Positions 1-64,000 of a DNA stretch of 64,000 nt are shown piece by piece (within the stretch, counting starts at the first letter, position 1; every line of letters starts with the position of its first letter). The notes under the pieces were generated by a model. It was not told the origin of the DNA and did no database searches. It saw only the letters and a program-made list of their open reading frames with translations. The translations under genes were made by a program, and so were the position numbers. The DNA lies in NCBI RefSeq assembly GCF_013401515.1, contig NZ_CP058531.1:1-64000 (forward strand). The letters are read 5' to 3'. The stretch is from Halorarum halophilum (GTDB taxonomy: Archaea; Halobacteriota; Halobacteria; Halobacteriales; Haloferacaceae).

Positions 1-2
1 GT

Positions 3-524
3 GCGTACGCACTAAATGATGGCTTCGAACAGCTGAGTGCATTCGCTCGTGAGCTTGCCCATCACGTCCACCGCCAGACTGTCGAACAACAGACAGACAC
101 CTACACCATTCTGTGGGAATCCCTCGACGAGTTCCTTGTGCAGACGCCGACTGAAATCACCGAGGAACACTTCATTCCGACAGGCCCAGACCAATTTCAG
201 CGATATGGCCTCCCGCTGTTGGCACGTGACCGTCGATACTACCTCTATTCGGAGACGACGAGTGAGCTCTCCCCAGAGATATTGTGCTGCCACATGCTCA
301 TAATCGATTCGGGCGCACGAACGAAGTCATACTGCCTGCTCCTGCTCAGTCACGTCGACATCGACCGAGACGAACTCCGAGCCCAAGCCGTCACGTACGG
401 CGTCGACGACGTTGTCGACGAGCTTTGCACATATCTCGACACCAGCGGTGCCCAGCGGACGTCCCGACTTCCCGAGTGGGAGGACTTCCAGGAACTGGCT
501 GAAGAGTACGGGGTGACGCCATGA
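3..524 (+). CDS. Hypothetical protein, 5' end outside the window
   Basis: The frame is open from base 3 with no start, so the gene begins before the window. About 173 codons are visible, acidic and with haloarchaeal codon use. An internal ATG-like start near base 138 would give a shorter protein, but the upstream codons are equally coding-like. The stop overlaps the next start by 4 bp (ATGA), so it is cotranscribed with the nucleotidyltransferase behind it. I see no transmembrane span and recognise no motif. By position it may be the partner of a nucleotidyltransferase pair; this is inference from context only. Confidence 0.7.
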   Translation, partial: AYALNDGFEQLSAFARELAHHVHRQTVEQQTDTYTILWESLDEFLVQTPTEITEEHFIPTGPDQFQRYGLPLLARDRRYYLYSETTSELSPEILCCHMLIIDSGARTKSYCLLLLSHVDIDRDELRAQAVTYGVDDVVDELCTYLDTSGAQRTSRLPEWEDFQELAEEYGVTP

Positions 525-1333
525 GGGCGCGATTCGATAGCTCATACATCCGGTCGGAACTCGAGCGCATCGGCCAGCAGCTGGACACCCCACTCACCGT
601 CTTCTTGGTCGGCGGGGGGTCGATGGCGTTTCGCGGTCTCAAAGAGACGACCAAAGATATCGACCTCATCGTCTCCTCCGGCGACGATCTGAGTCAATTA
701 CAAGCGGTGCTCCTCGAACTGGGATACGATATCGTCCGGGAACCGGATGAAGAGTACGAAGAACTTGGTGCCCAGCGAATCCTCGAGAACGATGATGGAT
801 GTCGCATCGACGTTTTCAACCAGCAGGTGATTGGCAAACTGATTTTGTCTCCAGGCATTCGTGAGCGGAGCGAACGGTATCTCGATCCTGGGGATCTCGT
901 GGTCGAGCTCGTGAGTCCAGAAGACATCTTCCTGTTCAAAGCAGTCGCTGGTCGGGTGGACGACATCGAGGATATGTTTTCGTTGATGCAGACCGGCCTT
1001 GAGTTCGACGTCGTCGAAGCGGAACTCGAGACGCAGGTCGAACTATTGGAGCAAGAACTGTTCGTGACGTACGTCAACGAAGCGTTGGCCGATCTCACCG
1101 AGCAACACAACGTGACGACACCGTTGCACGACCCTGTCGCGGAGATCACCGAGCGCGTCTACGAGGAACTCCAAGTGCTGCACGCCCTCGACGAACCGAA
1201 ATCGGTGACTGACCTACAACAGGAACTCGACTGGCCTGCAGCGGACGTACGGGAGATTGTGGGGCGTCTGGAAGAGAAAGATGCCGTCGTGGTAACGGAT
1301 GGGCGCGTAGAACGTCGCTCAATGACGATCTGA
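521..1333 (+). CDS. Nucleotidyltransferase-like protein (DUF6036/MNT type)
   Basis: A 270-residue protein. Near residues 30-50 it carries a glycine-rich GGGSMA stretch followed by KDIDLIV, the G-S...D-x-D signature of the polymerase-beta nucleotidyltransferase fold used by MNT/DUF6036 proteins. The last 75 residues look like a winged helix (PKSVTDLQQEL...VREIVGRLEEKDAV), suggesting a DNA-binding tail. The start is set by the ATGA overlap with the preceding gene. Such proteins often act as one half of a toxin-antitoxin-like pair, adding a nucleotide to a partner or RNA; for this one that is inference. A degenerate repeat follows about 50 bp downstream. Confidence 0.8.
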   Translation: MRARFDSSYIRSELERIGQQLDTPLTVFLVGGGSMAFRGLKETTKDIDLIVSSGDDLSQLQAVLLELGYDIVREPDEEYEELGAQRILENDDGCRIDVFNQQVIGKLILSPGIRERSERYLDPGDLVVELVSPEDIFLFKAVAGRVDDIEDMFSLMQTGLEFDVVEAELETQVELLEQELFVTYVNEALADLTEQHNVTTPLHDPVAEITERVYEELQVLHALDEPKSVTDLQQELDWPAADVREIVGRLEEKDAVVVTDGRVERRSMTI

Positions 1334-1380
1334 TCACGAGGCGATAGAACGTGAGGCCGTGACTGCGCTGTGAGCAAGTC

Positions 1381-1465
1381 TATACGCTCTGTTGAAACCG
1401 TCAGACCTTGGCAGAAAGTGCGTGACACATACAGAGGTTGCATCTCGCAGCGCAGCCACTCGCTA
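1381..1465 (+). repeat. Degenerate copy of the ~150-bp dispersed repeat
   Basis: The stretch begins ACGCTCTGTTGAAACCGTCAGA and continues to an AGAGGTTGCAT...GCAGCGC block. The left part matches the copy at about 34,950 (CTCTGTTGAAACCCTCAGAACTTG). The right part matches the AGAGGATGTATGCAGCA block of the fuller copies. The conserved right end is not visible here. It lies just downstream of the nucleotidyltransferase gene. Confidence 0.5.
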
Positions 1466-1559
1466 CTCGAGGTTTGACATGCACGACTTCCAGAATGCAG
1501 GATGGTCAGTGTCCAGCTTTTGATTGACCTGGCCCGATATACCGGACAGCGGCGAGCGT

Positions 1560-2054
1560 TCAGGCTATGGTGCTCTGGCGGTGGTAGTAGTACTCGGTGA
1601 GCGTTCTGACGAGGCTCCCCCCGAGAATCAGGAGGCCGAGCCCAACCATAATGAACCACAGACCGATGGCTCCCGGCCCAGCCATGGGCCCGTCTGGGAG
1701 AGTGGTGATGATGAAAATGAATATTCCCACCGAAAGGATGACGAGGAAGACCTCCACTGCGCGGACAATACTGTACACCGGACGGTTGGCGAGCAGGTCT
1801 TTTTGTAGGCCACCACTGCGAAGAGATCGGTAGCCCACAATAAGCGTCTCAGCGGCGATGGCGATGGCGAGGCCGAGAGCGAGGATTGGGATGAGAAGGA
1901 GGGTAATTACGTCTGGGTCGGAAATGAGTTCGGAGAACACGCCTGCCGAAAAGACGAAGGTGGCGACGATGCCGATGAGTTTGCAGGCTTGGAGAGGTTT
2001 CGCCCGGATGAACTGGCGGGACATGTCGAACCAGTGAATATTACAGTCAACCAT
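1560..2054 (-). CDS. Small integral membrane protein, unknown function
   Basis: A 164-residue protein with four hydrophobic segments, roughly residues 25-42, 48-68, 100-120 and 128-148, and basic loops between them. No catalytic motif is visible. An alternative start ten codons in (MSRQFIRAK, about 2024) would also give a good positive-inside N-terminus. It is transcribed alone, opposite to its neighbours. I do not recognise the family. Confidence 0.6.
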   Translation of the reverse strand: MVDCNIHWFDMSRQFIRAKPLQACKLIGIVATFVFSAGVFSELISDPDVITLLLIPILALGLAIAIAAETLIVGYRSLRSGGLQKDLLANRPVYSIVRAVEVFLVILSVGIFIFIITTLPDGPMAGPGAIGLWFIMVGLGLLILGGSLVRTLTEYYYHRQSTIA

Positions 2055-2125
2055 TTAAGGCTTTTCTGGTGGGCCTCTCCTCAGAGTCTCCGATTAGCAA
2101 CTCGGGGTAGGACACAATTCAAAGT

Positions 2126-2215
2126 AAAATACGCGCTCTGTATTCAGAATGCTCTCGACGATCTACTCAATTCCTGTCAAAAGGAGCGTGCTGACTATAG
2201 GATGAATGCAGTGCC
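2126..2215 (+). repeat. Dispersed repeat, left and middle part
   Basis: It starts AATACGCGCTCTGTATTCAG and shares the inner block GATCTACTCAA..CTGTCAAAAGGAGC.TGCTGACTA with the copy at 9161, then GGATGAATGCAG. That inner match to a copy 7 kb away is close to exact over about 40 bases. The conserved right end (AACAGTCGCTAAGAGGAACCTG) is missing; the copy stops just before the next gene. Confidence 0.65.
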
Positions 2216-2262
2216 ATGGTCTGTGGAACAGGTCTTATAACCCAAAATGAACAGTATTGGGC

Positions 2263-2682
2263 ATGGTCTCCGAGCAGACGTGGATCGATGCTGGTCGTTC
2301 ACTCGCTTTCTTGCTCCTGTACGGACTCACCAGCGCGGCACTCACCACTACGGCACTCTCGGCGGACCTCCATCCCTACCTGCGTGTCGCCGTTGCACTA
2401 ACACTCAGTCTGGGGGTCGTCGCAGTGGTTGATGCCGTCCCTCGTTTGATTAGGGGTGACGAGCCGCTACTCGGGGTCGAAAGTCGTCTCTACTCAGTAC
2501 GGGGAGTGGTCTTGATAATACTCGTCATCCTCGTGACCGCCGTGACCGCCGACTTGCTCCGAGCCACCACCACGTTCCCGGAGACCGTTCTCATCCTCAC
2601 GGCAGTCGTCGTCGGTGCCGTCGTTGTCCTCGGGCCGGTCATCGGCTACTACTGGCGTCAGTCGGTCGCACAGTCCCGCTGA
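2263..2682 (+). CDS. Small integral membrane protein, unknown function
   Basis: About 139 residues with four predicted membrane spans: residues 10-30, 38-58, 80-100 and 108-130. Between spans two and three lies a basic cytoplasmic loop (PRLIRGDEPLLGVESR). I take ATG at 2263, although an in-frame TTG lies two codons upstream. It sits directly behind a repeat copy and before a gap holding two more. No enzyme motif is visible and I do not know the family. Confidence 0.6.
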   Translation: MVSEQTWIDAGRSLAFLLLYGLTSAALTTTALSADLHPYLRVAVALTLSLGVVAVVDAVPRLIRGDEPLLGVESRLYSVRGVVLIILVILVTAVTADLLRATTTFPETVLILTAVVVGAVVVLGPVIGYYWRQSVAQSR

Positions 2683-2756
2683 AACCCTCGGAAAGTGGCC
2701 GCACGCTCGCAAGCGTGAGTCCAATGAAGTTCCGTCCACCAGATTACAAGCTCATT

Positions 2757-2965
2757 TGGGAAATACGAGCCCTGTACTAAGCGATTTGAATCCGTTGCTG
2801 TGCGCAGAGTCGCTGACCGATACGCGCTCTCTATTCAGCAACGCTCGATTAATCTGTCGATCAGCAGGAACCAACCACCTGCAGCATACAGAGGATGTGT
2901 GCAGTAGACGCTCGTCGCTCGTTTCATCCTTACAGAGGCGAAACAGCCGCTAAATAGGTCTATCT
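2757..2965 (+). repeat. Dispersed repeat: a short copy followed by a full-length copy
   Basis: A short copy begins near 2757 (AAATACGAGCCCTGTACTAAGCG). A full copy then runs from 2817 (CCGATACGCGCTCTCTATTCAGC) through AGAGGATGTGTGCAGTAGACGCTCGTCG to the conserved right end AAACAGCCGCTAAATAGG near 2965. The middle closely matches the copy at 7766-7917. It ends about 70 bp before the Lrp-family gene, so it may carry part of that gene's upstream region. Confidence 0.7.
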
Positions 2966-3034
2966 ATTGTTCGTATTATGATTCCCGCTTCCTCTGTCGG
3001 AAAGTCCTTTGCCCCGGTCTATCGTACTCCGCCT

Positions 3035-3514
3035 ATGCTCACGGACGCACTCGACGAACTCGATTTCGGGATTCTCCATCTGCTCCAGGAAGACGCACGC
3101 CACACCTCGCCGGTCGACATGCAGGAGCTGCTGCCCGTCTCCGACACGACGATCCGCAACCGAATCGAGAAACTGGAGGAACGGGAAATCATCGAGGGGT
3201 ACGTCCCGCTCATCGACTACGAAAAATCTGGGTTTCCGCTGCGAATCAAGTTCATCTGTACTGCACCCGTGAAGGAACGCGAAACTCTCGCTGAGGAGGC
3301 GCTCGAGCTTCACAACGTCGTAGACGTCGAAGAGTTGCTAAGCGCTCGCGAGAACATTCGAATTCTAGTTGTGACAAACCATTCAGAAGACCTCCACGAC
3401 GTCACCGAACGGATTTCTGACCTGGGTCTCACGATCGAGCGAGAAGGGCTCGTCCGGCGGATTCATCGACGCCCGTTCAATCACTTCGGTGAACACATGG
3501 TTTCCAAAAAGTAG
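3035..3514 (+). CDS. Lrp/AsnC-family transcriptional regulator
   Basis: A 159-residue protein beginning MLTDALDELDFGILHLLQED. The N-terminal winged helix (residues about 5-60) has the typical D-x-x-I-L-x-x-L-Q-x-D-A-R opening and the TTIRNRIEKLEEREII recognition helix. The remainder is a degenerate ligand-binding RAM domain. The frame stays open 19 codons upstream, but those residues are not Lrp-like, so the ATG at 3035 is preferred. Lrp/AsnC proteins bind DNA as dimers or octamers and often respond to amino acids; the targets here are unknown. Confidence 0.85.
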   Translation: MLTDALDELDFGILHLLQEDARHTSPVDMQELLPVSDTTIRNRIEKLEEREIIEGYVPLIDYEKSGFPLRIKFICTAPVKERETLAEEALELHNVVDVEELLSARENIRILVVTNHSEDLHDVTERISDLGLTIEREGLVRRIHRRPFNHFGEHMVSKK

Positions 3515-3628
3515 GAGTTTCGCCATCCGAATTTACGCCCATCGCCCTTCGAATTAAGAAGTCCATATATAGGTACTGTTTACTCAAAAATCATGTTTAG
3601 ATAATTCTTTTGGCCTCGGCTAACAGAG

Positions 3629-3901
3629 GTGGACCTGATACAGATGCAACCGAGTTTCTCGGCCGAGGGGCAACCAGACGAAATCTCATTCACTATTCTG
3701 ACTGCTCTCTCGGAGGTCACGCAGGTGGACATCGCCAATCTCCAGCCACCACTGTACGATGCGATCGACACTGACGCCCTCGAACAGTTACTCATGAGCG
3801 CCGACGAACGATTGTGCGTGACGTTCCCGTACGAGCAGTGGGTGGTGAAAGCCAACAGCGACGGCGCGGTTGAGGTAACTCCATCCTCGGAGAGACGGTA
3901 G
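3629..3901 (+). CDS. HalOD1 output-domain protein
   Basis: A 90-residue protein that is essentially one HalOD1 domain: a helix (ISFTILTALSEV), then LQPPLYDAIDTDALEQLL, then a beta hairpin (VTFPYEQWVVKA..DGAVEV). HalOD1 domains occur alone or behind receiver and PAS domains in haloarchaea and are thought to be signalling outputs; the function is not established. The start may be this GTG or ATG at 3644. A TATA-like CATATATAGG lies near 3563. The next gene starts at the base after this stop. Confidence 0.8.
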   Translation: MDLIQMQPSFSAEGQPDEISFTILTALSEVTQVDIANLQPPLYDAIDTDALEQLLMSADERLCVTFPYEQWVVKANSDGAVEVTPSSERR

Positions 3902-4138
3902 ATGTTCCAGTGTCTTTGCGATACTTGTGAAGAACAAAAATTGATTGAAGAGCTCGAACAGGCGCAGGAGTACTTCAATGAGCACGCGAGTCGCGGGTGT
4001 GAAGTCGAGATCATCAACGTGGAGCTGACGGTTGCGCAACTAAATCCTGGGCCAACCCAACCAGATGCCTGCACAGAGGAACCCCAGACTGCGAACGAAA
4101 CCTCCTCGGATGAGGAGCAACAACCAGCCGACAAGTAA
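3902..4138 (+). CDS. Small acidic hypothetical protein with a CxxC motif
   Basis: A 78-residue protein starting immediately after the HalOD1 gene. It has a short Cys-rich N-terminus (CLCDTCEE), a predicted helix to about residue 30, and a low-complexity Glu/Thr/Pro-rich tail. No zinc ribbon is complete: a third Cys lies at residue 33 (RGCEVE) but the usual second pair is absent. Zero spacing suggests translational coupling with the HalOD1 gene. Function unknown. Confidence 0.55.
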   Translation: MFQCLCDTCEEQKLIEELEQAQEYFNEHASRGCEVEIINVELTVAQLNPGPTQPDACTEEPQTANETSSDEEQQPADK

Positions 4139-4230
4139 GTTCTTCAGCTTTTAGGAACTGTGCAGGAGGGGGCCCGTGTCCTAAGAAACTGGTCCCAAAC
4201 CCTATCTAGTCGTCGAACGTCGTTTCGGTC

Positions 4231-4644
4231 GTGAGACGCAGAGGCGGAGCCATCATCAGCTTCATCGCAAGCCTGCTCCTCCTCGCCGTACTTGGGTGGG
4301 CGTACGTTCCCCAGTCAGTTCGAAACATCAACGTGTACTACACGTCGGGGGTGGTCAGTCCCTTTGCCGCCGGAATCCTCGCTCTGGGAGTCATCGTCGT
4401 GCTCGTTGCGACAAGTCGGGATCACCTGTCACCGGATCTGGGCGCGGGGCTCGTACTCAGCATCAGCCTCGGCATCCTCACCATCGTATTAGTGTGGGTC
4501 CTTACCGGCCGTGTCGACGTGTTCCTGGCACCGGGCTGGGCGTTTCCGGCACAGCGATGGATTCTCGTCGGCGTCTCCGTGCTGCTCGTCGTCGGCGCTG
4601 GTTGGTACGCCTGGGCGCTCGGCCTGTTCTCCCGGTCTCGATGA
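4231..4644 (+). CDS. Four-span membrane protein, haloarchaeal, unknown function
   Basis: A 137-residue protein starting with GTG. Its spans lie near residues 8-26, 42-60, 70-92 and 110-132. The first loop (VPQSVRNINVYYTSGVVSPF) faces the outside by the positive-inside rule. It resembles a widespread haloarchaeal membrane family of this size, but I cannot attach a function. A short ORF overlaps the stop as ATGA. Confidence 0.6.
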   Translation: MRRRGGAIISFIASLLLLAVLGWAYVPQSVRNINVYYTSGVVSPFAAGILALGVIVVLVATSRDHLSPDLGAGLVLSISLGILTIVLVWVLTGRVDVFLAPGWAFPAQRWILVGVSVLLVVGAGWYAWALGLFSRSR

Positions 4645-4763
4645 GCGGTAGTCACTCGAATGCGGGGTCTGTACTGTCCCCCGACGAACCGATCATCTAC
4701 TTGGACGGCCTCACCAGCCAGGAGATCAGGGATGAAGCCATCGAATATTGCTCGGTCAGATGA
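4641..4763 (+). CDS. Very short ORF, 40 codons
   Basis: It starts at the ATGA overlap with the membrane protein gene and encodes an acidic peptide (SVLSPDEPIIYLDGLTSQEI). The overlap geometry is the main argument for its being real. It has no recognisable domain and could be chance. Confidence 0.3.
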   Translation: MSGSHSNAGSVLSPDEPIIYLDGLTSQEIRDEAIEYCSVR

Positions 4764-4806
4764 GCAATTCTCGGCTGGAGCCGCGGGGTAAAGCGACCCC
4801 GGCTTC

Positions 4807-4956
4807 TCATGCAAGCGTCGTCTTCGCGCTCCCACAGCGCGGGCATCGTCTGAACTCGTAAGTACCGTAGTCGTTCTCGACCTCTGTGAAGAACTGCTGT
4901 TCACAGTCGTGACAGTAAAAGTCCGGCATGGCTGGCTCGACTTCGATAGTACTCAT
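4807..4956 (-). CDS. Small zinc-ribbon protein
   Basis: A 49-residue protein from the start MSTIEVEP. Two Cys pairs, CHDC and CPRC, are separated by about 20 residues and form a rubredoxin-like zinc ribbon. The frame extends 16 codons upstream, but MSTIEV gives the usual short acidic leader. Single-ribbon proteins of this size are abundant in haloarchaea and mostly of unknown role. Confidence 0.65.
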   Translation of the reverse strand: MSTIEVEPAMPDFYCHDCEQQFFTEVENDYGTYEFRRCPRCGSAKTTLA

Positions 4957-5153
4957 CGAATCTACTTCTATGTCGTTGTGGCTCGGTGAGCGGAGAGGGT
5001 ACACTGGAACGCGATGTTCGCAGTTCTACGAAGCGGTTGATCCAGACACAACTGCCTGAACAACTTCGGCAGTGAGTGCGAGCGCTGTGAGTGATAGTCG
5101 GTCCTCGAGGAAGAGCGTCCGAAATACGTGATTCTCGGAAGTATCTCTGTGGG

Positions 5154-5270
5154 ACTTCGTCAGTCCTAAAGTCGCCTTCACGGTCGCCGCAGTCATCGGA
5201 CTGATCGGAACCGGCTACTTCCTCATCTTCGGAAAGGAGTTCGAGGCCCATGCCTGCCGGACTGAAACCA
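5154..5270 (+). pseudogene. Remnant of a membrane protein C-terminus
   Basis: Frame-open codons read DFVSPKVAFTVAAVIGLIGT then GYFLIFGKEFEA, a clear membrane segment with a conserved-looking tail. They have no start and run into unrelated sequence, ending inside the 5' part of the next gene. I take this as the end of a lost permease gene; the family is not recognisable. Confidence 0.3.
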
Positions 5271-5309
5271 GAGATTATCTTTGCGGTCGCCCCGTCATTG
5301 GTCGTGGCG

Positions 5310-6698
5310 ATGGAAGATGAGGTCGGAGAGTCAAAAGACGAGTTAACTTCTATCGGTTCTACGTCTTCTCCGTCACTGCGCGAGGCCACATGGACTTGGG
5401 GTCGGGTTGCCGCTGCCAGTTTCGGTGGCCCCGCTGGCCAGATCGCGGTGATGTTCCGACTCCTCGTCGAAGAACGCGGGTGGGTCAGCGAACGTCGGTT
5501 CCTGCATGCGCTCAACTACACGATGCTGCTGCCTGGACCGGAGGCACAGCAACTGGCCGTCTATCTCGGGTGGCTACTCCACAGGACAAAGGGTGGGTTT
5601 ATCGCCGGCTGGATGTTCGTTCTTCCGGGGTTCGTGTCGATTCTCGCGCTGAGCGTCCTCTACGTGACGTACCGTGAACTCACGGTCGTTACTGGATTAC
5701 TGTTTGGGCTCAAGGCAGCTGTCCTCGTGATCGTGTTAGCTGCCGTCATCAGTTTAGGTCGGCAGGTATTCGAAAACCGCGCGATGGTCGCGCTCGCGGT
5801 CGCAGCCTTCCTCGGAATGTACGTCTTCAACATCCCATTCCCGATCATTATCGTCGCCGCTGGCATCATCGGGTATCTGGGCTATCGGTGGGCACCCGAT
5901 GTATTCACCGTGATGACCGGACACGATTCGGACACAGCCGATGCCGTCATCTCCGACGTTCCCGAATCCGTCAGTAGGCCCTCGAGACGACAGGCTCTGC
6001 GAACCCTTACAATATGGCTCATCGTCTGGTTCCTGCCGCTACTCGCGCTTGTGCTGGTTCTCGGCCGCGACCATGTCTTCGTACAAGAAGGGCTGTTCTT
6101 CAGTCTCGTCTCGGTTGTTTCCTTCGGCGGAGCGTACGCTGCGCTCGCCTACGTCGCGCAGGAAGCAGTCCTCACCTACGAGTGGTTACTCCCCGATGAG
6201 ATGCTCGATGGTCTCGGATTTGCGGGCACGACTCCTGGTCCGCTCATCCAGGTCGTCCAGTTCGTTGGCTTCATGGGTGCGTATCGGAATCCGGGGTCCC
6301 TTGATCCGCTGGTTGCCGGTGTCATCGGATCGCTCGTCGTAACTTGGGTCACGTTCGTGCCGAGTTTTCTGTGGATTTTCGTCGGCGCACCTTATATCGA
6401 ATATCTTCGCGGCCGGACGTCGTTGACCGCGGCGCTGTCCGCGATCACCGCCGCAGTCGTCGGTGTCATCGTGAACCTCGGTCTCTGGTTTGCAGTGAAC
6501 ACCCTATTTGAATCTGTCTACGTCTTCGAGGGTTACGGAGTACGGGTTCTCCTTCCGGTCGTCACTTCGCTTAACGTAGCTGCCCTGGGAATCACACTCC
6601 TCGCTGGCGTCCTGCTCTTGAGATTCAACCAAAGTATCCTCCGGACGATTGGTGCCGGGATCGTCACTGGTGTAGTCTACCAAGTTTTATTGGTCTGA
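5310..6698 (+). CDS. chrA: Chromate transporter, ChrA family
   Basis: About 462 residues with two homologous halves, as in long-form (LCHR) chromate transporters. The first half has ASFGGPAGQIAVM and PGPEAQQLAVYLGW; the second has VSFGGAYAALAYV and TTPGPLIQVVQFVGF. About ten to twelve membrane spans are present. ChrA proteins export chromate from the cytoplasm, driven by the membrane potential. The ATG at 5310 (MEDEVGESK) is chosen over in-frame codons 20 positions upstream, which overlap a remnant. No chrB-type regulator is next to it. A repeat copy starts about 20 bp after the stop. Confidence 0.88.
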   Translation: MEDEVGESKDELTSIGSTSSPSLREATWTWGRVAAASFGGPAGQIAVMFRLLVEERGWVSERRFLHALNYTMLLPGPEAQQLAVYLGWLLHRTKGGFIAGWMFVLPGFVSILALSVLYVTYRELTVVTGLLFGLKAAVLVIVLAAVISLGRQVFENRAMVALAVAAFLGMYVFNIPFPIIIVAAGIIGYLGYRWAPDVFTVMTGHDSDTADAVISDVPESVSRPSRRQALRTLTIWLIVWFLPLLALVLVLGRDHVFVQEGLFFSLVSVVSFGGAYAALAYVAQEAVLTYEWLLPDEMLDGLGFAGTTPGPLIQVVQFVGFMGAYRNPGSLDPLVAGVIGSLVVTWVTFVPSFLWIFVGAPYIEYLRGRTSLTAALSAITAAVVGVIVNLGLWFAVNTLFESVYVFEGYGVRVLLPVVTSLNVAALGITLLAGVLLLRFNQSILRTIGAGIVTGVVYQVLLV

Positions 6699-6715
6699 CT
6701 CGGTCGACTCCTGTG

Positions 6716-6820
6716 CGAAATACGCGCCCTGTATTCAGCGATCGTTACCCGAACTACTCGGTTCGTGTCAGGAAAGTCGTGACTGACTCGGAGGGTGTCT
6801 GCAGCATTCGGTCGCCATCT
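6716..6820 (+). repeat. Dispersed repeat, partial copy
   Basis: It begins AAATACGCGCCCTGTATTCAGCG, the cleanest left end in the window, then diverges and returns with GACTGACTCGGAGGGTGTCTGCAGCATTCGG. The right end is missing. It fills the gap between chrA and the DUF2270 gene. Confidence 0.6.
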
Positions 6821-6903
6821 ATCTTGTCAACTTCCTCCAATTTATCGATACAGAAGCAACGAACTGAGCACCGAGATCTCGAGAAGGTGAATGGGGTTCC
6901 TCG

Positions 6904-7668
6904 ATGGGCATCGAGACTGACCCTCCTTATTCCGATCGGAAGCGTACGACCGACATGGACGAGACGAACGACCAGTTCGATTCTCAAGATGGAGAGGTTG
7001 CGGCCGCTATCGGCACTGATTCGGAAGAGTTCCTCTCGCTCATCCCGCACTTCTATCGAGCCAGTGTGAGTCAGGCAACCGGAGCGCAGGATCAACTCGA
7101 CAGGACAACCGACTGGGCAATCACCTTGGTCGCCGCGTTGTTCTCGATCGTGTTTGCAAGCGAGGATATGCCAGCATACCTCCTGCTGATCGGGCTGTTG
7201 CTGCTGAGTATGTTCCTCTTCTTCGAAGTTCGACGCTATCGGTTCTATGGCGTATGGCGGTCTCAGGTCCGGTTCGTCGAGGAGAACGTCTTCGCGAACG
7301 TCTTCGACCCTGCGGGCGTCGAACTTTATCCGAACTGGCGAGAAGAGATCGGCGACGACCTCCGTCAACCGACGTTCAAGGTCTCGTACCTCGAAGCACT
7401 GTCTCGTCGAATCCGGCGAGTGTACGCGTTGCTCTTTGTTGTCGTCGGACTCGCCTGGATCTCTAAAATCACGCTCTTTATCCCCGAGGCACGGTGGACT
7501 GAGGCGGCGGAGTTACCAGGCGTCCCAGGGCCGGTCGTCGCCGCGGCGATGGGTCTTTTCTATATCGCAGTCCTGCTGGTCGCGTACGGGCCGGGCAGAC
7601 GTGAGGCGAAGGGAGAAATCCACGGCGTCGAACCCGGCCAGTGGAAGGAGTCGGACGATGAGCGTTGA
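6904..7668 (+). CDS. DUF2270 family integral membrane protein
   Basis: A 254-residue protein. The family signature runs from PHFYRASVSQATG through a D-R-T-T-D-W-A segment at the first span, then a second span and FFEVRRYRFYGVWRSQVRFVEENV. Two more spans lie near residues 178-195 and 210-230. An ATG at 6955 (MDETNDQF) is an equally good start. DUF2270 proteins are common in haloarchaea and some bacteria and have no known function. Confidence 0.8.
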   Translation: MGIETDPPYSDRKRTTDMDETNDQFDSQDGEVAAAIGTDSEEFLSLIPHFYRASVSQATGAQDQLDRTTDWAITLVAALFSIVFASEDMPAYLLLIGLLLLSMFLFFEVRRYRFYGVWRSQVRFVEENVFANVFDPAGVELYPNWREEIGDDLRQPTFKVSYLEALSRRIRRVYALLFVVVGLAWISKITLFIPEARWTEAAELPGVPGPVVAAAMGLFYIAVLLVAYGPGRREAKGEIHGVEPGQWKESDDER

Positions 7669-7765
7669 TAATTCGTTTCGCCTCAAGCGCCACATGAACG
7701 GTGGGCGCAAGCCTTCCTCGTCGCTAAAGTCGAACGATGATAGGTGAATACTGAATCGAGGACTT

Positions 7766-7917
7766 CTGAATAAGCGCGCTGCATTCGGCACGGTCGCTTC
7801 TGACCTCTCCCGTCGCTGTTACGAGTTGTCTGCTGAATGAAGAGGATGTATGCAATAGACGGTCGTCGTTCGTTTCAGGCTGTCAACGACAAAACAGTTG
7901 CTCAGTAGAACCTGCTA
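7766..7917 (+). repeat. Dispersed repeat, full-length copy
   Basis: Left end TAAGCGCGCTGCATTCGGC, middle GAAGAGGATGTATGCAATAGACGGTCGTCGTTCGTTTCAGGC, right end AAACAGTTGCTCAGTAGAACCTG. The length is about 150 bp, like the copies at 2817 and 9161. The right end overlaps the stop codon of the convergent small gene at 7915. Confidence 0.7.
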
Positions 7918-8100
7918 ATGAATTAGCTCAAATTCGAGGATGTGCTTCTCACCGTACGTTGCTCGGTGTTCTTCTTGGAACTCGAGCATGGCGTCTTCCC
8001 CCGCAATCTCGCACTCGAGAGCACATTCTGAACAAGTAACTGCGTAGGTCATGGGACCCAAGTGGGTCCTTCGAGTGACCGTGACCACTTTAAATTCCAC
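7915..8100 (-). CDS. Small Cys-containing hypothetical protein
   Basis: A 61-residue protein with TCSECALECE near the middle, a single CxxC plus a third Cys, followed by an acidic, Glu-rich tail. This resembles half of a zinc site and may dimerise around a metal; that is inference. The stop codon is TAG at 7915-7917, inside the right end of a dispersed repeat, so the last residues may have been supplied by that repeat. Confidence 0.5.
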   Translation of the reverse strand: MEFKVVTVTRRTHLGPMTYAVTCSECALECEIAGEDAMLEFQEEHRATYGEKHILEFELIH

Positions 8101-8196
8101 CTTTCAGTAGCGAACAGTATTTAAGAAAGTGTAGCCGGGGAGGCCTTCCTGAGAGAAGCGCGCACCTCTTCCCGTAGTTGGAGGCAGGGGAGACTC

Positions 8197-8592
8197 CTAC
8201 TCGGTCGTCGGACCGTCGGATGGGCGCAGCACCGTCACCCAGCCGTCGGCCTCGACCCGTACCTTGTACTCGTGATACCGGAACTCGAACGCCGAATCCG
8301 TGTCCTCCCGTGAGGCGTTGGGCCTGCCGAACAGCGCGTCGTCAATCGCCACAATGTCGACCACCTCATACAGCGGCGGCGATGTGACCTCGGTTATTGA
8401 GACTCCTTCGGCCTCGGCGATTCCCGTGATGATGACAGTCGTGAGGTCACGGGGGTCGCTCGGGTCGTACTGTATCTGTGCTTCGAACGCCCAGCCGCCG
8501 TCGGGCGCTTCGTTCACGGACTCATCCGCCGAGAGACCGTCGATCTCCTCCACTGGTCTGGAACTGTTGTGTCTATCGTCCATCGTCGTCAC
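8197..8592 (-). CDS. HalOD1 output-domain protein
   Basis: A 131-residue protein. After a disordered acidic leader of about 40 residues comes a HalOD1 domain: DLTTVIITGIAEAEGVSITE, then SPPLYEVVDIVAIDDALF and a terminal hairpin (FEFRYHEYKVRV..DGWVTV). The start overlaps the stop of the upstream DUF7344-type gene by 4 bp (ATGA), so the two are translated together. The pair is a plausible regulator plus output partner; that is inference from position. Confidence 0.8.
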   Translation of the reverse strand: MTTMDDRHNSSRPVEEIDGLSADESVNEAPDGGWAFEAQIQYDPSDPRDLTTVIITGIAEAEGVSITEVTSPPLYEVVDIVAIDDALFGRPNASREDTDSAFEFRYHEYKVRVEADGWVTVLRPSDGPTTE

Positions 8593-9044
8593 TCCTCGGA
8601 GTCGTCCTGTCGTGCGTGCAGTTCCTGGGCCGCGTCAAGGCTCGCTCCCGCGCCCTCCAGGACCGCCAGGACCTGGGGGACGTTCTCGGCGGCTCTGATG
8701 ACCTCCTCGTCGCCTGCCTCGAACGCGAGGATGTCCAGTTCAACGAGCTTCGGGATGTGGACATGGAAGAGCGAGACATACATCTCGTCACGGTGAAGTG
8801 GAGCGACTTCCGCCTCTGAACTGTCCCGTTCCCAGGCGACGAGTTTCGTTGCCAAGTCGTCCAGTGACCAGCGTGTGCTGGACAGGAGCGAATAAATGAG
8901 GTACCGACGTCTCGAATGGGCCAACGCTTCATACACAAACTCCATGTCGAGCACGTCCCTGGGTGGGGGGTTGACCTGACGAATGAACTCGTCGACGTCG
9001 CACTGGACGTTACCCCGCTCGCCCGGCTGTTCATAGTCGCTCAT
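8589..9044 (-). CDS. DUF7344-type winged-helix protein
   Basis: A 151-residue protein. Residues about 33-110 form the haloarchaeal winged helix typical of this family: FVYEALAHSRRRYLIYSLLS, WSLDDLATKLVAWE, then a conserved YVSLFHVHIPKLVELDILAFE helix and wing. No receiver or membrane domain is attached. It is the first gene of a two-gene unit with the HalOD1 protein downstream. The family is probably DNA-binding; targets are unknown. Confidence 0.8.
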   Translation of the reverse strand: MSDYEQPGERGNVQCDVDEFIRQVNPPPRDVLDMEFVYEALAHSRRRYLIYSLLSSTRWSLDDLATKLVAWERDSSEAEVAPLHRDEMYVSLFHVHIPKLVELDILAFEAGDEEVIRAAENVPQVLAVLEGAGASLDAAQELHARQDDSEE

Positions 9045-9160
9045 ACGACCGTGTCGGGCCAGAACGTGTTAATAGTAACCATGGGTCGCGTTAGCTTCGC
9101 TGAGGGAAGCGACTTTACGTAGCGCTTCATTTACCCGGCACATCGCCCCCGCCCCCGTGT

Positions 9161-9312
9161 CCGATACGCGCCATGTATTCAGCGTACTCCTGACGATCTA
9201 CTCAAAATCTGTCAAAAGGAGCATGCTGACTAGAGCGGATGTATGCAGCAGCGCACCGGTAATAATTCGCCGAAATGTGTGCTGAAACAGTCGCTAAGAG
9301 GAACCTGTGAAT
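9161..9312 (+). repeat. Dispersed repeat, full-length reference copy
   Basis: This is the most complete copy. The left end is CCGATACGCGCCATGTATTC. The inner block is GATCTACTCAAAATCTGTCA then AAAGGAGCATGCTGACTAGA, followed by GCGGATGTATGCAGCAGCGC. The right end is GAAACAGTCGCTAAGAGGAA then CCTGTGAAT. The span is about 152 bp. It lies directly downstream of the minus-strand 4Fe-4S protein gene (stop at 9324). No long terminal inverted repeat is obvious. Confidence 0.75.
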
Positions 9313-9323
9313 CGGGCGTGGGG

Positions 9324-10646
9324 TTAGTGCAGAGGGCCGAACAGACCAATTATCCAGGCCGTTGAGACGACCAGGAGGACGACGTGGGGAGCAATCGCTT
9401 TGATCGCCTGCTGGTCAGACTTAGTTAGGAATTTTGCGCTATACCAGACAATGGCAACGCCCCATAGGATAGCAATCAATGGCCAAATCGTCACACTGAC
9501 CCATTCCCAAGTAGCGATTGTCGATGGGCTGGCCAATGCCTCCGGGAGAGCTAGGGGAACGCCGATTCCCCGGAAAAACACATTCAAGAGAGCCCCACCT
9601 TCCTCCATCAACCCGGGAATAACGTGGTTGCCCAGCATGTACATGATACTGAATGGGAGATAGGCGTACGCGAAGCGCGTGAAGGACGCTTCCCAGTCGA
9701 CGCTGCTCCACCACGTACCGAGCGCGTTTGCTCCCAGATACGCGCCGATCGCGGCGCCGACGCTGACGGAGTACGCAATCACGTCCGACCAAGGCTCACC
9801 AAGTGGGACGAGCGCTGCTGCGTGATCGCCCAGGACGTGGTCGACCGGAAAGACCGCCCAGAGGATGATGACAAGGAGCGCCTCGTCGGCGAGCGGGATG
9901 CGTTGGTGAACGGCAGCGATTCCTGGCCAGCGAACGCGCAGCCCAACATCCTCATCCGGTTGCTGGGTCGTACACTTCATACACGAGACACAGCGCCGGT
10001 CCGTGCTCAGGTACTCGCTCTGGTATTCGAGCGTCGCACATGGGACGCCGGTCTCGGACTCCTGACGGATCTCGAACGGTGAGAGCTTCGACGTGACGCT
10101 CATCACCCCAGTCGCCGGACAGATATATCGACAGAACGCCTGGCGCTGGAAGACGAGGCTCACACCGACCGTGAGGGTGGTGAAACTGAGGAAGTAATAG
10201 CCAATCAACCGTGGCGAGAACACGACGCCGAGTTTGTACATCGGCATCCGTGCGAAGAGGAATGTAATGGCGGTGATCGAGATGACTGACAGGGAGATTC
10301 CAAAGACGCGAGCATTCGGACCGGTGAACATCGGGAAATGCCGCTTCAGTCCGAATCGCTGGGTAAACCGGACGATGGCGCCCATCGGACAGAAGTAACA
10401 CCAGACACGACCGAGCACGACCAGACTGATGAGCATGACCGACGACCACCAGAGCCCGAAGAACGCGACGCTCCCGAAATTGGTATCTGGGTTTTGGGGA
10501 CCCATGAATGCCGACCAGATCGCCCACGCGAAGATTGAGACCGTCACCACGTGGACGGCCGGTTGGACGTAGCGATTCGTAAGCAGAAACTGGATTGGTC
10601 GATTATCTGTCAGCGTCAGATGCCATTCTCGTTCGGGCTGGCCCAT
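9324..10646 (-). CDS. NapH/NosR-like 4Fe-4S membrane protein
   Basis: About 440 residues with roughly eight to ten membrane spans. Two polyferredoxin-type C-x-x-x-C-P motifs lie in membrane loops (GRVWCYFCPMG near residue 80 and CRYICPATG near 170), as in the NapH, NosR and CcoG families that pass electrons through the membrane. A third motif reads CVSCMKCTTQQP: the cluster C-x2-C-x2-C-x3-C has Gln in place of the fourth Cys. The ATG at 10646 is preferred over a TTG three codons upstream. No nitrate, nitrous oxide or cytochrome oxidase genes are adjacent, so the electron acceptor is unknown. Confidence 0.75.
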   Translation of the reverse strand: MGQPEREWHLTLTDNRPIQFLLTNRYVQPAVHVVTVSIFAWAIWSAFMGPQNPDTNFGSVAFFGLWWSSVMLISLVVLGRVWCYFCPMGAIVRFTQRFGLKRHFPMFTGPNARVFGISLSVISITAITFLFARMPMYKLGVVFSPRLIGYYFLSFTTLTVGVSLVFQRQAFCRYICPATGVMSVTSKLSPFEIRQESETGVPCATLEYQSEYLSTDRRCVSCMKCTTQQPDEDVGLRVRWPGIAAVHQRIPLADEALLVIILWAVFPVDHVLGDHAAALVPLGEPWSDVIAYSVSVGAAIGAYLGANALGTWWSSVDWEASFTRFAYAYLPFSIMYMLGNHVIPGLMEEGGALLNVFFRGIGVPLALPEALASPSTIATWEWVSVTIWPLIAILWGVAIVWYSAKFLTKSDQQAIKAIAPHVVLLVVSTAWIIGLFGPLH

Positions 10647-11002
10647 GCACGACAATCAGAACAGGTGGCCGTCATCGTTCTGGTGCATAACTAGAAAGGG
10701 CGGGGGTTTTTCTGACAAACCTGTACAACATACAGGCCGAATATTGACTGATCCGTATATCTACTGTCCATTGCGTTTATACGACGGACTGGGTGGTGAT
10801 AAGCGACACGCGGGGGGACACGTGGCGCGCGGGGTAAGCCGTATCGAATTATCTGTTCATCTGGTAGCGTCACTCAGTAATCTATCTGACCTGAACATAC
10901 CCGCTCATCCAGCATGAAAACGGCGTTTAGACTGGTGGTAAGTCGTTTGTGTCACGCGTAGAGTCAGGGGGGTATAACAGACCGCAGCGATACTCCCTTT
11001 CC
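10647..11002. other. Intergenic region between divergent genes
   Basis: About 350 bp separating the 4Fe-4S gene (minus) and the lipoprotein gene (plus). It must hold both promoters. AT-rich stretches near 10,741-10,775 (ATATTGACTGATCCGTATAT) and a GTATAACAG at 10,971 could be TATA elements, but I cannot assign them firmly. I see no gene in it. Confidence 0.4.
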
Positions 11003-11776
11003 ATGGCAGAGGAGCCTACTCATACAAGACGGAGAGCCATCCAAACACTCGGCAGCGGCGTCGTCGTCGGTCTCGCTGGCTGTAACGCGTCGGGATCCTC
11101 GGATCCCACACAGCAGCCGACCGACACCGAGACGGCCACGTCGACCCCGACGGAGACGTCGACCGAGACCGCCACGAACGAACACACGGGCTCCGAGCAC
11201 ACCCACGAGCACACGGACGCCCAACCGCCGGAATCCGTCGAGTTCGCCCGGAACCCGGAGGAAATCCACCCGACGCTGGTCGAGGAGACGTCGGTCTCCT
11301 CCGACGAGGTCCTGATCGGCTATCGTCTCGAAGACTCGTCGCTCCCGTTCGAGACCGAGGTGTATCACGCGCCGGACGGCGCCGAGATGCAGGCCACGAA
11401 GACCTACGACACCCAGGATCTCAGTCAGGTGGACCTGCTTCCGGACCAACCACAGGCGCTCGACACCGTCGCCACCGACCAGGAGGACATCCACTACGGG
11501 ACGACGACCATCGGCGAGCCACTGGCGGTCACCCTCGTGGCGCGCCACGACGGCGAGGCCTTCGACTGGAGCGCCTGGGATCGCACCGGCCATCCCTACG
11601 GCGGCCACGACGAGGAGGATCCAGCACTGGAGGTCGATTGTTACTGCGGCGGCATGGTCTACACCGCCCCGAGCGGTGGTACCTGGGCACGGGTGATCCA
11701 GGTGACGCCCACCGAGCGCGTCGACCCCGGCTCGACCATCGTGGTCAACTGGACCTCCAGCCGGGTCGAAACCTGA
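11003..11776 (+). CDS. Tat-exported lipoprotein with a His-rich linker
   Basis: A 257-residue protein from ATG 11003. The N-terminus has a Tat motif (THTRRRAIQTLGSGVVV) and a lipobox ending LAGC, so it is exported folded and lipid-anchored. A Thr/Glu/Pro linker follows, containing HTGSEHTHEHTD, a probable metal-binding His cluster. The remaining 190 residues form an extracellular domain with two Cys (CYCGG) near the C-terminus. The frame extends 18 codons upstream, but the Tat motif fixes the start. A heavy-metal ATPase remnant abuts its 3' end, which together with the His cluster hints at a role with copper or zinc. Confidence 0.75.
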   Translation: MAEEPTHTRRRAIQTLGSGVVVGLAGCNASGSSDPTQQPTDTETATSTPTETSTETATNEHTGSEHTHEHTDAQPPESVEFARNPEEIHPTLVEETSVSSDEVLIGYRLEDSSLPFETEVYHAPDGAEMQATKTYDTQDLSQVDLLPDQPQALDTVATDQEDIHYGTTTIGEPLAVTLVARHDGEAFDWSAWDRTGHPYGGHDEEDPALEVDCYCGGMVYTAPSGGTWARVIQVTPTERVDPGSTIVVNWTSSRVET

Positions 11777-11910
11777 CGGTGCCCTCGTCGGGAGCCAGCT
11801 CCATCAGCTCGCTCAGGGAATTGCGGGCCCTGTCCATCGTATAGTCCTCTAGCTCCGGACACAGTCGCTGACGGCCGCCTTGGGATCGTCAAAGAACTCA
11901 GAGTGGTGAT
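11777..11910 (-). pseudogene. Remnant of a heavy-metal P-type ATPase
   Basis: On the minus strand, codons read EDYTMDRARNSLSELMELAP then DEGTV, very close to the segment before the phosphorylation domain in CopA/ZntA-type ATPases. The frame ends against the convergent lipoprotein gene, and a stop interrupts the upstream side. Only about 40 codons remain of a gene that should have about 700-800. Family assignment is from one short motif. Confidence 0.45.
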
Positions 11911-11967
11911 ACCGCAGTTACCTTTACTCAACGAAACTTCCGACCGTCACACCGGTCCGTCCTTGTA

Positions 11968-12040
11968 CCGATACGCGCCCTGTATGTAGCACGGTTTTAA
12001 CAACCTATCAGTATCTAGGGATTTAAACAGAGCAGTCTAC
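11968..12040 (+). repeat. Dispersed repeat, left part only
   Basis: CCGATACGCGCCCTGTATGTAGC is nearly the consensus left end, but the sequence diverges afterwards (ACGGTTTTAACAACCTATC). It lies at the left edge of the mobile-element module that starts at 12,057. Confidence 0.55.
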
Positions 12041-12056
12041 ACCCCTTTCTGACCGA

Positions 12057-12395
12057 CTACGACTCTGTATCAGGACTCACGAGATGCTCGTCGAGGTCGC
12101 GCGTCCAGTACGTGCCGGGTCCGCCGGGATTACAGCGGACACAGAGGTGTAGTATCCCCTCGAGATGGCCGAGTTCGACGCGGAATCGAGTGAGCGCTGC
12201 GAGCGTGTCGACGACGAGGCCACAGCTATCACAGGCGTGGTGATCTCGGTCGTCGGGGTCGCCCCGGGCTTGGATGGCGCAGTCGACGCAGATCGGATGC
12301 GAAACCCGCTCGTCTTTGCCTCAGGTGAAGGCTTCGCCATGCTCCAACCCGGGAAGCGCATCGCAGAACGCACATCCCGAAAGGGCCTGCTGCAT
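12057..12395 (-). pseudogene. Zinc-finger protein (DUF7558-like) broken by one TGA
   Basis: From the ATG at 12395 the minus strand reads MQQALSGCAFCDALPG, then TGA at 12321-12323, and stays in the same frame as KDERVSHPICVDCAIQ...CDSCGLVVD...LHLCVRCNPGGPGTYWTRDL to a TAG at 12057. Four CxxC pairs make two zinc-binding units typical of a small haloarchaeal family. In relatives I recall, the stop position is a Trp (TGG), so a single base change explains it. The start overlaps the preceding stop by one base (TAATG). It could be a true pseudogene or a sequencing error. Confidence 0.6.
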
Positions 12396-12685
12396 TACGA
12401 CGTCTCCTCGTTAGCATCACGACCAGCCGTCCATCCATGATGGAGGACGGCGAGCTGTCGAATCGCGTTGAAAGCTTCGCCGCTCGGTTCGTGAATGAGG
12501 GCTCGCTGCTCGGCGACTGCCGTCACCACACCGTCGTCGACGAGCTCACTGACCAGTTGTTGCGCAATTGGTTCGTCGACGTCCGTCGTCGAAACCCGGG
12601 CTGCGTCCCGGTCCTGTGCGAGGAGGTCAGTTTCGAGCCGCTCATGATTGTCTGCCGTGTCCTTGAGGATGTCTGGACCAGTCAT
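12395..12685 (-). CDS. Small acidic hypothetical protein of the mobile module
   Basis: A 96-residue protein starting MTGPDILKDTADNHERLETD. It is helical and acidic, with a winged-helix-like middle (VDEPIAQQLVSELVDDGVVTAV). The frame extends 14 codons upstream, but those are Arg/Cys-rich and less likely. It overlaps the zinc-finger pseudogene by one base (TAATG) and lies downstream of the primase-like gene with a 330-bp gap. Function unknown. Confidence 0.5.
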   Translation of the reverse strand: MTGPDILKDTADNHERLETDLLAQDRDAARVSTTDVDEPIAQQLVSELVDDGVVTAVAEQRALIHEPSGEAFNAIRQLAVLHHGWTAGRDANEETS

Positions 12686-13017
12686 AGGACTCACGCTCCG
12701 GCACGCTTGCAAGCGCGCCTCGCCCACTCAGGCGTGGATAAACCACTCCTGCTGTCGCCACGGGGTGATTCTTCGGTCGTCTCCCCAGCAGTCCCAGCCT
12801 CTGTTCCGGCGCTTTCGTCAACCCGCGGATGCGAGGAGACGGTACACGGGAGCGGTGCGTTCTCGCGAACGTCCTCTGCGCACTCGTGTCAGACGGCACT
12901 TGCCAATCTCGCTGTACACGGTGTCAAAGAGACGGCAGCCCGTGACCGGATCGAAGCGTTTCTCCTCGAAGGATCCCTGTACGAGGTGGAGGAGAAGCTC
13001 CAAATCCTGCCTCGCTC
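12686..13017. other. Gap without a supported gene
   Basis: Open frames here on both strands are short and overlap each other with poor codon use, so I call none. Nothing repeated is visible. It separates the primase-like gene from the two small genes that end the module. Confidence 0.4.
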
Positions 13018-14424
13018 CTACGAGTGACTGCCGTCTACCAGCCGCTTTGCCTTTTCCCAGATAGATCTACCCAATGAGTCCGATTCGTCGGCAGATGTCT
13101 CGTCTTGGGACATCTGATCGTTTGTGGTCGACGCTAATGATGTTCGGAGTTCTGTGAGTTCCGTTTCGAGCGTCTCGATCCGTTCGCGCTGTCCTTCGAC
13201 TGTGGCCTCTCGTTGTTCGAATTTCGCCGAGAGAACCTTGTTCCGTTCGTTGAGATAGGCACGTTCACGCCCATCCGACCACCCACCTGTTTCGGCTTCC
13301 GTCGGCTCAATTGGTTCCCCCACCTCCGTCTGTGCTGTTTCCGTTGACTCGCTCGTCTCTGCCTGTGGTGCTCCCATAGGCTCGCCCACTTCCGCTCCTT
13401 TTTTCTCGGCCGACGGACCGTTCGACACTGCTGTGACCTCTTCGTCGAAGCCGTCGGATTCCTCCTGCTCGGCCGTCTCACTCCCTTTCGAGGGCTCGTA
13501 GAACTCGCCAGTGTTGTCGATGGCGCGCTTGACCGTCCGTTCACCGTAGGTGTCCTCGTTCGAGTAGCGGATTTCGTCCCATTTCTCTCGGTAGAGGTCC
13601 GACTTGCGGAACAACTGGTCCACCCACATCGCGTCTCCACCCGTCCAGAATGCCAGCAGACAACACAGCGCCATATCCGCTTCCGACTGACTCGGATATC
13701 CGCTCGTCCCGCCTCGCCACAATCGGTCGAACTTCTCGCCGTTCGATGCGTTCCGCGCCTTCTCAAGCAGTTCTTCGTCGGAGAACTTGACCTCCGTTAC
13801 CGATTCCTCCGGAAGGCCGGCTGCCCCGGTATCGACCGAATGAGTCGTCTCTTCCGACATCTCCCTGCCGCCCATCGACGGCTCCTGAACGTACTCACGA
13901 TGCACCTCGACGAGCGCATCCTGCCGTTCTTCCACGCTCTGCGGCTTAACGTCGACGCGATCGCCCGTCATGGTGAAGAACCGCGCCGACTCGTACATCT
14001 CCACGCTCCCGTGGCGGTTCCCGCCCTCGGGCAACTCCCCTTCGACCAGGACGTGGAATCCAGTCCCCGACGGGGAGATTTCCGTGTAAGAATCAAGCCG
14101 GTTGACGATGTCACGAGCGTCGTCGTCGATGCTCGATGTTTCTGGATCCCGGCAGTCATCAAGGTCGATCCCGACGAACGGATCGTTCTCACTGAACACG
14201 AAGCCGAGTCCATCCGCCTCGTCGCTCCGGATGTACTCGAGTGCAGTCTCGAAGTTGGTCCACGTCTCCGGATCAGTAGACGAGGCGAACACCCCCGTCC
14301 CTGGGGTAATGGGAATCTTGGTTGGCTTCCCGTCGCGCTCCTCTTCGCGCCAGCAGATCCACTGGTCGACGTCGACGAACTCACGTGGTACTCCTACCGG
14401 ATTTGTGACACTGTTTTCACTCAT
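13018..14424 (-). CDS. Primase-like replication protein (NrS-1/prim-pol type)
   Basis: A 468-residue protein from ATG 14424. Residues about 10-175 match the N-terminal domain of phage and plasmid prim-pol proteins: QWICWREEERDGKPTKIPIT, LGFVFSENDPFVGIDLDDC (acidic residues of the catalytic site) and SPSGTGFHVLVEGELP. Residues about 220-300 match the NrS-1 polymerase helix-bundle domain (KFDRLWRGGTSGYPSQSEAD, then ALCCLLAFW). The C-terminal third is low-complexity and then a coiled coil (ERNKVLSAKFEQREATVEGQ). No helicase domain is attached. It probably primes or starts replication of the element, and the iterons just upstream fit that. Confidence 0.75.
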   Translation of the reverse strand: MSENSVTNPVGVPREFVDVDQWICWREEERDGKPTKIPITPGTGVFASSTDPETWTNFETALEYIRSDEADGLGFVFSENDPFVGIDLDDCRDPETSSIDDDARDIVNRLDSYTEISPSGTGFHVLVEGELPEGGNRHGSVEMYESARFFTMTGDRVDVKPQSVEERQDALVEVHREYVQEPSMGGREMSEETTHSVDTGAAGLPEESVTEVKFSDEELLEKARNASNGEKFDRLWRGGTSGYPSQSEADMALCCLLAFWTGGDAMWVDQLFRKSDLYREKWDEIRYSNEDTYGERTVKRAIDNTGEFYEPSKGSETAEQEESDGFDEEVTAVSNGPSAEKKGAEVGEPMGAPQAETSESTETAQTEVGEPIEPTEAETGGWSDGRERAYLNERNKVLSAKFEQREATVEGQRERIETLETELTELRTSLASTTNDQMSQDETSADESDSLGRSIWEKAKRLVDGSHS

Positions 14425-14548
14425 GGTTCTCAGACCCTGTGTCATCGGCAGTCCACACCCTCTCAGCTTGCTGACAAACCTCCCCTGCGGCCTGCGGCCC
14501 CGCGCAACCCACTCTCCGACGGCCACCCCCCACCACTCTACTAGTCGG

Positions 14549-14800
14549 ATTTTGGTCGGAACAACACTCGATCTGAGCCGATAATCGCCCGACATGGCGA
14601 TGTTCCACCCAATGTTCCACGCATCGGGCTGACACGAATGAGCGGGATGTCGCGTCAGAAATGGGTGGAACACTCTGCCGTCCTGCGATTTTGGGCGGAA
14701 CACTAAACATGATCACGGCGGTCCCGTTAGATTGGGTGGAACACTTCGCCCTCTTGCGATTCCGAAAGTCGGATATTTCATACATCTTCTCGAAATATTA
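14549..14800. repeat. Iteron array between the virD4-like and primase-like genes
   Basis: The 12-mer GGGTGGAACACT or close variants recur at 14663-14674, 14693-14704 (GGGCGGAACACT) and 14734-14745, with a weaker one near 14555 (GGTCGGAACAACACT). Inverted forms lie at 14601-14611 (TGTTCCACCCA) and 14612-14620. Two copies extend to a 28-base unit ending CC.TC.TGCGATT, at 14663-14690 and 14734-14761, spaced 71 bp. An AT-rich stretch follows (GATATTTCATACATC). This is the layout of Rep-binding iterons or an autoregulatory operator, about 240 bp upstream of the primase-like start. Confidence 0.65.
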
Positions 14801-17800
14801 GGTGGAGTCGTCCTCTGTGTCGAGCGTGAAGCTGACAAAGAGGTGGGTCAATTCACCGTCGATTCTCTGTCTATCTGTCTCTACTTCGATATACTCCTTG
14901 AGCCGTCGTGTGAACCAGCTATTGCTCACTACCTCAACGCCAAGGTCGTCTGCCCACGACTCGTACGCTGAGTACACCTTCGACTTTCGAACGGCTACGT
15001 CCTCGTCAGTCTCGGTGAGGTGCTGGTCCGCGAAGATGCCGAGTGCTTCCTTCTTGTCGAGGTCGGCAATGCTGTTTGCTTGGTCGGATTCCTCGGCGGC
15101 TTCAGCGGTCGCCTCGGGGTTGGGGTCCGACTCTGCTTCCGCTTTATCGGGTTCAATCGTAGACGGTGTCTCCTCGGGGGACCCGTCCGGGTTACTGGGT
15201 ACTGTCTCAGCACTCGTCGCTTCGGTCTGATCAAGTTGATCGTCGGCCTCCGCGGTAGCCAGCTGCGGACCGTCGTCAACGAGCGTCTCAATCGGTGCTG
15301 TCTCACCCTGCTGGTAGACGACCGGATCGCCACCCTCGGGGAGGATGACAATCGCGTATGCGTCGTGGGTGTATTCGGGGACAGGCAGTTCCCGTTCGGG
15401 AATGAACGGCTTCTTGATCGGCACCCACTCGGTCTCAAACGCCTCTTTCGAGTCGTAGGTGTGGGTGGTGTCGTCCTCCAGAACGATGTACTGGTTGATG
15501 TCGGGGTCATAGGTGTAGACCGCCGGCACATCGCGGTCCATCGCCGTGTCAACACGCTGAATCCGCGCATCGTCGCTATCGCCTTCAACAGGCAGAACCG
15601 CGTCTCCGGTTTCCTCGTCGCGTCGCCACATCGACATTCGCGTGTCATCGTTGCTGGTCGCCGGACGGACAGCCGTCAACCGCTGGCCGGTCTCAATGTG
15701 CCGCACCTCCAGCTGGTGGGGGAACGTGTAGAGGCGAATTTCGTTGCTGTCGTCGATCTCCTTGACCGGGGGATGCAGAATTCCCTCGATCCGCTCGGCC
15801 CAGTATGAGTCGTTCTCCTCGGGCCGGACGATGAACAGCGGGATCGCCTCTTCGTCCTGTGCCTTTCGGAGATTCGTCAGCAGTTTCGCTGGCTTACTCG
15901 GTGTCGTGGTCTCGACTTCGATCACGAACTCGTCGTCCAAGTCGGGATGGGTCGCCCGTCCGTCGGGCTGTTCGCTCCCATCCTGCGGGACGACCGTCGT
16001 ATTGAACCCTGCCGTAGTCAGCGCTCGTTCCGCCTCGTACACGGCGTTGTCGTGGTCTTCGCTGCCCGCCGCCTGCACGTCGCCTGTGTCGGGCGCGACG
16101 GCCTCCTCGCCGCGCTCGGTGAGCGAGATGACCAGCTGGTCCTCCTCTGTGTCGAGTCCGACAGTGAGCAACTGTGAGCGTTCTCGGACCGCTCCCAGTT
16201 CGTCGTAACTCGGCGGCTCCACGTTTTCGTCACCGGCGGTGAACAGTTCGCGTAGTTCCTCGTCCACCTCCTCGACAGGCACCTCGCCGTTCTCCTCGCG
16301 CACCTCGTGTCTGAGCTGGATGGTGCGGACAACCTTCGCGAGCGCCTGATCGAGGTCGGCGTTCGTCGTGCTGAGTCGCTCCTGCACGTCCTCCGGGGAG
16401 TCACGCGGCTCGGGCTCCGGTTCGGGTACACCGAACACCTCGTCGGTTCGGGTCTGCACTCGGTCAATCGCGCTCTCGACACGCTTCGACTTCTCGCCGG
16501 TCAACGGCTCGTCGCTCTCGGGGTGGCCCTCGGGGATCGGTAGCGGGTCGACGCTGAACGGCTTGGGGCCCGTCTCGCCGAACGTCGGACTCGGCACTTG
16601 GGCGATCCACTCCCCACGCGGGAGCGACGCGATTCGGTCTTTGAACTCTCGGGGGCTCATCTCCTCATGAGCCATCGCCTCCGCGATCTCGCGGTCGACC
16701 GAGATTTTCCCGACCAGCGTCGTACCGATGTTGTTCAGCGCGTTTAGGTAGAGCCGCCGGCCACCTTCCTCCTCGATCTGTTCGGGGAACTGCATCGACA
16801 ACCCGACCGACAGCCGGAAGCCACGACCCTGTTCCAGCAGTCGATTCATGATGTCCGACGTGACAACCGACGCCGCCTCGTCGACGAGGAGATTGACCAC
16901 GTACTCCTCGGGCTTGTCGGAGAGGTCGTCCGACTGCTCGCGAAGCGCGTCCTCGAGGTTGCTCAGAATCAGGCCGCTCAGAAGTTTCGTCGGTTCGGCC
17001 CGCAGATTGCCAAGGTCGAAGATGACGACCGTATCGTCATCAAGCACCTCCCGAAAGTCGAACTCTTGGTCAGTGTTGTTGAAGATGTCTCGCAGCCGCC
17101 CGTCCTGTGAAACATACGCGAGGCGGTTGCTGACCCCTCCCATCACGCGACTGAACGCTGTCTGGTCCAACTGGAGTTGCCGGTCGATCCGCCGCCGGTC
17201 GTCGGGATCGCTCGATTGCGGCGCGTGTTCGGGCTGTGGCTTGGGTGGCCCGGCTTGCCACAACTGATCAAGCGCGTATTCGAGCTGCCGATGGGCGAAG
17301 TAGTCTTCATCCGCGCGGTACTGGCCGTTGTCTCGCCCATACTCGGCGTCGAAAAGCGCGGAGATGAGCGCCCGAATGAGCGTCGGAGCGACGGTCGCGC
17401 TCTCGTACTTGGCGCTTCCCATCGTGAGCTTCAGGATCTCCTCGTAGTGGTCGGCGGTCCGCTGGATCGCATCGATCCGACTCAGGCCATTGTCGAGCGC
17501 CGGTCGGAGATTGAAGAACGAGAAGCCGGGCAGAATGTCGGGGATCGAGAAATGGACGACGTTCTCCTCCATGTCGTCGACGCCGAAGCGGGCGGCGTGG
17601 GACCGCATGTAGTTCTCGGGCAGGCCGTCACCCTTCGGGTCGACCAGGACGATTGGCCCGTCCGTATGTTCGTACAGCGACAGCGCGTCGTTGATCAGCG
17701 CCTTCGACTTGCCTGACCCAGTGGTCCCGAACCGGCCGTAGTGGGTCGGGAGGAGCGACGGCGGGACGTAGGTCGGGTCGTCCTCGGGCGTCCCTGTCTC

Positions 17801-19303
17801 GTCCAACGCTCGGCCGATCGCCAGCCCACCCGTGTCGTGGAAGGAATCGGCGTGATCAGGCGCCGGCCGTTGGAGCGGATTCTGGCTCTCCTGTTTCGCG
17901 TCGGTCCCTCGGCGGCCCTCCATCGAGAGATTTTCCCCCGACGGAACCGTGATGAGGTTCGCGAGTTCGCTGGCGTTGAACGTGAAATCAAACCGAGTCT
18001 TGCGGCCACCGGTGACGAGTTTACGGTCCAGTAGACGTTCGAGGGCGCTCCGGGCGTACTGCTCTTTCTTGCTCTGACGGAAGCCGCTCCCGCGCAGGCG
18101 GTGGCCGTTGAACTGGTAGAACTCGCCATCGAGCGCGTCGAAGCCTGAGGCAAGGGCGTCAAGGCGCGTATCCAGTTCTTCCTCAGTCGTGTCGTCGCTC
18201 GGGATTGCGACGGCACGGGCGTTGACTGTGAACGTCCGCTTGGGCTGTTTGTCGTCGAGCTGATCTAGCCGCATCTCGTCACGGTCGCTCAGTTCGTGTT
18301 CGTCGGGCGTGGTGGGTTCGATGAAGTCCCAGATCTTCCCATACCACGTATCTAGATTGTGTTTGATGTCGTGTTTGCGCTGCCACGCGTCGGGCGACCA
18401 GTCTGCCTTCCGCCGGAACACGACCTGGAAGGCGATGGGTGCCTCGGATTCAACGAGATGGTCAATGATCGTCGCGAGCGGCACCCGCCGCTCGGAGTCG
18501 TCGGACGGGGAGGCCGTCTGGTCGTGGAAATCGGCGATGGTCATCATCCAGTCTTGCTTGTGCTCTGCGGCGAGCGCGTGCCACCGGACGCCCATCGGTG
18601 TGAGGTCGTTGATCGGTGGCCGGGCGAGGACTGTCCCGTCGTCGGTGAGCGTCGGGCGGGTGAGCGTGGTTGGCTCGACGCAACGCTGTGCGTCATCGAG
18701 ACGGAACGTGCCGTTGCTATACTCAACCGCCGTCGGATCGGGGATGTCCTCTTCGTCGTCTGCTTCGTTCTCCTCGTCAGCAGGGTCGTCACTCTCGCCC
18801 GTCTCGTTGTCGTCCGTGTCTCCCTCGGTCTCCTGCTTCTCTCTCGTCAGCAAACCGCCGTCACCGAGAATGCTCAGCCCGCTCGTGCCGTCGTCAATCA
18901 TGTCGGCCGCACCGGGCGTGTAGTAGAGCGAGTCGCTGTCGAGCCGGTCGGCAAACTCCTCTCGCTGGTACTCGACCGGATGGACGAGTCGGTGGGCGAC
19001 GTCCATCTCCACACGGTCGATGTCGAACGTGGTCGGGTACATCGACTCCAGTCGGTCTTCCAACGTGGTCAGGTCGCCGTCGGCGCCGACGTAGAACTCC
19101 ACAGGCTCGTCTGCGCCCTCACTCAGCGCGAGGAACTCGAACTGCGGGGGATACGACCCGTCTCCGGGCAACAGCCGTGTGACGCCACTCGTGGACTCCT
19201 CGACCGTGACCTTGTGGAGACTCTCGATCAGTCGCGGGATCGCCTCGGTGTGAAGCGACTGTGACGAGGGGCGCACTCGGAGGTACTCACGAGCGTTGCT
19301 CAT
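14798..19303 (-). CDS. VirD4-like conjugation ATPase with extra C-terminal domains
   Basis: A 1501-residue protein. A VirB4-style N-terminal region fills about 500 residues with an acidic linker. The ATPase core has Walker A GTTGSGKSK at about 526-534, DPKGDG near 555, and Walker B NLLVDEAAS near 804, followed by LSVGLSMQFPEQ, as in VirD4/TraD coupling proteins. Residues about 1085-1165 look like a restriction-nuclease fold (DEFVIEVETTTPSKPAKLL). Residues about 1417-1495 resemble the D5/P4-primase C-terminal winged helix (SKVYSAYESWADDLG...SNSWFTRRLKEYIEV). No membrane span is evident. It probably pumps or presents DNA for transfer. The start overlaps the VirB4-like stop by 4 bp. Confidence 0.75.
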   Translation of the reverse strand: MSNAREYLRVRPSSQSLHTEAIPRLIESLHKVTVEESTSGVTRLLPGDGSYPPQFEFLALSEGADEPVEFYVGADGDLTTLEDRLESMYPTTFDIDRVEMDVAHRLVHPVEYQREEFADRLDSDSLYYTPGAADMIDDGTSGLSILGDGGLLTREKQETEGDTDDNETGESDDPADEENEADDEEDIPDPTAVEYSNGTFRLDDAQRCVEPTTLTRPTLTDDGTVLARPPINDLTPMGVRWHALAAEHKQDWMMTIADFHDQTASPSDDSERRVPLATIIDHLVESEAPIAFQVVFRRKADWSPDAWQRKHDIKHNLDTWYGKIWDFIEPTTPDEHELSDRDEMRLDQLDDKQPKRTFTVNARAVAIPSDDTTEEELDTRLDALASGFDALDGEFYQFNGHRLRGSGFRQSKKEQYARSALERLLDRKLVTGGRKTRFDFTFNASELANLITVPSGENLSMEGRRGTDAKQESQNPLQRPAPDHADSFHDTGGLAIGRALDETGTPEDDPTYVPPSLLPTHYGRFGTTGSGKSKALINDALSLYEHTDGPIVLVDPKGDGLPENYMRSHAARFGVDDMEENVVHFSIPDILPGFSFFNLRPALDNGLSRIDAIQRTADHYEEILKLTMGSAKYESATVAPTLIRALISALFDAEYGRDNGQYRADEDYFAHRQLEYALDQLWQAGPPKPQPEHAPQSSDPDDRRRIDRQLQLDQTAFSRVMGGVSNRLAYVSQDGRLRDIFNNTDQEFDFREVLDDDTVVIFDLGNLRAEPTKLLSGLILSNLEDALREQSDDLSDKPEEYVVNLLVDEAASVVTSDIMNRLLEQGRGFRLSVGLSMQFPEQIEEEGGRRLYLNALNNIGTTLVGKISVDREIAEAMAHEEMSPREFKDRIASLPRGEWIAQVPSPTFGETGPKPFSVDPLPIPEGHPESDEPLTGEKSKRVESAIDRVQTRTDEVFGVPEPEPEPRDSPEDVQERLSTTNADLDQALAKVVRTIQLRHEVREENGEVPVEEVDEELRELFTAGDENVEPPSYDELGAVRERSQLLTVGLDTEEDQLVISLTERGEEAVAPDTGDVQAAGSEDHDNAVYEAERALTTAGFNTTVVPQDGSEQPDGRATHPDLDDEFVIEVETTTPSKPAKLLTNLRKAQDEEAIPLFIVRPEENDSYWAERIEGILHPPVKEIDDSNEIRLYTFPHQLEVRHIETGQRLTAVRPATSNDDTRMSMWRRDEETGDAVLPVEGDSDDARIQRVDTAMDRDVPAVYTYDPDINQYIVLEDDTTHTYDSKEAFETEWVPIKKPFIPERELPVPEYTHDAYAIVILPEGGDPVVYQQGETAPIETLVDDGPQLATAEADDQLDQTEATSAETVPSNPDGSPEETPSTIEPDKAEAESDPNPEATAEAAEESDQANSIADLDKKEALGIFADQHLTETDEDVAVRKSKVYSAYESWADDLGVEVVSNSWFTRRLKEYIEVETDRQRIDGELTHLFVSFTLDTEDDST

Positions 19304-21255
19304 ACGGTCACCCCCGACCCGACGGCACTCTCGTCGTTCGGCTCGTCCTCCGGCGGGTCGACGATTTCCATCTCCTCGGGCAACGCCGTGACCTTCACCG
19401 GATACCGGCCTTTATCCTGAACACAGACGAGCGCGTGACTATACCCACGCTCGCGGGTGCCCGGCTTGGCGTCACGAAGGAATTGTGCCTCCCGTGCGCT
19501 CAAACCGAGCTTCTTCCGATGCTCTTCTGAGAGGCCGGGAAGCTTCTGGAGGAGTTTGATCGACGACTCGTTCGCCAGCACCTCGGCTTTCTCGTGAACG
19601 AAGAAGTCGCTAATCTCCTGTGTGACCAGGTGGACGCTGAGGTCGTGGTGGCGGCTGTGTCGATAGGCACGTTCGAGCCAGTCGAGCGACCCCTCACTTT
19701 GCATCAGGTAGTGCGCCTCGTCGATGGCGAGAATCACGCGTTTGTCCGTCTGCTTGGCGCGCTCGTACACGGTGTCAAAGAGTACCTGTAACATGAGCGC
19801 AATCTCCTGGTCGGCCTCACCCTGCTGGAGGTCGAGATACGACACCGTCTCGCCCTCGAGATCGATGTCGGACGACCCAGCGAGGTTGTCGAACTCGCCG
19901 TCGCCGGTGAATGGCCGCATCGAGATGCGGAGGTTCGCCGCGAGTTCGCCCCACTTCTCGGACTCGGTCGCCGTGACTTCCGTCAGGTCCGACTCAGCGT
20001 TTGCCACGAACGCGTCGACGTCCTCGGCCATCTCGCCAAGGATTTCAAACACATCGATGACGGTGGGGCTCCCGTTGCTGTGGGTCGCCGGGTCGGTCGT
20101 GATTCCCTGCCGCCGGTACGCCTCGTGGACGGCGTCACCGAGGATCGCTCGTTCCTCCTTGTCCAACCCGGAACCGGCGCTATCGATGTGTCCGAAGTAG
20201 GTTGTGAAGAAGCCCATCACGCTCGACACCCGCTGGCCGTACGGGTTCAACTTGGAGGTCCGCTCCAGCACGTGCTGTGGGGTCGCCTCGATTTCGAGCG
20301 GGTTGATCTGCTGGCGGCCACCGACGATGATGTGTTCCGCGCTGAGTTCGTCCGCGAGACTCCGGAAGCCCTCCAGCGGGTCGACCATGATGAGGATCGT
20401 CTCAGAGTCGTTGGCGATCTCACGCAGGTTCAGGAGTTTTGCCGTGACTGACTTACCCGACCCGACCTGCGCCGCCGCGAGGACGTTGTAGCCGTTCGGC
20501 CGCTGGAAGCGGTCCACGACTACGGGCGCATCCGTCGTGGCGTGGTAGCCGTAGAGGACACCGGACTCTTCGATCAACGTCGACGCGGAGAACGGGAACA
20601 GCGCACCGAGGGCGCTGCCGAGCATCGGCGTGGTCGCACTCGGCAACCACTCGCTGATGGTGTCCTTCGCGACGGGACTCGCGCTCACCAGTCCGTCAGA
20701 CTGGTCATAGTCGACCGACCGAACGGTGAGCTGTTGCTTTTCGAGTTCCGCGCGAATCCGCTGGCACCGTTTTTCGACCTGTTCTTTTGACTCCCCCCGG
20801 ACAGGGAGGTACGCCGAGACATCGAAGATCGACTGCGACTCATCTGTCAACTGCGTCAGCACGTCCTCGTGGTCGCTGATCCGTCGTTCGGTCAGCCCAA
20901 TCGACGGATCGCCGTTCTCCTGTTTGCCTCGGTGAACGGTCTGAAGGTCACGGATCGCGTTTTCGACCTGCGTGATCGCTTGTTCCGTCTCACGGGGTTC
21001 GGCGTGAATCGAGAGGCCAACGTCGGCGCTCGGGTGGGTCGTGATCGTGTCGAGATGGCCCGGATTTGCGGTATCAGGCCAGTCGGTGATCATGAGCGTC
21101 TTGACCCACTGATCACCGGAGCGGGTGGCATCGGATTCGAGCCGGATACTCGCGGGGCCGACGTTCTGGGCGTGGGCGTCGGACTCGTCAAGTGTCTGGT
21201 CGTCGTCGACGTCGATACTGGTGAAGCGGTCGAGTAGCGTTTTGATGAGTGGCAT
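19300..21255 (-). CDS. VirB4/TraC-like conjugation ATPase
   Basis: A 651-residue protein. Walker A AQVGSGKSVTAK lies at about 262-273, followed by ILIMVDPLEGF. Walker B is VILAIDEAHYLMQ near 507-519, then RHHDLSVHLVTQEISDFF, the conserved VirB4 motif after the second acidic site. The N-terminal 240 residues are the variable VirB4 domain. VirB4 proteins power assembly and substrate passage of type IV secretion systems. It is placed between the PrgI-like and VirD4-like genes with a 3-bp gap and a 4-bp overlap, so all three are one transcript. Confidence 0.8.
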   Translation of the reverse strand: MPLIKTLLDRFTSIDVDDDQTLDESDAHAQNVGPASIRLESDATRSGDQWVKTLMITDWPDTANPGHLDTITTHPSADVGLSIHAEPRETEQAITQVENAIRDLQTVHRGKQENGDPSIGLTERRISDHEDVLTQLTDESQSIFDVSAYLPVRGESKEQVEKRCQRIRAELEKQQLTVRSVDYDQSDGLVSASPVAKDTISEWLPSATTPMLGSALGALFPFSASTLIEESGVLYGYHATTDAPVVVDRFQRPNGYNVLAAAQVGSGKSVTAKLLNLREIANDSETILIMVDPLEGFRSLADELSAEHIIVGGRQQINPLEIEATPQHVLERTSKLNPYGQRVSSVMGFFTTYFGHIDSAGSGLDKEERAILGDAVHEAYRRQGITTDPATHSNGSPTVIDVFEILGEMAEDVDAFVANAESDLTEVTATESEKWGELAANLRISMRPFTGDGEFDNLAGSSDIDLEGETVSYLDLQQGEADQEIALMLQVLFDTVYERAKQTDKRVILAIDEAHYLMQSEGSLDWLERAYRHSRHHDLSVHLVTQEISDFFVHEKAEVLANESSIKLLQKLPGLSEEHRKKLGLSAREAQFLRDAKPGTRERGYSHALVCVQDKGRYPVKVTALPEEMEIVDPPEDEPNDESAVGSGVTV

Positions 21256-21258
21256 GTG

Positions 21259-22317
21259 TTAGACCCTCTTGTCGGCGTCGCCAACCGTGACGACGGGTAT
21301 GGAACGAACGCGGTCGGTCGTCGAACGATACTGGGTACGGCGGCCCGTCCAGAACTCCTCGATCAGCGTTGCAAGACGGTCGGCCGAGACGGGCTCACAA
21401 TCGCACGAGTCGAGACCACGGATGGCCGCCTGCACGTCGTCGAGGCGCTGTTCGAGCGTCTCGCGCTGTTCTTGTTCGACTTCGGCGTCTGAGAGGCCGC
21501 TACTCTCGGCACCGATGAACGCGAGTAACCCGCCGACGTAGGGGAGCGACTGGAGCTGTGAGGTCGCCCCCCGCTCGGCCAACTGTACGTCGCGGATGCT
21601 GACCGGCACGAGGATGTGGTACTCGCGGAGGCTGGTGCCTCGTGCCCGGAACTCCGCCGGAAGGCGTGTCTCGTACGTTTCGACGATGTTCTGAAGCGCG
21701 TCGTTCGCCTGGACGTCGGGGTCGTCACGGCGATCCCGATAGCTCTCGGTGATCCGCTCAGGGTCGATCGACCGGGCGCTGGCGTGAATCTGGATCGGGA
21801 AACTGAGCGTGTTCAACGCGTTGCCAAGTGCGTCGGCGGCCCCGTCCCACTCGTCATGGGTCGCGAGCGCCATGTTCGCTGGGTCGACGCGGACGGCGGC
21901 GACAAGGTGGCCGTCCTGTCGCTCTACCGTATCGGCTTCGGGGACGAATCGGGCGACCTGTGTGAGTGTCTCGGGGCGGTCCTCGGGGGCTGTGTCCACG
22001 GCAGAGCGGGTGGTTTCGCGAGTGGCGAATCGCGCGATACGCGCAAGCCATCGATGCGGCGTCATGTGGTTCGGCGCGATGTAGACAATCGCACCTGCCA
22101 CGAGTAAGATCGCAAGTGCCACTGTGAGGCCGATCGTGACTCCCCAGCGCCCGCCGAGGCGAGAGCTGAGGGAGACAACCAGCAAGGCCCCAAACATTGC
22201 GGGGATGAACAGCTTGAGGTCGTCGAGGCTGTAGTCGATATCAACGCCGACGATTTCGTCGTCGGCGCCGAACTCATCGAGTACCCGTCGGTGGGGATCG
22301 CGGCTTCTGTTGCTCAT
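21259..22317 (-). CDS. PrgI/VirB3-like membrane protein of the transfer module
   Basis: A 352-residue protein. Two close membrane spans lie at about residues 34-50 and 58-80 after an acidic N-terminus (RRVLDEFGADDEIVGVDIDY), as in PrgI- and VirB3-type subunits. The following 260 residues are soluble and resemble the N-terminal domain of VirB4/TraC (VAAVRVDPANMALATHDEWD...ALGNALNTL..PIQIHASAR). It therefore looks like a VirB3-VirB4 N-domain fusion, with the VirB4 motor encoded next. A 14-bp gap separates it from the upstream gene. Confidence 0.65.
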   Translation of the reverse strand: MSNRSRDPHRRVLDEFGADDEIVGVDIDYSLDDLKLFIPAMFGALLVVSLSSRLGGRWGVTIGLTVALAILLVAGAIVYIAPNHMTPHRWLARIARFATRETTRSAVDTAPEDRPETLTQVARFVPEADTVERQDGHLVAAVRVDPANMALATHDEWDGAADALGNALNTLSFPIQIHASARSIDPERITESYRDRRDDPDVQANDALQNIVETYETRLPAEFRARGTSLREYHILVPVSIRDVQLAERGATSQLQSLPYVGGLLAFIGAESSGLSDAEVEQEQRETLEQRLDDVQAAIRGLDSCDCEPVSADRLATLIEEFWTGRRTQYRSTTDRVRSIPVVTVGDADKRV

Positions 22318-22331
22318 GGATTGGATTGAAG

Positions 22332-23867
22332 TTAGCCGTTGTGCGGGTCTGTGTCGTCAGGATTCGCGTGTTTCTGGTTCTGCTCGGTCGGCGGCCAGTC
22401 GTCGTCGAGCGACCAGACGCGGTCGATGACCGACCGGATGCTGTACATAGTGCGCGCACCCCACACTGACCGCTGTTCAGCCAGCCGGCGACCAACGTAC
22501 AACGCACCGACGGCTGGGGTGGCAATCAGCGTGGACTCGAAGACAGTGGGAGGGAGAAGCGAACCCGAAGTTAGGTATGAAGTGGTGGCACCAGCGAGCG
22601 CGACGAACAGCGCGTACCAGGAGCCGAACACCCACGGCGCTGGGTTGACCGGCTGTCCGTGAATATCGCGGTCTTTGCGGAGTGCTTTTCGGAGGTAGAA
22701 CGCGACGCCGGCTGACCCGACGCTCCAGAAGATGAGCGCACCGAACAGCATCCCTTCGGGGAAGACATTGTGCCGGATAAGAATCCAGTCGACCGCGCCA
22801 AACAGTCCGACGGCGGCAAGGCCGGCGACGAACTGCCAGCGCGGGCGGCCGTGTCCAACTGATGGTGTCTCACCACGTCGTCGTTTGTCGCGGAATAGTT
22901 CTCGTTCGTAGGCACGCTCCTGCTCGTAGACGTGGACAACGTATCCGACAGCGATCCCGACGAAGGCGAGCCATGGACGATCGAATAGTACCGATCCGAT
23001 AGCTTGGTACTGGGTAACTGTGGACCCCGCCCAGTGGAGCCCCGTTTCGGGGGAAACGAATAACGCTCCGATAGCACCGGCAGCTGCAACACCCATCGCG
23101 AGTAGTACAGTCAGTCCGATTGTCGCGACAAGCGCTCGTCGAAGGATGACTGCCCGTCCTGTGTGAGCGAAGACACGGAGTTTCTCGGAGAACTCGCGTA
23201 GGCACGCCTTCGTATATTTCAGCGAAGGCTCCTTACTTGCAGTCTTGAGTTCAATCGCCCGCTTCGTTTTCTGGTCAGCGACATTGTTGTCTTCCCACTC
23301 GACACAGTCCCAGCAGATCGTGATGTTCTCATCAATGGGACCGTCAATCTCTCCTTCTGGCTGTACTGATCCCATGACGTACCCGACACGGCCTCTAGGA
23401 ATGACTACACTCCCACAGACCTGGCAGTTGTAGTTATCGCGTCGAGCAACCCGATGAATGAGCTGGTCACTCGTCTCTACTTCAGCTGTTTGTCGCTCAG
23501 GAAGTAGGGAATGTAGCTCATTCCCGACTGTTCCGATAGCCGTGTGAAGCCGAGTTCGAAGCGATGACGACACCATCCTGTCGCTGTCGATATTAGAGGT
23601 CTGATTTGCGTCTTGGCTACCCATTCTGCGCTGACGCCGTGCCTTAGCTGTGGATGTCTCTTCGCGAAGCTGTTCGTCATCCTTCTTTAGGCAATCGTGG
23701 CAGACAGTGACAAGGTTCTCGACTCGATGGTCATCTTGTTTGACTGGAACGGCGGCGAGTCCCCGTTCCGTCTTGGGGTACCCGATAGTCCCACAGAGTT
23801 GGCAGGTATGACGGTCCCGTTTGAGTGCGGCATCGCTTGCCTCACTATAATCAGCGTCTCTGGTCAT
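22332..23867 (-). CDS. Membrane protein with two HNH-like zinc domains
   Basis: A 511-residue protein. Residues about 20-60 have CQLCG...ENLVTVCHDCLKK and residues about 146-190 have CQVCG...ENITICWDCVEW. Each is a four-Cys treble-clef unit of HNH-nuclease type, though the usual first catalytic His is not clear in either. After a charged linker come four to six membrane spans between residues 240 and 480. The start overlaps the next upstream gene by 4 bp. The zinc units face the cytoplasm if the positive-inside rule holds. I know no named family with this fusion; its place in the operon suggests a part of the transfer channel or a DNA-handling subunit. Confidence 0.6.
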   Translation of the reverse strand: MTRDADYSEASDAALKRDRHTCQLCGTIGYPKTERGLAAVPVKQDDHRVENLVTVCHDCLKKDDEQLREETSTAKARRQRRMGSQDANQTSNIDSDRMVSSSLRTRLHTAIGTVGNELHSLLPERQTAEVETSDQLIHRVARRDNYNCQVCGSVVIPRGRVGYVMGSVQPEGEIDGPIDENITICWDCVEWEDNNVADQKTKRAIELKTASKEPSLKYTKACLREFSEKLRVFAHTGRAVILRRALVATIGLTVLLAMGVAAAGAIGALFVSPETGLHWAGSTVTQYQAIGSVLFDRPWLAFVGIAVGYVVHVYEQERAYERELFRDKRRRGETPSVGHGRPRWQFVAGLAAVGLFGAVDWILIRHNVFPEGMLFGALIFWSVGSAGVAFYLRKALRKDRDIHGQPVNPAPWVFGSWYALFVALAGATTSYLTSGSLLPPTVFESTLIATPAVGALYVGRRLAEQRSVWGARTMYSIRSVIDRVWSLDDDWPPTEQNQKHANPDDTDPHNG

Positions 23868-25756
23868 CGCTGAGTCTCCCGAACAGCATTCATACTGTCG
23901 TGGTGTTGCCGCTCGTACCGTCCCTGCCGGTACTCCCCATCTTGGACTACCCTTCGGGCGTCGTAGGTGGTCTCGTGCGACTCATCGTAGAGAACAACAG
24001 GTTCTCCGTCACGTTTCTCTGAGAGTTCCTTGAGCCCTCCTTCATCAAGTAGCCAACCGGAGTTCGAGTCCCCTTGACTGACGGACTTGAACTCACCGTC
24101 GTCCTTGAAATAGCCCGCATTGTACTGGTCTTGATCCAGTTCCATCCGAGTCATCGCTTTCTCGAAGCCGAGCCCGTCAGGAACGCTGTCAGCGTACTCC
24201 TGCGTCGGGCGGCTAGTGATTTGGTCCCACGCGCTCGAACTCGCACTACTACTCTTCGTGGAACTACTCGAGGCGGACACAGCTGAGGCAGACGTACTCT
24301 CGTTCGTGCCGCCAGTCGCGCCGAACGAGGGCGACGTCGGGGGTGCCGGTGGCCCGCGGACACCTTCGACCCTCGAACTGCCATCGCCGAGTTCACCGGC
24401 GACCTCGGAACCGTTCGCCGGTCCGAGTCGGCCGCCGAACGCATCGTTGTTCTCATGCGAGAACGGTGAGCCATTCAGCGGGTCGACCGCCCGTCCGGCG
24501 CCGGCAGTATTGACTCCCTCGTCGCTACTAGATGCTCCCGACCGACCCGAACCACCGAGGTTCAGATTGGATCGGGAGAAGCTCCGTCCAGCAGCTGCGC
24601 CGAGGGCACCGGCGGCAAACATCTGTAATGGGCGCATCTTTCGCCCGCCAACGAATAAGAACAACGGGGCAGTCAGTGCCGTGAACCACAACGTCAGCAC
24701 CATCACCATCATGACATCGTCGCCAATCACCAAGCCTGCTGCCCAGCCGAGTTGTCCTCGAAGCGCATTCACCACGGGATAGCCGACCCCGAGGATGATC
24801 GCCGTCGGGACAGGCATGAGTGCCGCGGGCGCGAACAACGACCGGAAGAACTCGCCTTTCTGGGCGATCCATTCGAAGATCCAGATGTCCGGCAACGACA
24901 GTGCGATGAACACCGGGTACACCGGCATCAGGATGAACGGGGCGACGTAGGACAACCCGAACACAATCGCGATGAGTGCGAGCAGGACGCCCGACGAGAG
25001 GTAGATCAGGATCGCCGCAGCGCCGGCGCTGCCCGCCGTCCCTACCACCGACTGGAGGCTCGTGAAGATCTCATCACCGGTGGGCGCGAACGTCTGTGCG
25101 ATCCCGAGCGAGAGGTGCAACACGAGCGAGCACCAGATCCACGACGCGAGGATTCGGAAGAGTGCAATCCACCCCTCCGATAGTTTCGTTTTCGCCTCAA
25201 CTGTCGGGCCGGACGGCAGGAATGCGGTGAGTCGGAGCAGGAGCATTGAGAGTATCCACACGCCGATCGCGGCGGGCAGGCCCACGTTGAGCCATACAGC
25301 GCGGACCGTGGTCATCGGTGGGTTGGTCGGCTCACCGGCGAGTGCCACGTTTCCGTTTCGGAGTGGGACGGGCCGGCTGACCAGCATCTGAACGACGTCC
25401 TCGGCGGCGTTCTGGAGCTGAGAGAGCACCCAGTCTTTGACGTCGTCGCCGACAGCGTCGACGGTCTGTACCAGCCCTTGGCAGACTTGCCCACCGATAC
25501 CGCTGACGCCATTACACACGCCATTCGCGTTGACCGCTGACCCGTTCGTGCTGTTCGCAGGCACAGCCGGGGTCGTGGGAGTCGCCGGCGTCGTCGGTGT
25601 CATCAGCGACAAAGACGATGTCGACGACAGTGAGGACGGTCTAGGCGGTTCATCACTGGATACGGGCGTCGGTGGGAGTGCTGTGGCTGGGGATGCGGCA
25701 GCGGTGCTAACAACCAGCAGGAGTACGAGCCCGAGCAGATGTGTGGAGTTATTCAT
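23864..25756 (-). CDS. VirB6/TrbL-like polytopic membrane protein
   Basis: A 630-residue protein. From ATG 25756 it has a signal peptide (STHLLGLVLLLVVSTAAASP) and an acidic linker. Five or six long membrane spans follow between about residues 160 and 400, several Gly/Ala-rich. The C-terminal 230 residues are hydrophilic, Ser/Gly-rich and poorly conserved-looking. Size and topology fit VirB6/TrbL, the inner-membrane channel of type IV secretion. The frame extends 34 codons upstream of the chosen start, without a good start codon. It follows the pilin-like gene by 46 bp. Confidence 0.65.
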   Translation of the reverse strand: MNNSTHLLGLVLLLVVSTAAASPATALPPTPVSSDEPPRPSSLSSTSSLSLMTPTTPATPTTPAVPANSTNGSAVNANGVCNGVSGIGGQVCQGLVQTVDAVGDDVKDWVLSQLQNAAEDVVQMLVSRPVPLRNGNVALAGEPTNPPMTTVRAVWLNVGLPAAIGVWILSMLLLRLTAFLPSGPTVEAKTKLSEGWIALFRILASWIWCSLVLHLSLGIAQTFAPTGDEIFTSLQSVVGTAGSAGAAAILIYLSSGVLLALIAIVFGLSYVAPFILMPVYPVFIALSLPDIWIFEWIAQKGEFFRSLFAPAALMPVPTAIILGVGYPVVNALRGQLGWAAGLVIGDDVMMVMVLTLWFTALTAPLFLFVGGRKMRPLQMFAAGALGAAAGRSFSRSNLNLGGSGRSGASSSDEGVNTAGAGRAVDPLNGSPFSHENNDAFGGRLGPANGSEVAGELGDGSSRVEGVRGPPAPPTSPSFGATGGTNESTSASAVSASSSSTKSSSASSSAWDQITSRPTQEYADSVPDGLGFEKAMTRMELDQDQYNAGYFKDDGEFKSVSQGDSNSGWLLDEGGLKELSEKRDGEPVVLYDESHETTYDARRVVQDGEYRQGRYERQHHDSMNAVRETQR

Positions 25757-25802
25757 CAGGGGAAGGTGGGGAGCGGTCGTTGGATCGCTCCGTCGTGGGA
25801 AT

Positions 25803-26240
25803 TCAGATGAACGGGACGAGGTCGACACAGGTCGCGAGGTTGACGCCCGTGAACCCAATGAACAGCTCCATCACGAGCGCGAACAGTGGCGTCGTGATGG
25901 AGGCGAACGCCGCCCGGTTCCGCCAGTCCTTGATCTCTTGCACGGACTGGGGGTTTTTCGGGAACGCGGAGGCGTTGTGCAGTATATACGCGAGAATTGC
26001 GCCGCCGATCATCAGCAGGCCAACGATGAGTGGAGCAGCCTGATTGATCGTGTCCGCAAGGGGGGTACCACAGATACCCGCTCCTGCCTGTGCGGAGGCA
26101 GGAGCGGTCATTCCGACGAGGGCAGCAACGACCACCTTTCCCGCCGATTGGATATACGTCCGGGTTGTACCTGGGATGCGATTACCCACGGATGTGTGGG
26201 TCTGTGCTTGTTCTTCGGACTGCGTATCGCTCGAAGTCAT
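25803..26240 (-). CDS. VirB2-like pilin candidate
   Basis: A 145-residue protein. A charged leader (MTSSDTQSEEQAQTHTSVGN) precedes a first hydrophobic segment ending near ASAQAGAGIC, which reads like a cleaved signal. Two further spans (PLIVGLLMIGGAILAYIL and TPLFALVMELFIGFTGV) are joined by a short basic loop. That is the VirB2 plan: leader, short periplasmic turn, two spans. It is the first gene of the minus-strand module, with a TATA-like element about 40 bp upstream. A Cys in CGTPL and one near the C-terminus may pair. Confidence 0.55.
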   Translation of the reverse strand: MTSSDTQSEEQAQTHTSVGNRIPGTTRTYIQSAGKVVVAALVGMTAPASAQAGAGICGTPLADTINQAAPLIVGLLMIGGAILAYILHNASAFPKNPQSVQEIKDWRNRAAFASITTPLFALVMELFIGFTGVNLATCVDLVPFI

Positions 26241-26275
26241 CTCGGGGTCCTCCACTTCTGACCCCGGTGGGAACT

Positions 26276-26295
26276 CTGTTATATTTATTCGAGTT
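26276..26295 (-). promoter_or_regulatory. Candidate promoter of the transfer module
   Basis: Read on the minus strand the segment is CTCGAATAAATATAACAGAG, with an archaeal TATA-like core AAATATAA. It lies about 40-50 bp before the ATG at 26240, a fitting distance for a short leader. All transfer genes down to 14,798 follow in the same direction with tiny gaps. Confidence 0.45.
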
Positions 26296-26421
26296 TACAC
26301 CGTCAAAGGTGCTTCAATACCGCCCGACAGACCCTCTTCTGCTTGATTTCTGGATATTAGGATTGCTGGGACTTGACCGGTCAGACCCACTAGTTACAAA
26401 CAAGAGATTAGAGTCGAGGGG

Positions 26422-27753
26422 TCAGCGCTGAGTGATCGTCATTGGGATTCCGTTCGACGTCCGCATCGTCATTTGTGGTTCGATCTCGAGACTGTTCGAA
26501 CTATCCCACTCAAACTGGAATCGCTGACCGACTGTTGCGAGTATTATCTTCGCTTCTAGCCTAGCGAACTCACGTCCAATACAGGTCCTACGGCCCCCAC
26601 CGAAGGGAATGTACGCGAAGTCGTGGAGTTCCTCTTCGGATCCATCCGTCCATCGATCCGGCTGGAACTCATAGGGATCATCATAAAATCGCTTGTCTCG
26701 GTGGGCATCGATCACCGAGAGGTGGATCTGCTCGCCCGCTGGAATGCGGAACCCGTCAATTTCCACCTCGGTGTCTGTCCGGCGTGGAATCGTGTGAATC
26801 GGTGGATACAGCCGAAGTGCCTCAGTCACGATTCGGTCAGTGAATTCTAATTTGGGTAGCGTCTCGGCTGCTGGCCGATCCCCGTCGAGAACTGTACTGA
26901 GTTCGTCATGGAACCGCTCTCGAATCGGCGGATGGGTCGCCAGTAAGTACCAGATGAATCCAAGAGCTGCGGCCGTAGTCTCGTGACCCGCGAATACCAT
27001 CGTGACGAGTTGATCCTCGATCTCCTCGGTAGACAGCTGTGGACCCTTCTCGGTATCACGAGCCATCTGCAACTGAGAAAGGAGGTCTGGTGGTCCGCCA
27101 CTAGGAGTGTGACGAGACGAATTCTCGGCGAGGAGCTTTCGAACCTCTTCTTTGAGCCGTTTGCGAGACTGCTTGAAGTCCCGACGTGCGGGCGTCGGCA
27201 CCCAAGGCGGTAGTACCCAGGACGTCGGCTCGAACCACCCATTGAGCCCATCGGCGGCCTCTCGGAGCCCTTCGTCCTCACCTGGAGTTAATTCTCGACC
27301 AAAGAGCGTCGCGAACAGCACATCAAGCGTGAGGTTACGCATCTCGCGTTCGACGTCGAGAAGCTCGTTATCGCCCCAGGTCGCTAAGCGCCGCTCAGCA
27401 CACTTAACCATCTCATCGGTATAGCCTCTGATCTGTCCCCGGAAGAAGAGCGGTTGCATAACCTCTCGTTGCCGCCGCCACTGTGCGCCTTCCGTTGAGA
27501 GCAGACCACTCCCGAACGCCCGTTGGAAGTCCTCCGTTTTTCCAAACGAGTCAACATCTGTTACGAGGACACGCTTGAGCTGTTCAGGATGGGTGAGGAC
27601 ATGGATATCGTCGAGAGTGGGAAGATCCATTCGATAGACATCCCCGCACTCAGCGGTGGCGACCTCTACGAACTGGAAGGGATTGCGAACGAATAGTAGT
27701 GCGTGTTTGAGAATGGGATGGCCAGATGGTTTCGGGGGAAGAGGCGCTGCCAT
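26422..27753 (-). CDS. Cytochrome P450
   Basis: A 443-residue protein with all P450 landmarks: WRRQR in the C helix (about 92), oxygen-binding I-helix AGHETT at 255-260, ExxR as EALR at 311-314, and the heme loop FGGGRRTCIG at 384-393 with Cys391 as iron ligand. P450s insert one oxygen atom into organic substrates using electrons from a ferredoxin; no redox partner gene is adjacent. It is soluble, without an N-terminal anchor. It is transcribed away from a two-winged-helix regulator whose start is 210 bp off, so co-regulation is likely. The substrate is unknown; lipids, terpenoids or carotenoids are possible. Confidence 0.92.
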   Translation of the reverse strand: MAAPLPPKPSGHPILKHALLFVRNPFQFVEVATAECGDVYRMDLPTLDDIHVLTHPEQLKRVLVTDVDSFGKTEDFQRAFGSGLLSTEGAQWRRQREVMQPLFFRGQIRGYTDEMVKCAERRLATWGDNELLDVEREMRNLTLDVLFATLFGRELTPGEDEGLREAADGLNGWFEPTSWVLPPWVPTPARRDFKQSRKRLKEEVRKLLAENSSRHTPSGGPPDLLSQLQMARDTEKGPQLSTEEIEDQLVTMVFAGHETTAAALGFIWYLLATHPPIRERFHDELSTVLDGDRPAAETLPKLEFTDRIVTEALRLYPPIHTIPRRTDTEVEIDGFRIPAGEQIHLSVIDAHRDKRFYDDPYEFQPDRWTDGSEEELHDFAYIPFGGGRRTCIGREFARLEAKIILATVGQRFQFEWDSSNSLEIEPQMTMRTSNGIPMTITQR

Positions 27754-27807
27754 GAGTGACGATCAAATTCGCTGTCAGTGTAAAAACTCCGGACGTCTCT
27801 TCGGTTC

Positions 27808-27850
27808 CTGATACCCGCCATACACTTATACAGCGTCAGAGGGTGTACAC
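27808..27850 (+). repeat. Possible degenerate left end of the dispersed repeat
   Basis: GATACCCGCCATACACTTAT then ACAGCGTCAGAGGGTGTACA can be aligned to the GATACGCGCC.TGTATTCAGC left end and the AGAGGGTGT inner block with small insertions. The match is weak. The segment also lies in the divergent promoter region of the P450 and regulator genes and could simply be a regulatory site. Confidence 0.25.
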
Positions 27851-27963
27851 GAAATGTATCTAATACAACAGCGATTACTGCTCCCGTGTTGGGCCTTTCA
27901 TCAGATATATATCCAATATCTTCATTAGAAATGGGAGAAATAATGACAATAGGAGGTGTACTT

Positions 27964-29118
27964 ATGTCGAGCGAACGCCAATCTCATGGGCCAACCTACG
28001 ACGAACCGGAGGTCAAACACCCGCTTACAGGCCAGATAGTTAACATTCGGAACTTCATTAACGAGCTTGTCGACTCCTCCCGTCTGGATGTTCTCAAAGC
28101 CCTGACCGACCATCAGCACCGTACACCATCCGATATCGAACAAATGGGAGAGGTATCGCGCCAGACAGCATCGAAACATCTGGCAGACCTCGCGAAGCGA
28201 GGGCTGACGAACCGGGGTGAAAACCCGCGTGAGCAACGAATCACAGCTGGCGGGAAATTCGTCGTCCAGTCGTTATCTACTCACTCAGATGTCGTGAGTC
28301 GCGAGCAGTTGGCGCTGTTAACTCGGTCGGCATCAGCGAGCCAATTATTGTATGCACTTAGCCGTGGCTCGGTTCGACCTCGGAATCTCGCACAAGAGGA
28401 ACGAATGTCGCCCTCTCGATCGACGATCCAGCGCACGCTCAGCACGTTTACTTGCCAGGGGTGGTGTCGAGAAGACCATGGACGATACCGACTCACGTCG
28501 ACTGGAACAGAGGTCTTGGAAGCACATCGGACCATCATAGACCGGACCACACAATCGGTCAAGAAGTCGACATTTCTCCAGCGGCTTTCACCAGCAAGAG
28601 CTGATTTCCCACCGGAAGCGCTCGCCGAAGCCGAGGTCGCTGTGTCAGATCCTTCTTCTCCTGGGGAAGCTCTCTCATTGGCCCTGAAACTCTGTGATCG
28701 GAATCTCCACCATTTCCGGGCCTTCACCTCGATCTATAACGCGCGGCTGTTCACTACCTACTACAAAATTTTCAACTTAGGGCTAGACGGGGAGGCAATT
28801 GTAGATGCGTCGGTTTACCAGCAAATCCGAGAAAACGAGCAGACGGCGCACCTCATTGATGACTCCGAATACGATCGGTATCGGTTACTCCGACTGCCTG
28901 ATAAAATGACGCTTGGAATCGGAATCTACGACGATCGAAAGGTGGCAATTGGGGCTTTCAACGAAACAGGGAACGGTAGACACACCGCGATCTTGCTGAG
29001 TTCGAACGATGAGTTTGTTGAGTGGGGAATCGATCTCTACGAATCAATTCGCGAGCAGGCGTGTCGTCCTTCACAACAAAAATCCCATCCGACTCAAGCA
29101 CACTCAAAGACGAGCTGA
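27964..29118 (+). CDS. Winged-helix regulator with FilR1/DUF1724-like domain
   Basis: About 384 residues from ATG 27964 (MSSERQSHGP); the frame extends 26 codons further upstream but with poor haloarchaeal codons. Residues about 20-95 form one winged helix (SRLDVLKALTDHQHRTPSDI, then SRQTASKHLADLAKRGL). Residues about 105-190 form a second (LYALSRGSVRPRNLAQEERM, SRSTIQRTLSTFTCQGW). The C-terminal 180 residues match the FilR1-type ligand domain seen in many haloarchaeal regulators (LLRLPDKMTLGIGIYDDRKV). It faces the P450 gene across 210 bp and is the likely regulator of it. Confidence 0.8.
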   Translation: MSSERQSHGPTYDEPEVKHPLTGQIVNIRNFINELVDSSRLDVLKALTDHQHRTPSDIEQMGEVSRQTASKHLADLAKRGLTNRGENPREQRITAGGKFVVQSLSTHSDVVSREQLALLTRSASASQLLYALSRGSVRPRNLAQEERMSPSRSTIQRTLSTFTCQGWCREDHGRYRLTSTGTEVLEAHRTIIDRTTQSVKKSTFLQRLSPARADFPPEALAEAEVAVSDPSSPGEALSLALKLCDRNLHHFRAFTSIYNARLFTTYYKIFNLGLDGEAIVDASVYQQIRENEQTAHLIDDSEYDRYRLLRLPDKMTLGIGIYDDRKVAIGAFNETGNGRHTAILLSSNDEFVEWGIDLYESIREQACRPSQQKSHPTQAHSKTS

Positions 29119-30040
29119 GCATCTTTAATAGTAAGCCTGACTCCGAACGCGAGTAGTCCCATCAGTATCACTCCATAGGAAAGGCCAGTCGCACTTCTCG
29201 TGGATCGTGAACTAATGGCTTGGACTGCTTGATGAGATCGACTCCGTCTCCAAACAGATGAGTGATGCTCGTTCCCAACAAGTCGTATCTCGATTCATGT
29301 TGTAATTGCTGGAAGGGGTTTGTGTTTCTAAACTGCGTATAAGGGCTGTTGCATCCAGAAGATCCCGTGCTTGAGGGAGATTCGCTGGCCGTCGGTAAAA
29401 CAAATAGACTAGTGCTTGCATAGCGGGTGGATTATCTACAAGATCCGGCTTAGGATCGATCGTTATTGAGGGAGACGAATATCTCCCACGATAGCAAACC
29501 AGTAGGCACTACCCGGACTAATCTGGTGTCGATATGGACAAAGAAATGTTGTAGTGAGAGCTGAGAACTGCGATTACCGAGAAGAATGAAGTTAGATAGC
29601 GACAGCGGACCGTTGTTGACCATCGTTTCCAGAACCAGTATGCTGAGCGAGCGAAGGGTACCGAAGATGAGATACACACATCTTGGTTTCAATGAACTTC
29701 TGCTCTAGTCCAGTTTACTCGTTGTGGTCCGCTGCCTCGAACTCGACATCCTGTTTTTCGCCAGCTAAGGCGACGGGGCCGATCCGATTGATCACATCAA
29801 TCGTAATTCACAAGTCCTCCAACTTCTGGGAGCAGGAGACAGAAGGCTTCAGATCCAGCTCCCAATACGTGAGACAGCGAGACTTCATCACCATCCGAGA
29901 ACACCACCTAATTCGCCTGTTCAGCAACACGCAGTACCCGCCTCTGCGGGGCATGGTTGCCCTGCTTCACGGGAAGGAAGAGTACTACTTCTCGAATAAG
30001 CAGGCATTATACAATACGGCTTGTATCAGTGGACAGGACG
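29119..30040. other. 920-bp region without a supported gene
   Basis: Open frames are short, poor in acidic residues and overlap on both strands. A minus-strand frame near 29,212-29,421 (LVYLFYRRPANLPQARDLLD) looks a little like degenerate coding sequence, possibly an old gene, but I cannot place it. No clear copy of the dispersed repeat is present. Base composition is less GC-rich than in neighbouring genes. Confidence 0.4.
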
Positions 30041-30316
30041 ATGTATGACCTCACTGGGTTCCAGCGGGACCTCTTGTACGTTGTTGCTGGCCTCGATGAA
30101 CCTCACGGACTCGCCCTCAAAGACGTACTCGACGACTATTATGAGAAAGAGATCCACCACGGTCGGCTCTATCCAAACCTCGACACGCTCGTCGAGAAAG
30201 GTCTTGTCGAGAAGGGTGAGAAAGACCGCCGCACGAATGTGTATACGATTTCCGGCCGTGGCCGGCGTGAGATCGAAGCTCGACAGGACTGGGAATCCCA
30301 GTACCTCGATAGTTAG
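30041..30316 (+). CDS. PadR-family transcriptional regulator
   Basis: A 91-residue protein from ATG 30041. It has the PadR winged helix: FQRDLLYVVAGLDEPHGLAL, then a Y-Y-E-K-E-I-H-H-G-R-L-Y-P-N-L-D-T-L stretch and a wing with RRTNVYTISGRGRREI. PadR proteins are short repressors binding as dimers; haloarchaeal members are often just this domain. The frame stays open 28 codons upstream, but the family start is at MYDLTGF. A T-run directly follows the stop. Confidence 0.85.
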   Translation: MYDLTGFQRDLLYVVAGLDEPHGLALKDVLDDYYEKEIHHGRLYPNLDTLVEKGLVEKGEKDRRTNVYTISGRGRREIEARQDWESQYLDS

Positions 30317-30330
30317 CAATTTTTTTCTCA
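30317..30330 (+). terminator. T-rich terminator after the padR-type gene
   Basis: AGCAATTTTTTTCTC starts right at the stop codon. Archaeal termination commonly uses a run of T in the non-template strand, which fits here. Confidence 0.5.
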
Positions 30331-30600
30331 CCTCCTGATTAGTTCGAATTCAATGAGAGCAGAATCTTAGCTGGCCAGGTGAGGATGTCCTCGAGGTAGT
30401 GAACTATGAGTTTGGCCTCTATGACGGTGTTCCTCTGAATGTCGAGTAGCATCAGTTAGCGGGCACCCTATTCGAGAGTGGTAATATCGAGAACGACCGG
30501 GAAATGAGTCAGTCCGTCCGACCATTAAACTTCAGCTCTTTGTTCCCCATATCTTAAGGAGAATCAGTTGCTTCGTAGTTCTGCGAATAGACCAGCGCTA

Positions 30601-30933
30601 CTATGCGAACACGGCAGTGAGTTCGGCTAAGTGCTGCTCAGCGTCATCTTTTCCATGATAGTGTATCTCCCCCATCCGAGAATCATAGTCAATCCAGCCT
30701 CTGTTTTCGAGTTTCGGGAGGTGAACGTGATGAAGAGTCGTTTCTAATTCAGTAGGAGTCGTCTCTGGAACTCGACGGTCAATGTGGGTGGCGACCTCCT
30801 CCAGAGAAGCAGTGTCAATCGTGGGGGCTGATTCAAACATATGGATTACTTCCCGTCGGAGGGAACTGCACAACGTATCCATTAGTTGGTCTACCTTTGG
30901 AGCCTTCTCTGGGTAGCATTCAGCGTATGACAC
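30601..30933 (-). CDS. DUF7344-type winged-helix protein
   Basis: A 110-residue protein that is one winged-helix domain: LMDTLCSSLRREVIHMFESA, SLEEVATHIDRR, ETTLHHVHLPKLENRGWIDY and a wing ending GEIHYHG. It lacks the ALAH-RRR start of other members but keeps the H-x-H-L-P-K-L helix. Transcribed alone. Probably a DNA-binding regulator; target unknown. Confidence 0.75.
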   Translation of the reverse strand: MSYAECYPEKAPKVDQLMDTLCSSLRREVIHMFESAPTIDTASLEEVATHIDRRVPETTPTELETTLHHVHLPKLENRGWIDYDSRMGEIHYHGKDDAEQHLAELTAVFA

Positions 30934-31318
30934 CCGTCATACAACAGTGTTAAACCATGAAAGACTTGTGCGATAGTTCACTCACGTCTACATCTGTATA
31001 AAATCGCTTCCGAACTACTACGAACTGTGTATCCCAGAGGAGGTACAAGGGAACCGAACATCGGTATTCTTCACTGCTCGAATAATGATTCATCCGCATC
31101 GATCAGCTTTCCACCTCTATCCATCGAGGGCCACGAATGACCCTCAGTGCAACGATTCGATAGAAGGACAAGCAACCGCCACGTTGATCGGCAATACGGC
31201 ACTACCGGAAATAGCCAATACTCAGCAGCCCCTCCGTGGCAGCGAACCAGATTGGACTCAGTTAGAGAAATCACAATTATTCAGAGAGATTATTATTTCT
31301 CCCTTCAGTACTGGGCGT

Positions 31319-31677
31319 ATGTCCTCGTCCGAACTTGTGGAATACCTCCAAGACAAGCCGGAGAGTATCAACGAGGAACCATCCGCTACGACGGACCAGA
31401 AACAGATATGGTCTACCTCCGAGCTGATCTCCGAGAAGAGCGGATGCTGAGCCAGATCGACCGGATGTTGACGCGGCTCCGCCCCGAAACGACGTCGACG
31501 GAAGAGTAGGCGTTCCCGTTCGGCGACCTACACGCTACAGTTCGTACCTTCGATGAAGCAATCATCCTTCACTTTTCAACTGGAGACGATCGCGGCGTTC
31601 TCGTCTCCTTGGCCCCGCAGACAGCGCGCAACCTCAACACGTTCATCAGCGAGTGTACACACCGAATCCGCGGATAA
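31319..31677 (+). pseudogene. DUF7522-like gene broken by frameshift and stop
   Basis: It starts MSSSELVEYLQDK and loses frame after about 13 codons. It continues one frame over as EYQRGTIRYDGPETDMVYLR, then RADLREERMLSQIDRMLTRL, and meets a TAG after TSTEE. The same frame then resumes as FPFGDLHATVRTFDEAIILH to SECTHRIRG and a TAA at 31675-31677. Compared with the intact genes at 40,725 and 48,083 the full length is preserved, so decay is recent: one frameshift and one nonsense change. A small zinc-ribbon gene converges on it, as at 48 kb. Confidence 0.7.
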
Positions 31678-31816
31678 TCTCCGGAACCTAAAGACGTTGC
31701 CAGAGGGAAGCCCAAATCGAATCAGCGGAGTGGATAGGAACTGACTCCACGAGCAGATCACCGACATGTGAAATTAGAACCGAGCTCCGTTGCCAATCGT
31801 GCAAAAACACAGGCAC

Positions 31817-31966
31817 TCAGTCGTACTGATTCTGAATCGTTGTGATGGTCAGTGCATACAAGGTTCCACAGTTCTCGCAGACAGAATTGGTAGATACCTC
31901 GACATCACTGCCACGTGTGAAGTCAGCAACTTGCTCACCACACCCACACTCGAACTGGAATTCCAT
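31817..31966 (-). CDS. Small zinc-ribbon protein, 49 residues
   Basis: The minus strand reads MEFQFECGCGEQVADFTRGS then DVEVSTNSVCENCGTLYALT and ends TTIQNQYD. Cys pairs C-G-C and C-E-N-C, about 27 residues apart, make a zinc ribbon. It is a clear paralogue of the gene at 48,464-48,613 (about two thirds identical by eye), and both converge on a DUF7522-like gene, though the partner here is broken. It is too short for many gene finders. Confidence 0.65.
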   Translation of the reverse strand: MEFQFECGCGEQVADFTRGSDVEVSTNSVCENCGTLYALTITTIQNQYD

Positions 31967-32019
31967 CGTCACCCCATAGTGTTGTCTAGCTAACCTTTAT
32001 ATGTTGGCCTCGGAGTGAA

Positions 32020-32264
32020 GGTGTACTGGACTCATCACGCTTGGATCCAACGGAGAACATGGCTACAAGCGACGCGACCGAGAAATCGTCCGAATCGTTC
32101 ACCACGAGGCGACTCCAGAGCAGCCGGACACTGTCCCCAAGCATACCACCACAATACTCGCCACGAGGAACGGATTATCCCTCGATGAGGCGACCGCTGC
32201 CCTGGACGACGCACTCGATAGAGGGCTCCTTGTCGGGGGGGACAGAAGGTTCCGCGTCGCATGA
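32020..32264 (+). pseudogene. Remnant of a small winged-helix-like gene
   Basis: A frame without any start codon reads KRRDREIVRIVHHEATPEQP and ends TTILATRNGLSLDEATAALD, DALDRGLLVGGDRRFRVA and TGA. The second half looks like a helix-turn-helix plus wing. The 5' end has been lost, or the real start is a rare codon. An ATG in another frame (32,059) overlaps but gives an unlikely peptide. Confidence 0.35.
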
Positions 32265-32358
32265 TGAACAGTCCCGATGTCTTAGGCGACATCGACTGAC
32301 CCTGATGGATTTCATACGCCCTTATATAGAATAGATGGTGAGTATAGTATTATTTAAT

Positions 32359-32505
32359 ATGCTATTAGATAAATTAAGTATCGTATCGGATGAAGACGGC
32401 AGCTACCAACTTGCAAAGATGAACCACCGCCTCGAGAACCTCACCAATCTGGTGGAGAAACTAAAATCCAATATCACCCACCTAAATAGTTCAATCTGGA
32501 TATAA
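32359..32505 (+). CDS. Small helical hypothetical protein, 48 residues
   Basis: It begins MLLDKLSIVSDEDGSYQLAK and continues as an amphipathic, coiled-coil-like helix (MNHRLENLTNLVEKLKSNIT). Codon use is poorer in GC than in the rest of the window. An AT-rich tract (GTATTATTTAATATG) lies directly upstream. No family recognised; weak evidence. Confidence 0.3.
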   Translation: MLLDKLSIVSDEDGSYQLAKMNHRLENLTNLVEKLKSNITHLNSSIWI

Positions 32506-32564
32506 ACCATGAATAGGTGGCCGGCCCCGCCACTTCTAATTAATCCGTGGCTGATAAGTAGGCT

Positions 32565-32696
32565 ATGGCAACAGGAAGTGATCTCACCTAGGACGCCCAA
32601 AGGAAGTTTAACGCGATCAACGAGGACAAGTATCCATACGACATCAAAACCCTCCTCGATCAATCCTCGGAAATGGTCGATGCTTACGAAGCATGA
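32565..32696 (+). pseudogene. Small gene with one internal TAG
   Basis: ATG at 32565 opens MATGSDLT, then TAG at 32589-32591. The same frame continues DAQRKFNAINEDKYPYDIKT, then LLDQSSEMVDAYEA and TGA. Without the stop it would be a normal 43-codon acidic haloarchaeal peptide. One base change explains the loss. Confidence 0.4.
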
Positions 32697-33360
32697 ACTG
32701 AGGCTGCGTCCACAGATTTGTCAAACGGATCCTCACAACACCGTGGAGCCACTCCAAGTGGCGTTACAACGTATCAGAGGAGAGAACTCCGTCGAAGCCC
32801 TTCACGATCGTCGAACTCCGGAGGTTTCCATGCTGCGCTGCCAGGTAAGGAGCCCTTTCGAAAACCAGGATCGAGTAAGGACAGGAGAACAATACTTCCG
32901 GGCCTAGTCTTCGCGGATGGGCACACTGCCCTGACCCGGCGGCAACGCGCCCATTTGCGATTGGAGATCGCCCACCCGAGTCCGTTCGGGTGAGGTGGTC
33001 TTCCCGTAAGGATTCTCTTCGGCCGTCTGGCCTACCACTGGTAGAACGTGCGAAATCGCTCGTCTGAGACGAGAGTGAGCGTTTCGTCGATAACATCCAG
33101 ACAGACGCTGGACACGTTACGACCACATTCTGCAACCGCGATGTTCAGTGAAGTAGTATACGTGACTACCCCTTAGCCAGATCCTCCGAGGATCGCCCTC
33201 GTTCCTCTACCGAGAACAGAGGTACCTTGGTTGGGGGGGTTCCCTGTCGCAGGTTCCGAGACTCCGTCTACATCCATCATAAGTTATCGTTATAGGCCCT
33301 CCCAAAGACATCGATTGGACATGATAACAAACCGTGGACCGGGCTGTTGTCTTGCCTACC
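32697..33360. other. Non-coding or decayed region
   Basis: No supported gene. A minus-strand open stretch near 33,020-33,150 (AECGRNVSSVCLDVIDETLT, then LVSDERFRTFYQW) lacks a start codon and may be part of a lost gene. Sequence on both sides is mixed in GC content. Nothing repeated from elsewhere in the window is apparent. Confidence 0.35.
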
Positions 33361-34614
33361 ATGTGCAGTGTTCCCAGTAGCGTTCTTGTTCTTGACGCGA
33401 ACGGACAGGCCAGTCTTTCCATCATCAGGTCTCTCGGCCGACACGGAGTACCGGTCACAGCCGGGAGTTGTGTTCGGTTCTCGCTGGGACGACTTTCTCA
33501 GCAGAGCACCAGTGCCTACTTGTATCCTGATCCGACCGCATCTTCTGTACGATTCGTCAGCCATCTCGTTGACTACTTGGAGACGACCGACCACTCCATC
33601 GTAGTCCCGGTTCGTGATGCTACCACAGCAGTACTCTCGAGACACAAGTCGGACATCGAGGAGACCGGGACGATCGTCGCAGTTGAAGACTGGGAGACTT
33701 TCGACCGAGCGTATGATAAGGGCCAGCTCTTTTCGCTTGCGGAATCGCTGAACGTCCCTGCTCCAGAAACGTGCGACCCTTCGTCCGTCGCAGAGATCTC
33801 AGAAATCGCTCCCGAGATCCCGTATCCGGCGATTGTTAAGCCTCGGAGCAAGACGGTCAGGGACGAATCTGGGAAGTGTCATTACACCCGAGTTGACGAT
33901 ACCCATTACGTAGAATCCGCAGACGAGCTCGTGGCGACATACCACAAGTTGTTGGAGGTGTATCCCGTTCTTGAAGAGCAGGCGCACTACCCCCTCATCC
34001 AGGAGTACATCGCCGGAACGACCACGACGACGGTTGTACTTGCCGAGGAGGGGGAGATTCTCACTCATTTTCAAGAGGAGCGAATCCGGACTTATCCGTC
34101 GTCAGGCGGGTCCTCGACGCTGCTCCGGGGAATACGTGATCCGCGAATGTTAGCATCTGCCCGGGAAATTATCAGCGCCTTGGACTGGACCGGCCCGGCG
34201 ATGGTTGAGTTCATGCAGCCTCCTGACGGTGAGCCCTATCTGATCGAAGTTAACGGTCGGTACTGGGGTTCCCTTCCGTTCGCAATCCGGAGCGGCGTCG
34301 ATATTCCATGGCAACACTACCGGCTGCTCACTGAATTAGACGTTGAGCCGCCAGATTATTCCCAGACGGCGAGTCTCCACCACCGGCTACTGTATGGCGA
34401 TATTAAGTGGCTCAACGAGCAGCTTCAGCACGGCAATCCGACAGCGGTGCTCCATTTCCTCTGGGCGTGTCTTCGGGCAAACCAAACGTTTGTCTCCATC
34501 GAAGATCCGAAACCGACCCTCTGGGTACTCTGTCAGGGGATTATACTCGGAATTCGAACTGTCCTTCAGCGAGTCCTGAAAACCAAGCCCGCCGGGGGGG
34601 GAGGGACCGAGTAA
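33361..34614 (+). CDS. ATP-grasp carboxylate-amine ligase family protein
   Basis: A 417-residue protein from ATG 33361. A Rossmann-like pre-domain (SVLVLDANGQASLSIIRSLG) precedes the ATP-grasp fold: YPAIVKPRSKTVRD holds the ATP-binding Lys, then PLIQEYIAGTT, and the metal site MVEFMQPPDGEPYLIEVNGR, with Glu and Asn as Mg ligands. The final 60 residues include a hydrophobic stretch that may touch the membrane. Related haloarchaeal proteins are found with surface-polysaccharide genes, but none are adjacent here. It should join a carboxylate to an amine or similar group using ATP; the substrate is unknown. Confidence 0.8.
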   Translation: MCSVPSSVLVLDANGQASLSIIRSLGRHGVPVTAGSCVRFSLGRLSQQSTSAYLYPDPTASSVRFVSHLVDYLETTDHSIVVPVRDATTAVLSRHKSDIEETGTIVAVEDWETFDRAYDKGQLFSLAESLNVPAPETCDPSSVAEISEIAPEIPYPAIVKPRSKTVRDESGKCHYTRVDDTHYVESADELVATYHKLLEVYPVLEEQAHYPLIQEYIAGTTTTTVVLAEEGEILTHFQEERIRTYPSSGGSSTLLRGIRDPRMLASAREIISALDWTGPAMVEFMQPPDGEPYLIEVNGRYWGSLPFAIRSGVDIPWQHYRLLTELDVEPPDYSQTASLHHRLLYGDIKWLNEQLQHGNPTAVLHFLWACLRANQTFVSIEDPKPTLWVLCQGIILGIRTVLQRVLKTKPAGGGGTE

Positions 34615-34723
34615 AAGTCTTGCTGACTACGACCCTTGCAGGTCATCGAATCGGTGAGAATAATAGCGAACTGGATTCGAGTCACTCTGAGACTTATTCA
34701 TAACAACTCAGGAATATTTCTCC

Positions 34724-34846
34724 CCCCGGGTCGACACCGCCGAGGAGGTCCAGCAGGCCGTGCGCGCCACGCGCTTCGAGTACAACGGGGAGCCTGGTCG
34801 CCGCTGGCCTCGCGAACCCGCGGGCAAGCCGCTGGGGGCTCGCTGA
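34724..34846 (+). pseudogene. 3' fragment of an HpcH/HpaI-type aldolase gene
   Basis: Open codons without a start read PRVDTAEEVQQAVRATRFEY, then NGEPGRRWPREPAGKPLGAR and TGA. The PRVDT.EE...AV.A.R.... pattern is that of HpcH/HpaI aldolases near their C-terminus. The fragment is far more GC-rich than its surroundings and has a sharp left border at CCCCCCGGG, so it came in by recombination or is all that is left after a deletion. Confidence 0.4.
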
Positions 34847-34949
34847 TGCGAACGACGACGCCTGACGGGACAGGTTGGTCTACTCTTAGTAGGGTTGGCC
34901 ACTTCTTGGGTCCATAGGGCAGACGGTGGTCCGAATCCAGTCGGTTAGT

Positions 34950-35083
34950 CGTCTCTGTTGAAACCCTCAGAACTTGATAGGTATGGCATGCTGATTACAG
35001 AGGGTGTTTTCAGCATCGCACCGGTGATTTTTTGTCGAGTGAATGCTGAATCAGCTGCTAAGAAGAACCTGCGTATCTATTAG
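34950..35083 (+). repeat. Dispersed repeat, variant full copy
   Basis: Left end CTCTGTTGAAACCCTCAGAA (shared with the copy at 1381), inner GCATGCTGATTACAGAGGGT, then CAGCATCGCACCGGTGATT, and right end GAATCAGCTGCTAAGAAGAA then CCTGCG. The inner CGCACCGGTRAT block matches the copy at 9161. It ends about 85 bp from the 3' end of the next minus-strand gene. Confidence 0.65.
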
Positions 35084-35166
35084 CATCGAGGAACGGTACT
35101 GCTCGGGGGTATCCGCTGCCGAGTTGAGTTAAAGCGCAACGGAATTCGGTTCCTGATCGGCTTGGT

Positions 35167-35910
35167 TCAGAAAGTTATCTCGCTGGCGGTGGCCTTCATT
35201 CTTAGAGCCACGGGAGCGGCTGCGAGCACGAGCAACAGTAGCGTGAGGAGACCGTACAGGATTCCACTCACGCTCGTAAATAGTACGGTTGCGAGGCAGA
35301 ATCCGAACAAACTCGATCCAGCGAGCAGACTGTAGTACCACTGCCAGGCGTCCGTCGACGCGGAGTCCCGGTCGAGGTACTCGTGGAACTGTTCCGCCTT
35401 GGGGCCGCGTTCGATGGTTCCCCGATGTTGGTCGAACTGAATCGCGTCTGCGTCAGCCATTTTTGGGAGATGACATTGGTAGAGACCGATGTAGACGCGC
35501 TTCCGTTCCTGCGCGTTGAGGGCTGCCGATGGCTTGTCGTTCTCGATGCCTGCGATGTGTTCAGCGAGATCGCCCAGTGTCGTTGAGCCGTTTTGTTCTT
35601 CGACCGCAGCGAGAACCAGCCGACGACGCTGGTTCTGCAGTATGCCGAAGATGATATCGTGCGGGAGAGCCTCCGTTCGCCGCGTGTCAGTGGAGTCGCC
35701 TCCACCTGTTTCGGTTCTCTGTCCATCCGAGACGGTGGGTGTGGCGTGAGGTCCGGAGTCGGTCCGAATGTCGGTCGCAGGGTCGCTACCTGCTGCGGCT
35801 TCCGCAGACGAACCCCGGAGGGAGGGCAGGATCGGTCGGTAGTGGTGGTTGGCGAATAGGGTCCGTAGTTGGTCTCTCTTGTTCGTGAGTGTTGGTTGCT
35901 GTTTTGCCAT
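35167..35910 (-). CDS. DUF7344-type winged-helix protein with two membrane spans
   Basis: A 247-residue protein. A disordered acidic leader reaches about residue 80. Residues about 83-175 are the winged helix: DIIFGILQNQRRRLVLAAVE, TLGDLAEHIAGIENDK, KRVYIGLYQCHLPKMADADA. Two membrane spans near residues 192-212 and 216-236 end the chain. A membrane-tethered winged helix of this family suggests a sensor-regulator that stays at the membrane. Transcribed alone; a repeat copy lies past its 3' end. Confidence 0.75.
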   Translation of the reverse strand: MAKQQPTLTNKRDQLRTLFANHHYRPILPSLRGSSAEAAAGSDPATDIRTDSGPHATPTVSDGQRTETGGGDSTDTRRTEALPHDIIFGILQNQRRRLVLAAVEEQNGSTTLGDLAEHIAGIENDKPSAALNAQERKRVYIGLYQCHLPKMADADAIQFDQHRGTIERGPKAEQFHEYLDRDSASTDAWQWYYSLLAGSSLFGFCLATVLFTSVSGILYGLLTLLLLVLAAAPVALRMKATASEITF

Positions 35911-36213
35911 TGTCGTGGTTCGCTTGCTATAGGGTGTGAACGGTGTATGCGAACCACGTGGGAAACCACGGGAACAGACGGCAGTTGGCCGTCAGGAAGT
36001 CGTCCATTGCGTTAGATGCGGACGCACACTCGAGATTCGTTTACTACTGCTGGTAGATACACGTAGAATATTTAAGAGAAACGCTTCTGTCAACTCATGC
36101 GATCCGTATAGTTGAATCCATCTTCATGTTTCTACGATCAGCAGGGGTTTGACTGCAGTGACCACGCACCAATTATCGCTGAATTCAGTCTGAAGGTTGG
36201 GACGCCTAGATAA

Positions 36214-36250
36214 CCGATACGCGCCTTGTATTCAGCACGCCCGCCGAATC
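36214..36250 (+). repeat. Dispersed repeat, left end only
   Basis: CCGATACGCGCCTTGTATTC then AGCACGC is a near-consensus left end, followed by unrelated sequence. It lies about 70 bp before a small C2H2-type gene. Confidence 0.5.
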
Positions 36251-36321
36251 TTATCCTGCGCTGGAGATCTCAATTGAGCCGGTTAATCTTATATGATTAT
36301 TGAGATCAATACCGACTGCAC

Positions 36322-36498
36322 ATGAGCATCGACTGTAACCGCTGTGGCGCCTCGTTCGACTCAATGGACCATCTTTCTGACCACCTCATGGAGGTCCACG
36401 ATGCATTTACTGACGTAGTCCGGGGCGCAATAGAGCCGACAGTCTCTATCGAACTTCCGCTCCGTGACGTCGTTGATTTCGCGAACGCAGCTATATAA
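36322..36498 (+). CDS. Small C2H2-like zinc-finger protein
   Basis: A 58-residue protein starting MSIDCNRCGASFDSMDHLSD. The pattern C-x2-C-x4-F-x5-L-x2-H-x4-H near residues 5-24 is a single C2H2 finger. The rest is acidic and helical. A TATA-like TTATATGATTATT lies about 35 bp upstream. Lone C2H2 fingers are common small regulators in haloarchaea. Confidence 0.6.
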   Translation: MSIDCNRCGASFDSMDHLSDHLMEVHDAFTDVVRGAIEPTVSIELPLRDVVDFANAAI

Positions 36499-36779
36499 CG
36501 AGGAGATTCCCCCGATCCAGTCATTGCACTTCGCCAGTATTCGGACTCGGAGTAGGGCAAATCATACGATTAACCTTATTCTTAAGAAAACTGTGCCGCT
36601 TGGCCAACGCCCCTGTTCATTCTTCTACCACTTCCCTGTGCACGCTACGACGAGGAATCGGCGCTACCAGATCTCTCGGAGCACCTCTGCACCAATGGTT
36701 CCGGAGGAGACTACCTAGAACTATCGTCTAAATTCATCTCATAAAGGTTTATTATTTCGAGTTCTGAACCCGTAGCTGC

Positions 36780-36947
36780 ATGTCAGACCTTGTCGTTAAA
36801 TCGGCCGTAAAGGAGCATCTCGAAGGAAACAATGTCGCTGCAGACTTCTACGATGGACTCAATGAGGAGGTCGCTGAACTTCTCGAGGATGCTGCACGCC
36901 GGGCTGAGGCCAATGAGCGGAAGACAGTGCAGCCACGAGACCTCTAA
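36780..36947 (+). CDS. Histone-fold-like small protein (DUF1931-like)
   Basis: A 55-residue protein: MSDLVVKSAVKEHLEGNNVA, then a DFYDGLNEEVAELLEDAARR helix and AEANERKTVQPRDL. The long central helix and the final K-T-V-Q-P-R-D-L motif are those of the histone fold, where that strand-loop precedes the last helix. DUF1931-type proteins in haloarchaea have this form. An AT-rich upstream region (AAAGGTTTATTATTTCGAG) suits a promoter. It may bind DNA or pair with another histone-fold subunit; that is inference from fold. Confidence 0.7.
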   Translation: MSDLVVKSAVKEHLEGNNVAADFYDGLNEEVAELLEDAARRAEANERKTVQPRDL

Positions 36948-37474
36948 CGCTAGGCCTTGCTTGTTCAGCGGAAGATACGTTCTATAGCGACCCCTCCACG
37001 ATAATCCACGGTCATGAGCACGAACAAAATCGCGACTACAACGATCGAACTACCGTTATATCTTCACCGTCAGCGGATCTCTGGGCGACTCCCTCGCCGT
37101 TCGGCCATCTTGTATAACTAAATCCAGGGCTGGAGGCTTCCATAGAACATCGCGAAACACTGTTGATTCCTTCGTCGAGAACCCCTGTGGCCAGCCAAGG
37201 TAGACATTAGTTCGGATAACACTTCGCGTAAACTCCCGGTCAGTCGAGCAAGCGTATCGAGAGTATCCTTTCGAATGGATTTGCTACAGCAAAAACAACC
37301 ATTGCTCAGTAGATACCTCCTTTCGGAAACAAGAAATTAGGAAGTTCCATACTGTGTATCACTCTCGGGAACACAAGTACTACTTCAACTATTCAATGAC
37401 TCTACGGTCGTTTAGCAATCATAGCCGTGTACGGCGCACAGGACGGTTCAAGTTCACTCCGCCACCCATCTACG
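36948..37474. other. Intergenic region holding a repeat right end
   Basis: No gene is supported in 527 bp. Near 37,280-37,316 the sequence CAGCAAAAACAACCATTGCT then CAGTAGATACCTCC matches the conserved right end of the dispersed repeat (AAACAGTTGCTCAGTAGAACCTG). Its left part is not visible. A TTATATCTTC tract near 37,054 could be promoter-like. Confidence 0.4.
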
Positions 37475-37705
37475 ATGACTGACTCAGATCCTGACAAGCA
37501 ATCAGGACCACCAGCCGAAAACGAGACTAGGCCCAGGACGAGAGTGGAACTGGAAGAGTCACTGAACATGGTGCTGCAGAGGGCACACGAAAACGGTGTA
37601 GACTTCAATGATATTGGGATCGACCTCCGTCACGATGTTCCCGATATTCCTGACTGGGAAGTGCGAATCATACACCTACAGAAAACGCCGAATGACGGCA
37701 AGTAG
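37475..37705 (+). CDS. Small acidic hypothetical protein
   Basis: A 76-residue protein from ATG 37475 (MTDSDPDKQSGPPAENETRP). The N-terminal third is disordered; the rest (VELEESLNMVLQRAHENGVD) is a predicted helix followed by DVPDIPDWEVRIIHLQK. I know no family. Codon use is haloarchaeal and the upstream 16 codons are not, so the inner ATG is preferred. Confidence 0.5.
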   Translation: MTDSDPDKQSGPPAENETRPRTRVELEESLNMVLQRAHENGVDFNDIGIDLRHDVPDIPDWEVRIIHLQKTPNDGK

Positions 37706-37922
37706 ATTGGATGTGTATATCTGTAGAACTGGTGCACTCCTGTCTTTCAGGAAGGGGGTGCACGAAACTGCGGAGAAGTACACCTCCAATTCTTCGAAGA
37801 AATCGCCTCTCATAAAGTGTCCCTGCTCCGACGAACTATCGATGATTCCTCTATCTCAGGGGTATTGAACAACTGATAGGATTTCACAATACCCTCGCAT
37901 CGATGAGGACGGCGCTGCCAAA

Positions 37923-38090
37923 TTATTCTCTATATCCAAGTGCCCTGAGCCGCTGTTCGACCCCTTCGTCGTCCCGGGGCTGCCCGGTGTCGTATCGACG
38001 TAGCTGGACCAGTGCGTTGGCTACGGGGCATCCAACGCGATAAGCTTCGGGAGATGAGCGTCCGACACCGCTCTAAACGCTAGACTGATG
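37923..38090 (-). pseudogene. Mosaic of two gene ends: winged helix and sulfatase-like tail
   Basis: On the minus strand, one frame reads SDAHLPKLIALDAP and stops; HLPKL.ALD is the signature helix of DUF7344 proteins. In an adjoining frame comes VANALVQLRRYDTGQPRDDE, then GVEQRLRALGYRE and a stop, very like the C-terminal end of sulfatases (VE.RL..LGY). Neither has a start. Two unrelated gene ends lie within 170 bp. Confidence 0.35.
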
Positions 38091-38115
38091 TGACTTGCTA
38101 CCCCGATTCACAGTA

Positions 38116-39303
38116 ATGGATGGCTGGAAGAGCTTCGTGTCCGCAGTCGGCGAAGCGCGAATCATCGCAGGACTTGGTGCCCTCGAACTTGTGATGGCGG
38201 CCAGCCGGGTCATCCTGTGGAAGCAGGGGAGCCCACTGATACACGTTGTAGCGACCGATCTGCTGATCATTCTCCCCGGTATCGTTCTCTTGTACGGTGG
38301 ATATCGACTGCCTGACCTAGACCTCCATCCTAACGTGTATCCACAGATTGTGTCTCGGTGTTTTGCGGGAATCGGCATGATGCTCGGCGTTGTGGGGGTG
38401 TTGGCGATCAGTACTGGCCTCAATCGCCCGGTGTTTACTCCCATGGCCGGGACGGCGCTCGGTAGTGTCGCCGGGTTTGCGATTGGCCTCAACGAAGCTC
38501 GGGCACTCTCAAGAGCATACGAAGCCGAACAAGCACAAAAGGAACTGAAGAAAACTATCGAGCACCTCGAAGCATCGAACGATCGCCTCGAACAGTTCGC
38601 GTATGCGGCTTCCCATGATCTCCAAGAGCCCCTTCGGATGGTCTCAAGTTACCTTGAACTCCTAAAGTCTCGCTACCGGGATGAGCTTGATAGGGATGCT
38701 GAGGAGTTCATCGACTTCGCGACCGATGGAGCTGACCGGATGCGGGCGATGATCCAGAGCCTGTTGGAATACTCGCGTGTCACTACTGATGGAGAACCAC
38801 TGGAACCAACCGACGCAGAGGACGTTCTCGAAGATGTGCTCAACGACCTCGCCCTGCGAATTGAGGAGACTGAAGCAACTGTCACTACTGACGAACTGCC
38901 GACGGTAACCGCTGACCCAGCTCAACTTGCGCAGGTATTTCGGAATCTCCTTTTGAATGCCCTCAAATACAGTGGAGATGAGCCTCCGCAGGTGCACGTG
39001 ACTGTTGACCGTCTCGCGGACACCTGGAGATTCTCGGTCGCCGACGAAGGCATCGGCATTGATCCGAAATACCATGACCGAACCTTCACCGTGTTCAAGC
39101 AGCTCCATGCTGCCGAGAATCCCTCAGAGACGGAAGCCGCGGGAATTGGTCTAGCCCTGTGTGAGCGAATCGTTGAGCGCCACGGTGGGGAGATCTGGGT
39201 CGAGTCCGATCCAGGTGAGGGAGCTACATTCTACTTCACGCTCCCTCGCTCCGAAACCCAACAATCAGAACCCCCTGCTCACGTCCTCTCCGCTGAACAG
39301 TAA
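38116..39303 (+). CDS. Membrane-bound sensor histidine kinase
   Basis: A 395-residue protein from ATG 38116. Four membrane spans at about residues 15-35, 42-60, 80-100 and 108-125 form a sensor without a large outside domain. Next comes a coiled coil (EQAQKELKKTIEHLEASNDR), then the HisKA box AYAASHDLQEPLRMVSSYLE with phospho-acceptor His167. The ATPase domain has N box NLLLNALKY, G1 VADEGIGIDP, F box FTVFKQLH and G2 AAGIGLALCERIVERHGG. No cognate regulator is adjacent; the nearest lone receiver lies at 42,683 on the other strand. Confidence 0.9.
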   Translation: MDGWKSFVSAVGEARIIAGLGALELVMAASRVILWKQGSPLIHVVATDLLIILPGIVLLYGGYRLPDLDLHPNVYPQIVSRCFAGIGMMLGVVGVLAISTGLNRPVFTPMAGTALGSVAGFAIGLNEARALSRAYEAEQAQKELKKTIEHLEASNDRLEQFAYAASHDLQEPLRMVSSYLELLKSRYRDELDRDAEEFIDFATDGADRMRAMIQSLLEYSRVTTDGEPLEPTDAEDVLEDVLNDLALRIEETEATVTTDELPTVTADPAQLAQVFRNLLLNALKYSGDEPPQVHVTVDRLADTWRFSVADEGIGIDPKYHDRTFTVFKQLHAAENPSETEAAGIGLALCERIVERHGGEIWVESDPGEGATFYFTLPRSETQQSEPPAHVLSAEQ

Positions 39304-39517
39304 CGGTCAGGATCATCATGAACGGAACCTCACCTAGGATTCCGGCGGCGATTGAACTAGCGATGACGAAATAGAGTGAGAAAACAACGGAGAGGTGCTT
39401 GGTTATCTCGTGGTCCGATCAAGATCAGGAGCACTGTCCTCGACCGGCCCATTCATCCTGAGCTCCAAGAAGTCGTCACCACTCTCTTGAACGAAAGTGG
39501 GCGTTTCCGTTACATCC

Positions 39518-39580
39518 CTACTCGTGAATCCGGCGTGTACACTCGCTGATGAGTGTATTGAGGTTGCGGGTACGTGTCAT
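39518..39580 (-). pseudogene. 3' remnant of a DUF7522-like gene
   Basis: The minus strand reads MTRTRNLNTLISECTRRIHE and stops. This matches the last residues of the intact gene at 40,725 (QNLNTFIGECTRRIQG). Only about 20 codons remain, so this is a fourth trace of the family in the window. Confidence 0.5.
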
Positions 39581-39747
39581 TCAATCTGACGTAGCCGTAT
39601 TGGTTGCCAAGGGGACGTGAAACTCGTGAATATTATTGAACCGCGGTGTTCCAGAACCAGAAAAATGACAATTGAAATGCAAAATGTCGAATAATGTCCT
39701 TTCTTCCGGCACAATCGTTTTCATTGCCCACGGATATATAGTAGAAA

Positions 39748-40086
39748 GTGACATCGTTGGACAGGCTATTCGACCTTCTAAGCGAAGAACGGCGACGGTA
39801 CGCGCTGTATTACCTCGACCAACACGATGGGCCCGTCTCCGTAGATGAACTGGCAGCACAGGTTGCCGAGTGGCAGGCCGACCCTGGAACAGTATCTATC
39901 CCAGAGGACACGTTCAACCGAATCGAACTTGAGCTTCTTCACGTGGATTTGCCGAAAGCGTCCACCGCAACATTCGTCCAGTACAACCCTGAAGAGCGAA
40001 CGGTCGAACTCACTGGACCTGCTCCCAAGTTCAACGCCGTCATCTCAGTGGCGAAGATTATCGAACGCCCAGACCGAGGCCCGTAA
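39748..40086 (+). CDS. DUF7344-type winged-helix protein
   Basis: A 112-residue protein starting with GTG. The winged helix is complete: LDRLFDLLSEERRRYALYYL, VSVDELAAQVAEWQAD, NRIELELLHVDLPKASTATF and a wing VQYNPEERTVELTG. A TATATA sequence (GGATATATAGTAG) lies only about 20 bp before the start, implying a leaderless transcript. A HalOD1 gene converges on it about 90 bp downstream. Confidence 0.8.
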   Translation: MTSLDRLFDLLSEERRRYALYYLDQHDGPVSVDELAAQVAEWQADPGTVSIPEDTFNRIELELLHVDLPKASTATFVQYNPEERTVELTGPAPKFNAVISVAKIIERPDRGP

Positions 40087-40177
40087 CGTCCGAAGTAAAC
40101 GCAGGGATTATGACCGGCGTAAAACCTGATGAAACTGAAGTGAACACAACTCATTCCGACGATGCAGCCTTGTTCAA

Positions 40178-40477
40178 TCACTCCAGAAAGGAGTACGGTT
40201 CGTCGGGGATACTATTGACGCGGATCTCGACTTGGTCATCACCATAAAGTGTTATCTGAGTATCGTCAGCGGTGAACTGGATGAGGGCATTCTGACTGGT
40301 GTCGTGCTGGAGGAGCCTCGTGAGTGCGTCGGGTTCAATATACTCGTACAATGCAAAGTCGACAGTGTGGGGGTCCATACCCCTGTACTGTGCAATAGCT
40401 TCGATGATAGCTCCACAGAGCGTCCGAGTTTGTTCGGAGGTGTACGTGTCCTCGACCACATCGTCATCTCTGGGCAT
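40178..40477 (-). CDS. HalOD1 output-domain protein
   Basis: A 99-residue protein from MPRDDDVVED (40477). The HalOD1 fold is recognisable: LCGAIIEAIAQYRGMDPHTV, then ALYEYIEPDALTRLLQ, then a hairpin IQFTADDTQITLYGDDQVEI. A start four codons upstream is possible. It is a single-domain protein convergent with the DUF7344-type gene at 39,748. Confidence 0.75.
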   Translation of the reverse strand: MPRDDDVVEDTYTSEQTRTLCGAIIEAIAQYRGMDPHTVDFALYEYIEPDALTRLLQHDTSQNALIQFTADDTQITLYGDDQVEIRVNSIPDEPYSFLE

Positions 40478-40724
40478 AGTAGAACCCACGAGTAACTCAG
40501 CGTTACCCAGTGATAGAAACTCGCATGGATTTCAGAGTATGTTTCGTGAGAGGAACGGTGACAGAGCTCTGTCTAACGCTCGTGGGCCATCCAGAGGAAG
40601 GTCACCGATGCACTTCGTACACGCAATCCTTGGTCATCTATCTGTATATCCGCATCCCAAACTATTTGACTAGAATAGGTGCGACAAGGCCACCTCCAGA
40701 GACCAAACGATTGTAGCCTCGCGC

Positions 40725-41084
40725 TTACCCTTGGATTCGCCGCGTACACTCGCCGATGAATGTGTTGAGGTTTTGGGCGGTCTCAGACGCTAACGAGACA
40801 ACGACACCACGGTCGTGACCTATTGGGAAATGAAGAATGATTGCCTCGTCAAACGCACGAACCGTTGTATGGAGATCCCCAAAGGGAAATGATCGTTCTT
40901 CCTTGGAGGAGGCCTCAGGACGAAGCCGAGTCAGCATCTGGTCAATCTGGCTCAGCATGAGCTCCTCACGGAGATCGTCCCGCAGATAGAGCACGTCCGT
41001 GTTCGCGCCGTCGTATCGGACGGTTCCGCGATGGTACTTCCCAGCTGTTTCTTCCAGAAACTCTAGAAGCTCGGACGAAGACAT
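40725..41084 (-). CDS. DUF7522-like protein
   Basis: A 119-residue protein: SSSELLEFLEETAGKYHRGT, then VRYDGANTDVLYLRDDLREE, LSQIDQMLTRLRPEASSKEE, then a beta-rich half GDLHTTVRAFDEAIILHFPI and ETAQNLNTFIGECTRRIQG. It is about 70 percent identical by eye to the gene at 48,083 and the broken one at 31,319. The V-R-Y-D-G...Y-L-R-D-D pattern is that of a haloarchaeal family I recall as DUF7522, of unknown function. No zinc-ribbon partner is adjacent here. Confidence 0.75.
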   Translation of the reverse strand: MSSSELLEFLEETAGKYHRGTVRYDGANTDVLYLRDDLREELMLSQIDQMLTRLRPEASSKEERSFPFGDLHTTVRAFDEAIILHFPIGHDRGVVVSLASETAQNLNTFIGECTRRIQG

Positions 41085-41166
41085 ACGGTCAATCGCTCCT
41101 TCTAAGCATATAATCTCTTAGGCTGGCTATGATATCGAAGTAAAATCCTTTCTGTCCGAGGCAGCG

Positions 41167-41595
41167 ATGACTGATATGAACGGAACGACGGACACGCCAT
41201 TAATCCTCACACCTATCCGCTATCCGCTGACGGCAGAGAGCACCCGTACCTTAGAACACGCAAGTCATGTTTCCGAGGAACACGACGACGGACAGCTACT
41301 TGTTCTACACGTCGATCTCGTTCAGTACGACAAGCATTCCACAGCCCAGGACATCCAGCGAGCAATCGCGCCCATCGTCGGTGACCAACCTGTGAACGTA
41401 ATCATCCGACGTGGCTTCCTCGTCGAGGAAGTGATTCGAGAAGAAGCCGAACAGCGGGGTGCCGAGATCATCGTCATTGGGAAGAATCGAATGGCAAAAT
41501 GGCGACGGTACATCAACCGATTGCTCGGCAACCATCCCGATATCGCGTCGTACCTTCGTGAGCACACTGACGCTACCATCGAAACTACTGGGTGA
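41167..41595 (+). CDS. Universal stress protein (UspA family)
   Basis: A 142-residue protein with the Rossmann-like Usp fold: an ILTPIRYPLTAESTRTLEHA opening strand and helix, LLVLHVDLVQYD in the middle, GFLVEEVIREEAEQRGAEII and a final VIGKNRMAKWRRYINRLLGN. The ATP-binding signature G-x2-G-x9-G-(S/T) is replaced here (GKNRMAKWRRY...LLGNHP), so it may not bind ATP. A start three codons on (MNGTTD) is also possible. The soluble transducer gene follows 85 bp later. Confidence 0.85.
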   Translation: MTDMNGTTDTPLILTPIRYPLTAESTRTLEHASHVSEEHDDGQLLVLHVDLVQYDKHSTAQDIQRAIAPIVGDQPVNVIIRRGFLVEEVIREEAEQRGAEIIVIGKNRMAKWRRYINRLLGNHPDIASYLREHTDATIETTG

Positions 41596-41680
41596 CTGCC
41601 CACAGAGTGGCCGAGCCCAGTTATCAGAAATCGAACCTTGGGACGAATCTCTATGGGTCGTAACGCTGTCGTGCTGCGTA

Positions 41681-42604
41681 ATGACTTCGCAGCCAACAGC
41701 AAACGGCCATCGTGTGACGGATTCGATTCATCGAGAAGGTCTAGATGATGCCGGACGCGACGTGACGGACGCCCTCGCGGAACTCCAGGGATCGTCCGAG
41801 GAAATCGCGAGCCGGACGGACACGATCGTCGATTTAAGTCAGGATCAAAACGAAGGAATGGGTGAGGTTCGTCGAGAAATCACAAACATGAGTGCCGCTG
41901 TCGAAGAGGTCGCCTCCTCAGCCGAAGAAGTCGCCGCTGAGAGTCGGCAGGTAAGCGACCTCGCGGGCGAGGGGCATGAGTCAGCGCGCAGCGTTATTAG
42001 CACAATGGAAGCGGTCAGCGAGGCGTCTGGCACTGTGTCGGAGCGTGTGCGGAAGATCGACGATGGTGTCGACGAGATCGACGTGATCCTTGACGTAATG
42101 AATGAAATCGCGGATAAGACCAATCTCCTCGCACTCAATGCCTCTATCGAGGCAGCCCGCGCAGGGCAGGCTGGCGCCGGGTTCTCTGTAGTCGCACAGG
42201 AGGTCAAGAAACTCGCCGAGGAATCCAGAACGCGGGCTAGTGAGGTCGAATCGACCCTGGACACGATCAAAACGAACACTGCTCATGCCGTCGATGCCCT
42301 CGACGAGAGCGATTCGAAGCTGCAGGAGGGACTCAGCGAGGTGGATACTGCAATGGGCCACCTCGAGGAGATTTCCGACTCGGTCGAAGAGCTCGACGTC
42401 GGCGTGACGCAGGTTGCCACCGCAACCGACCAGCAGGCGGCTAGCGCCGAGGAGATCTCCATGATGGTCGACCAAACCGCCGAGAACGCGGATAGCGTTC
42501 ACAACGAAGCCAAAGCAATTGATGCTGCAGTCCGGGACCAATCCTCCACTATCCTCGATGCCAGCGGCCATGTCGACACCATCACCGACGTTTCTGAAGA
42601 CTGA
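41681..42604 (+). CDS. Soluble methyl-accepting transducer signalling domain
   Basis: A 307-residue protein from ATG 41681. It is almost entirely the cytoplasmic four-helix bundle of chemotaxis transducers. The hairpin tip motif (MNEIADKTNLLALNASIEAA, then RAGQAGAGFSVVAQEVKKLA) contacts CheW and CheA. Heptad Glu/Gln pairs along the bundle are possible methylation sites. There is no membrane span, HAMP or ligand domain. The frame is open for 74 more codons upstream, overlapping the stress protein gene, but those are not haloarchaeal. Soluble transducers relay internal signals; alternatively it titrates CheW/CheA. Confidence 0.85.
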   Translation: MTSQPTANGHRVTDSIHREGLDDAGRDVTDALAELQGSSEEIASRTDTIVDLSQDQNEGMGEVRREITNMSAAVEEVASSAEEVAAESRQVSDLAGEGHESARSVISTMEAVSEASGTVSERVRKIDDGVDEIDVILDVMNEIADKTNLLALNASIEAARAGQAGAGFSVVAQEVKKLAEESRTRASEVESTLDTIKTNTAHAVDALDESDSKLQEGLSEVDTAMGHLEEISDSVEELDVGVTQVATATDQQAASAEEISMMVDQTAENADSVHNEAKAIDAAVRDQSSTILDASGHVDTITDVSED

Positions 42605-42682
42605 TTTCTCAGCGACGGTCGGTAGAAGTTGGGCCGGATAACTACGTACAGACGAGGATTCACTACGGGTTTGGTTTGGGAG

Positions 42683-43102
42683 CTACTCAGGGGGAGTGTG
42701 GTTATGATTCACCCAGAATTTGACGATCTGCTCCGCTAATGCTTCGTATTCGCTCGGGTCGCTGGGTTTTCGAAGAAAGGCATTCGCGTGTAGTTCGTAG
42801 CTCCTGAGAATATCTTCTTCGTCATCGGAGTTCGTGAGAATAATCACTGGAAGGCCAGTGTGTTCTGGTTTCTCTCTCACTGATTCCAGTACAGTGAACC
42901 CATTGTCCTCTGGCAGGGTGAGGTCCAGGAGGAGCAAATCAGGTGAGGTAATGGATATACCGTCGTCCTCTCCAGAGAGTAGCTCAAGTGCTTCCCGTCG
43001 GGTTGCGACGGAGTGAATCAATGTCGTAGCTTCCACGTTGTTGAACGCTTCTTTGATATACTCGACATCTGTGAGATTATCTTCGATGAATAAAATATTC
43101 AT
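42683..43102 (-). CDS. Single-domain response regulator receiver
   Basis: A 139-residue protein from ATG 43102 (MNILFIEDNL). Acidic pocket Glu7/Asp8, phospho-acceptor Asp60 in LLLLDLTLP, Thr90 in VIILTNSDD, and Lys112 in FLRKPSDP are all present. There is no output domain, as in CheY or phosphorelay carriers. It is unlinked to a kinase in the same direction, though a membrane kinase lies at 38,116 and a soluble transducer next door, so it could serve either. Confidence 0.9.
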   Translation of the reverse strand: MNILFIEDNLTDVEYIKEAFNNVEATTLIHSVATRREALELLSGEDDGISITSPDLLLLDLTLPEDNGFTVLESVREKPEHTGLPVIILTNSDDEEDILRSYELHANAFLRKPSDPSEYEALAEQIVKFWVNHNHTPPE

Positions 43103-43329
43103 GCCCATTTAGTTCAACTGACTAATTGTCATTGGCATTGATTTTGTTCACGGGGGCAAAAGGTGACTGTCTAAGTGATTAGGGAGATCGTGCTGCCTGC
43201 GCCGTCTCTCCAAGCTGTTCAGCCCGTTCCAAATTCGGAGCAGGTATCGCTGTTATTCTATCGGAAAATAGCATTCTTCTGAGAATAGACTCAAATATGG
43301 GCTGAGGATTTATTACGATAGGTCTGGGG

Positions 43330-43536
43330 CGAACAATTGGGCACACTTGGTGTCCCGTGTGCTCACTGCGGACCAGATCAGCGACACTCCCACGTATTGC
43401 CATAGTGGGCCCGCCAGCGGCCGCGTGGGACACTGAAGGGAAAGCTGGGGAACGTGAGTGACGTCGGGCACTCAGCATCTCGGGCTCAGCAATCGAGATG
43501 GTCATCACTCCAGACCATCCCCGACGTCCTCATCGT
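43330..43536. repeat. Repeat pair, copy 1 (mate at 47,395)
   Basis: GGGCACACTTGGTGTCCCGTGTGCTC near the left and CCCCGACGTCCTCAT at the right are shared with 47,395-47,594 in the same order and orientation. Short matches lie between (GCGTGGGACAC versus GCGTGGGGCAC, GGGAAA). No convincing protein runs through either copy. It ends just past the stop side of the HalOD1 gene at 43,556. Confidence 0.5.
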
Positions 43537-43555
43537 ATCTACCAAAAACTCCCAA

Positions 43556-43804
43556 TTACGCCGATACGATGACGTCTCCATCACCGCGAGCGAGTATCTG
43601 ATAGTCGAGAAATGAGAACTCAACCGTGAGGTCCGCTCGCGCATCAGTGAGAAGTTTGTTGAGCGCGTCGGGATCCACGACATCGTTTAACCGCTCATCA
43701 CTCTCGACTAACTGCTCCCCTTCTTCTTCCGCGACAGCCTCAAGAACACGTTCACTCACTGGTGGAACTGCAACTTTGGCACTGCTGGCATCCTCTTCTC
43801 TCAT
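43556..43804 (-). CDS. HalOD1 output-domain protein
   Basis: An 82-residue protein: VPPVSERVLEAVAEEEGEQL, then SDERLNDVVDPDALNKLLTD, then a hairpin VEFSFLDYQILARGDGDVIV. The core D-V-V-D-P-D-A-L motif is clear; the last strand is shorter than usual, ending SA. Upstream (plus coordinates 43,831-43,840) is an A-run that would be a T-run before the gene. Function unknown, as for the family. Confidence 0.75.
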   Translation of the reverse strand: MREEDASSAKVAVPPVSERVLEAVAEEEGEQLVESDERLNDVVDPDALNKLLTDARADLTVEFSFLDYQILARGDGDVIVSA

Positions 43805-43949
43805 CGGTCGGGTCGTGCAACTGGAGCAGCAAAAAAAAAACTCGCTTAAATTATGAAGGAGTTGTGCCCTTGCAATTGGGTTTCAAGGCAAAAATATCGG
43901 CTGAAAGGGAGTTACTTGAGATGGGAGTGGCTGCTAAATTGAGATTCGA

Positions 43950-44114
43950 TTATGAAACTGGTTCAAACACTGTGTTTCCGCAGGAACAGGCGCCAGACGT
44001 CCCGATTGGTCTCAGTCCACCGTTTTCCGTTCGCTGAAGTGGATACACTTTCCCACAGGCTGTGCACCGGCCAAGCTTGTCGGGATCGCCACCGGATCTT
44101 GGCCTTGGTACCAC
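43950..44114 (-). CDS. Small zinc-ribbon protein, 54 residues
   Basis: From a GTG at 44114 the minus strand reads MVPRPRSGGDPDKLGRCTAC, GKVYPLQRTENGGLRPIGTS and GACSCGNTVFEPVS. Cys pairs C-T-A-C and C-S-C bracket a 24-residue loop. The frame opens only a few codons before this start. PDKLGRC..CG..YPL..T..G.LRPIGT..ACSCG looks conserved and matches a haloarchaeal small-protein pattern I have seen, without a known role. The start is uncertain. Confidence 0.45.
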   Translation of the reverse strand: MVPRPRSGGDPDKLGRCTACGKVYPLQRTENGGLRPIGTSGACSCGNTVFEPVS

Positions 44115-44556
44115 GTCGCTCCCCGCTTAGAATCCGGTTCGGATAATTATTACTGCGATTTTTAATTAAAATATCTGAACCATTCTGACTTCAATTCTAG
44201 TCATTATTGTGGCCTTGTCGTTGCTATTGCCACGGACTACGCTGTCAGTCTGGTTGTCAGCGACCCGCCGGGGCGACTCAAGCCCCAGCTGATCGCCGGG
44301 TGCGAGACATCCCGCGCCCCCACACTGTTTCCACTCTACTCCTACAAACAAAGAGGCTGCAATGACACACCACTTTTCCGGAGTGTCTGACGCTCTCTCG
44401 CATAATCAGATTTCGATCGAATACCGAGCGTCGATACAAGAATGCCGGCCCCAAGGGAGAGAAAGGCCGGCATCTGCGGGTCCGACAGTCAGTTAGTCAG
44501 CCCACGTTGATAGTGGATACCGTCACCTGACATAACAAAAACGGTCATTGAGAAAC

Positions 44557-45249
44557 TTACCCCCAGACGTCCAGCCCCACCTCGGCATACTGCCCAGGCG
44601 ACTCGAATACCTGTTCTTCCTCCCCCAGTACGCCCAGGAGCCGGACCCAGTAAGGGATCGTCGTCTGCATGTAGCCGTCGCCCCAGTACACCTCGGTCGT
44701 GAAGTCCTCACCCGAGTAGCTGATCCCCTGCGACGTCTCCGCAGCGTGCAACTCCCAATCGGCGTACTCCCTTACGATCTCCGTGTACCCGTCCTCTGCA
44801 GCGGAACAGGCCGTCACCAGCACGGGCACCGAACACGCCTCCGCCAGCTGGGCGAGCAGCGCGGTCGAGAGCTCCAGGAGGCGCTTGTCGATGAACCCCG
44901 GGACCTCCGTATCGCGGTAGTGGAACGCGATGTTCGAGGCGACTATCAACTCCGCCCGCGGTGACGCCCGCTCGAGGACCTCTCGAATCAGCGAGTGCTG
45001 CTGGTAGCCGGTGAACGCTCGCGAAATTTGGAGGTGCTAGAGGACGTGCTCGCCCGGCGCGAACTCGTACATCAAGATAGTCGAGAAGGCGTTCGCGCTG
45101 TCGACCCACCACGCCTGGCGCGTCTGTCCGTCGACGAGGTGGGAGACAATGAGCTGCTGCAGTCCCCCCGAGCGATACTTTGGCGTCGTGAGAAGCGTCA
45201 CGCCCTGCTCGAGGTCGGGGACTGACTCGCCGAGGAGGTCACTTCTCAT
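44557..45249 (-). pseudogene. RecA-like family gene split by one in-frame TAG
   Basis: From ATG 45249 the frame encodes SVPDLEQGVTLLTTPKYRSG and DSANAFSTILMYEFAPGEHV, then TAG at 45037-45039. The same frame continues HLQISRAFTGYQQHSLIREV, AELIVASNIAFHYRDTEVPG, SVPVLVTACSAAEDGYTEIV and finally SPGQYAEVGLDVWG. Total 230 codons, all well preserved apart from the one stop, and GC-rich unlike the flanks. The pattern resembles a haloarchaeal family sometimes linked to RadA/RecA, but no Walker A Lys is present. Either half could still be translated. Confidence 0.65.
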
Positions 45250-45346
45250 CGTTGAGCTCCCGGTGATCGAACTCGTCCTGGAGGTCGGCTATGTCGTGGC
45301 GGACCGCCTTGAAGACGTCCTCGCTATCCTTTCGCTCAGAACAGGG
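45239..45346 (-). pseudogene. 3' end of a lost gene upstream of the RecA-like pseudogene
   Basis: Codons without a start read SERKDSEDVFKAVRHDIADL, then QDEFDHRELNDEK and TGA. The stop lies within ATGAGAAGTGA, overlapping the start of the following gene, so the two were once an operon. The coding-like sequence ends abruptly near 45,346, where AT-rich DNA begins. Confidence 0.45.
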
Positions 45347-45382
45347 AAATAAGTATACAATATAGACAACTACGAAACAAAC

Positions 45383-45553
45383 ATGGGTAAGATGGAAGTC
45401 ATCCTAACGAACAACTCGCAGATTGAAGACATAGCAAAAGTAGAGGAGGGAGAAAACGGAGTGTTTCTTCACCGCAACACTGGTTCTGTCGTGGAGAAAG
45501 TAGGATACGTCCCCTACAATTCCCTTTTCTTTGCACGTCCCGCTGAGGAGTAG
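45383..45553 (+). CDS. Small hypothetical protein, 56 residues
   Basis: It reads [20 protein letters not shown], then [20 protein letters not shown] and [17 protein letters not shown] beta-rich small protein with sensible composition but no known family. A TATA-like ATACAATATAG lies 25-30 bp upstream, implying a very short leader. Confidence 0.45.
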
Positions 45554-45809
45554 GCAGGCCAACTCACCGAAAATCTGTGTGCTTAGTGCCCCAGATTCTG
45601 TTGTCGCCACGTTTTCGCCGGACCTCGTCGGAGCTGTACCCACAGGACCCCTCAGAGCCACGAGGTTCCTCGCTGTTGCACTCGGCGATCGTCCGGGAGC
45701 CACTACGTTTCCGCCAAGAAGTCCAGTACAGCGAATCTTCGGGCTTCCAAATCAAAACAGTCCGTTCCCAGAGTGTCTGCACGGGTACTGGACGAGGCGA
45801 ACTACAATT

Positions 45810-46123
45810 ATGGAACACAAATACTCCACTCGGGCTTCCGAGTTAGATGAACTCCTAACTGTATTGGCTGACCAGCACTGTCGTGCCGTGCTCTTTTACT
45901 TCCAGGACACATCGGCGGATGTCGCAACCGTTGACGTCCTTGCGAGCGAGCTCAGCACCGGGGACAACGAGGACTTGGACCAGATAACCGACAGTTGCAC
46001 CATTCAACACTGCCACGCTTGGAATCAGTCGACGCAGTAGAGTAATACCATCAGAATGGGTCAGTCCGGTACCACGGTCACGCCGGACTGGAGACGTTCT
46101 TAGCCGCAGTTACAGACCACTAA
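45810..46123 (+). pseudogene. DUF7344-type gene with frameshift and stop
   Basis: The 5' part encodes [20 protein letters not shown], then [20 protein letters not shown], a normal family start. After DSCTIQH the frame slips, and [34 protein letters not shown] follows in another frame to a TAA at 46121-46123. The order and spacing match an intact gene of about 100 codons. It has suffered one frameshift and one nonsense change. Confidence 0.6.
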
Positions 46124-46169
46124 TCGAATCGCATTCCTTACACCACTTCGGAGCGGCACATTCCAGTAA

Positions 46170-46359
46170 GACGGAGTTGAACACGCCGGCTGAATTCATC
46201 GAGCGTGTCGACAGCGACACCCAGCAGGTGCACTGGAACCTCGAGCAGATTGCCGAACTGGATCGGATCGAGTTTGAGAGCGACGGAGCAGGAAAACCGA
46301 GGCGACCGAGTGTGTGGTACGATGCGATTGCGGCCGTACACAGTATCGTTCGTTTATGA
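46170..46359 (+). pseudogene. C-terminal remnant of a regulator gene
   Basis: Codons read FIERVDSDTQQVHWNLEQIA, then ELDRIEFESDGAGKPRRPSV and WYD. I recall this conserved tail (NLEQ.AELD.IEFE..G..KRP.VWYD) as the end of haloarchaeal winged-helix regulators. The helix-turn-helix part is absent upstream, and the 3' end diverges after WYDAI. Confidence 0.45.
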
Positions 46360-46379
46360 GGTCAGCGTGTGGAGCACAA

Positions 46380-46592
46380 TCATTTGGATGGGAATGTTAT
46401 AGTCGCGGTAGTACTGTTGAAACTCGGCGCCCCATGCCGGTCGTCACTTCGGACCATGAACCCCCAGTACTCGTCCAAGCCGACTCCAGAGATGATAGCC
46501 ACATCAGTCTCGGCAATTGCCTTCATCACGCCCCGTGCTTTGGATTCCAGTGGACACGCAACCAGGGACTCGCTGTCAAACTGGTCCACCAT
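46380..46592 (-). CDS. Small hypothetical protein, 70 residues
   Basis: From MVDQFDSESLVACPLESKAR the protein reads GVMKAIAETDVAIISGVGLD, then EYWGFMVRSDDRHGAPSFNS. The composition is balanced and has an alpha/beta look, but no family is recognised. A start eight codons upstream would add a hydrophobic leader. Weak support. Confidence 0.35.
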   Translation of the reverse strand: MVDQFDSESLVACPLESKARGVMKAIAETDVAIISGVGLDEYWGFMVRSDDRHGAPSFNSTTATITFPSK

Positions 46593-46939
46593 CTTGAAGA
46601 AGTAGAAAGTGACCAAGATCGCAAACGTCGCTGTACAACTCTAATTTGGACGGACTATAAGTACCCGTAGCAAACCCTACGACTAAGCTATACTTGATTC
46701 AGTCGTACTCCTCGTCCACTGAAGTCACAATATCGAAGACCAGGATTTTCCTCTTCGCACTCAGGGTAGGACATAGTGCCGTACTATTTTTATAATCTTG
46801 TATCGCTTCGTGTGATTTGCAAGTGAATACCTCCATGAATAGGTTCCCGGTGGTTTCTGTTCCAGTTTCGGCGAATCTGCATCTTCCACCGCGCACGCAG
46901 GGCTAACGTTCATGTCATGTCCCGCCGAATATATCGGCA

Positions 46940-47143
46940 ATGAGCCAGGAACACATTGATGACCTCGAGGCCGCCGGCGCAGAGATCGTCGAGGCCACGG
47001 ACGATGCGACCGGGACGCGCATCGCCGTGAAGTTCGCGGGGAGCGCGTCGGCGCTCACCCAGTCGGTCGAGCTCGACTATCTGGTGGTCGACTCCATCAA
47101 GTCTGCACCCGAGTCGACGATGTTCATGGTGGCGCCACTCTGA
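46940..47143 (+). CDS. Small acidic hypothetical protein, 67 residues
   Basis: MSQEHIDDLEAAGAEIVEAT then DDATGTRIAVKFAGSASALT and SVELDYLVVDSIKSAPESTM. Strong haloarchaeal codon use and a higher GC content than its flanks make this a good gene. A TATA-like GAATATATCGG lies just 10-15 bp before the start, implying no leader. Function unknown. Confidence 0.6.
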   Translation: MSQEHIDDLEAAGAEIVEATDDATGTRIAVKFAGSASALTQSVELDYLVVDSIKSAPESTMFMVAPL

Positions 47144-48082
47144 GGAATTCCGGGTCTCAGTTGACTGTCGGGAAAATGGGGTGTGGAATTGCAGTATTCG
47201 AGAACGACCAGGCATACGACTCCGTTATGCTAATCTAGCGTTCCCAGATTGAAGGGTGAACACGCTCCCTTCCAAAATCAAGAACCGAGTTCGTCCTGAC
47301 TGCGGCTTGGAATTTCCAAGACGGTATTTCACTGTCCCTCGATTAATATCAGTATAGGTGCCAATATATTTAATATAACCAGGTATCTACGAATTTTCGG
47401 GCGCACGTGGTGTCCCGTGTGCTCAGGCGGCCCAATGTCGACAGTACGTCTCGTCGGCCTTTCCGAGCCGCTCATCGCCGCGTGGGGCACCTGTGGCAAA
47501 GGGGGAAACAGATGGGCGTCGGAAAATCGACACGTCGAGGTCATCTGACGTGGTGGCCGTCTCTCACACGCGACCACCCCCGACGTCCTCATGGCAAGCA
47601 TTGAGACGATGGAGAGCTATTCGCCTCCGGTTTTCGAAGGGGATGCTCATCTCGAACTCCACAGGAGCAGTATATGCGACTATGTCTCCAAAATGACGAC
47701 GACCTCACGTTGATTCCGTTTTTTCCCCTCGTTTCGAATATGAGCTATTCGATCGAATATGGACGCTCGGAGAGTCTGAGCGGAATTCGATTATTCACTT
47801 GCCGATAGTACTGACAATGATGGTCGGAACTGAGCCTCCATGCGACTCTGTGCTCGGTGTTCCCCTTATCCCCAGACATTCATCGATCCACCATCCGGAG
47901 TGAACCAATTGCTCGGTACAGATGCAGAATACTTCGTACAGTACAGGGGCTTTGCCGGCTCCAAGAAGCAGTATGCACGATGAGTGGGGCTGAGTCAGGA
48001 ATAGTTAGAGCGTGTCCGTTCATCTCCGGCTGAATCTCCTCTTTCAGGGGAAACTAACAACTTCCAATTCAAGTGCGGATGT
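47144..48082. other. Intergenic region, 940 bp
   Basis: It contains copy 2 of the repeat pair (47,395-47,594). A 47-codon ORF at 47,840-47,983 (MRLCARCSPYPQTFIDPPSG) has a CxxC but otherwise poor coding character, and I do not call it. The rest shows nothing I can name. Confidence 0.4.
47395..47594. repeat. Repeat pair, copy 2 (mate at 43,330)
   Basis: GGGCGCACGTGGTGTCCCGTGTGCTC at the left and CCCCCGACGTCCTCAT at the right match 43,330-43,536, with the same order of short inner matches. Spacing between the end blocks is almost equal in both copies, so the pair descends from one sequence of about 200 bp. What it was is not clear. Confidence 0.5.
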
Positions 48083-48442
48083 ATGGACCCAATCGACTTA
48101 GTCCGGTTTTTGCAACACAAGGCACGGGAATACCACCGCGGAACCGTCCAATATGACGGATCCGAAATCGACATTCTCTATCTACGGGACGATATTCGAG
48201 AGGAACGATTATTGAGCCAGATCGATCGGATATTGAAACGCCTTCGTCCCGAGGCAACATCGAAAGAAGAGCGCTCATTCCCGTTCGGCGACATGCATGC
48301 GACGGTTCGGATTTTCGACGAGGCAATCATTCTTCACTTCCCCACAGGGACCGATAAGGGGACGGTCGTATCCTTGGCACCGGAAACTGCCCGTAACCTC
48401 AACACGTTCATCGGCGAGTGCATCCGTCGGATTCGGAGCTAA
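48083..48442 (+). CDS. DUF7522-like protein
   Basis: A 119-residue protein: MDPIDLVRFLQHKAREYHRG, then TVQYDGSEIDILYLRDDIRE, LSQIDRILKRLRPEATSKEE, GDMHATVRIFDEAIILHFPT and ETARNLNTFIGECIRRIRS. It is closely similar to 40,725-41,084 throughout. A 49-residue zinc-ribbon gene converges on it with only 21 bp between stops, the same arrangement as at 31.3-32.0 kb. Function unknown. Confidence 0.75.
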   Translation: MDPIDLVRFLQHKAREYHRGTVQYDGSEIDILYLRDDIREERLLSQIDRILKRLRPEATSKEERSFPFGDMHATVRIFDEAIILHFPTGTDKGTVVSLAPETARNLNTFIGECIRRIRS

Positions 48443-48463
48443 CCTCGACGCACGTGGGCACAC

Positions 48464-48613
48464 TCAGTCGTACTTAGTCCGAAGCGTGGTGATCGTCAGG
48501 GCATAAACCGTGCCGCAGTGCTCGCAGATCGCGTTCGTGCTGATCTCGATATCTCCCCCACGAGTAAAGTCAGAGACCTCCTCGCCACACCCACACTTGA
48601 ACTGATATTCCAT
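48464..48613 (-). CDS. Small zinc-ribbon protein, 49 residues
   Basis: The minus strand reads MEYQFKCGCGEEVSDFTRGG then DIEISTNAICEHCGTVYALT and ends TTLRTKYD. Cys pairs C-G-C and C-E-H-C form a ribbon. It is the paralogue of 31,817-31,966, with the same length and the same position relative to a DUF7522-like gene. The pair probably moves and works as a unit; this is inferred from conserved order. Confidence 0.7.
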   Translation of the reverse strand: MEYQFKCGCGEEVSDFTRGGDIEISTNAICEHCGTVYALTITTLRTKYD

Positions 48614-48919
48614 TGTTTTATTCATCCCTCATATTATCCCAACGAATAAGTATCTTTGGCTCGAATTATTATACTCAGAAACCCACCTGGCGGCAGATTG
48701 GGTCCTCCTCAACTGGACAAAACAGAATTGGTAGGGTAGAACTCGTCGTGTACCCATGTCACTCACCATCTGCTGTCCCTTCGTATCATCAACGACCCAC
48801 GATCAGAAAGCTCGACTGGAGGTTGAATCAGTCCGGTATGTTGTTGCTAACCTCCGTTAATGGAGTCGACTGTCACACAAATGTGCGTCTCGGTGTGACC
48901 ACTTCTCGTGGCCGCGCTC
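48614..48919. other. Intergenic region, 306 bp
   Basis: AT-rich near 48,640-48,680 (CCAACGAATAAGTATC), which is the upstream region of the zinc-ribbon gene. No gene and no copy of the repeats are visible in the remainder. Confidence 0.4.
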
Positions 48920-50524
48920 TTAGAGGTACTCGTTCCCCCGAGTGGTTACTGAGGCTGTATCGGAGTTGTTGATCCCGTTCTGGAGGATATTGTCGAAGAC
49001 CCGCCCGGTCGAGCCATCGTAGAATCTAATCGCCTCGTATCCGCCGAGGGATCGAAGCTGGGACCCCTGGACAAGGGTGTTTTCACCCCGGATGACCAGC
49101 GGGTAATGGCGGGCGCGAACGGTGCTGTTGACAATGTTGCAGTTGTCCCCACCAACGTTGATTCCTTGACGAAGGTTCGTCCCCGGTTGTTCGACTGTCA
49201 CTTCCCGGAACGTGACGTTGTCACGGCTCGCCAGGATTGCTTCACGACCACCAGTCGCGCCGGAAGCGTTGCCTGTTACTTTTGTGTTCTCGACGATGAC
49301 GCTGGCCGCGTTTCCAGACGCCCCCCCTTGCAACGCGATGGCATTCCCTCCTTCGTCAGCACCGGTGCTGGTGATCTCCGTATCGACGATTCGGACCGGA
49401 CCAGTGTTCTTACTCACGTTGATTCCGCGGCTGGGCCGATCGCCCATGAAGATTTGTGTGTCGGTGATGGTGGCCGACTCAATCCCATTGAGAACCGAGA
49501 TGGCGTCACCGTTTGGCCGATTCAGCTGGATGTCGGCGTTGTTGACCATGACGTTCGCGCCGGCGTCCAGACGGATGCCACGCTGGTTTAGGTGGTCAAC
49601 ATCATTGTGATCGACGACGACCTTGACGTCCTTGATCGTGCTGTTAGCACCGCCGATCCTAATGTTCGAGACGTTGTTGTTTCGGTAATGACCGCCCTGA
49701 ACGACAACGGTCCCGCCGCCGCCGGTGACGTAGAGACCATTGTCGTGGCAGGATCGAATGATGCAGTCGCGATACCAGAGCGTCCCCACGTGATTGCGGT
49801 TAGTCGTAATTCCGGACCGCCCCGGGACGACTCGCGAGCCATCATCCGTTCGCATCGGGCGGACGCCGTCAGGGAATGCGAATCGATCGATTACGCCGCG
49901 CCCGTCTGGGTCGATGATATTGAACGTCCCGCCAGATTCTGCGGCCGTATCGTGTACTCCACGGACGAGGATATCGCGTACACGGAGGCCATCGTTCATC
50001 GTCGATTGAATCGCCTTTACGCCACGACCGGGTTCGGTCTGGTCGAATGTCAGTGACTCGACGAGGAGGCCGTTGCCTGGCGCATACGGCACGCCGAGTT
50101 TGAACGCGATATCGGTACTGAACCCCCTGTGTGGACCAATCTTGATTGTCGCATCCTCTCCGATAAGGCCAAAATTGGAGAAGCCGGCGAACCGAATCGT
50201 GTCGGTCAGAAGGTACGACCCCGGCGGGAATTTGACGAGGGTGTCATCGGCGAGAGCCTCCTCGAGTACCGGATTGATGGACTCTTCTCCAGTGTTGTCT
50301 GCACCGGCCTCAGAAATATCAATGACATTACTGAATCCTTCCTCTCTCGCAGCGACCCGACTACCATCCTGATTTTGCTGGATCGAACTCTCCTGGTCCA
50401 GGGTAGTCTCTCCTTTGGTTGCCTCGGTCGTCCCACCCCAGACACCAGCTCCTAGAACCGGGAGTGACGTTGCGCATCCGGCGGCTTTCATGAGCGATCG
50501 CCTGCTGCTGCGCATTTCACGCAT
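48920..50524 (-). CDS. Secreted right-handed beta-helix protein
   Basis: A 534-residue protein. The N-terminus carries a Tat motif (SSRRSLMKAAGCATSLPVLG), so it is exported folded. The Cys in AAGC is not in a proper lipobox. From about residue 65 on it is a pectate-lyase-type beta helix: a GADNTGEESINPVLEEALAD start, FPPGSYLLTDTIRFAGFSNF, then many short G-I-x-V / N-x-x-I-x-x-T coils. Such proteins bind or cleave polysaccharides; no catalytic site is assignable. No glycosyl genes are adjacent. A start three codons in (MRSSRRS) is also possible. Confidence 0.8.
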   Translation of the reverse strand: MREMRSSRRSLMKAAGCATSLPVLGAGVWGGTTEATKGETTLDQESSIQQNQDGSRVAAREEGFSNVIDISEAGADNTGEESINPVLEEALADDTLVKFPPGSYLLTDTIRFAGFSNFGLIGEDATIKIGPHRGFSTDIAFKLGVPYAPGNGLLVESLTFDQTEPGRGVKAIQSTMNDGLRVRDILVRGVHDTAAESGGTFNIIDPDGRGVIDRFAFPDGVRPMRTDDGSRVVPGRSGITTNRNHVGTLWYRDCIIRSCHDNGLYVTGGGGTVVVQGGHYRNNNVSNIRIGGANSTIKDVKVVVDHNDVDHLNQRGIRLDAGANVMVNNADIQLNRPNGDAISVLNGIESATITDTQIFMGDRPSRGINVSKNTGPVRIVDTEITSTGADEGGNAIALQGGASGNAASVIVENTKVTGNASGATGGREAILASRDNVTFREVTVEQPGTNLRQGINVGGDNCNIVNSTVRARHYPLVIRGENTLVQGSQLRSLGGYEAIRFYDGSTGRVFDNILQNGINNSDTASVTTRGNEYL

Positions 50525-50956
50525 AATTCCAACATCGGGCGGACTGCATTTAGTTTCTTTCTAGCTTCGCTAGCTAATTTTATCATCTAGAAACATTTAA
50601 CCTAAATTTTTTTAAGTGAAATAAATCCCACCATAACCGACATAGCGTCGCACGATGGCTCGCAAGCCCATTCATCGACGACCCCCCGTCACTGACTACC
50701 GCCTCGCGGAGAAGAACAGGAATACCCGAGGAATTCTCGAGATGAGGAAGAGCGGTCTAGCGTACCTACGTCACTGCAAAGGCCCCTCTCCCATTCTCCT
50801 GGCTTTTATCGAGATATCACTGTGAGATTCCTGAATGGATTGGAAGTAGATAGACAACCCTGAATCATCTGTAATTTAGGGATTTATTGCGAGGTCATAA
50901 ACCTGATGGAAACTTCATGCACCGGTGAACGACGAACTTACTTCGCAAAAGCGACC
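50525..50956. other. AT-rich intergenic region
   Basis: About 430 bp upstream of the beta-helix gene. Near 50,555-50,580 a small hairpin (TTTCTAGCTTCGCTAGC) and then a T-run (AATTTTTTTAAG, about 50,600) may form regulatory or terminator sequence. No gene is supported. Confidence 0.4.
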
Positions 50957-51163
50957 ATGTCGACGGAGGTTTCAAAGGCCCTATGGGTCTTGAATTGCGA
51001 CAGTCGAGAGTATTTAGTTTACTCCAGCGGTCGGCGAGCTTTCGCCATCGCCACTTCTGCTATATTGGCTTCTACTTCGAATTGGGGTGACGAGCTTGTT
51101 CGATCAGCAGTCTCTCAAGGGCTGGTCTCACGGGAATCAGTACGTCGAAGACGTATTCAATGA
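50957..51163 (+). CDS. Possible small protein, uncertain
   Basis: A 68-codon frame starting MSTEVSKALWVLNCDSREYL. It continues VYSSGRRAFAIATSAILAST and SNWGDELVRSAVSQGLVSRE with an Arg-rich end. The first half looks conserved, but the Arg-rich tail suggests a frameshift near the end. Real but damaged, or chance. Confidence 0.3.
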   Translation: MSTEVSKALWVLNCDSREYLVYSSGRRAFAIATSAILASTSNWGDELVRSAVSQGLVSRESVRRRRIQ

Positions 51164-51207
51164 TACAGGAGAGTGGTTTTGAGAGGCCCTAGAATAGCGT
51201 TCGTTCG

Positions 51208-51849
51208 TTACGCGATCCGACGGCTTGTATCGACGCGGACATGATCGCTAATGACGAGCGGGATGGGTTCTGTGAGCGCTCGTCCCCCGCGCGCTTTCGT
51301 GACGAGAAGCCGGTTGTTGATCTCTCGAGAGTTGACGAGCTGTTCAAGCCGCCAGACGTAATCAGTTCGCTTCAACGTGAGTCGCCGGCTCTCGGGCATC
51401 GGTTCCGTGTCGAGCGCATGAAAAACCCCGACACTATCCGTCTCGCGAAGATGGTTTTTCAACCCGTTTACGAACGAGAGAAACTGGTCGTACCCTGTTC
51501 GTTCGAGGCCATCGACTGAGTCGATAACCACGAACGATTCCGGGCGTATCCGCTCTAGGTACTGATCGGAGTTCTCCAATAACTCGCGTGGCGTGGCATG
51601 CATGAAGTCAAGGTCAAAGGGGCTCTGAATCGCTGTTCCCTCGATCGCTGCCCGAAGTTCAGCCTCCGCAGGATTGGTTGTTGAGATGTACAGCATCGGC
51701 TGGGATGTGGCAAGATGGTAAAGGAGAAGTTCACTCTGAGAACCTGCAGGTGCTGTCAGTGTTAGCAACTTGCCGCTTGGAATCCCACCGTCGAGACGAG
51801 AATTGAGGAACGTCAGACCCGTCGAATATCGACGTTTAAGGGCGGCCAT
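51208..51849 (-). CDS. RecA/KaiC-like protein with degenerate P-loop
   Basis: A 213-residue protein from MAALKRRYST (51849). The RecA-fold order is present: FLNSRLDGGIPSGKLLTLTA, then the P-loop position reads APAGSQSELL without the Lys. Next come LYISTTNPAEAELRAAI, the Walker B strand SFVVIDSVDGLER, and a final VWRLEQLVNSREINNRLLVT. This matches RAD55/KaiC-type proteins of haloarchaea, several of which have lost ATP binding. Probably a regulatory or scaffold protein. Transcribed alone. Confidence 0.7.
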   Translation of the reverse strand: MAALKRRYSTGLTFLNSRLDGGIPSGKLLTLTAPAGSQSELLLYHLATSQPMLYISTTNPAEAELRAAIEGTAIQSPFDLDFMHATPRELLENSDQYLERIRPESFVVIDSVDGLERTGYDQFLSFVNGLKNHLRETDSVGVFHALDTEPMPESRRLTLKRTDYVWRLEQLVNSREINNRLLVTKARGGRALTEPIPLVISDHVRVDTSRRIA

Positions 51850-52140
51850 GAGAGGACATCTAGGGCTTATTGGCGGAACCACTTGTAGGTGGGCCGTTCG
51901 ACTACTGCTTACCTTGGTTTATCGCGGTGCCTTCGGCTCCTCTCCTAGAACAGGCCCCCTGCGTCGGTATACTGATCCAATTCGCAAATCTGACAAGCAC
52001 CTTAGGGGAGTTATTCGGCATTAGAACGGAGAGCTCTGGTCGTTAGTCCTAGACGGATTTCTGCTATTCTAGCCACTACCTTCCTAATGAGCATAATCTT
52101 TGCCAGTTGATTTTTATCTTCTAATCTCTGAATATATGGC

Positions 52141-53457
52141 ATGGCTGAGCGATGGTTAGCTGCATGGGGATTAGGATCAGTTGCACTAGGTGGCGCATCG
52201 TTACTCGTTCCACTCTATATCGTTGAGCTCGGTGCTAACCCGTTCATGCTCGGAATATTAGCGGCTTCTGCAGCATTTATCAGCGCACCAGGGGCGCTTG
52301 TTCTCGGCAACATCGCTGACAGGACCGGGAAACGCCGTGTGTTTGTACTCACAAGTCTCACAACGGTGACTGTGGCTCTTATTCTCATTCCGTTTCTCTC
52401 TTCGATTTTGCTCATTATTGGCCTCAACGCGCTTGTTTGGTTTGCGGCGGCAGCAGCCGCACCGGTCCTCAACTTACTCGTGACAATCGACGTCCCCGAA
52501 GCCGAATGGCAGTCGCGGTTCGCCCTACTCAACAAGTATCAAGGGTGGGGGTGGTCAGGGGGCCTCATCCTTGGAGTTACATGGACCACCCTTTTGCCTC
52601 GATTGGTATCCCCCGTACTTGCACAACGGACGTTCTTTGGAGTGTGCGCGGTGTGTGGTGGTGCCGCGACTCTGGCGTCCGCTCGCTTACTTCCGGCTGA
52701 GTCGAAAATCAGCGCAAACCGTCCAAACACCCGTCGAGTAGCCCGCCATTTAACGAACGTTCGTCAACTGACGGTTCGTGGTGCAACGTTCCCCTTCATG
52801 CGCGGTCGGTTCTACTGGACCACCCGATCATTCCAGCCAGCGCAATTACTCGATCGGTTAACGCAGAGGCTCTCACTCTATTTTGTTGCCGTGATTCTCT
52901 TTTTTTCTGGATTTAGCGCCTTCTTTGCGCCACTTCCGATTTACCTTAGCGGTGTCGGGTATGGTTCTGGCGAGATATTTGTTCTCTATCTTGTATCGAG
53001 TCTCGGCTCCGCAGCATTCTACGTGACAGCTGGAAACCTCGTGAGCAGGTACGACATTAACCTTCTGCAAACAGGAGGATTGCTGCTGCGAGCAATAGCG
53101 CTTCCAGCGGTCGCGCTTGTTGGTACTGCCCTTGCTGCATCATTCACTGGGCTACTTGTGAGCGCGATCATCTTCGTCATCATCGGCTTGTCATGGGCGA
53201 TCATCGCAGTGACAACAGCGACGATCGTTACACGTCTTGCTCCTGCCGGAACTCGTGGCCAGGTACTTGGGATCTATACCGCGCTTTCAGCACTCGCAGG
53301 AGGTGTTGGAAGCGTCCTCGGAGGTTGGTTAGCGAGTAAAGGATACATGATCGCCTTTGGTGTTGCCGGAGGGCTCGTGTTTGTTGGGGCGATACTCGTT
53401 ATTTCTATTCGATATGTGTCTACTCACTCTAGGGAACCCTCTCTTTCCACAGGATAG
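52141..53457 (+). CDS. MFS transporter, 12 spans
   Basis: A 438-residue protein with two sets of six spans and a basic central loop (about residues 190-235). The loop after the second span has the MFS motif NIADRTGKRRVFVLTSL (D-R-x-G-R-R type). Helix five/six and the second half are Gly/Ala-rich (ALAGGVGSVLGGWLASKG). Substrate unknown; drug or sugar efflux types fit the motif. A very AT-rich upstream tract is present. A short T-run follows the stop (TTTTTATAATC). Confidence 0.85.
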   Translation: MAERWLAAWGLGSVALGGASLLVPLYIVELGANPFMLGILAASAAFISAPGALVLGNIADRTGKRRVFVLTSLTTVTVALILIPFLSSILLIIGLNALVWFAAAAAAPVLNLLVTIDVPEAEWQSRFALLNKYQGWGWSGGLILGVTWTTLLPRLVSPVLAQRTFFGVCAVCGGAATLASARLLPAESKISANRPNTRRVARHLTNVRQLTVRGATFPFMRGRFYWTTRSFQPAQLLDRLTQRLSLYFVAVILFFSGFSAFFAPLPIYLSGVGYGSGEIFVLYLVSSLGSAAFYVTAGNLVSRYDINLLQTGGLLLRAIALPAVALVGTALAASFTGLLVSAIIFVIIGLSWAIIAVTTATIVTRLAPAGTRGQVLGIYTALSALAGGVGSVLGGWLASKGYMIAFGVAGGLVFVGAILVISIRYVSTHSREPSLSTG

Positions 53458-53531
53458 TGATTTTTATAATCCGAGGGCCTTCCTAGCGGTCATTATTGAA
53501 TAGTCCGATTCGGAATTCTGTAATGAAACTG

Positions 53532-53855
53532 CTATGTTATTCTGAACCCGATAAAGAATCCCCCAACGAACCCTGCACTAATGCTTAGCGTTGAGAGAAT
53601 CGTCATCACCCAAGTCGGCGAGCCACTTGAAGGACCACCCAGCTCCAGAATTCCCGCTGTGAGCTGTTCCCAATCTACTGCGATCACCTCTCGAGATTCG
53701 AGAAATTTGAAGAGCGCAACCACAATTCCGATGATTACCGCGACAAGTTCGATTAGCTTTTTCGCTGCGATTCCCGCGAACATTCCGATGAACAGTCCCC
53801 CACCGAATTCCAACCCTAACTGATATGGATCGACCCCAACTTCCATAAGATTCAT
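53532..53855 (-). CDS. FUN14-family membrane protein
   Basis: A 107-residue protein from MNLMEVGVDP. Family features: LGLEFGGGLFIGMFAGIAAK with the Gly-rich first span and a K-K at its end, then VAVIIGIVVALFKFLESREV and IAVDWEQL, then a last span SISAGFVGGFFIGFRI. FUN14 proteins in archaea are of unknown function; in eukaryotes the family acts in mitochondria. Four codons upstream lies another possible start. Confidence 0.85.
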   Translation of the reverse strand: MNLMEVGVDPYQLGLEFGGGLFIGMFAGIAAKKLIELVAVIIGIVVALFKFLESREVIAVDWEQLTAGILELGGPSSGSPTWVMTILSTLSISAGFVGGFFIGFRIT

Positions 53856-54094
53856 AGACACTCCCAATGTAAAATACCAATGCTTGCTTCGGCAACACTT
53901 ATTCAGCCATTACTGCACTGATGCGATCTCCGCGCCCTCAGGGTCACAGATTCTCCGTTGGTCTCGTTCAGTTCTTCTTTGGTAGGTAACATTGGACTCC
54001 ACGGACACCCTTCTTTCTACTATCTTCACAAATAATATATAATATAATTAACTAGATGGGGAATATTTTTAGACTGGGGAGATAGAAATTAGAT

Positions 54095-54298
54095 ATGGTC
54101 CAAAAATGGGACTATAAAACAGTCAATCCGTCTGAATCGTACGCTGGCGTCGAGGTCCTGTCGAATGACCCTGAATCAGCACTCAACCAGCTGGGTGATG
54201 AAGGGTGGGAGTTAGTAGAGACCGTTGAGGAAAACATCGGGAAGAGCAAGTATCTCGTTTTTAAACGCCCGCGCTCAGAGGACATCGCGCTGGATTAA
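54095..54298 (+). CDS. DUF4177 small protein
   Basis: A 67-residue protein: KWDYKTVNPSESYAGVEVLS, then a helix PESALNQLGDEGWELVETVE and a strand YLVFKRP. The W-x-Y-K-x-V...L-N-x-L-G-x-E-G-W-E-L-V pattern is DUF4177. Function unknown. AT-rich DNA (AATATAATTAACTAGATGGG) lies just upstream and suits a promoter. It precedes the pilin gene but is probably transcribed on its own. Confidence 0.85.
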   Translation: MVQKWDYKTVNPSESYAGVEVLSNDPESALNQLGDEGWELVETVEENIGKSKYLVFKRPRSEDIALD

Positions 54299-54335
54299 TT
54301 TCCCCCTAATACTTCTTAATTTACTATCCAAAATT

Positions 54336-54370
54336 CATATAAATAAGGCGGGAGAGTACGCAACCGGAGG
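54336..54370 (+). promoter_or_regulatory. Promoter and ribosome-binding site of the pilin gene
   Basis: A TATA-like CATATAAATAAG lies at 54336-54347 and GGAGG at 54366-54370, 15 bp before the ATG at 54386. Transcription would start about 25 bp after the TATA element, giving a leader that just contains the GGAGG. Confidence 0.5.
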
Positions 54371-54385
54371 CTTCGAACTACTATA

Positions 54386-54835
54386 ATGAATCTGAAAGAG
54401 CTGTACCACGACGAACAAGCCGTCTCACCAGTCATCGGGGTCATCCTCATGGTTGCAATTACCGTGATCCTCGCGGCCGTCATCGGGACGTTCGTGCTCG
54501 GTCTCGGGAACAACCTGCAGGAAACCTCGCCGAACGCGAACTTCCAGTTCGATTTCGAAGAAAGCGATGTGCCAGCCGGCTATAACGTTACGGCAACTCA
54601 TCAGGGAGGGGCGACTATCAATTCGGACAACGCTGACACCCTCACTCTGAATGCCTCAGAAATGGATGGTGGGACTACATCGGGAACAGAGTTCCCAACC
54701 TTCGATAGCGGTGGGGTAAGTTCTGGAGATTCAGCGAGTCTAACTGGAGTTGCATCAGGATCGGATGTCCGTGTCATCTGGACTTCGACTAATGGCGGCA
54801 ACTCCCAGACACTCGCTACCGGTCAGGTCCCCTAA
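54386..54835 (+). CDS. Type IV pilin (PilA-like, archaeal class III leader)
   Basis: A 149-residue protein. The leader and core LKELYHDEQAVSPVIGVILM, then VAITVILAAVIGTFVLGLGN, is the haloarchaeal pilin N-terminus: a short basic/acidic leader cut before Q-A-V-S-P-V by PibD, then the assembly helix. The C-terminal 95 residues are Ser/Thr/Gly-rich and beta-like, as in PilA pilins that form adhesion pili. It has its own promoter. A dead second pilin follows, and the pilus ATPase operon begins 900 bp on. Confidence 0.88.
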   Translation: MNLKELYHDEQAVSPVIGVILMVAITVILAAVIGTFVLGLGNNLQETSPNANFQFDFEESDVPAGYNVTATHQGGATINSDNADTLTLNASEMDGGTTSGTEFPTFDSGGVSSGDSASLTGVASGSDVRVIWTSTNGGNSQTLATGQVP

Positions 54836-54840
54836 CCTCG

Positions 54841-55057
54841 TGAACTCCAGGGACCTCGTTATCGGCCCAGTTGTCGGGGTTGTCCTCATGGCGGCGACCA
54901 CGTGATCCTCTCGGCCGTCATCGCCCCGTCCGTAATCAAACTGGGAGACCTGGCTCAGGAATCGTCAGCGAAAGCAGGTTTCAGCGTCGGCTCTCCTTCC
55001 GATGCTGGGTATACTGATGAACAACGCCGAGAGCAGTTGAAGAAAGATGCTTCGTGA
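54841..55057 (+). pseudogene. Second pilin gene, frameshifted
   Basis: It opens NSRDLVIGPVVGVVLMAATT, which is the pilin core without a leader start. After ACCACG one base or so is missing and the frame moves: VILSAVIAPSVIKLGDLAQE, then SSAKAGFSVGSPSDAGYTDE and a TGA. The VIGPVVGVVLM.A.T.ILSAVI pattern mirrors the intact pilin next to it. A single frameshift plus loss of the start killed it. Confidence 0.65.
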
Positions 55058-55068
55058 AGGAAGTCCCA

Positions 55069-55491
55069 ATGAAAATTGGTAATACAATCCTCGATTGTGA
55101 CGGTAACGAACTCAAAGTTCGAGAACAGGCAAACGACTGCGCAGTAACACTTCGGAAAGTGGACTGTGAAGACGAGATGACTGCCCCATATTTCCTGCCC
55201 AAGCGATGGCTGTCGGGGACCGTCCGGGGTGAAAAGTTCCTCTCGTTTGCCGACGAGACCGTCCTCGAAGACGGGACTGTTCTCGTTGACAGCGATGGCC
55301 ACAGGATACAGGTTGAAAATATCGACGATTCAGACCTCGTATCACTGGCCGACTTCGAAGATGAGACCATCTATTACTTGGAGAAAGAGTGGGTTGAGAA
55401 CGCGATCGAAGGATGTTCCTCCTTCGAAATGCGCAGAGATTTCTTACCCTTCTTGAAATTCTCGGAGTTCGATTTGGAAAGTGAACAGTAA
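55069..55491 (+). CDS. Acidic beta-rich hypothetical protein
   Basis: A 140-residue protein from MKIGNTILDCDGNELKVREQ. It alternates short strands and acidic turns: TAPYFLPKRWLSGTVRGEKF, TVLEDGTVLVDSDGHRIQVE, TIYYLEKEWVENAIEGCSSF. A repeated half (strand-turn, then Y..L...W....I...) suggests an internal duplication. It lies between the pilin and the pilus ATPase but has no pilus motif. Another start five codons upstream (GTG) is possible. Function unknown. Confidence 0.6.
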   Translation: MKIGNTILDCDGNELKVREQANDCAVTLRKVDCEDEMTAPYFLPKRWLSGTVRGEKFLSFADETVLEDGTVLVDSDGHRIQVENIDDSDLVSLADFEDETIYYLEKEWVENAIEGCSSFEMRRDFLPFLKFSEFDLESEQ

Positions 55492-55756
55492 TCCAATCAA
55501 GCTGGCAGTTCAGAGATGTCCCCTCGAAATAACTCCTCATCTCTAAGGCTGACCGAGATTCTTTCGCTCTCGAATGATAGAGTCGGTAGGGATGTTCAGC
55601 ATCCTTTCTGTTAATTTCGCTATCTTTACCAGCAAATATTTGTGCGTGATGTGAGAGCCATACACTGAACATGTGGAGGATATGTTGGTTCGGTGTAAAC
55701 TTCTCCCACTCTCAATCAGTACCCCCGCAAGGGGAGTCCTCTGATGTCTTCCTTCG

Positions 55757-58729
55757 ATGATGGTCGTGGATGATGCTGAGACCTCCGACTCGAAGCAGGA
55801 CGAGGAAAGTGATGGTGATTCCACGGGTACCAGCGCCACGCCCAACGAAACGACGACCCCACCAGCGAGGGTTGGCACGTATACGTGGGAAGATTTTCTT
55901 GCCGAATACGCTCCGGATGGAACCGCCGATGAACTGTATGGCGAACGCGATCACACTCCCGGCAGCGACCGGCGGAAAGACTCGTCGGCCGGCGCCAGAC
56001 CGTCAGATAGCGACTGGGACCGCATCGACTATGATGTCAGCCCGCACCTTGGCTTCCATCCGGACGACATTGAGTCGCGGGTCGACGACGCAAGGCGGGA
56101 CGCGACGGACCTTCAGTCATACTTTGAGCAGTGGTGTGACCCTGAAACGACGCCCGTCCGTAAGGACCACTACGTCTGGGAACATTACAAGGCCGAATAT
56201 TACTACGACGAAGAGGGGAACCCACCCACCGAAGACGGGAAGCTGGTCGAGTTCGATCCTTCACCGAAGCTTGGCTTTGAACCTGACCAAGTCGAGGAGA
56301 TTATCGGCCATCTGAGCAAGCGTGCTCCCGAACTCGCGGACCTCATAGACGAGCGAACGGTGAACGTCGCTGGGAATCTTGACGAGGATGCGTTCTTCAC
56401 GAAGGACGACGGTACACCCACCGTCGTCAGCCGGTACGACCTGGAGAAGGCTGTCCCGATGGCAAAGAAGACCCACTTCCAAGAGGTGGAGCGTTACTGG
56501 GTGCACGAGCCGTACACGTTCGTTATCATCTTTCACTCGACCAAGGAGAACGAGAAAAAATACTACGTCATCGAGCCGTACATGAACAACGTCGAGTCGA
56601 ACTTTCAGGAATTCATGACGAGCAAGTTACGCACGGCGATCAAGTACTCCGACTCGGACGTCGCCGTTGGCAGCGAAGACGACCGCGCGGCGGTCATCGA
56701 ACGGGAGACGTACGGGCTCCTTGAGCGGTATGACCTCTACGAACGCGAACAATCGGCCGGTCTCGTCGATCGACTCGCCGAGATGCTCAGCGTCGAAGCG
56801 GACAGCGATCGTCTACCCGCTCGGTTGCTCCGAAAGTTTGGCTGGGAGCCATTCACGGCGGACTCCTCCACTCTCGAAGGAATGTCAGTGCGACCGGAGC
56901 CTGTCGTCCTGGCGGAAGACGCACACACGTTGAACCAATTCCAAGTCAACAAACTCCTCTACTACCTTCAGCGCGACTTCATCGGCTACGAGCGCATTGA
57001 TGGCATCAAACACGACGTCAACGTGGAGGATATCTCCTGTGACGGGTACAACAGCCCCGTCTTCGTCTACCACGGCGACTACGAGCAGATCATCTCGAAC
57101 GTCTATCACGGTGAGACGGAACTCGACGACTTCGTAGTGAAACTCGCCCAACGGTCTGGGAAGGGTATCTCGAAGCGTCGTCCCCAGGTTGACGCGACAC
57201 TCCCGGACGGCTCACGTGCCCAGCTCACCCTCGGGAGAGAGGTGTCGGACCACGGGACGAACTACACTATCCGCCAGTTCAAGGAGGTTCCATTTACACC
57301 GATCGACCTCATCAACTGGCACACGTTCTCGCTCGACGAGATGGCGTTCCTCTGGCTCTGCATCGAGAACCACAAGAGTCTGATCTTCGCCGGTGGGACA
57401 GCGTCCGGGAAGACGACAAGTCTGAACGCCGTTTCATTGTTTATCCCCTCGAATGCGAAAATCGTCTCTATAGAGGACACCCGCGAGGTCGAACTCCCAC
57501 AGCGCAACTGGATCGCGTCGGTCACCCGCCCGTCATTCTCCGACGACGACAAGGGCGACGTGGACGAGTTCGACCTGCTCGAGGCTGCGCTCCGACAACG
57601 GCCAGAGTACATCGTGATGGGCGAGATCCGGGGCGAGGAAGGGCGAACACTGTTCCAGGTCATGTCGACCGGCCACACGACCTACACGACGTTCCACGCG
57701 GACAGCGTCGGCGAGGTGCTAAAGCGATTCACTACCGAGCCAATCAACGTCTCCAAGACGATGTTCACGGCGCTCGACCTGGTCTCCGTCCAGACGTCGA
57801 CGCGGGTACAGGGACGGAAAGTCCGCCGGAACAAGTCGCTGACCGAGATCAACCACTACGACGCCGAGAACGACGAGATCAACGTCCAAGATATCTACCA
57901 GTGGCAAGCCGAGACCGACCAGTATCTAGAGATGGGCGAGTCGAACACGCTCGAGGAGATAAAGTTCGACCGCGGCTGGAACCAGCAGACGCTTGAGGAG
58001 GAACTATTCAAGCGTGAGGTGGTCATCGCGTACCTCATCGACCGCGGGCTGAACACGTACACGGAAGTTGCGGCGACCCTTCAGGCGTTCATCAACGATG
58101 CTGACTCCATCCTCTCGCTGATAGCGACCGACGAACTCGAAGCGTCGCTCGAAGACCTCCGGGAGATGGAGTCGGTCCTCATCGACGTTGATCCCGAGAT
58201 GGAGGCGATGGTCCCACGACCTGACCCGACCCCGGAAGTCATGGAACTCGCCGACGAGATTCTCGCACGAGCGGACGAAGACCTCTTTCCGCAATACCGC
58301 GAACATCCGACTGGCAGTATTGCAGAGGCGCTCGCTGACATCCGACCGGCCGAGCCCATCGAAGCACCTCCGTCCAGTGGCGAAGAGACATTCCCCGACC
58401 GTGATGGGAGTGATGACCGAGAGGAGACGTCCGCCACAGACGTAGGTGGAGATGACGAAGCCACTGCATTTGAGGACTGGGGCGACGCTGACGACGACCG
58501 GTTCGACGCGGGTATTGCCTTTAGAGAGAATCCTGGAGTAGGGGACGAACGCGACACTGACAGTGCGAGGGGTTCCCCCAACTCCGAGGCTGACAATACC
58601 ACTGACCGCGGTGAAACCACCTCCGAAGAGACCGCATCCGATTCGAACGACGACGACTGGGAATTCGGCCGGTTCCACGATTCAAGTTCGCAGGCTAACC
58701 GCGATGAGGAGGAGGAGGAGGATCGATGA
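55757..58729 (+). CDS. pilB: Type IV pilus assembly ATPase (PilB-like)
   Basis: A 990-residue protein of the archaeal type II/IV secretion ATPase family. An acidic disordered N-terminus is followed by a paired APDGTADELYG / FEPDQVEEIIGHL region and an N-terminal domain. The motor has Walker A IFAGGTASGKTTS at about 538-550, the Asp box SIEDTREVELPQ, Walker B EYIVMGEIRGEEGRT near 616, and His box TGHTTYTTFHADS. A 150-residue acidic tail ends it. ATP hydrolysis drives pilus subunits into the membrane platform. The stop overlaps pilC by 4 bp (ATGA). Haloarchaeal pilB3-type genes have this length and context. Confidence 0.9.
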   Translation: MMVVDDAETSDSKQDEESDGDSTGTSATPNETTTPPARVGTYTWEDFLAEYAPDGTADELYGERDHTPGSDRRKDSSAGARPSDSDWDRIDYDVSPHLGFHPDDIESRVDDARRDATDLQSYFEQWCDPETTPVRKDHYVWEHYKAEYYYDEEGNPPTEDGKLVEFDPSPKLGFEPDQVEEIIGHLSKRAPELADLIDERTVNVAGNLDEDAFFTKDDGTPTVVSRYDLEKAVPMAKKTHFQEVERYWVHEPYTFVIIFHSTKENEKKYYVIEPYMNNVESNFQEFMTSKLRTAIKYSDSDVAVGSEDDRAAVIERETYGLLERYDLYEREQSAGLVDRLAEMLSVEADSDRLPARLLRKFGWEPFTADSSTLEGMSVRPEPVVLAEDAHTLNQFQVNKLLYYLQRDFIGYERIDGIKHDVNVEDISCDGYNSPVFVYHGDYEQIISNVYHGETELDDFVVKLAQRSGKGISKRRPQVDATLPDGSRAQLTLGREVSDHGTNYTIRQFKEVPFTPIDLINWHTFSLDEMAFLWLCIENHKSLIFAGGTASGKTTSLNAVSLFIPSNAKIVSIEDTREVELPQRNWIASVTRPSFSDDDKGDVDEFDLLEAALRQRPEYIVMGEIRGEEGRTLFQVMSTGHTTYTTFHADSVGEVLKRFTTEPINVSKTMFTALDLVSVQTSTRVQGRKVRRNKSLTEINHYDAENDEINVQDIYQWQAETDQYLEMGESNTLEEIKFDRGWNQQTLEEELFKREVVIAYLIDRGLNTYTEVAATLQAFINDADSILSLIATDELEASLEDLREMESVLIDVDPEMEAMVPRPDPTPEVMELADEILARADEDLFPQYREHPTGSIAEALADIRPAEPIEAPPSSGEETFPDRDGSDDREETSATDVGGDDEATAFEDWGDADDDRFDAGIAFRENPGVGDERDTDSARGSPNSEADNTTDRGETTSEETASDSNDDDWEFGRFHDSSSQANRDEEEEEDR

Positions 58730-60765
58730 GCCTCAGGACGTCGCAGAGTGGGATGGGCGGCGACCGAGACGTACTCGGCGATGCGTTCTACCCGCTGTTC
58801 CAGCGCCTCTTTGACGAGGATGGTGACCTCGTCGACGATGTTGAGCGGAAACTTGCCGAGGCCCGGATGTCTACGACCGTCGAATTATACCTCTCACGAT
58901 CGCTTGCCTATGGCGTCATCGTCGGGTTCCTGTTGTGGGTTGCCGGGACGCTGCTCGCGTTCATGCTATTCAATCTTGGTGTCATCACAGAGGAGATGCT
59001 CTCGCTCGGTGCACGCATCCCCAACATGAGGCTACTGAACCTCATCGTCGCCGCGAAGGTCCCAGTGGCCATCGGGCTTATCGGACTCGTATTCGGCTCT
59101 ATCGGTTTTGGCATGGGCTTCGGAACGATGGTCGCGATTCCCTACTCGAAATCCTCCTCGCGGAAACGCGAGATCAACATGCTCCTCACCGACTCCGTCT
59201 CGTTCATGTACGCGCTGTCGGTCGGCGGGCTGAACCAGCTTGAGATCCTGCAGTCCATGGCAAAGGCTGAGGACACGTACGGTGAGGTTGCCAAGGAGTT
59301 CCAGAATATTGTTAACGAGACTGAATACTTCGGTATCGACTACCGGACAGCCATTCGCAATCAGGCGATCGAGACGCCAAGCGATGAACTCTCGCAGTTC
59401 CTCACCGACATGCTCTCCATAATCAACTCCGGCGGGGACATGGAGCAGTTCCTTGACGACAAGAAGGAGAAGCACATGCGCACCGCAAAACAGGAACAGG
59501 AGATGACCCTGGACACACTGGAGTTGTTCGGCGAAATGTTCATGACTCTCTCGTTGTTCCCCCTGCTACTGATCATCATCCTCGTCATCATGAGCATGCT
59601 CGGCAGCGCCGACGACGCCATGCTCTACGCGACCGTCTACGGGCTCATTCCGATGACTGGCATCGGCTTCTTGGTGCTGGTCTCGACGGTCAAGCAAGAC
59701 GAGGTCGGCGACGGCTATCTCAGTCCGTCGGACTCCAGCACTCGTCTCAGAGGGGCACAAAGGGAGAGCCTGTTCCACCTCGGTCTCGTTGAATCGTTCG
59801 TCGGTGAACACAGCCTGTTCGATCGCGTCAGGTCCCGTGAGGGAACCTGGAAAACCAAGAAGCTCCTCACACAACCGCACCGCTTCTTCCGCGATCAGCC
59901 GGCGTACACGCTCGTGCTGACGGTGCCTGCGACCATTGCATTGCTGGCCGTTGCCGTCACATCCGGCTCTGCACCACGGTCATGGGAAGGCATGGTTGCC
60001 CAACCAGTCTGGGGGACATTCATCTGGATCTACGTTCCGATTTACGTGGTGGCAATCCCCTTGGCGGTGTTCCACACGTGGAACGTTCGCTCGCGCAACG
60101 CCATCATCGGGAAACTCTCGGATGACCTCCGGAAACTCTCGAGCGCCAACGATACCGGCCTCACACTTCTGGAATCGTTCAAGACTGTCTCCGAGACTTC
60201 CTCCGGAAAGCTCGCGAACGAGTTTGATATCATGTACGGAAAGGTGAAGTACGGGATGAGCCTCAAGGAGGCTCTGGTCGAGTTCAACAACAAGTACCAC
60301 ATTCCTCGGCTGGCTCGCACAGTCAAACTCATCACGAAGGCGCAGGAGGCGTCGAGCCAGATCACAGCCGTGCTGACGACCGCCGCTCAGGCCTCGGAGA
60401 ACCAGGACGATATCGACCGCGAGCGCACGTCACGAACGCGCATGCAGATCGTCATTATCATCATGACGTACCTGACGATGCTCGCCGTCATGGCCATCCT
60501 GAAGACGCAGTTCCTCGATGTGATGTCCGGTCTGACCGCGCAGGCGGGTGGGAACAGTGGCAGCACACAGGCCGGAGGTATGAGCTTTGGTGGCGGTGTG
60601 GACACTAATGTCCTGTCGGTGCTGTTCTTTCACGCCGTCACGCTGCAGGCAATTCTCTCGGGGCTCATTAGCGGGTACATCGGGAGCGCCGACATCATGT
60701 CCGGCGTGAAATTCGTCGTCATCCTCCAGACGATCGCCCTCATGGTGTGGATGGTGGTCGGATGA
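58726..60765 (+). CDS. pilC: Type IV pilus membrane platform protein (PilC/TadC-like)
   Basis: A 679-residue protein with two tandem T2SSF domains. Each has spans and a cytoplasmic helix bundle: GLNQLEILQSMAKAEDTYGE...EYFGIDYRTAIRNQAIETPS in the first, and NDTGLTLLESFKTVSETSSG...LKEALVEFNNKYHIPRLART in the second. About nine spans in all, including three at the C-terminus. PilC anchors the ATPase and starts the filament in the membrane. Starts by ATGA overlap with pilB and overlaps the next gene likewise. Confidence 0.9.
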   Translation: MSLRTSQSGMGGDRDVLGDAFYPLFQRLFDEDGDLVDDVERKLAEARMSTTVELYLSRSLAYGVIVGFLLWVAGTLLAFMLFNLGVITEEMLSLGARIPNMRLLNLIVAAKVPVAIGLIGLVFGSIGFGMGFGTMVAIPYSKSSSRKREINMLLTDSVSFMYALSVGGLNQLEILQSMAKAEDTYGEVAKEFQNIVNETEYFGIDYRTAIRNQAIETPSDELSQFLTDMLSIINSGGDMEQFLDDKKEKHMRTAKQEQEMTLDTLELFGEMFMTLSLFPLLLIIILVIMSMLGSADDAMLYATVYGLIPMTGIGFLVLVSTVKQDEVGDGYLSPSDSSTRLRGAQRESLFHLGLVESFVGEHSLFDRVRSREGTWKTKKLLTQPHRFFRDQPAYTLVLTVPATIALLAVAVTSGSAPRSWEGMVAQPVWGTFIWIYVPIYVVAIPLAVFHTWNVRSRNAIIGKLSDDLRKLSSANDTGLTLLESFKTVSETSSGKLANEFDIMYGKVKYGMSLKEALVEFNNKYHIPRLARTVKLITKAQEASSQITAVLTTAAQASENQDDIDRERTSRTRMQIVIIIMTYLTMLAVMAILKTQFLDVMSGLTAQAGGNSGSTQAGGMSFGGGVDTNVLSVLFFHAVTLQAILSGLISGYIGSADIMSGVKFVVILQTIALMVWMVVG

Positions 60766-61424
60766 ACTGGCCGAAGGATAAGCGTCGGCGAACACAACGG
60801 CACCGAACGCTCCCCTCGCGGTTACAGCGGGATGGACGAGAGCGCTCGCGCGCCCAGACCACGGTGGACTTCGGCATCGGGGCCGGTATCTTCCTACTTG
60901 TCGTCGCCTTCACCGTTGCCTTCATTCCCAGTATGTTCCAGCCGTTCGATCAGGGGCTCCAGGAGGAGACGGTCGCCGCGGACCGCGTTACGGACCACCT
61001 CGCGGACGGAATACTTGCTCATCCAGCGGATCAAGGCACACTCGACATCGCCTGTACCGCGGCATTCTTCGATAACTCGCGCGACGACACCAGCTGTCGG
61101 TTCGACAACGCGGAACCGTTGGGCGAACGGGTCGGTGTCAGTGATCGAATTCGGGTGCGCGTGACAGTCATCGCCGACGCTACCGACGATGGAACGACCG
61201 GAACGGTCTGTCTCGCGGACGATGGAAACCCGAACAACGTCGGTCGCGTCGGTGAACGAACGGACGAAGGCGTCATCGCCGCGAATGGGGACAATCTCGG
61301 TCAATGCGAAGTCCCGTTTGAACTCGGTGGGACCTCACCCTCGGAGACCGGCTCGGTGGTATCGGCGCGGCGATTCGTGAGCATCGGCACCCTGGACGCC
61401 GCTCTCATTGTCAGGTCGTGGTGA
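60762..61424 (+). CDS. Pilus operon protein 1, single span (DUF7287-like)
   Basis: A 220-residue protein from the ATG in the ATGA overlap with pilC. After a basic stretch comes RAQTTVDFGIGAGIFLLVVA, then FTVAFIPSM, a pilin-like N-terminal helix following a polar Q-T-T-V-D-F. The rest is an extracellular domain with two Cys pairs (ACTAAFFDNSRDDTSC, VCLADDG...QCEVPFE). Members of this family always follow pilC in haloarchaea and may be minor pilins. Function inferred from position. Confidence 0.75.
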   Translation: MNWPKDKRRRTQRHRTLPSRLQRDGRERSRAQTTVDFGIGAGIFLLVVAFTVAFIPSMFQPFDQGLQEETVAADRVTDHLADGILAHPADQGTLDIACTAAFFDNSRDDTSCRFDNAEPLGERVGVSDRIRVRVTVIADATDDGTTGTVCLADDGNPNNVGRVGERTDEGVIAANGDNLGQCEVPFELGGTSPSETGSVVSARRFVSIGTLDAALIVRSW

Positions 61425-62017
61425 CAATGCGAGCACAGGCCCACACCCTTGAGGGACTCATCGCCGGGCTCATCGTGTTGAGTAGTCTCACCTTCGCGCT
61501 CCAGGCGATGGCGGTCACACCGCTAACGGCGAGTACGTCGAGTCAGCACATCGAGAATCAGCAACGGGCGTCGACGACTGGACTACTGAATGCGGCAGCG
61601 GATTCAGGCGCACTGAAGCGCGCGGTCCTCTACTGGGACGACACGGAACGCACCTTCCATGGCAGCAATCAGACGGGCTACTACGTCTCAAACAGCGAGT
61701 TGAGCAGGTTCACCTTCGGGCGAATGCTGACGAATGCGTACGACGGCCGAGGCATCGCCTTTAACGTCTACGTGAATTATCAACTGGCTGACGGCGACGT
61801 CCGCAGCAAGCGACTCGTCTATCGCGGTGAACCGAGCGACAACGCCATCACTGCTCGCAAGTGGATCACGCTGACCGATGGCGACCGGTTGTACGATGTT
61901 GACGAACAGCCAACTGGAACGGAACTGAATTCGAGTTCCACGTTCTATGCACCTGACGTCAGGAGTGGCCACCTCTACAATGTCGTCCAAGTGGAGGTGG
62001 TCGTATGGCGGATATGA
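61421..62017 (+). CDS. Pilus operon protein 2, single span (DUF7288-like)
   Basis: A 198-residue protein with a GTG start overlapping the preceding stop by 4 bp; the ATG at 61427 is an alternative. RAQAHTLEGLIAGLIVLSSL, then TFALQAMAVTPLTAS, is a pilin-like helix right at the N-terminus. The remaining 150 residues are extracellular and Asn/Asp/Thr-rich. Probably a minor pilin or part of a tip complex, inferred from position. Confidence 0.75.
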   Translation: MTMRAQAHTLEGLIAGLIVLSSLTFALQAMAVTPLTASTSSQHIENQQRASTTGLLNAAADSGALKRAVLYWDDTERTFHGSNQTGYYVSNSELSRFTFGRMLTNAYDGRGIAFNVYVNYQLADGDVRSKRLVYRGEPSDNAITARKWITLTDGDRLYDVDEQPTGTELNSSSTFYAPDVRSGHLYNVVQVEVVVWRI

Positions 62018-63006
62018 CTGTGCTGGATAGAGATCCCTCTAGTTCGAGGGATCACGCTGCCGTTGAGCGAGCCCAGATGTTTCTTATCGGTGGTCTCGCG
62101 TTAGCGCTCGTGCTTGTCGCTCTCGTCCTCGTTTTGAACTCGGCGATTTACACAGAAAACCTCGCGACGAGAGGCAGCGGCGGAGCGGGTGTTGATGCGA
62201 CGCTTCAGGTGAGAGCCGATGTCCAGCAGGGGATGAGCGATATCGTCGAACAGTCGAACCGCGACCACGCGGCCTATATGGACCAACTCACCGCCATTCA
62301 GGCGGGGATTCCCGCGCTCGAATCGTTGTTCATGCGGTACGATGCTTCGGATGGCCGGTGGATTCGCTTGCAATACGTGGCCGGGAGTGACGAGCCGGGG
62401 ATGCGTATCCATCAGGACACGGTAGCCGACTTCCAGGCAGATGCCGATGGGGACTCAATCGACGATCCTACGTGGACACTGGTTGAGCAGACACCAGCCG
62501 TCCGAAATTTCCAGGTCACGATTACGAACCGGACAGCGCTGGTGGGGACGGAGACTGACGCGTTTCGGATCGTCTTCGACCAGGACGCAACGACGACTGG
62601 CGATGAATGGACACTCTTACTCTACAACGACAGCGGCGCCACCGTCGTTGCGGTCGATGGCCCTGAGGGGTCGCTTGGCGAGTGTCATGACACGACGGGG
62701 ACCGGAACAACCGTAGACGTGACCGCTGCGACCGTCGATGGTGAGCGCTGCCCGGCATTGGAGTTTCTTGAAGACATACCGGCCGACTTCGATCTCCGGT
62801 ATGAGCATGGCGGTAACGCAACGGGAACCTACGAAGTCACCGGAAAGGAGGGCGAGTCAACTTCCCGCCCGTCGAGTCCGTATCTGACCGGAAACCCTGT
62901 TGCAAACGACTCAGTGTATGGTGTCACGGTCCACCTCTACACCCGGTCGTCAGACATCACATACGAAACTGACGTCCGGGTGGCACCGGGTGAGCAGGAT
63001 GCGTGA
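62014..63006 (+). CDS. Pilus operon protein 3, single span (DUF7261-like)
   Basis: A 330-residue protein. The ATG at 62014 sits in an ATGA overlap with the gene before; an in-frame ATG at 62005 is less likely. RAQMFLIGGLALALVLVALV, then LVLNSAIYTENLATRG, is the N-terminal anchor. The outside domain has one long helix (RADVQQGMSDIVEQSNRDHA) then beta-rich sequence with a Cys pair (GECHD, GERCP). It is the largest of the five small-operon proteins and may cap or brace the pilus. Confidence 0.75.
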   Translation: MTVLDRDPSSSRDHAAVERAQMFLIGGLALALVLVALVLVLNSAIYTENLATRGSGGAGVDATLQVRADVQQGMSDIVEQSNRDHAAYMDQLTAIQAGIPALESLFMRYDASDGRWIRLQYVAGSDEPGMRIHQDTVADFQADADGDSIDDPTWTLVEQTPAVRNFQVTITNRTALVGTETDAFRIVFDQDATTTGDEWTLLLYNDSGATVVAVDGPEGSLGECHDTTGTGTTVDVTAATVDGERCPALEFLEDIPADFDLRYEHGGNATGTYEVTGKEGESTSRPSSPYLTGNPVANDSVYGVTVHLYTRSSDITYETDVRVAPGEQDA

Positions 63007-63451
63007 TGAGCGCGCGGCAGCGACGACGCTTGGTTATGCGTTGAACCTGACCGTCGCCACGCTTCTCGTCAGTGGATTGCTCATCGCCGGCGGCGGGTTC
63101 GTCTCGAGCGAGCGCGAGCAGAGCGTTCGAACCGAATTGCATGTCGTCGGCCAACAGCTCTCCGGCGACATTGGTGCGGCAGATAGACTCGCACGTTCGA
63201 CGAGCGGATCGCCGGTTACCGTCGAACTGACCCGGCGCTTCCCCGAGGACATCGTTGGGGTACAGTACTACATTGCAGTTGACTGGAATGACGGCGACCC
63301 CTACCTCCAACTTGCAACGAACGATCCGGACGTGACCGTCCGCGTAGCAATCGCGAGCAGAACGACGCTGGCCACCAGCAGGGTGCAGGGCGGGAGCGTC
63401 CACGTTGTATACGACGCCACCAACGACCGTTTGGAGGTGACCGATGGTTGA
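62999..63451 (+). CDS. Pilus operon protein 4, single span (DUF7266-like)
   Basis: A 150-residue protein from ATG 62999, overlapping the previous gene by 8 bp. RAAATTLGYALNLTVATLLV, then SGLLIAGGGFVSSERE, gives the anchor. The outside part begins with a helix (SVRTELHVVGQQLSGDIGAA) and is otherwise beta. The frame extends 33 codons upstream, but those belong to the overlapping gene. Likely a minor pilin by context. Confidence 0.75.
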   Translation: MRDERAAATTLGYALNLTVATLLVSGLLIAGGGFVSSEREQSVRTELHVVGQQLSGDIGAADRLARSTSGSPVTVELTRRFPEDIVGVQYYIAVDWNDGDPYLQLATNDPDVTVRVAIASRTTLATSRVQGGSVHVVYDATNDRLEVTDG

Positions 63452-64000
63452 CCGGGCGGTGAGTGACACACTCAGCTTCGTGCTGGTCTTCACGCTGATC
63501 ATCTCCTCGGTCGGCGTCGCCACAGTCTACGGAATCGGGAGCCTGCAGGAGACCCGTGACTTCGAACGGGTGAATAACGCAGAGCGGGCATTTGAAATTC
63601 TCGCGGACAATCTGCATGAGATCCATGCACATGATGCTCCGAACCGTGCGACGGAACTCAAGTTGGCCGACGCCCAACTCAAGCGGGGCGAGACGACCAG
63701 AATGACTGTCGAGATTACAAACGCCCAGTCACCGAACCCCCGGTTCAGCGTAGACACTGATCCGATTGTCTACACCGCAGCGGGGACGGACACCTCGATC
63801 GTCTACTCAAACGGGGCGGTTATCCGTGAGGATCGCGACGGTGCCATACTGAAGCGCGAACCACGGTTGCTGTTTGGTACTTCCGGGGGTGAGACGACAG
63901 CGGTAATTCCGTTCATTGAGACACGAATCAGGAGCGGAGGGGTTGGTGGCTCATCGACGGTTCTGATTCGAGCCGAACGCGCGAGTTCGGACCTGATCAT
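63444..64000 (+). CDS. Pilus operon protein 5, 3' end outside the window (DUF7289-like)
   Basis: The first 185 codons are visible. It begins MVDRAVSDTLSFVLVFTLII, then SSVGVATVYGIGSLQETRDF, a pilin-like leader (R-A-V-S-D-T) and helix, followed by an extracellular helix (NNAERAFEILADNLHEIHAH) and a beta domain. It overlaps the gene before by 8 bp. The gene runs off the right edge of the window. Same role as the others by context. Confidence 0.75.
   Translation, partial: MVDRAVSDTLSFVLVFTLIISSVGVATVYGIGSLQETRDFERVNNAERAFEILADNLHEIHAHDAPNRATELKLADAQLKRGETTRMTVEITNAQSPNPRFSVDTDPIVYTAAGTDTSIVYSNGAVIREDRDGAILKREPRLLFGTSGGETTAVIPFIETRIRSGGVGGSSTVLIRAERASSDLI

Follow-up and report, generated by a model that had tools for sequence, protein, structure and literature searches.

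The long reading frame studied here (Table 1) is, by a slight balance of probability, best explained as the type IV coupling protein of a putative haloarchaeal conjugative plasmid, which would carry a module for DNA recognition and cutting in cis and is a candidate for the missing relaxase function. This explanation was drawn from sequence comparisons, and is supported by the invariance of a nuclease-like motif across different ATPase contexts, the location of the gene in a transfer operon, the probable exchange of the C-terminal module between ATPases, and the lack of matches to known relaxase families in the genome. The window (i.e., the whole stretch of 64,000 nucleotides that was analyzed) is part of a 186.7-kb contig in a haloarchaeal genome of 4.28 Mb.

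The original prediction gave the frame correctly, including a length about twice that usual for coupling proteins, and the gene is real given its full-length homologue in Candidatus Halobonum tyrrellensis (1490 residues, 90% identical) and its plasmid relatives. PLSDB holds 169 plasmids that match the coupling ATPase (41 over at least 80% of its length); the matches listed are haloarchaeal, the best being about 50% identical, and some match was found in 131 of 194 genomes of the class. The architecture had been proposed as one unfamiliar from described systems. All three of its parts found support, but it is not confined to one protein, because the 41 haloarchaeal plasmids mark a widespread family. 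Furthermore, the winged helix is already annotated, since RefSeq labels some family members ‘primase-like DNA-binding domain-containing protein’. In the literature searched, which left out most subscription journals and preprints, neither the nuclease fusion nor a pair of interchangeable modules was described. Partial relatives also occur: a 316-aa protein (L004, G000:C1:1499932-1500426) matches the coupling ATPase in the N-terminal part only, and two free-standing fragments of the C-terminal region (L010:7013-7807 and L011:6995-7357; 265 and 121 aa), distant from transfer genes, are probably remnants.

Table 1 Features of the coupling ATPase and its operon (positions in the window; residues refer to the coupling ATPase).
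Feature	Position	Strand	Evidence
NrS-1-type primase-like protein	13018..14703	(-)	PHROG DNA primase E 2.5e-93; NrS1 HBD E 5.5e-29; syntenic in 7 loci
VirD4/HerA-like coupling ATPase with C-terminal DNA-processing module	14798..19303	(-)	1501 aa, ATG, single intact frame
D5/P4 primase-type winged helix, residues ~1412-1496	14816..15070	(-)	Pox_D5 in 19/19 members; RFX matches
Conserved domain between nuclease and winged helix, residues 1205-1340	15284..15691	(-)	55% mean column identity (alignment)
Probable PD-(D/E)XK-like nuclease domain, residues ~1071-1200	15704..16093	(-)	H1084, P1113-D1114, E1129-x-E1131, N in LTNL
Probable first winged helix, residues 985-1070	16094..16351	(-)	Conserved in alignment; HHH-EE order in low-confidence model
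ATPase core, residues 500-950	16454..17806	(-)	Pfam DUF87; Walker A and Walker B
VirB4-like ATPase	19300..21255	(-)	NCBIfam VirB4-like CD1110 family E 2e-51, TraC E 5e-24
352-aa membrane protein, 2 TM	21259..22317	(-)	Syntenic in other operons
VirB6/TrbL-like membrane protein	23864..25858	(-)	Pfam TrbL_3 E 6e-6; 6 TM; syntenic
Pilin (VirB2-like) candidate	25803..26255	(-)	150 aa, signal-like N-terminus, 2 TM

Based on its ATPase core, with Walker A (GTTGSGKS, residues 526–533) and Walker B (LLVDEA, residues 805–810) motifs, the protein belongs to the HerA/TraG clade and has the pump core of a type IV coupling protein. The Pfam DUF87/HerA profile scored above its cut-off (28.6 vs 23.2 bits), TraG-D_C and T4SS-DNA_transf matched the core below theirs, and the core also aligned with VirB4 (E = 1.9e-6). 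The first 500 residues are conserved within the family; a VirB4-like identity for them was rejected, as they gave no match. No transmembrane segment was predicted in the protein or in the relatives checked; an N-terminal transmembrane domain is present in most VirD4-type coupling proteins, not in all.

The gene is located in a transfer operon with VirB4, as expected of a coupling protein, and its ATG is overlapped by the VirB4-like stop codon by 4 bases. The order pilin candidate, VirB6, 352-aa protein, VirB4, VirD4, and primase recurs on other plasmids, with the primase gene (its true start probably lies further in) downstream of the coupling ATPase. This context bears on a very improbable explanation, in which the protein is a HerA/FtsK-capture defence or exclusion factor that turns its nuclease against DNA entering the cell or competing with the element, a role suggested for DndH. 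A restriction-endonuclease domain fused to HerA/FtsK has been described for DndH (PMC10853773), and PADLOC returned a mad8 match (E = 1.8e-10); however, this match is limited to the ATPase core, PADLOC gave only mad8 and HerA with no DndH match, and the gene lies within the VirB4/VirB6/pilin/primase operon. Between the VirB6 and 352-aa protein genes (22332–23867) lies the gene for a 511-aa protein that has three transmembrane segments and is HNH-like in its N-terminal regions. As a nickase it was rejected: being limited to this operon and that of the 90% homologue, and absent from the other operons compared, it is not the common nuclease. A search for an oriT through repeats identified none, the only repeat being an imperfect direct repeat of 29 nt (14662–14690 and 14733–14761, 86% identical) at the boundary of the primase and coupling ATPase genes. 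The same contig contains PilB3/PilC3-type archaeal type IV pilus genes (55757–63006).

The E-x-E pattern that had been proposed for residues ~1085–1165 falls inside the larger conserved nuclease-like domain. When 26 relatives were aligned, they gave the conserved block HD..l...E..L...gf.v.i..QDGSE.PD..A.HP.....IEvEtTT...P.KvL.NL..A....P.FVV, and a profile of this block found the same domain behind coupling ATPases that differ considerably and range from 640 to 3342 residues. Nine columns, including the P, D, E, and E of PD...ExE, were invariant in a 20-sequence alignment that included some of these relatives with different ATPases. In a wider set of homologues, the acidic residues were conserved almost without exception (D 68/69, both E 69/69), as were H (67/67), P (70/70), and N (67/67). 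The conserved domain that follows the nuclease (residues 1205–1340) does so in other ATPases as well, and the region preceding the nuclease (residues 985–1070) had no convincing Pfam match.

Comparisons to known nucleases pointed in the same direction. A PDB sequence search with the nuclease profile gave as its best, weak match the PD-(D/E)XK nuclease 4qbn (E = 0.57), with PD aligned on PD and ExE on ExK, and a profile comparison with archaeal Hjc showed the same register for PD and E-x (E = 0.011, compared to 0.09–0.23 for three unrelated profiles). An AlphaFold model of residues 985–1210 (pLDDT 37) had an order of helices and strands compatible with an alpha-beta-beta-beta-alpha-beta core; this model and that of the winged helix described below are of low confidence because each was made from two sequences. 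Viral contigs scanned with the nuclease, the ATPase, and the 640-aa relatives to deepen the alignment yielded no relatives. Because these individually weak matches agree with the invariance of the motif, a PD-(D/E)XK-like domain is probable.

In this domain, E-x-E stands in place of E-x-K and the lysine is not fully conserved (K in 53/67), two features that would suit a nuclease fold devoid of catalysis which, together with the winged helix, only recognizes cognate DNA. ExE nuclease sites can be active, as in BamHI. We regard a recognition-only role as unlikely, given that even very divergent members retain D and both E almost without exception, which is hard to reconcile with a purely structural domain.

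The C-terminal winged helix, expected at residues ~1417–1495, is secure as a sequence family assignment. Pfam Pox_D5 matched it in the coupling ATPase (E = 1.2e-5; 26.1 bits for the isolated domain vs a cut-off of 21.4) and in all 19 homologues tested (best E = 1.7e-8), 14 of which also matched RFX. PDB sequence matches were to RFX5 (8zjr, E = 6e-4) and RFX1 (1dp7, E = 0.011), and PHROG DNA primase was matched as well. A Foldseek search with the AlphaFold model of residues 1409–1499 (pLDDT 51) gave no match.

Relatives whose match stops at about residue 960 are not truncated proteins, as they end in another C-terminal block. This second module type consists of a winged-helix-like stretch followed by H ... 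D ... E-x-E ... D-Y/F-D-K, and profile comparison aligned its H, D, and ExE positions with those of the first type (E = 4e-5). Among 85 ATPases examined, the nuclease is combined with the D5 winged helix in 49 and occurs without it in 11, and 24 have the second type (one locus is truncated), counts to be read with the provision that the second-type profile was made from the same proteins it was counted in, which had been picked by their ATPase. The D5-type module is found at several places on the ATPase tree: L009 groups with a deep separate clade (on a long branch) and L013 with the second-type ATPases, both with starred support, even though both carry the D5-type C-terminus. These positions suggest that the nuclease and winged-helix module was probably exchanged between distantly related coupling ATPases; because it moves in this manner, it probably sets substrate choice.

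Several variants of these proteins were found. The chromosome of the same genome encodes a second coupling ATPase with the other C-terminal module type (L003, G000:C1 ~3158613-3161123). Coupling-ATPase megaproteins of 2400–3342 residues are encoded at L061:2638-12663 (-), L073:2525-9745, L060:335-8368, and L076:5026-12351, that of L061 having a DnaG N-terminal-like region (Pfam DNAG_N, E = 7.8e-5) in addition to the ATPase and the nuclease-like domain. At the other extreme, several haloarchaeal genomes encode 635–640-aa proteins of coupling ATPase and nuclease (L056-L059, L067), which show the architecture in its minimal form.

A coupling ATPase and a nuclease on one chain also recall terminases. 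Accordingly, the nuclease could process ends in a terminase- or HerA-NurA-like manner, making double-strand cuts or resecting during pumping with no site-specific nick, in which case DNA may move double-stranded. The register shared with Hjc fits this explanation, as does the proposal that the HerA-NurA repair machinery supplies the ssDNA for transfer in archaea (PMC9905601). Against it, the nuclease has a DNA-recognition-like domain on either side, 49 of the 60 ATPases with this nuclease type also have the D5 winged helix, and the NurA fold differs (PMC9905601). We therefore consider end processing fairly unlikely.

Archaeal conjugative elements are reported to have no recognizable relaxase (PMC9905601, PMC12857230), and the MOBC family demonstrates that a relaxase can be made of a winged helix and a PD-(D/E)XK domain (PMC12857230). 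The relaxase profiles PF03432, PF08751, and PF07514 had no match in the genome and matched their controls. PF13814 (Replic_Relax) was likewise without a match in the genome, an absence that counts for little because the profile was also silent in its control genomes; nor did it match the coupling ATPase. Membership of the nuclease-like domain in MOBC was not supported: its motif resembles theirs, but hhalign comparisons were not significant (E = 0.39–0.64), in a test that was weak, as the MOBC profile comprised 4 rows and did not recover a known positive pair (with Hjc) either. The ‘non-mobilizable’ labels assigned by MOB-suite were set aside as weak evidence because CloDF13 receives the same label, although the MOBC of pAM373 was recognized.

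The original prediction that one protein could find, cut, and pump element DNA holds for the three-part architecture (ATPase, PD-(D/E)XK-like domain, and D5-type winged helix), and the mechanism is its most economical reading. The winged helices would recognize a site on the element’s own DNA, where the PD-(D/E)XK-like domain would cut, most likely introducing a relaxase-like nick. The hexameric ATPase would then thread the DNA to the VirB4/VirB6/pilin channel, and the adjacent primase may prime second-strand synthesis. More tentatively, and with somewhat less than even confidence, we propose that the missing archaeal relaxase is this winged-helix and PD-(D/E)XK module, fused to the haloarchaeal coupling protein such that one polypeptide recognizes, nicks, and pumps, with two unlike versions swapped among ATPases. 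Three candidate catalytic residues (D1114, E1129, and E1131) in cis with a pump found on 41 plasmids open the question to experiment in haloarchaea that are amenable to genetics. An active nuclease would, in addition, make this a coupling protein able to dispense with a separate relaxosome.

Compared to known systems, the protein shares parts with several. Fsx1-bearing haloarchaeal integrated mobile elements carry HerA, VirB4, and TraG/VirD4-type genes, whereas the part of their description considered here does not mention a nuclease fusion (PMC9259645). DndH and HerA/FtsK-capture systems combine a restriction-endonuclease-type domain and a HerA/FtsK ATPase on one chain in a defence context, rather than in a conjugation operon as here. 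MOBC relaxases (TraX of pAD1 and its pAM373 homologue; Replic_Relax) resemble it in placing a winged helix ahead of a PD-(D/E)XK-type domain (both domains being probable here), and in their motif, H ... D ... FEIELT ... K as against H ... PD ... E-V-E-T-T; however, the pAM373 relaxase is a separate protein encoded near the coupling protein, and no sequence or profile match was significant. With D5/P4 primase-helicases, the C-terminal winged helix (Pox_D5) is shared at the level of sequence family membership, and is attached there to an SF3 helicase but here to a coupling ATPase. Lastly, VirD4/TraG/TraD coupling proteins share the P-loop pump core, the TraG-D_C-like region, and the adjoining VirB4 in a transfer operon, whereas the haloarchaeal protein lacks their transmembrane domain, is about twice as long, and ends in nuclease-like and winged-helix domains.

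Follow-up and report, generated by a model that had tools for sequence, protein, structure and literature searches.

The plasmid specificity of the Streptomyces DNA motor TraB is set by its C-terminal winged helix, through the recognition helix, and the oriT of conjugative plasmids with a type IV secretion system (T4SS) commonly adjoins the gene for the coupling protein. TraB is described as binding plasmid repeats of 8 bp (clt) and translocating double-stranded DNA (PMC12857230, PMC4170104), and the alpha protein of phage P4 as a single protein with a bacterial-type primase (PMC4234260). Little is known of how the megaplasmids of haloarchaea select and transfer their DNA. No cis site of a haloarchaeal T4SS was named in our literature search, which covered few subscription papers and no bioRxiv preprints, and MOB-suite typing in PLSDB labels 132 of 134 plasmid records with the primase described here as 'non-mobilizable'. 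Here we describe an array of short repeats which we read, with slightly better than even confidence, as a transfer locus (oriT- or clt-like) that would be read by the tail of a T4SS ATPase, tail and repeats forming one exchangeable cassette.

The analyzed window spans the initial 64 kb of contig C3 (186,742 bp), in a genome of 4,277,959 bases and four contigs with haloarchaeal relatives. Its minus strand carries a run of genes that begins with a TrbL/VirB6-like protein (23864–25858; Pfam TrbL_3 above cut-off) and continues with a 511-aa and a 352-aa protein, a VirB4-like T4SS ATPase (19300–21255; NCBIfam CD1110-family VirB4-like model, E 2e-51, below the model's cut-off), and a VirD4/HerA-like ATPase of 1501 aa with a predicted C-terminal D5-type winged helix (14798–19303). 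A 373-bp gap (14425–14797) separates the last of these from a PrimPol-type (AEP) primase with an NrS-1 HBD domain (13018–14424; Pfam PF22763, E 4e-29; PHROG DNA primase, E 1e-93), whose start at 14424 is kept in all seven aligned sequences. The VirD4/HerA-like ATPase matches Pfam DUF87 at 28.6 bits against a cut-off of 23.2, and its Pox_D5 match lies just below cut-off with the whole protein and above it with the tail alone. Hydropathy predicted no membrane segment in this ATPase, and Pfam found DUF87/T4SS-type ATPase matches instead of an SF3 helicase domain. Structure prediction of the whole ATPase reached a pLDDT of only 38.6 and was left out of the evidence. No relaxase was named among the genes of the run 13018–25858, the part of C3 that was scanned.

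Several neighboring genes merit separate mention. The 511-aa gene (22332–23867, minus strand) encodes an HNH-endonuclease-like N-terminal region with weak IscB and IcmJ/DotN matches; its product is possibly a nickase or a partner in the coupling complex. The gene at a comparable place in locus L014 has HNH family matches too, and three neighbors in L013 have none. PHROG 5156 matches both the window ATPase and a separate 378–395-aa gene directly before the short ATPase of other loci (L016:3421–4557, L017:3455–4642), so two genes kept separate in the short family may be fused in the long ATPase. Past the T4SS run, at 26422–29118, lie a cytochrome P450 gene and a divergent gene for an HVO_A0261/FilR1-type regulator.

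The gap holds six TGTTCCACCCA-type units, four in one orientation and two inverted, and in this the original prediction, which had placed such units between a VirD4-like and a primase-like gene, was borne out. The minus-strand units lie at 14733–14743 (repeat 1, TGTTCCACCCA, exact), 14692–14702 (repeat 2, TGTTCCGCCCA, one mismatch), 14662–14672 (repeat 3, TGTTCCACCCA, exact), and 14553–14563 (repeat 6, core-proximal, TGTTCCGACCA, two mismatches), and the inverted, plus-strand units at 14613–14623 (repeat 4, TGTTCCACGCA, one mismatch) and 14601–14611 (repeat 5, TGTTCCACCCA, exact). Two units described earlier as near-identical do stand 71 bp apart, starting at 14662 and 14733, as 29-base copies of 86% identity, and the AT-rich stretch reported beside the units is present if modest (63% AT at 14755–14797 vs. 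43% across the gap). The array itself is confirmed. The best 11-mer of the gap occurs in five copies at ≤1 mismatch; among 200 dinucleotide-preserving shuffles, the best 11-mer reached one, two, or three copies in 87, 112, and 1, respectively, and never the observed five. The 12-mer GGGTGGAACACT is not common elsewhere, as the prediction supposed, both of its occurrences in the 4.28 Mb genome being inside the array. On C3, TGTTCCACCCA at ≤1 mismatch has nine sites, five of these in the array, against 1.6 per contig under a first-order Markov model.

Homologs of the primase were compared at 189 loci drawn from PLSDB records, 80 loci of GTDB genomes, and further genomes of the order. At 152 of these (four with a frameshifted tail copy), a gene for a D5-tailed VirD4-like ATPase is followed by a gap of at least 150 bp and then by the primase gene. 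The remaining 37, with no D5 tail in intact or frameshifted form (cases of contig ends, insertions, and divergent primases), were excluded. Nine of the excluded loci have the conserved core described below: six of them have <1.3 kb of upstream sequence, while L043, L175, and L178 have >6 kb but no D5-tailed ATPase ending near the primase. The core was not found in the other 28, which are largely divergent primases without the ATPase.

In this comparison the gap is conserved as a layout and not as a sequence, its repeats (approximately 10–13 bp, found de novo) falling into about 18 types: A (TTCCACCC, 41 loci), D (TCCACGC, 26), B (TTACGGC, 23), C (TTCAGGGC, 22), H (6), F (5), E and G (4 each), C2 and D2 (3 each), D3 and B2 (2 each), and J, K, I, L, H2, and M (one locus apiece), where the splits D/D2 and C/C2 depend on a single base. 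Five of the 152 loci have no assignable type, an intact tail notwithstanding. The expectation that the window's motif should precede homologous primase genes thus held in part: the identical type stands there at 41 of the 152 loci, and elsewhere a different repeat in a comparable layout. BLAST of the gaps of types A, C, and D in PLSDB, aimed at orphan arrays lacking the ATPase such as a mobilizable plasmid would carry, returned 20, 13, and 13 records with gap matches, respectively. Types A and B of the long-ATPase family sit at nearly identical positions and orientations relative to the core. Units of TGTTCCACCCA stand 181, 111, 91 (inverted), 62 (inverted), and 14 nt from it, and those of GGTTACGGCAA 179, 120, 100 (inverted), 70 (inverted), and 13 nt. 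The core-proximal repeat is 13–15 nt off the core in most of this family, a position retained in homologs. Repeats of types C, D, E, and F, found in the short-ATPase family, are mostly near 100, 82, 57, and 26.

Two further elements, on which the original prediction was silent, accompany the variable repeats. A constant box of TCGCAAGACGGCG type abuts repeat 1 (14747–14759, minus strand, one mismatch to the cross-type consensus) and another copy abuts repeat 3 (14676–14688, minus strand, two mismatches). Across types, a box near AAATCGCAAGACGGCG stands ahead of a variable repeat by a few bases, with ≤2 mismatches in 20 of 49 representatives against a shuffle expectation of 0.3. Because the constant box stands beside the variable repeat, the site combines a fixed part with a variable one, which would suit two contacts. 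The second element, a conserved core of the form CCGAC-N23-GTCGG with an ACTAGTA element (14516–14548, minus strand), matches one pattern at 140 of the 152 loci, and six of the 12 loci missed have a relaxed match. The exact pattern occurs once in the window's genome, at the array locus. A core-like match away from a primase (W07:11955) sits in a coding frame and was rejected.

The core may be a promoter, a hairpin, or both. Of the 69 distinct cores, exact pairing with co-varying arms is seen in 47 (42 CCAAC/GTTGG, 4 CCGAC/GTCGG, and 1 ACGAC/GTCGT), but a hairpin is not universal, since the arms do not pair exactly in the other 22 (mostly of types D and F, with some GCAAC). One might take the whole gap as a control region of the primase, with the core as a BRE/TATA-type promoter plus inverted-repeat operator and the ATPase tail autoregulating through the repeats. 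The core resembles haloarchaeal promoters of the BRE/TATA type, lies 104–186 nt upstream of the primase start in the loci compared, contains the TATA-like ACTAGTATA, and in most cases has CCAAC-N22-GTTGG arms. An ATPase would make an unusual regulator, however, the repeats reach approximately 100–320 nt past the core in fixed layouts and, in some types, mixed orientation, and a promoter alone leaves the concerted change of repeats and tail, described next, unexplained. We consider this explanation improbable.

Alignment columns were scored for association with repeat bases across 735 columns (315 VirD4, 420 primase) from 80 VirD4 and 79 primase non-redundant sequences, with the VirD4 body and the primase serving as internal controls. 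With repeat types set by patterns picked after the repeats had been viewed, which favors an association, and descent left uncorrected, 29 of the 40 top columns fall in the winged-helix tail (residues 1417–1497; 14813–15055, minus strand), and the VirD4 body accounts for the other 11, leaving none for the primase. The top sites include the wing residues 1487, 1479, 1481, and 1485 and residue 1462, just ahead of the recognition-helix Trp, and several map to the wing and the start of the recognition helix in the predicted tail model.

Pairwise comparisons also single out the tail. L018 (type H) and L032 (type B) have VirD4 DNA that is 83–100% identical (100% in the first 2 kb compared) and are 76–100% identical from the core into the primase, whereas identity over tail and repeats (−1000 to −160) falls to approximately 15–61%. 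A dip of this kind recurs between L013 (type A) and either of these loci, and is absent across tail and repeats between L013 and L022, both of type A. The pattern is that of an exchange: on the evidence of these alignments, tail and repeats are swapped together, as a single cassette some 0.9 kb long whose flanks are near-identical. L013 and L127, which have different repeats, are 97% identical in the primase, 83% in the VirD4 body, and 32% in the tail. Where VirD4 bodies agree at 75% or more (815 pairs from 97 of the 152 loci, non-redundant), tail identity has a median of 0.85 in same-type pairs (n = 389, minimum 0.61) and 0.50 in different-type pairs (n = 426, range 0.29–0.96), against medians of 0.90 vs. 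0.79 for the bodies and 0.89 vs. 0.83 for the primases. The closest different-type exceptions are mainly D vs. D2, one-base variants whose tails are up to 0.96 alike.

The nearest relative of the window locus, L019 from Candidatus Halobonum tyrrellensis, has an ATPase with an overall identity of 0.895 to that of the window and TGTGACACCCA-like repeats where the window has TGTTCCACCCA. The final 76 residues are 0.58–0.80 identical, and the core arms differ on both sides (CCAAC/GTTGG in L019 vs. CCGAC/GTCGG). Linker stretches of the window ATPase near residues 126–200 and 1326–1400 likewise diverge from L019, which counts against a tail-specific reading, as do the 11 top columns in the VirD4 body. 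Three further points weigh in the same direction: the effect is weak among distant bodies (<60%), with tail medians of 0.42 in same-type (n = 64) vs. 0.36 in different-type pairs (n = 469); types D and D2 have nearly the same tail; and the five intact-tail loci noted above show no clear repeat. Nevertheless, because repeat type and cassette exchange track the tail and not the primase, the reader is probably the winged-helix tail of the VirD4-like ATPase. The primase, with none of the top columns and with 97% identical copies beside different repeats, is a less likely candidate. That the tail physically binds the repeats is, from these associations, very likely.

On a Halomontanus plasmid (L211:1900–2350), a decaying second module has an ATPase cut to 217 residues beside an intact primase frame, and five repeat-like units near TGTCCAGGGTA are each mutated differently, a single case. 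At four Natrinema loci (L040, L056, L138, and L139), the ATPase has an apparent frameshift before the winged-helix tail and the repeats are still intact.

The tail is predicted to be a winged helix of the Pox_D5/RFX/P4 origin-binding fold. An AlphaFold2 model of the tail has a mean pLDDT of 76.4 (approximately 87–92 across most of the domain) and aligns with RFX5 (Z 12.1, rmsd 2.2, 81 residues), RFX1 (Z 11.6, rmsd 1.7, 75 residues), the C-terminus of ASFV PrimPol (Z 9.8, rmsd 3.1, 79 residues), and the origin-binding domain of phage P4 (1ka8; Z 8.9, rmsd 2.5, 79 residues). The modeled D5-type tail (window 14801–15160) is thus nearer to eukaryotic RFX DNA-binding domains than to the P4 domain. 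At E values up to 1, Pfam matched Pox_D5 in 32 of 33 tails and RFX_DNA_binding in 22 of 33. PDB sequence searches gave weak matches for the tail (a Transposase-named entry, E 0.027; RFX1, E 0.074; RFX5, E 0.083) and a sole match at E 0.7 for the whole ATPase.

The shared fold with the P4 and ASFV PrimPol domains, together with the primase gene directly next to the array, is what one would expect of a P4- or iteron-type replication origin, acting as a second or transfer-time origin, in which the D5 winged helix would be the origin-binding domain, the HerA-like ATPase the helicase, and the PrimPol the primase. P4 alpha itself binds origin repeats via a winged helix (PMC4234260). Here, however, the ATPase is HerA/VirD4-like with no SF3 helicase domain found, and the repeats swap independently of the primase. 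C3 has its own Orc1/Cdc6 match at 92161–92448, approximately 78 kb from the array, as do all 17 complete plasmid records with the module or its primase, and the cumulative GC-skew minimum of C3 lies at 98,981, away from the array. The original prediction that the module replicates on its own, for which GC skew had been proposed as a check, is therefore not supported, and neither is the array as the main replication origin. We regard a P4- or iteron-type origin as rather unlikely.

Classical iteron incompatibility would need copies of the same type to avoid one another. Among 37 pairs of co-resident copies, 10 have a common repeat type, where shuffling gives a mean of 3.7, in a comparison blurred by draft genomes and decayed copies. 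Since same-type copies are not avoided, there is no sign of iteron incompatibility, and a role of the repeats as its determinant is unsupported. The earlier suggestion of a Rep-type site stands insofar as the array is a plasmid-specific set of predicted binding sites beside its likely reader; it is that reader which differs, being probably the ATPase tail.

Together, the Orc1/Cdc6 matches, the GC skew, the co-residence of same-type copies, and the T4SS genes therefore favor a transfer locus. One further alternative is that the gap serves a HerA-type motor in partition or packaging, as a centromere- or pac-like site: HerA-like motors act in packaging too, and one report (PMC10818511) proposes a recruitment role for ORF25 of pR1SE. 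We nonetheless hold this very improbable, given the VirB4-like and TrbL-like genes in the same run and an ATPase without a match in any of 50,697 phage records.

In the transfer reading, the array would be the cis-acting recognition locus of a haloarchaeal T4SS. The D5/RFX-type winged helix of the VirD4/HerA-like ATPase would read the plasmid's own variable repeats (TGTTCCACCCA here), ATPase hexamers would be loaded there, beside the constant box and the conserved core, and plasmid DNA would then be handed over to the T4SS. The primase of the adjacent gene would prime synthesis on the strand being transferred or exposed; hexamer loading and this role of the primase are what we infer, and a part of the gap in transfer replication is possible. 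As one exchangeable specificity cassette, recognizer tail and repeats could be replaced by recombination between the VirD4 body and the conserved core, switching transfer specificity in one step. This reading is favored because VirB4-like and TrbL-like genes share the run, because the repeats hold position while their sequence changes in concert, and because tail and repeats are exchanged together (L018/L032, L013/L127). The lack of a named relaxase in the run and of a membrane segment in the ATPase, unusual in a VirD4, counts against it. On this balance, we consider it fairly probable that the gap functions in transfer and not in replication or regulation. More generally, and tentatively, T4SS plasmids of haloarchaea may have a relaxase-independent transfer locus that is read by a coupling-type ATPase and whose specificity is switched by whole-cassette swaps.

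These results suggest that the plasmids may mark their own DNA for transfer by tail-read repeats. With a cis site and a named candidate for its reader, transfer becomes open to experiment. The roughly 18 repeat types, taken together with their tails, could serve at once for deciphering a DNA-recognition code of D5/RFX-type winged helices, and they are an example of a recognizer and its target moving as a single cassette.

Among known systems, iteron origins with Rep initiators likewise have direct repeats adjoining a replication-type gene, but the reader here appears to be a transfer-type ATPase and same-type copies in one genome are not avoided. An Orc1/Cdc6 origin with ORB elements differs in that no orc1/cdc6 gene stands beside the repeats. 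The locus resembles a conjugative oriT as a cis site beside a coupling-protein gene, although no relaxase was recognized in the run 13018–25858 and the coupling-type ATPase itself appears to recognize sequence. With P4 alpha it shares the C-terminal winged-helix fold and repeats as the presumed target. It differs from P4 alpha in having ATPase and AEP primase on two genes, in the HerA/VirD4-like character of the ATPase, and in the presence of Orc1/Cdc6 on the plasmids. As in TraB–clt, a motor of the FtsK/HerA superfamily has a C-terminal winged helix (here from DUF87 and the model; a HerA/VirD4 and not an FtsK relative), and short cis repeats are matched to that winged helix, here as judged by association and cassette exchange. 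Unlike TraB–clt, the system is archaeal, its predicted winged helix is of D5/RFX type, a PrimPol gene lies next to it, and longer repeats are joined by a constant box and a core. Because TraB works without a T4SS, whereas VirB4-like and TrbL-like genes belong to the run here, and because P4 alpha is an initiator with a primase domain, we file the locus under neither. TraB–clt is its closest working parallel, and the P4 origin-binding domain is its closest domain parallel.
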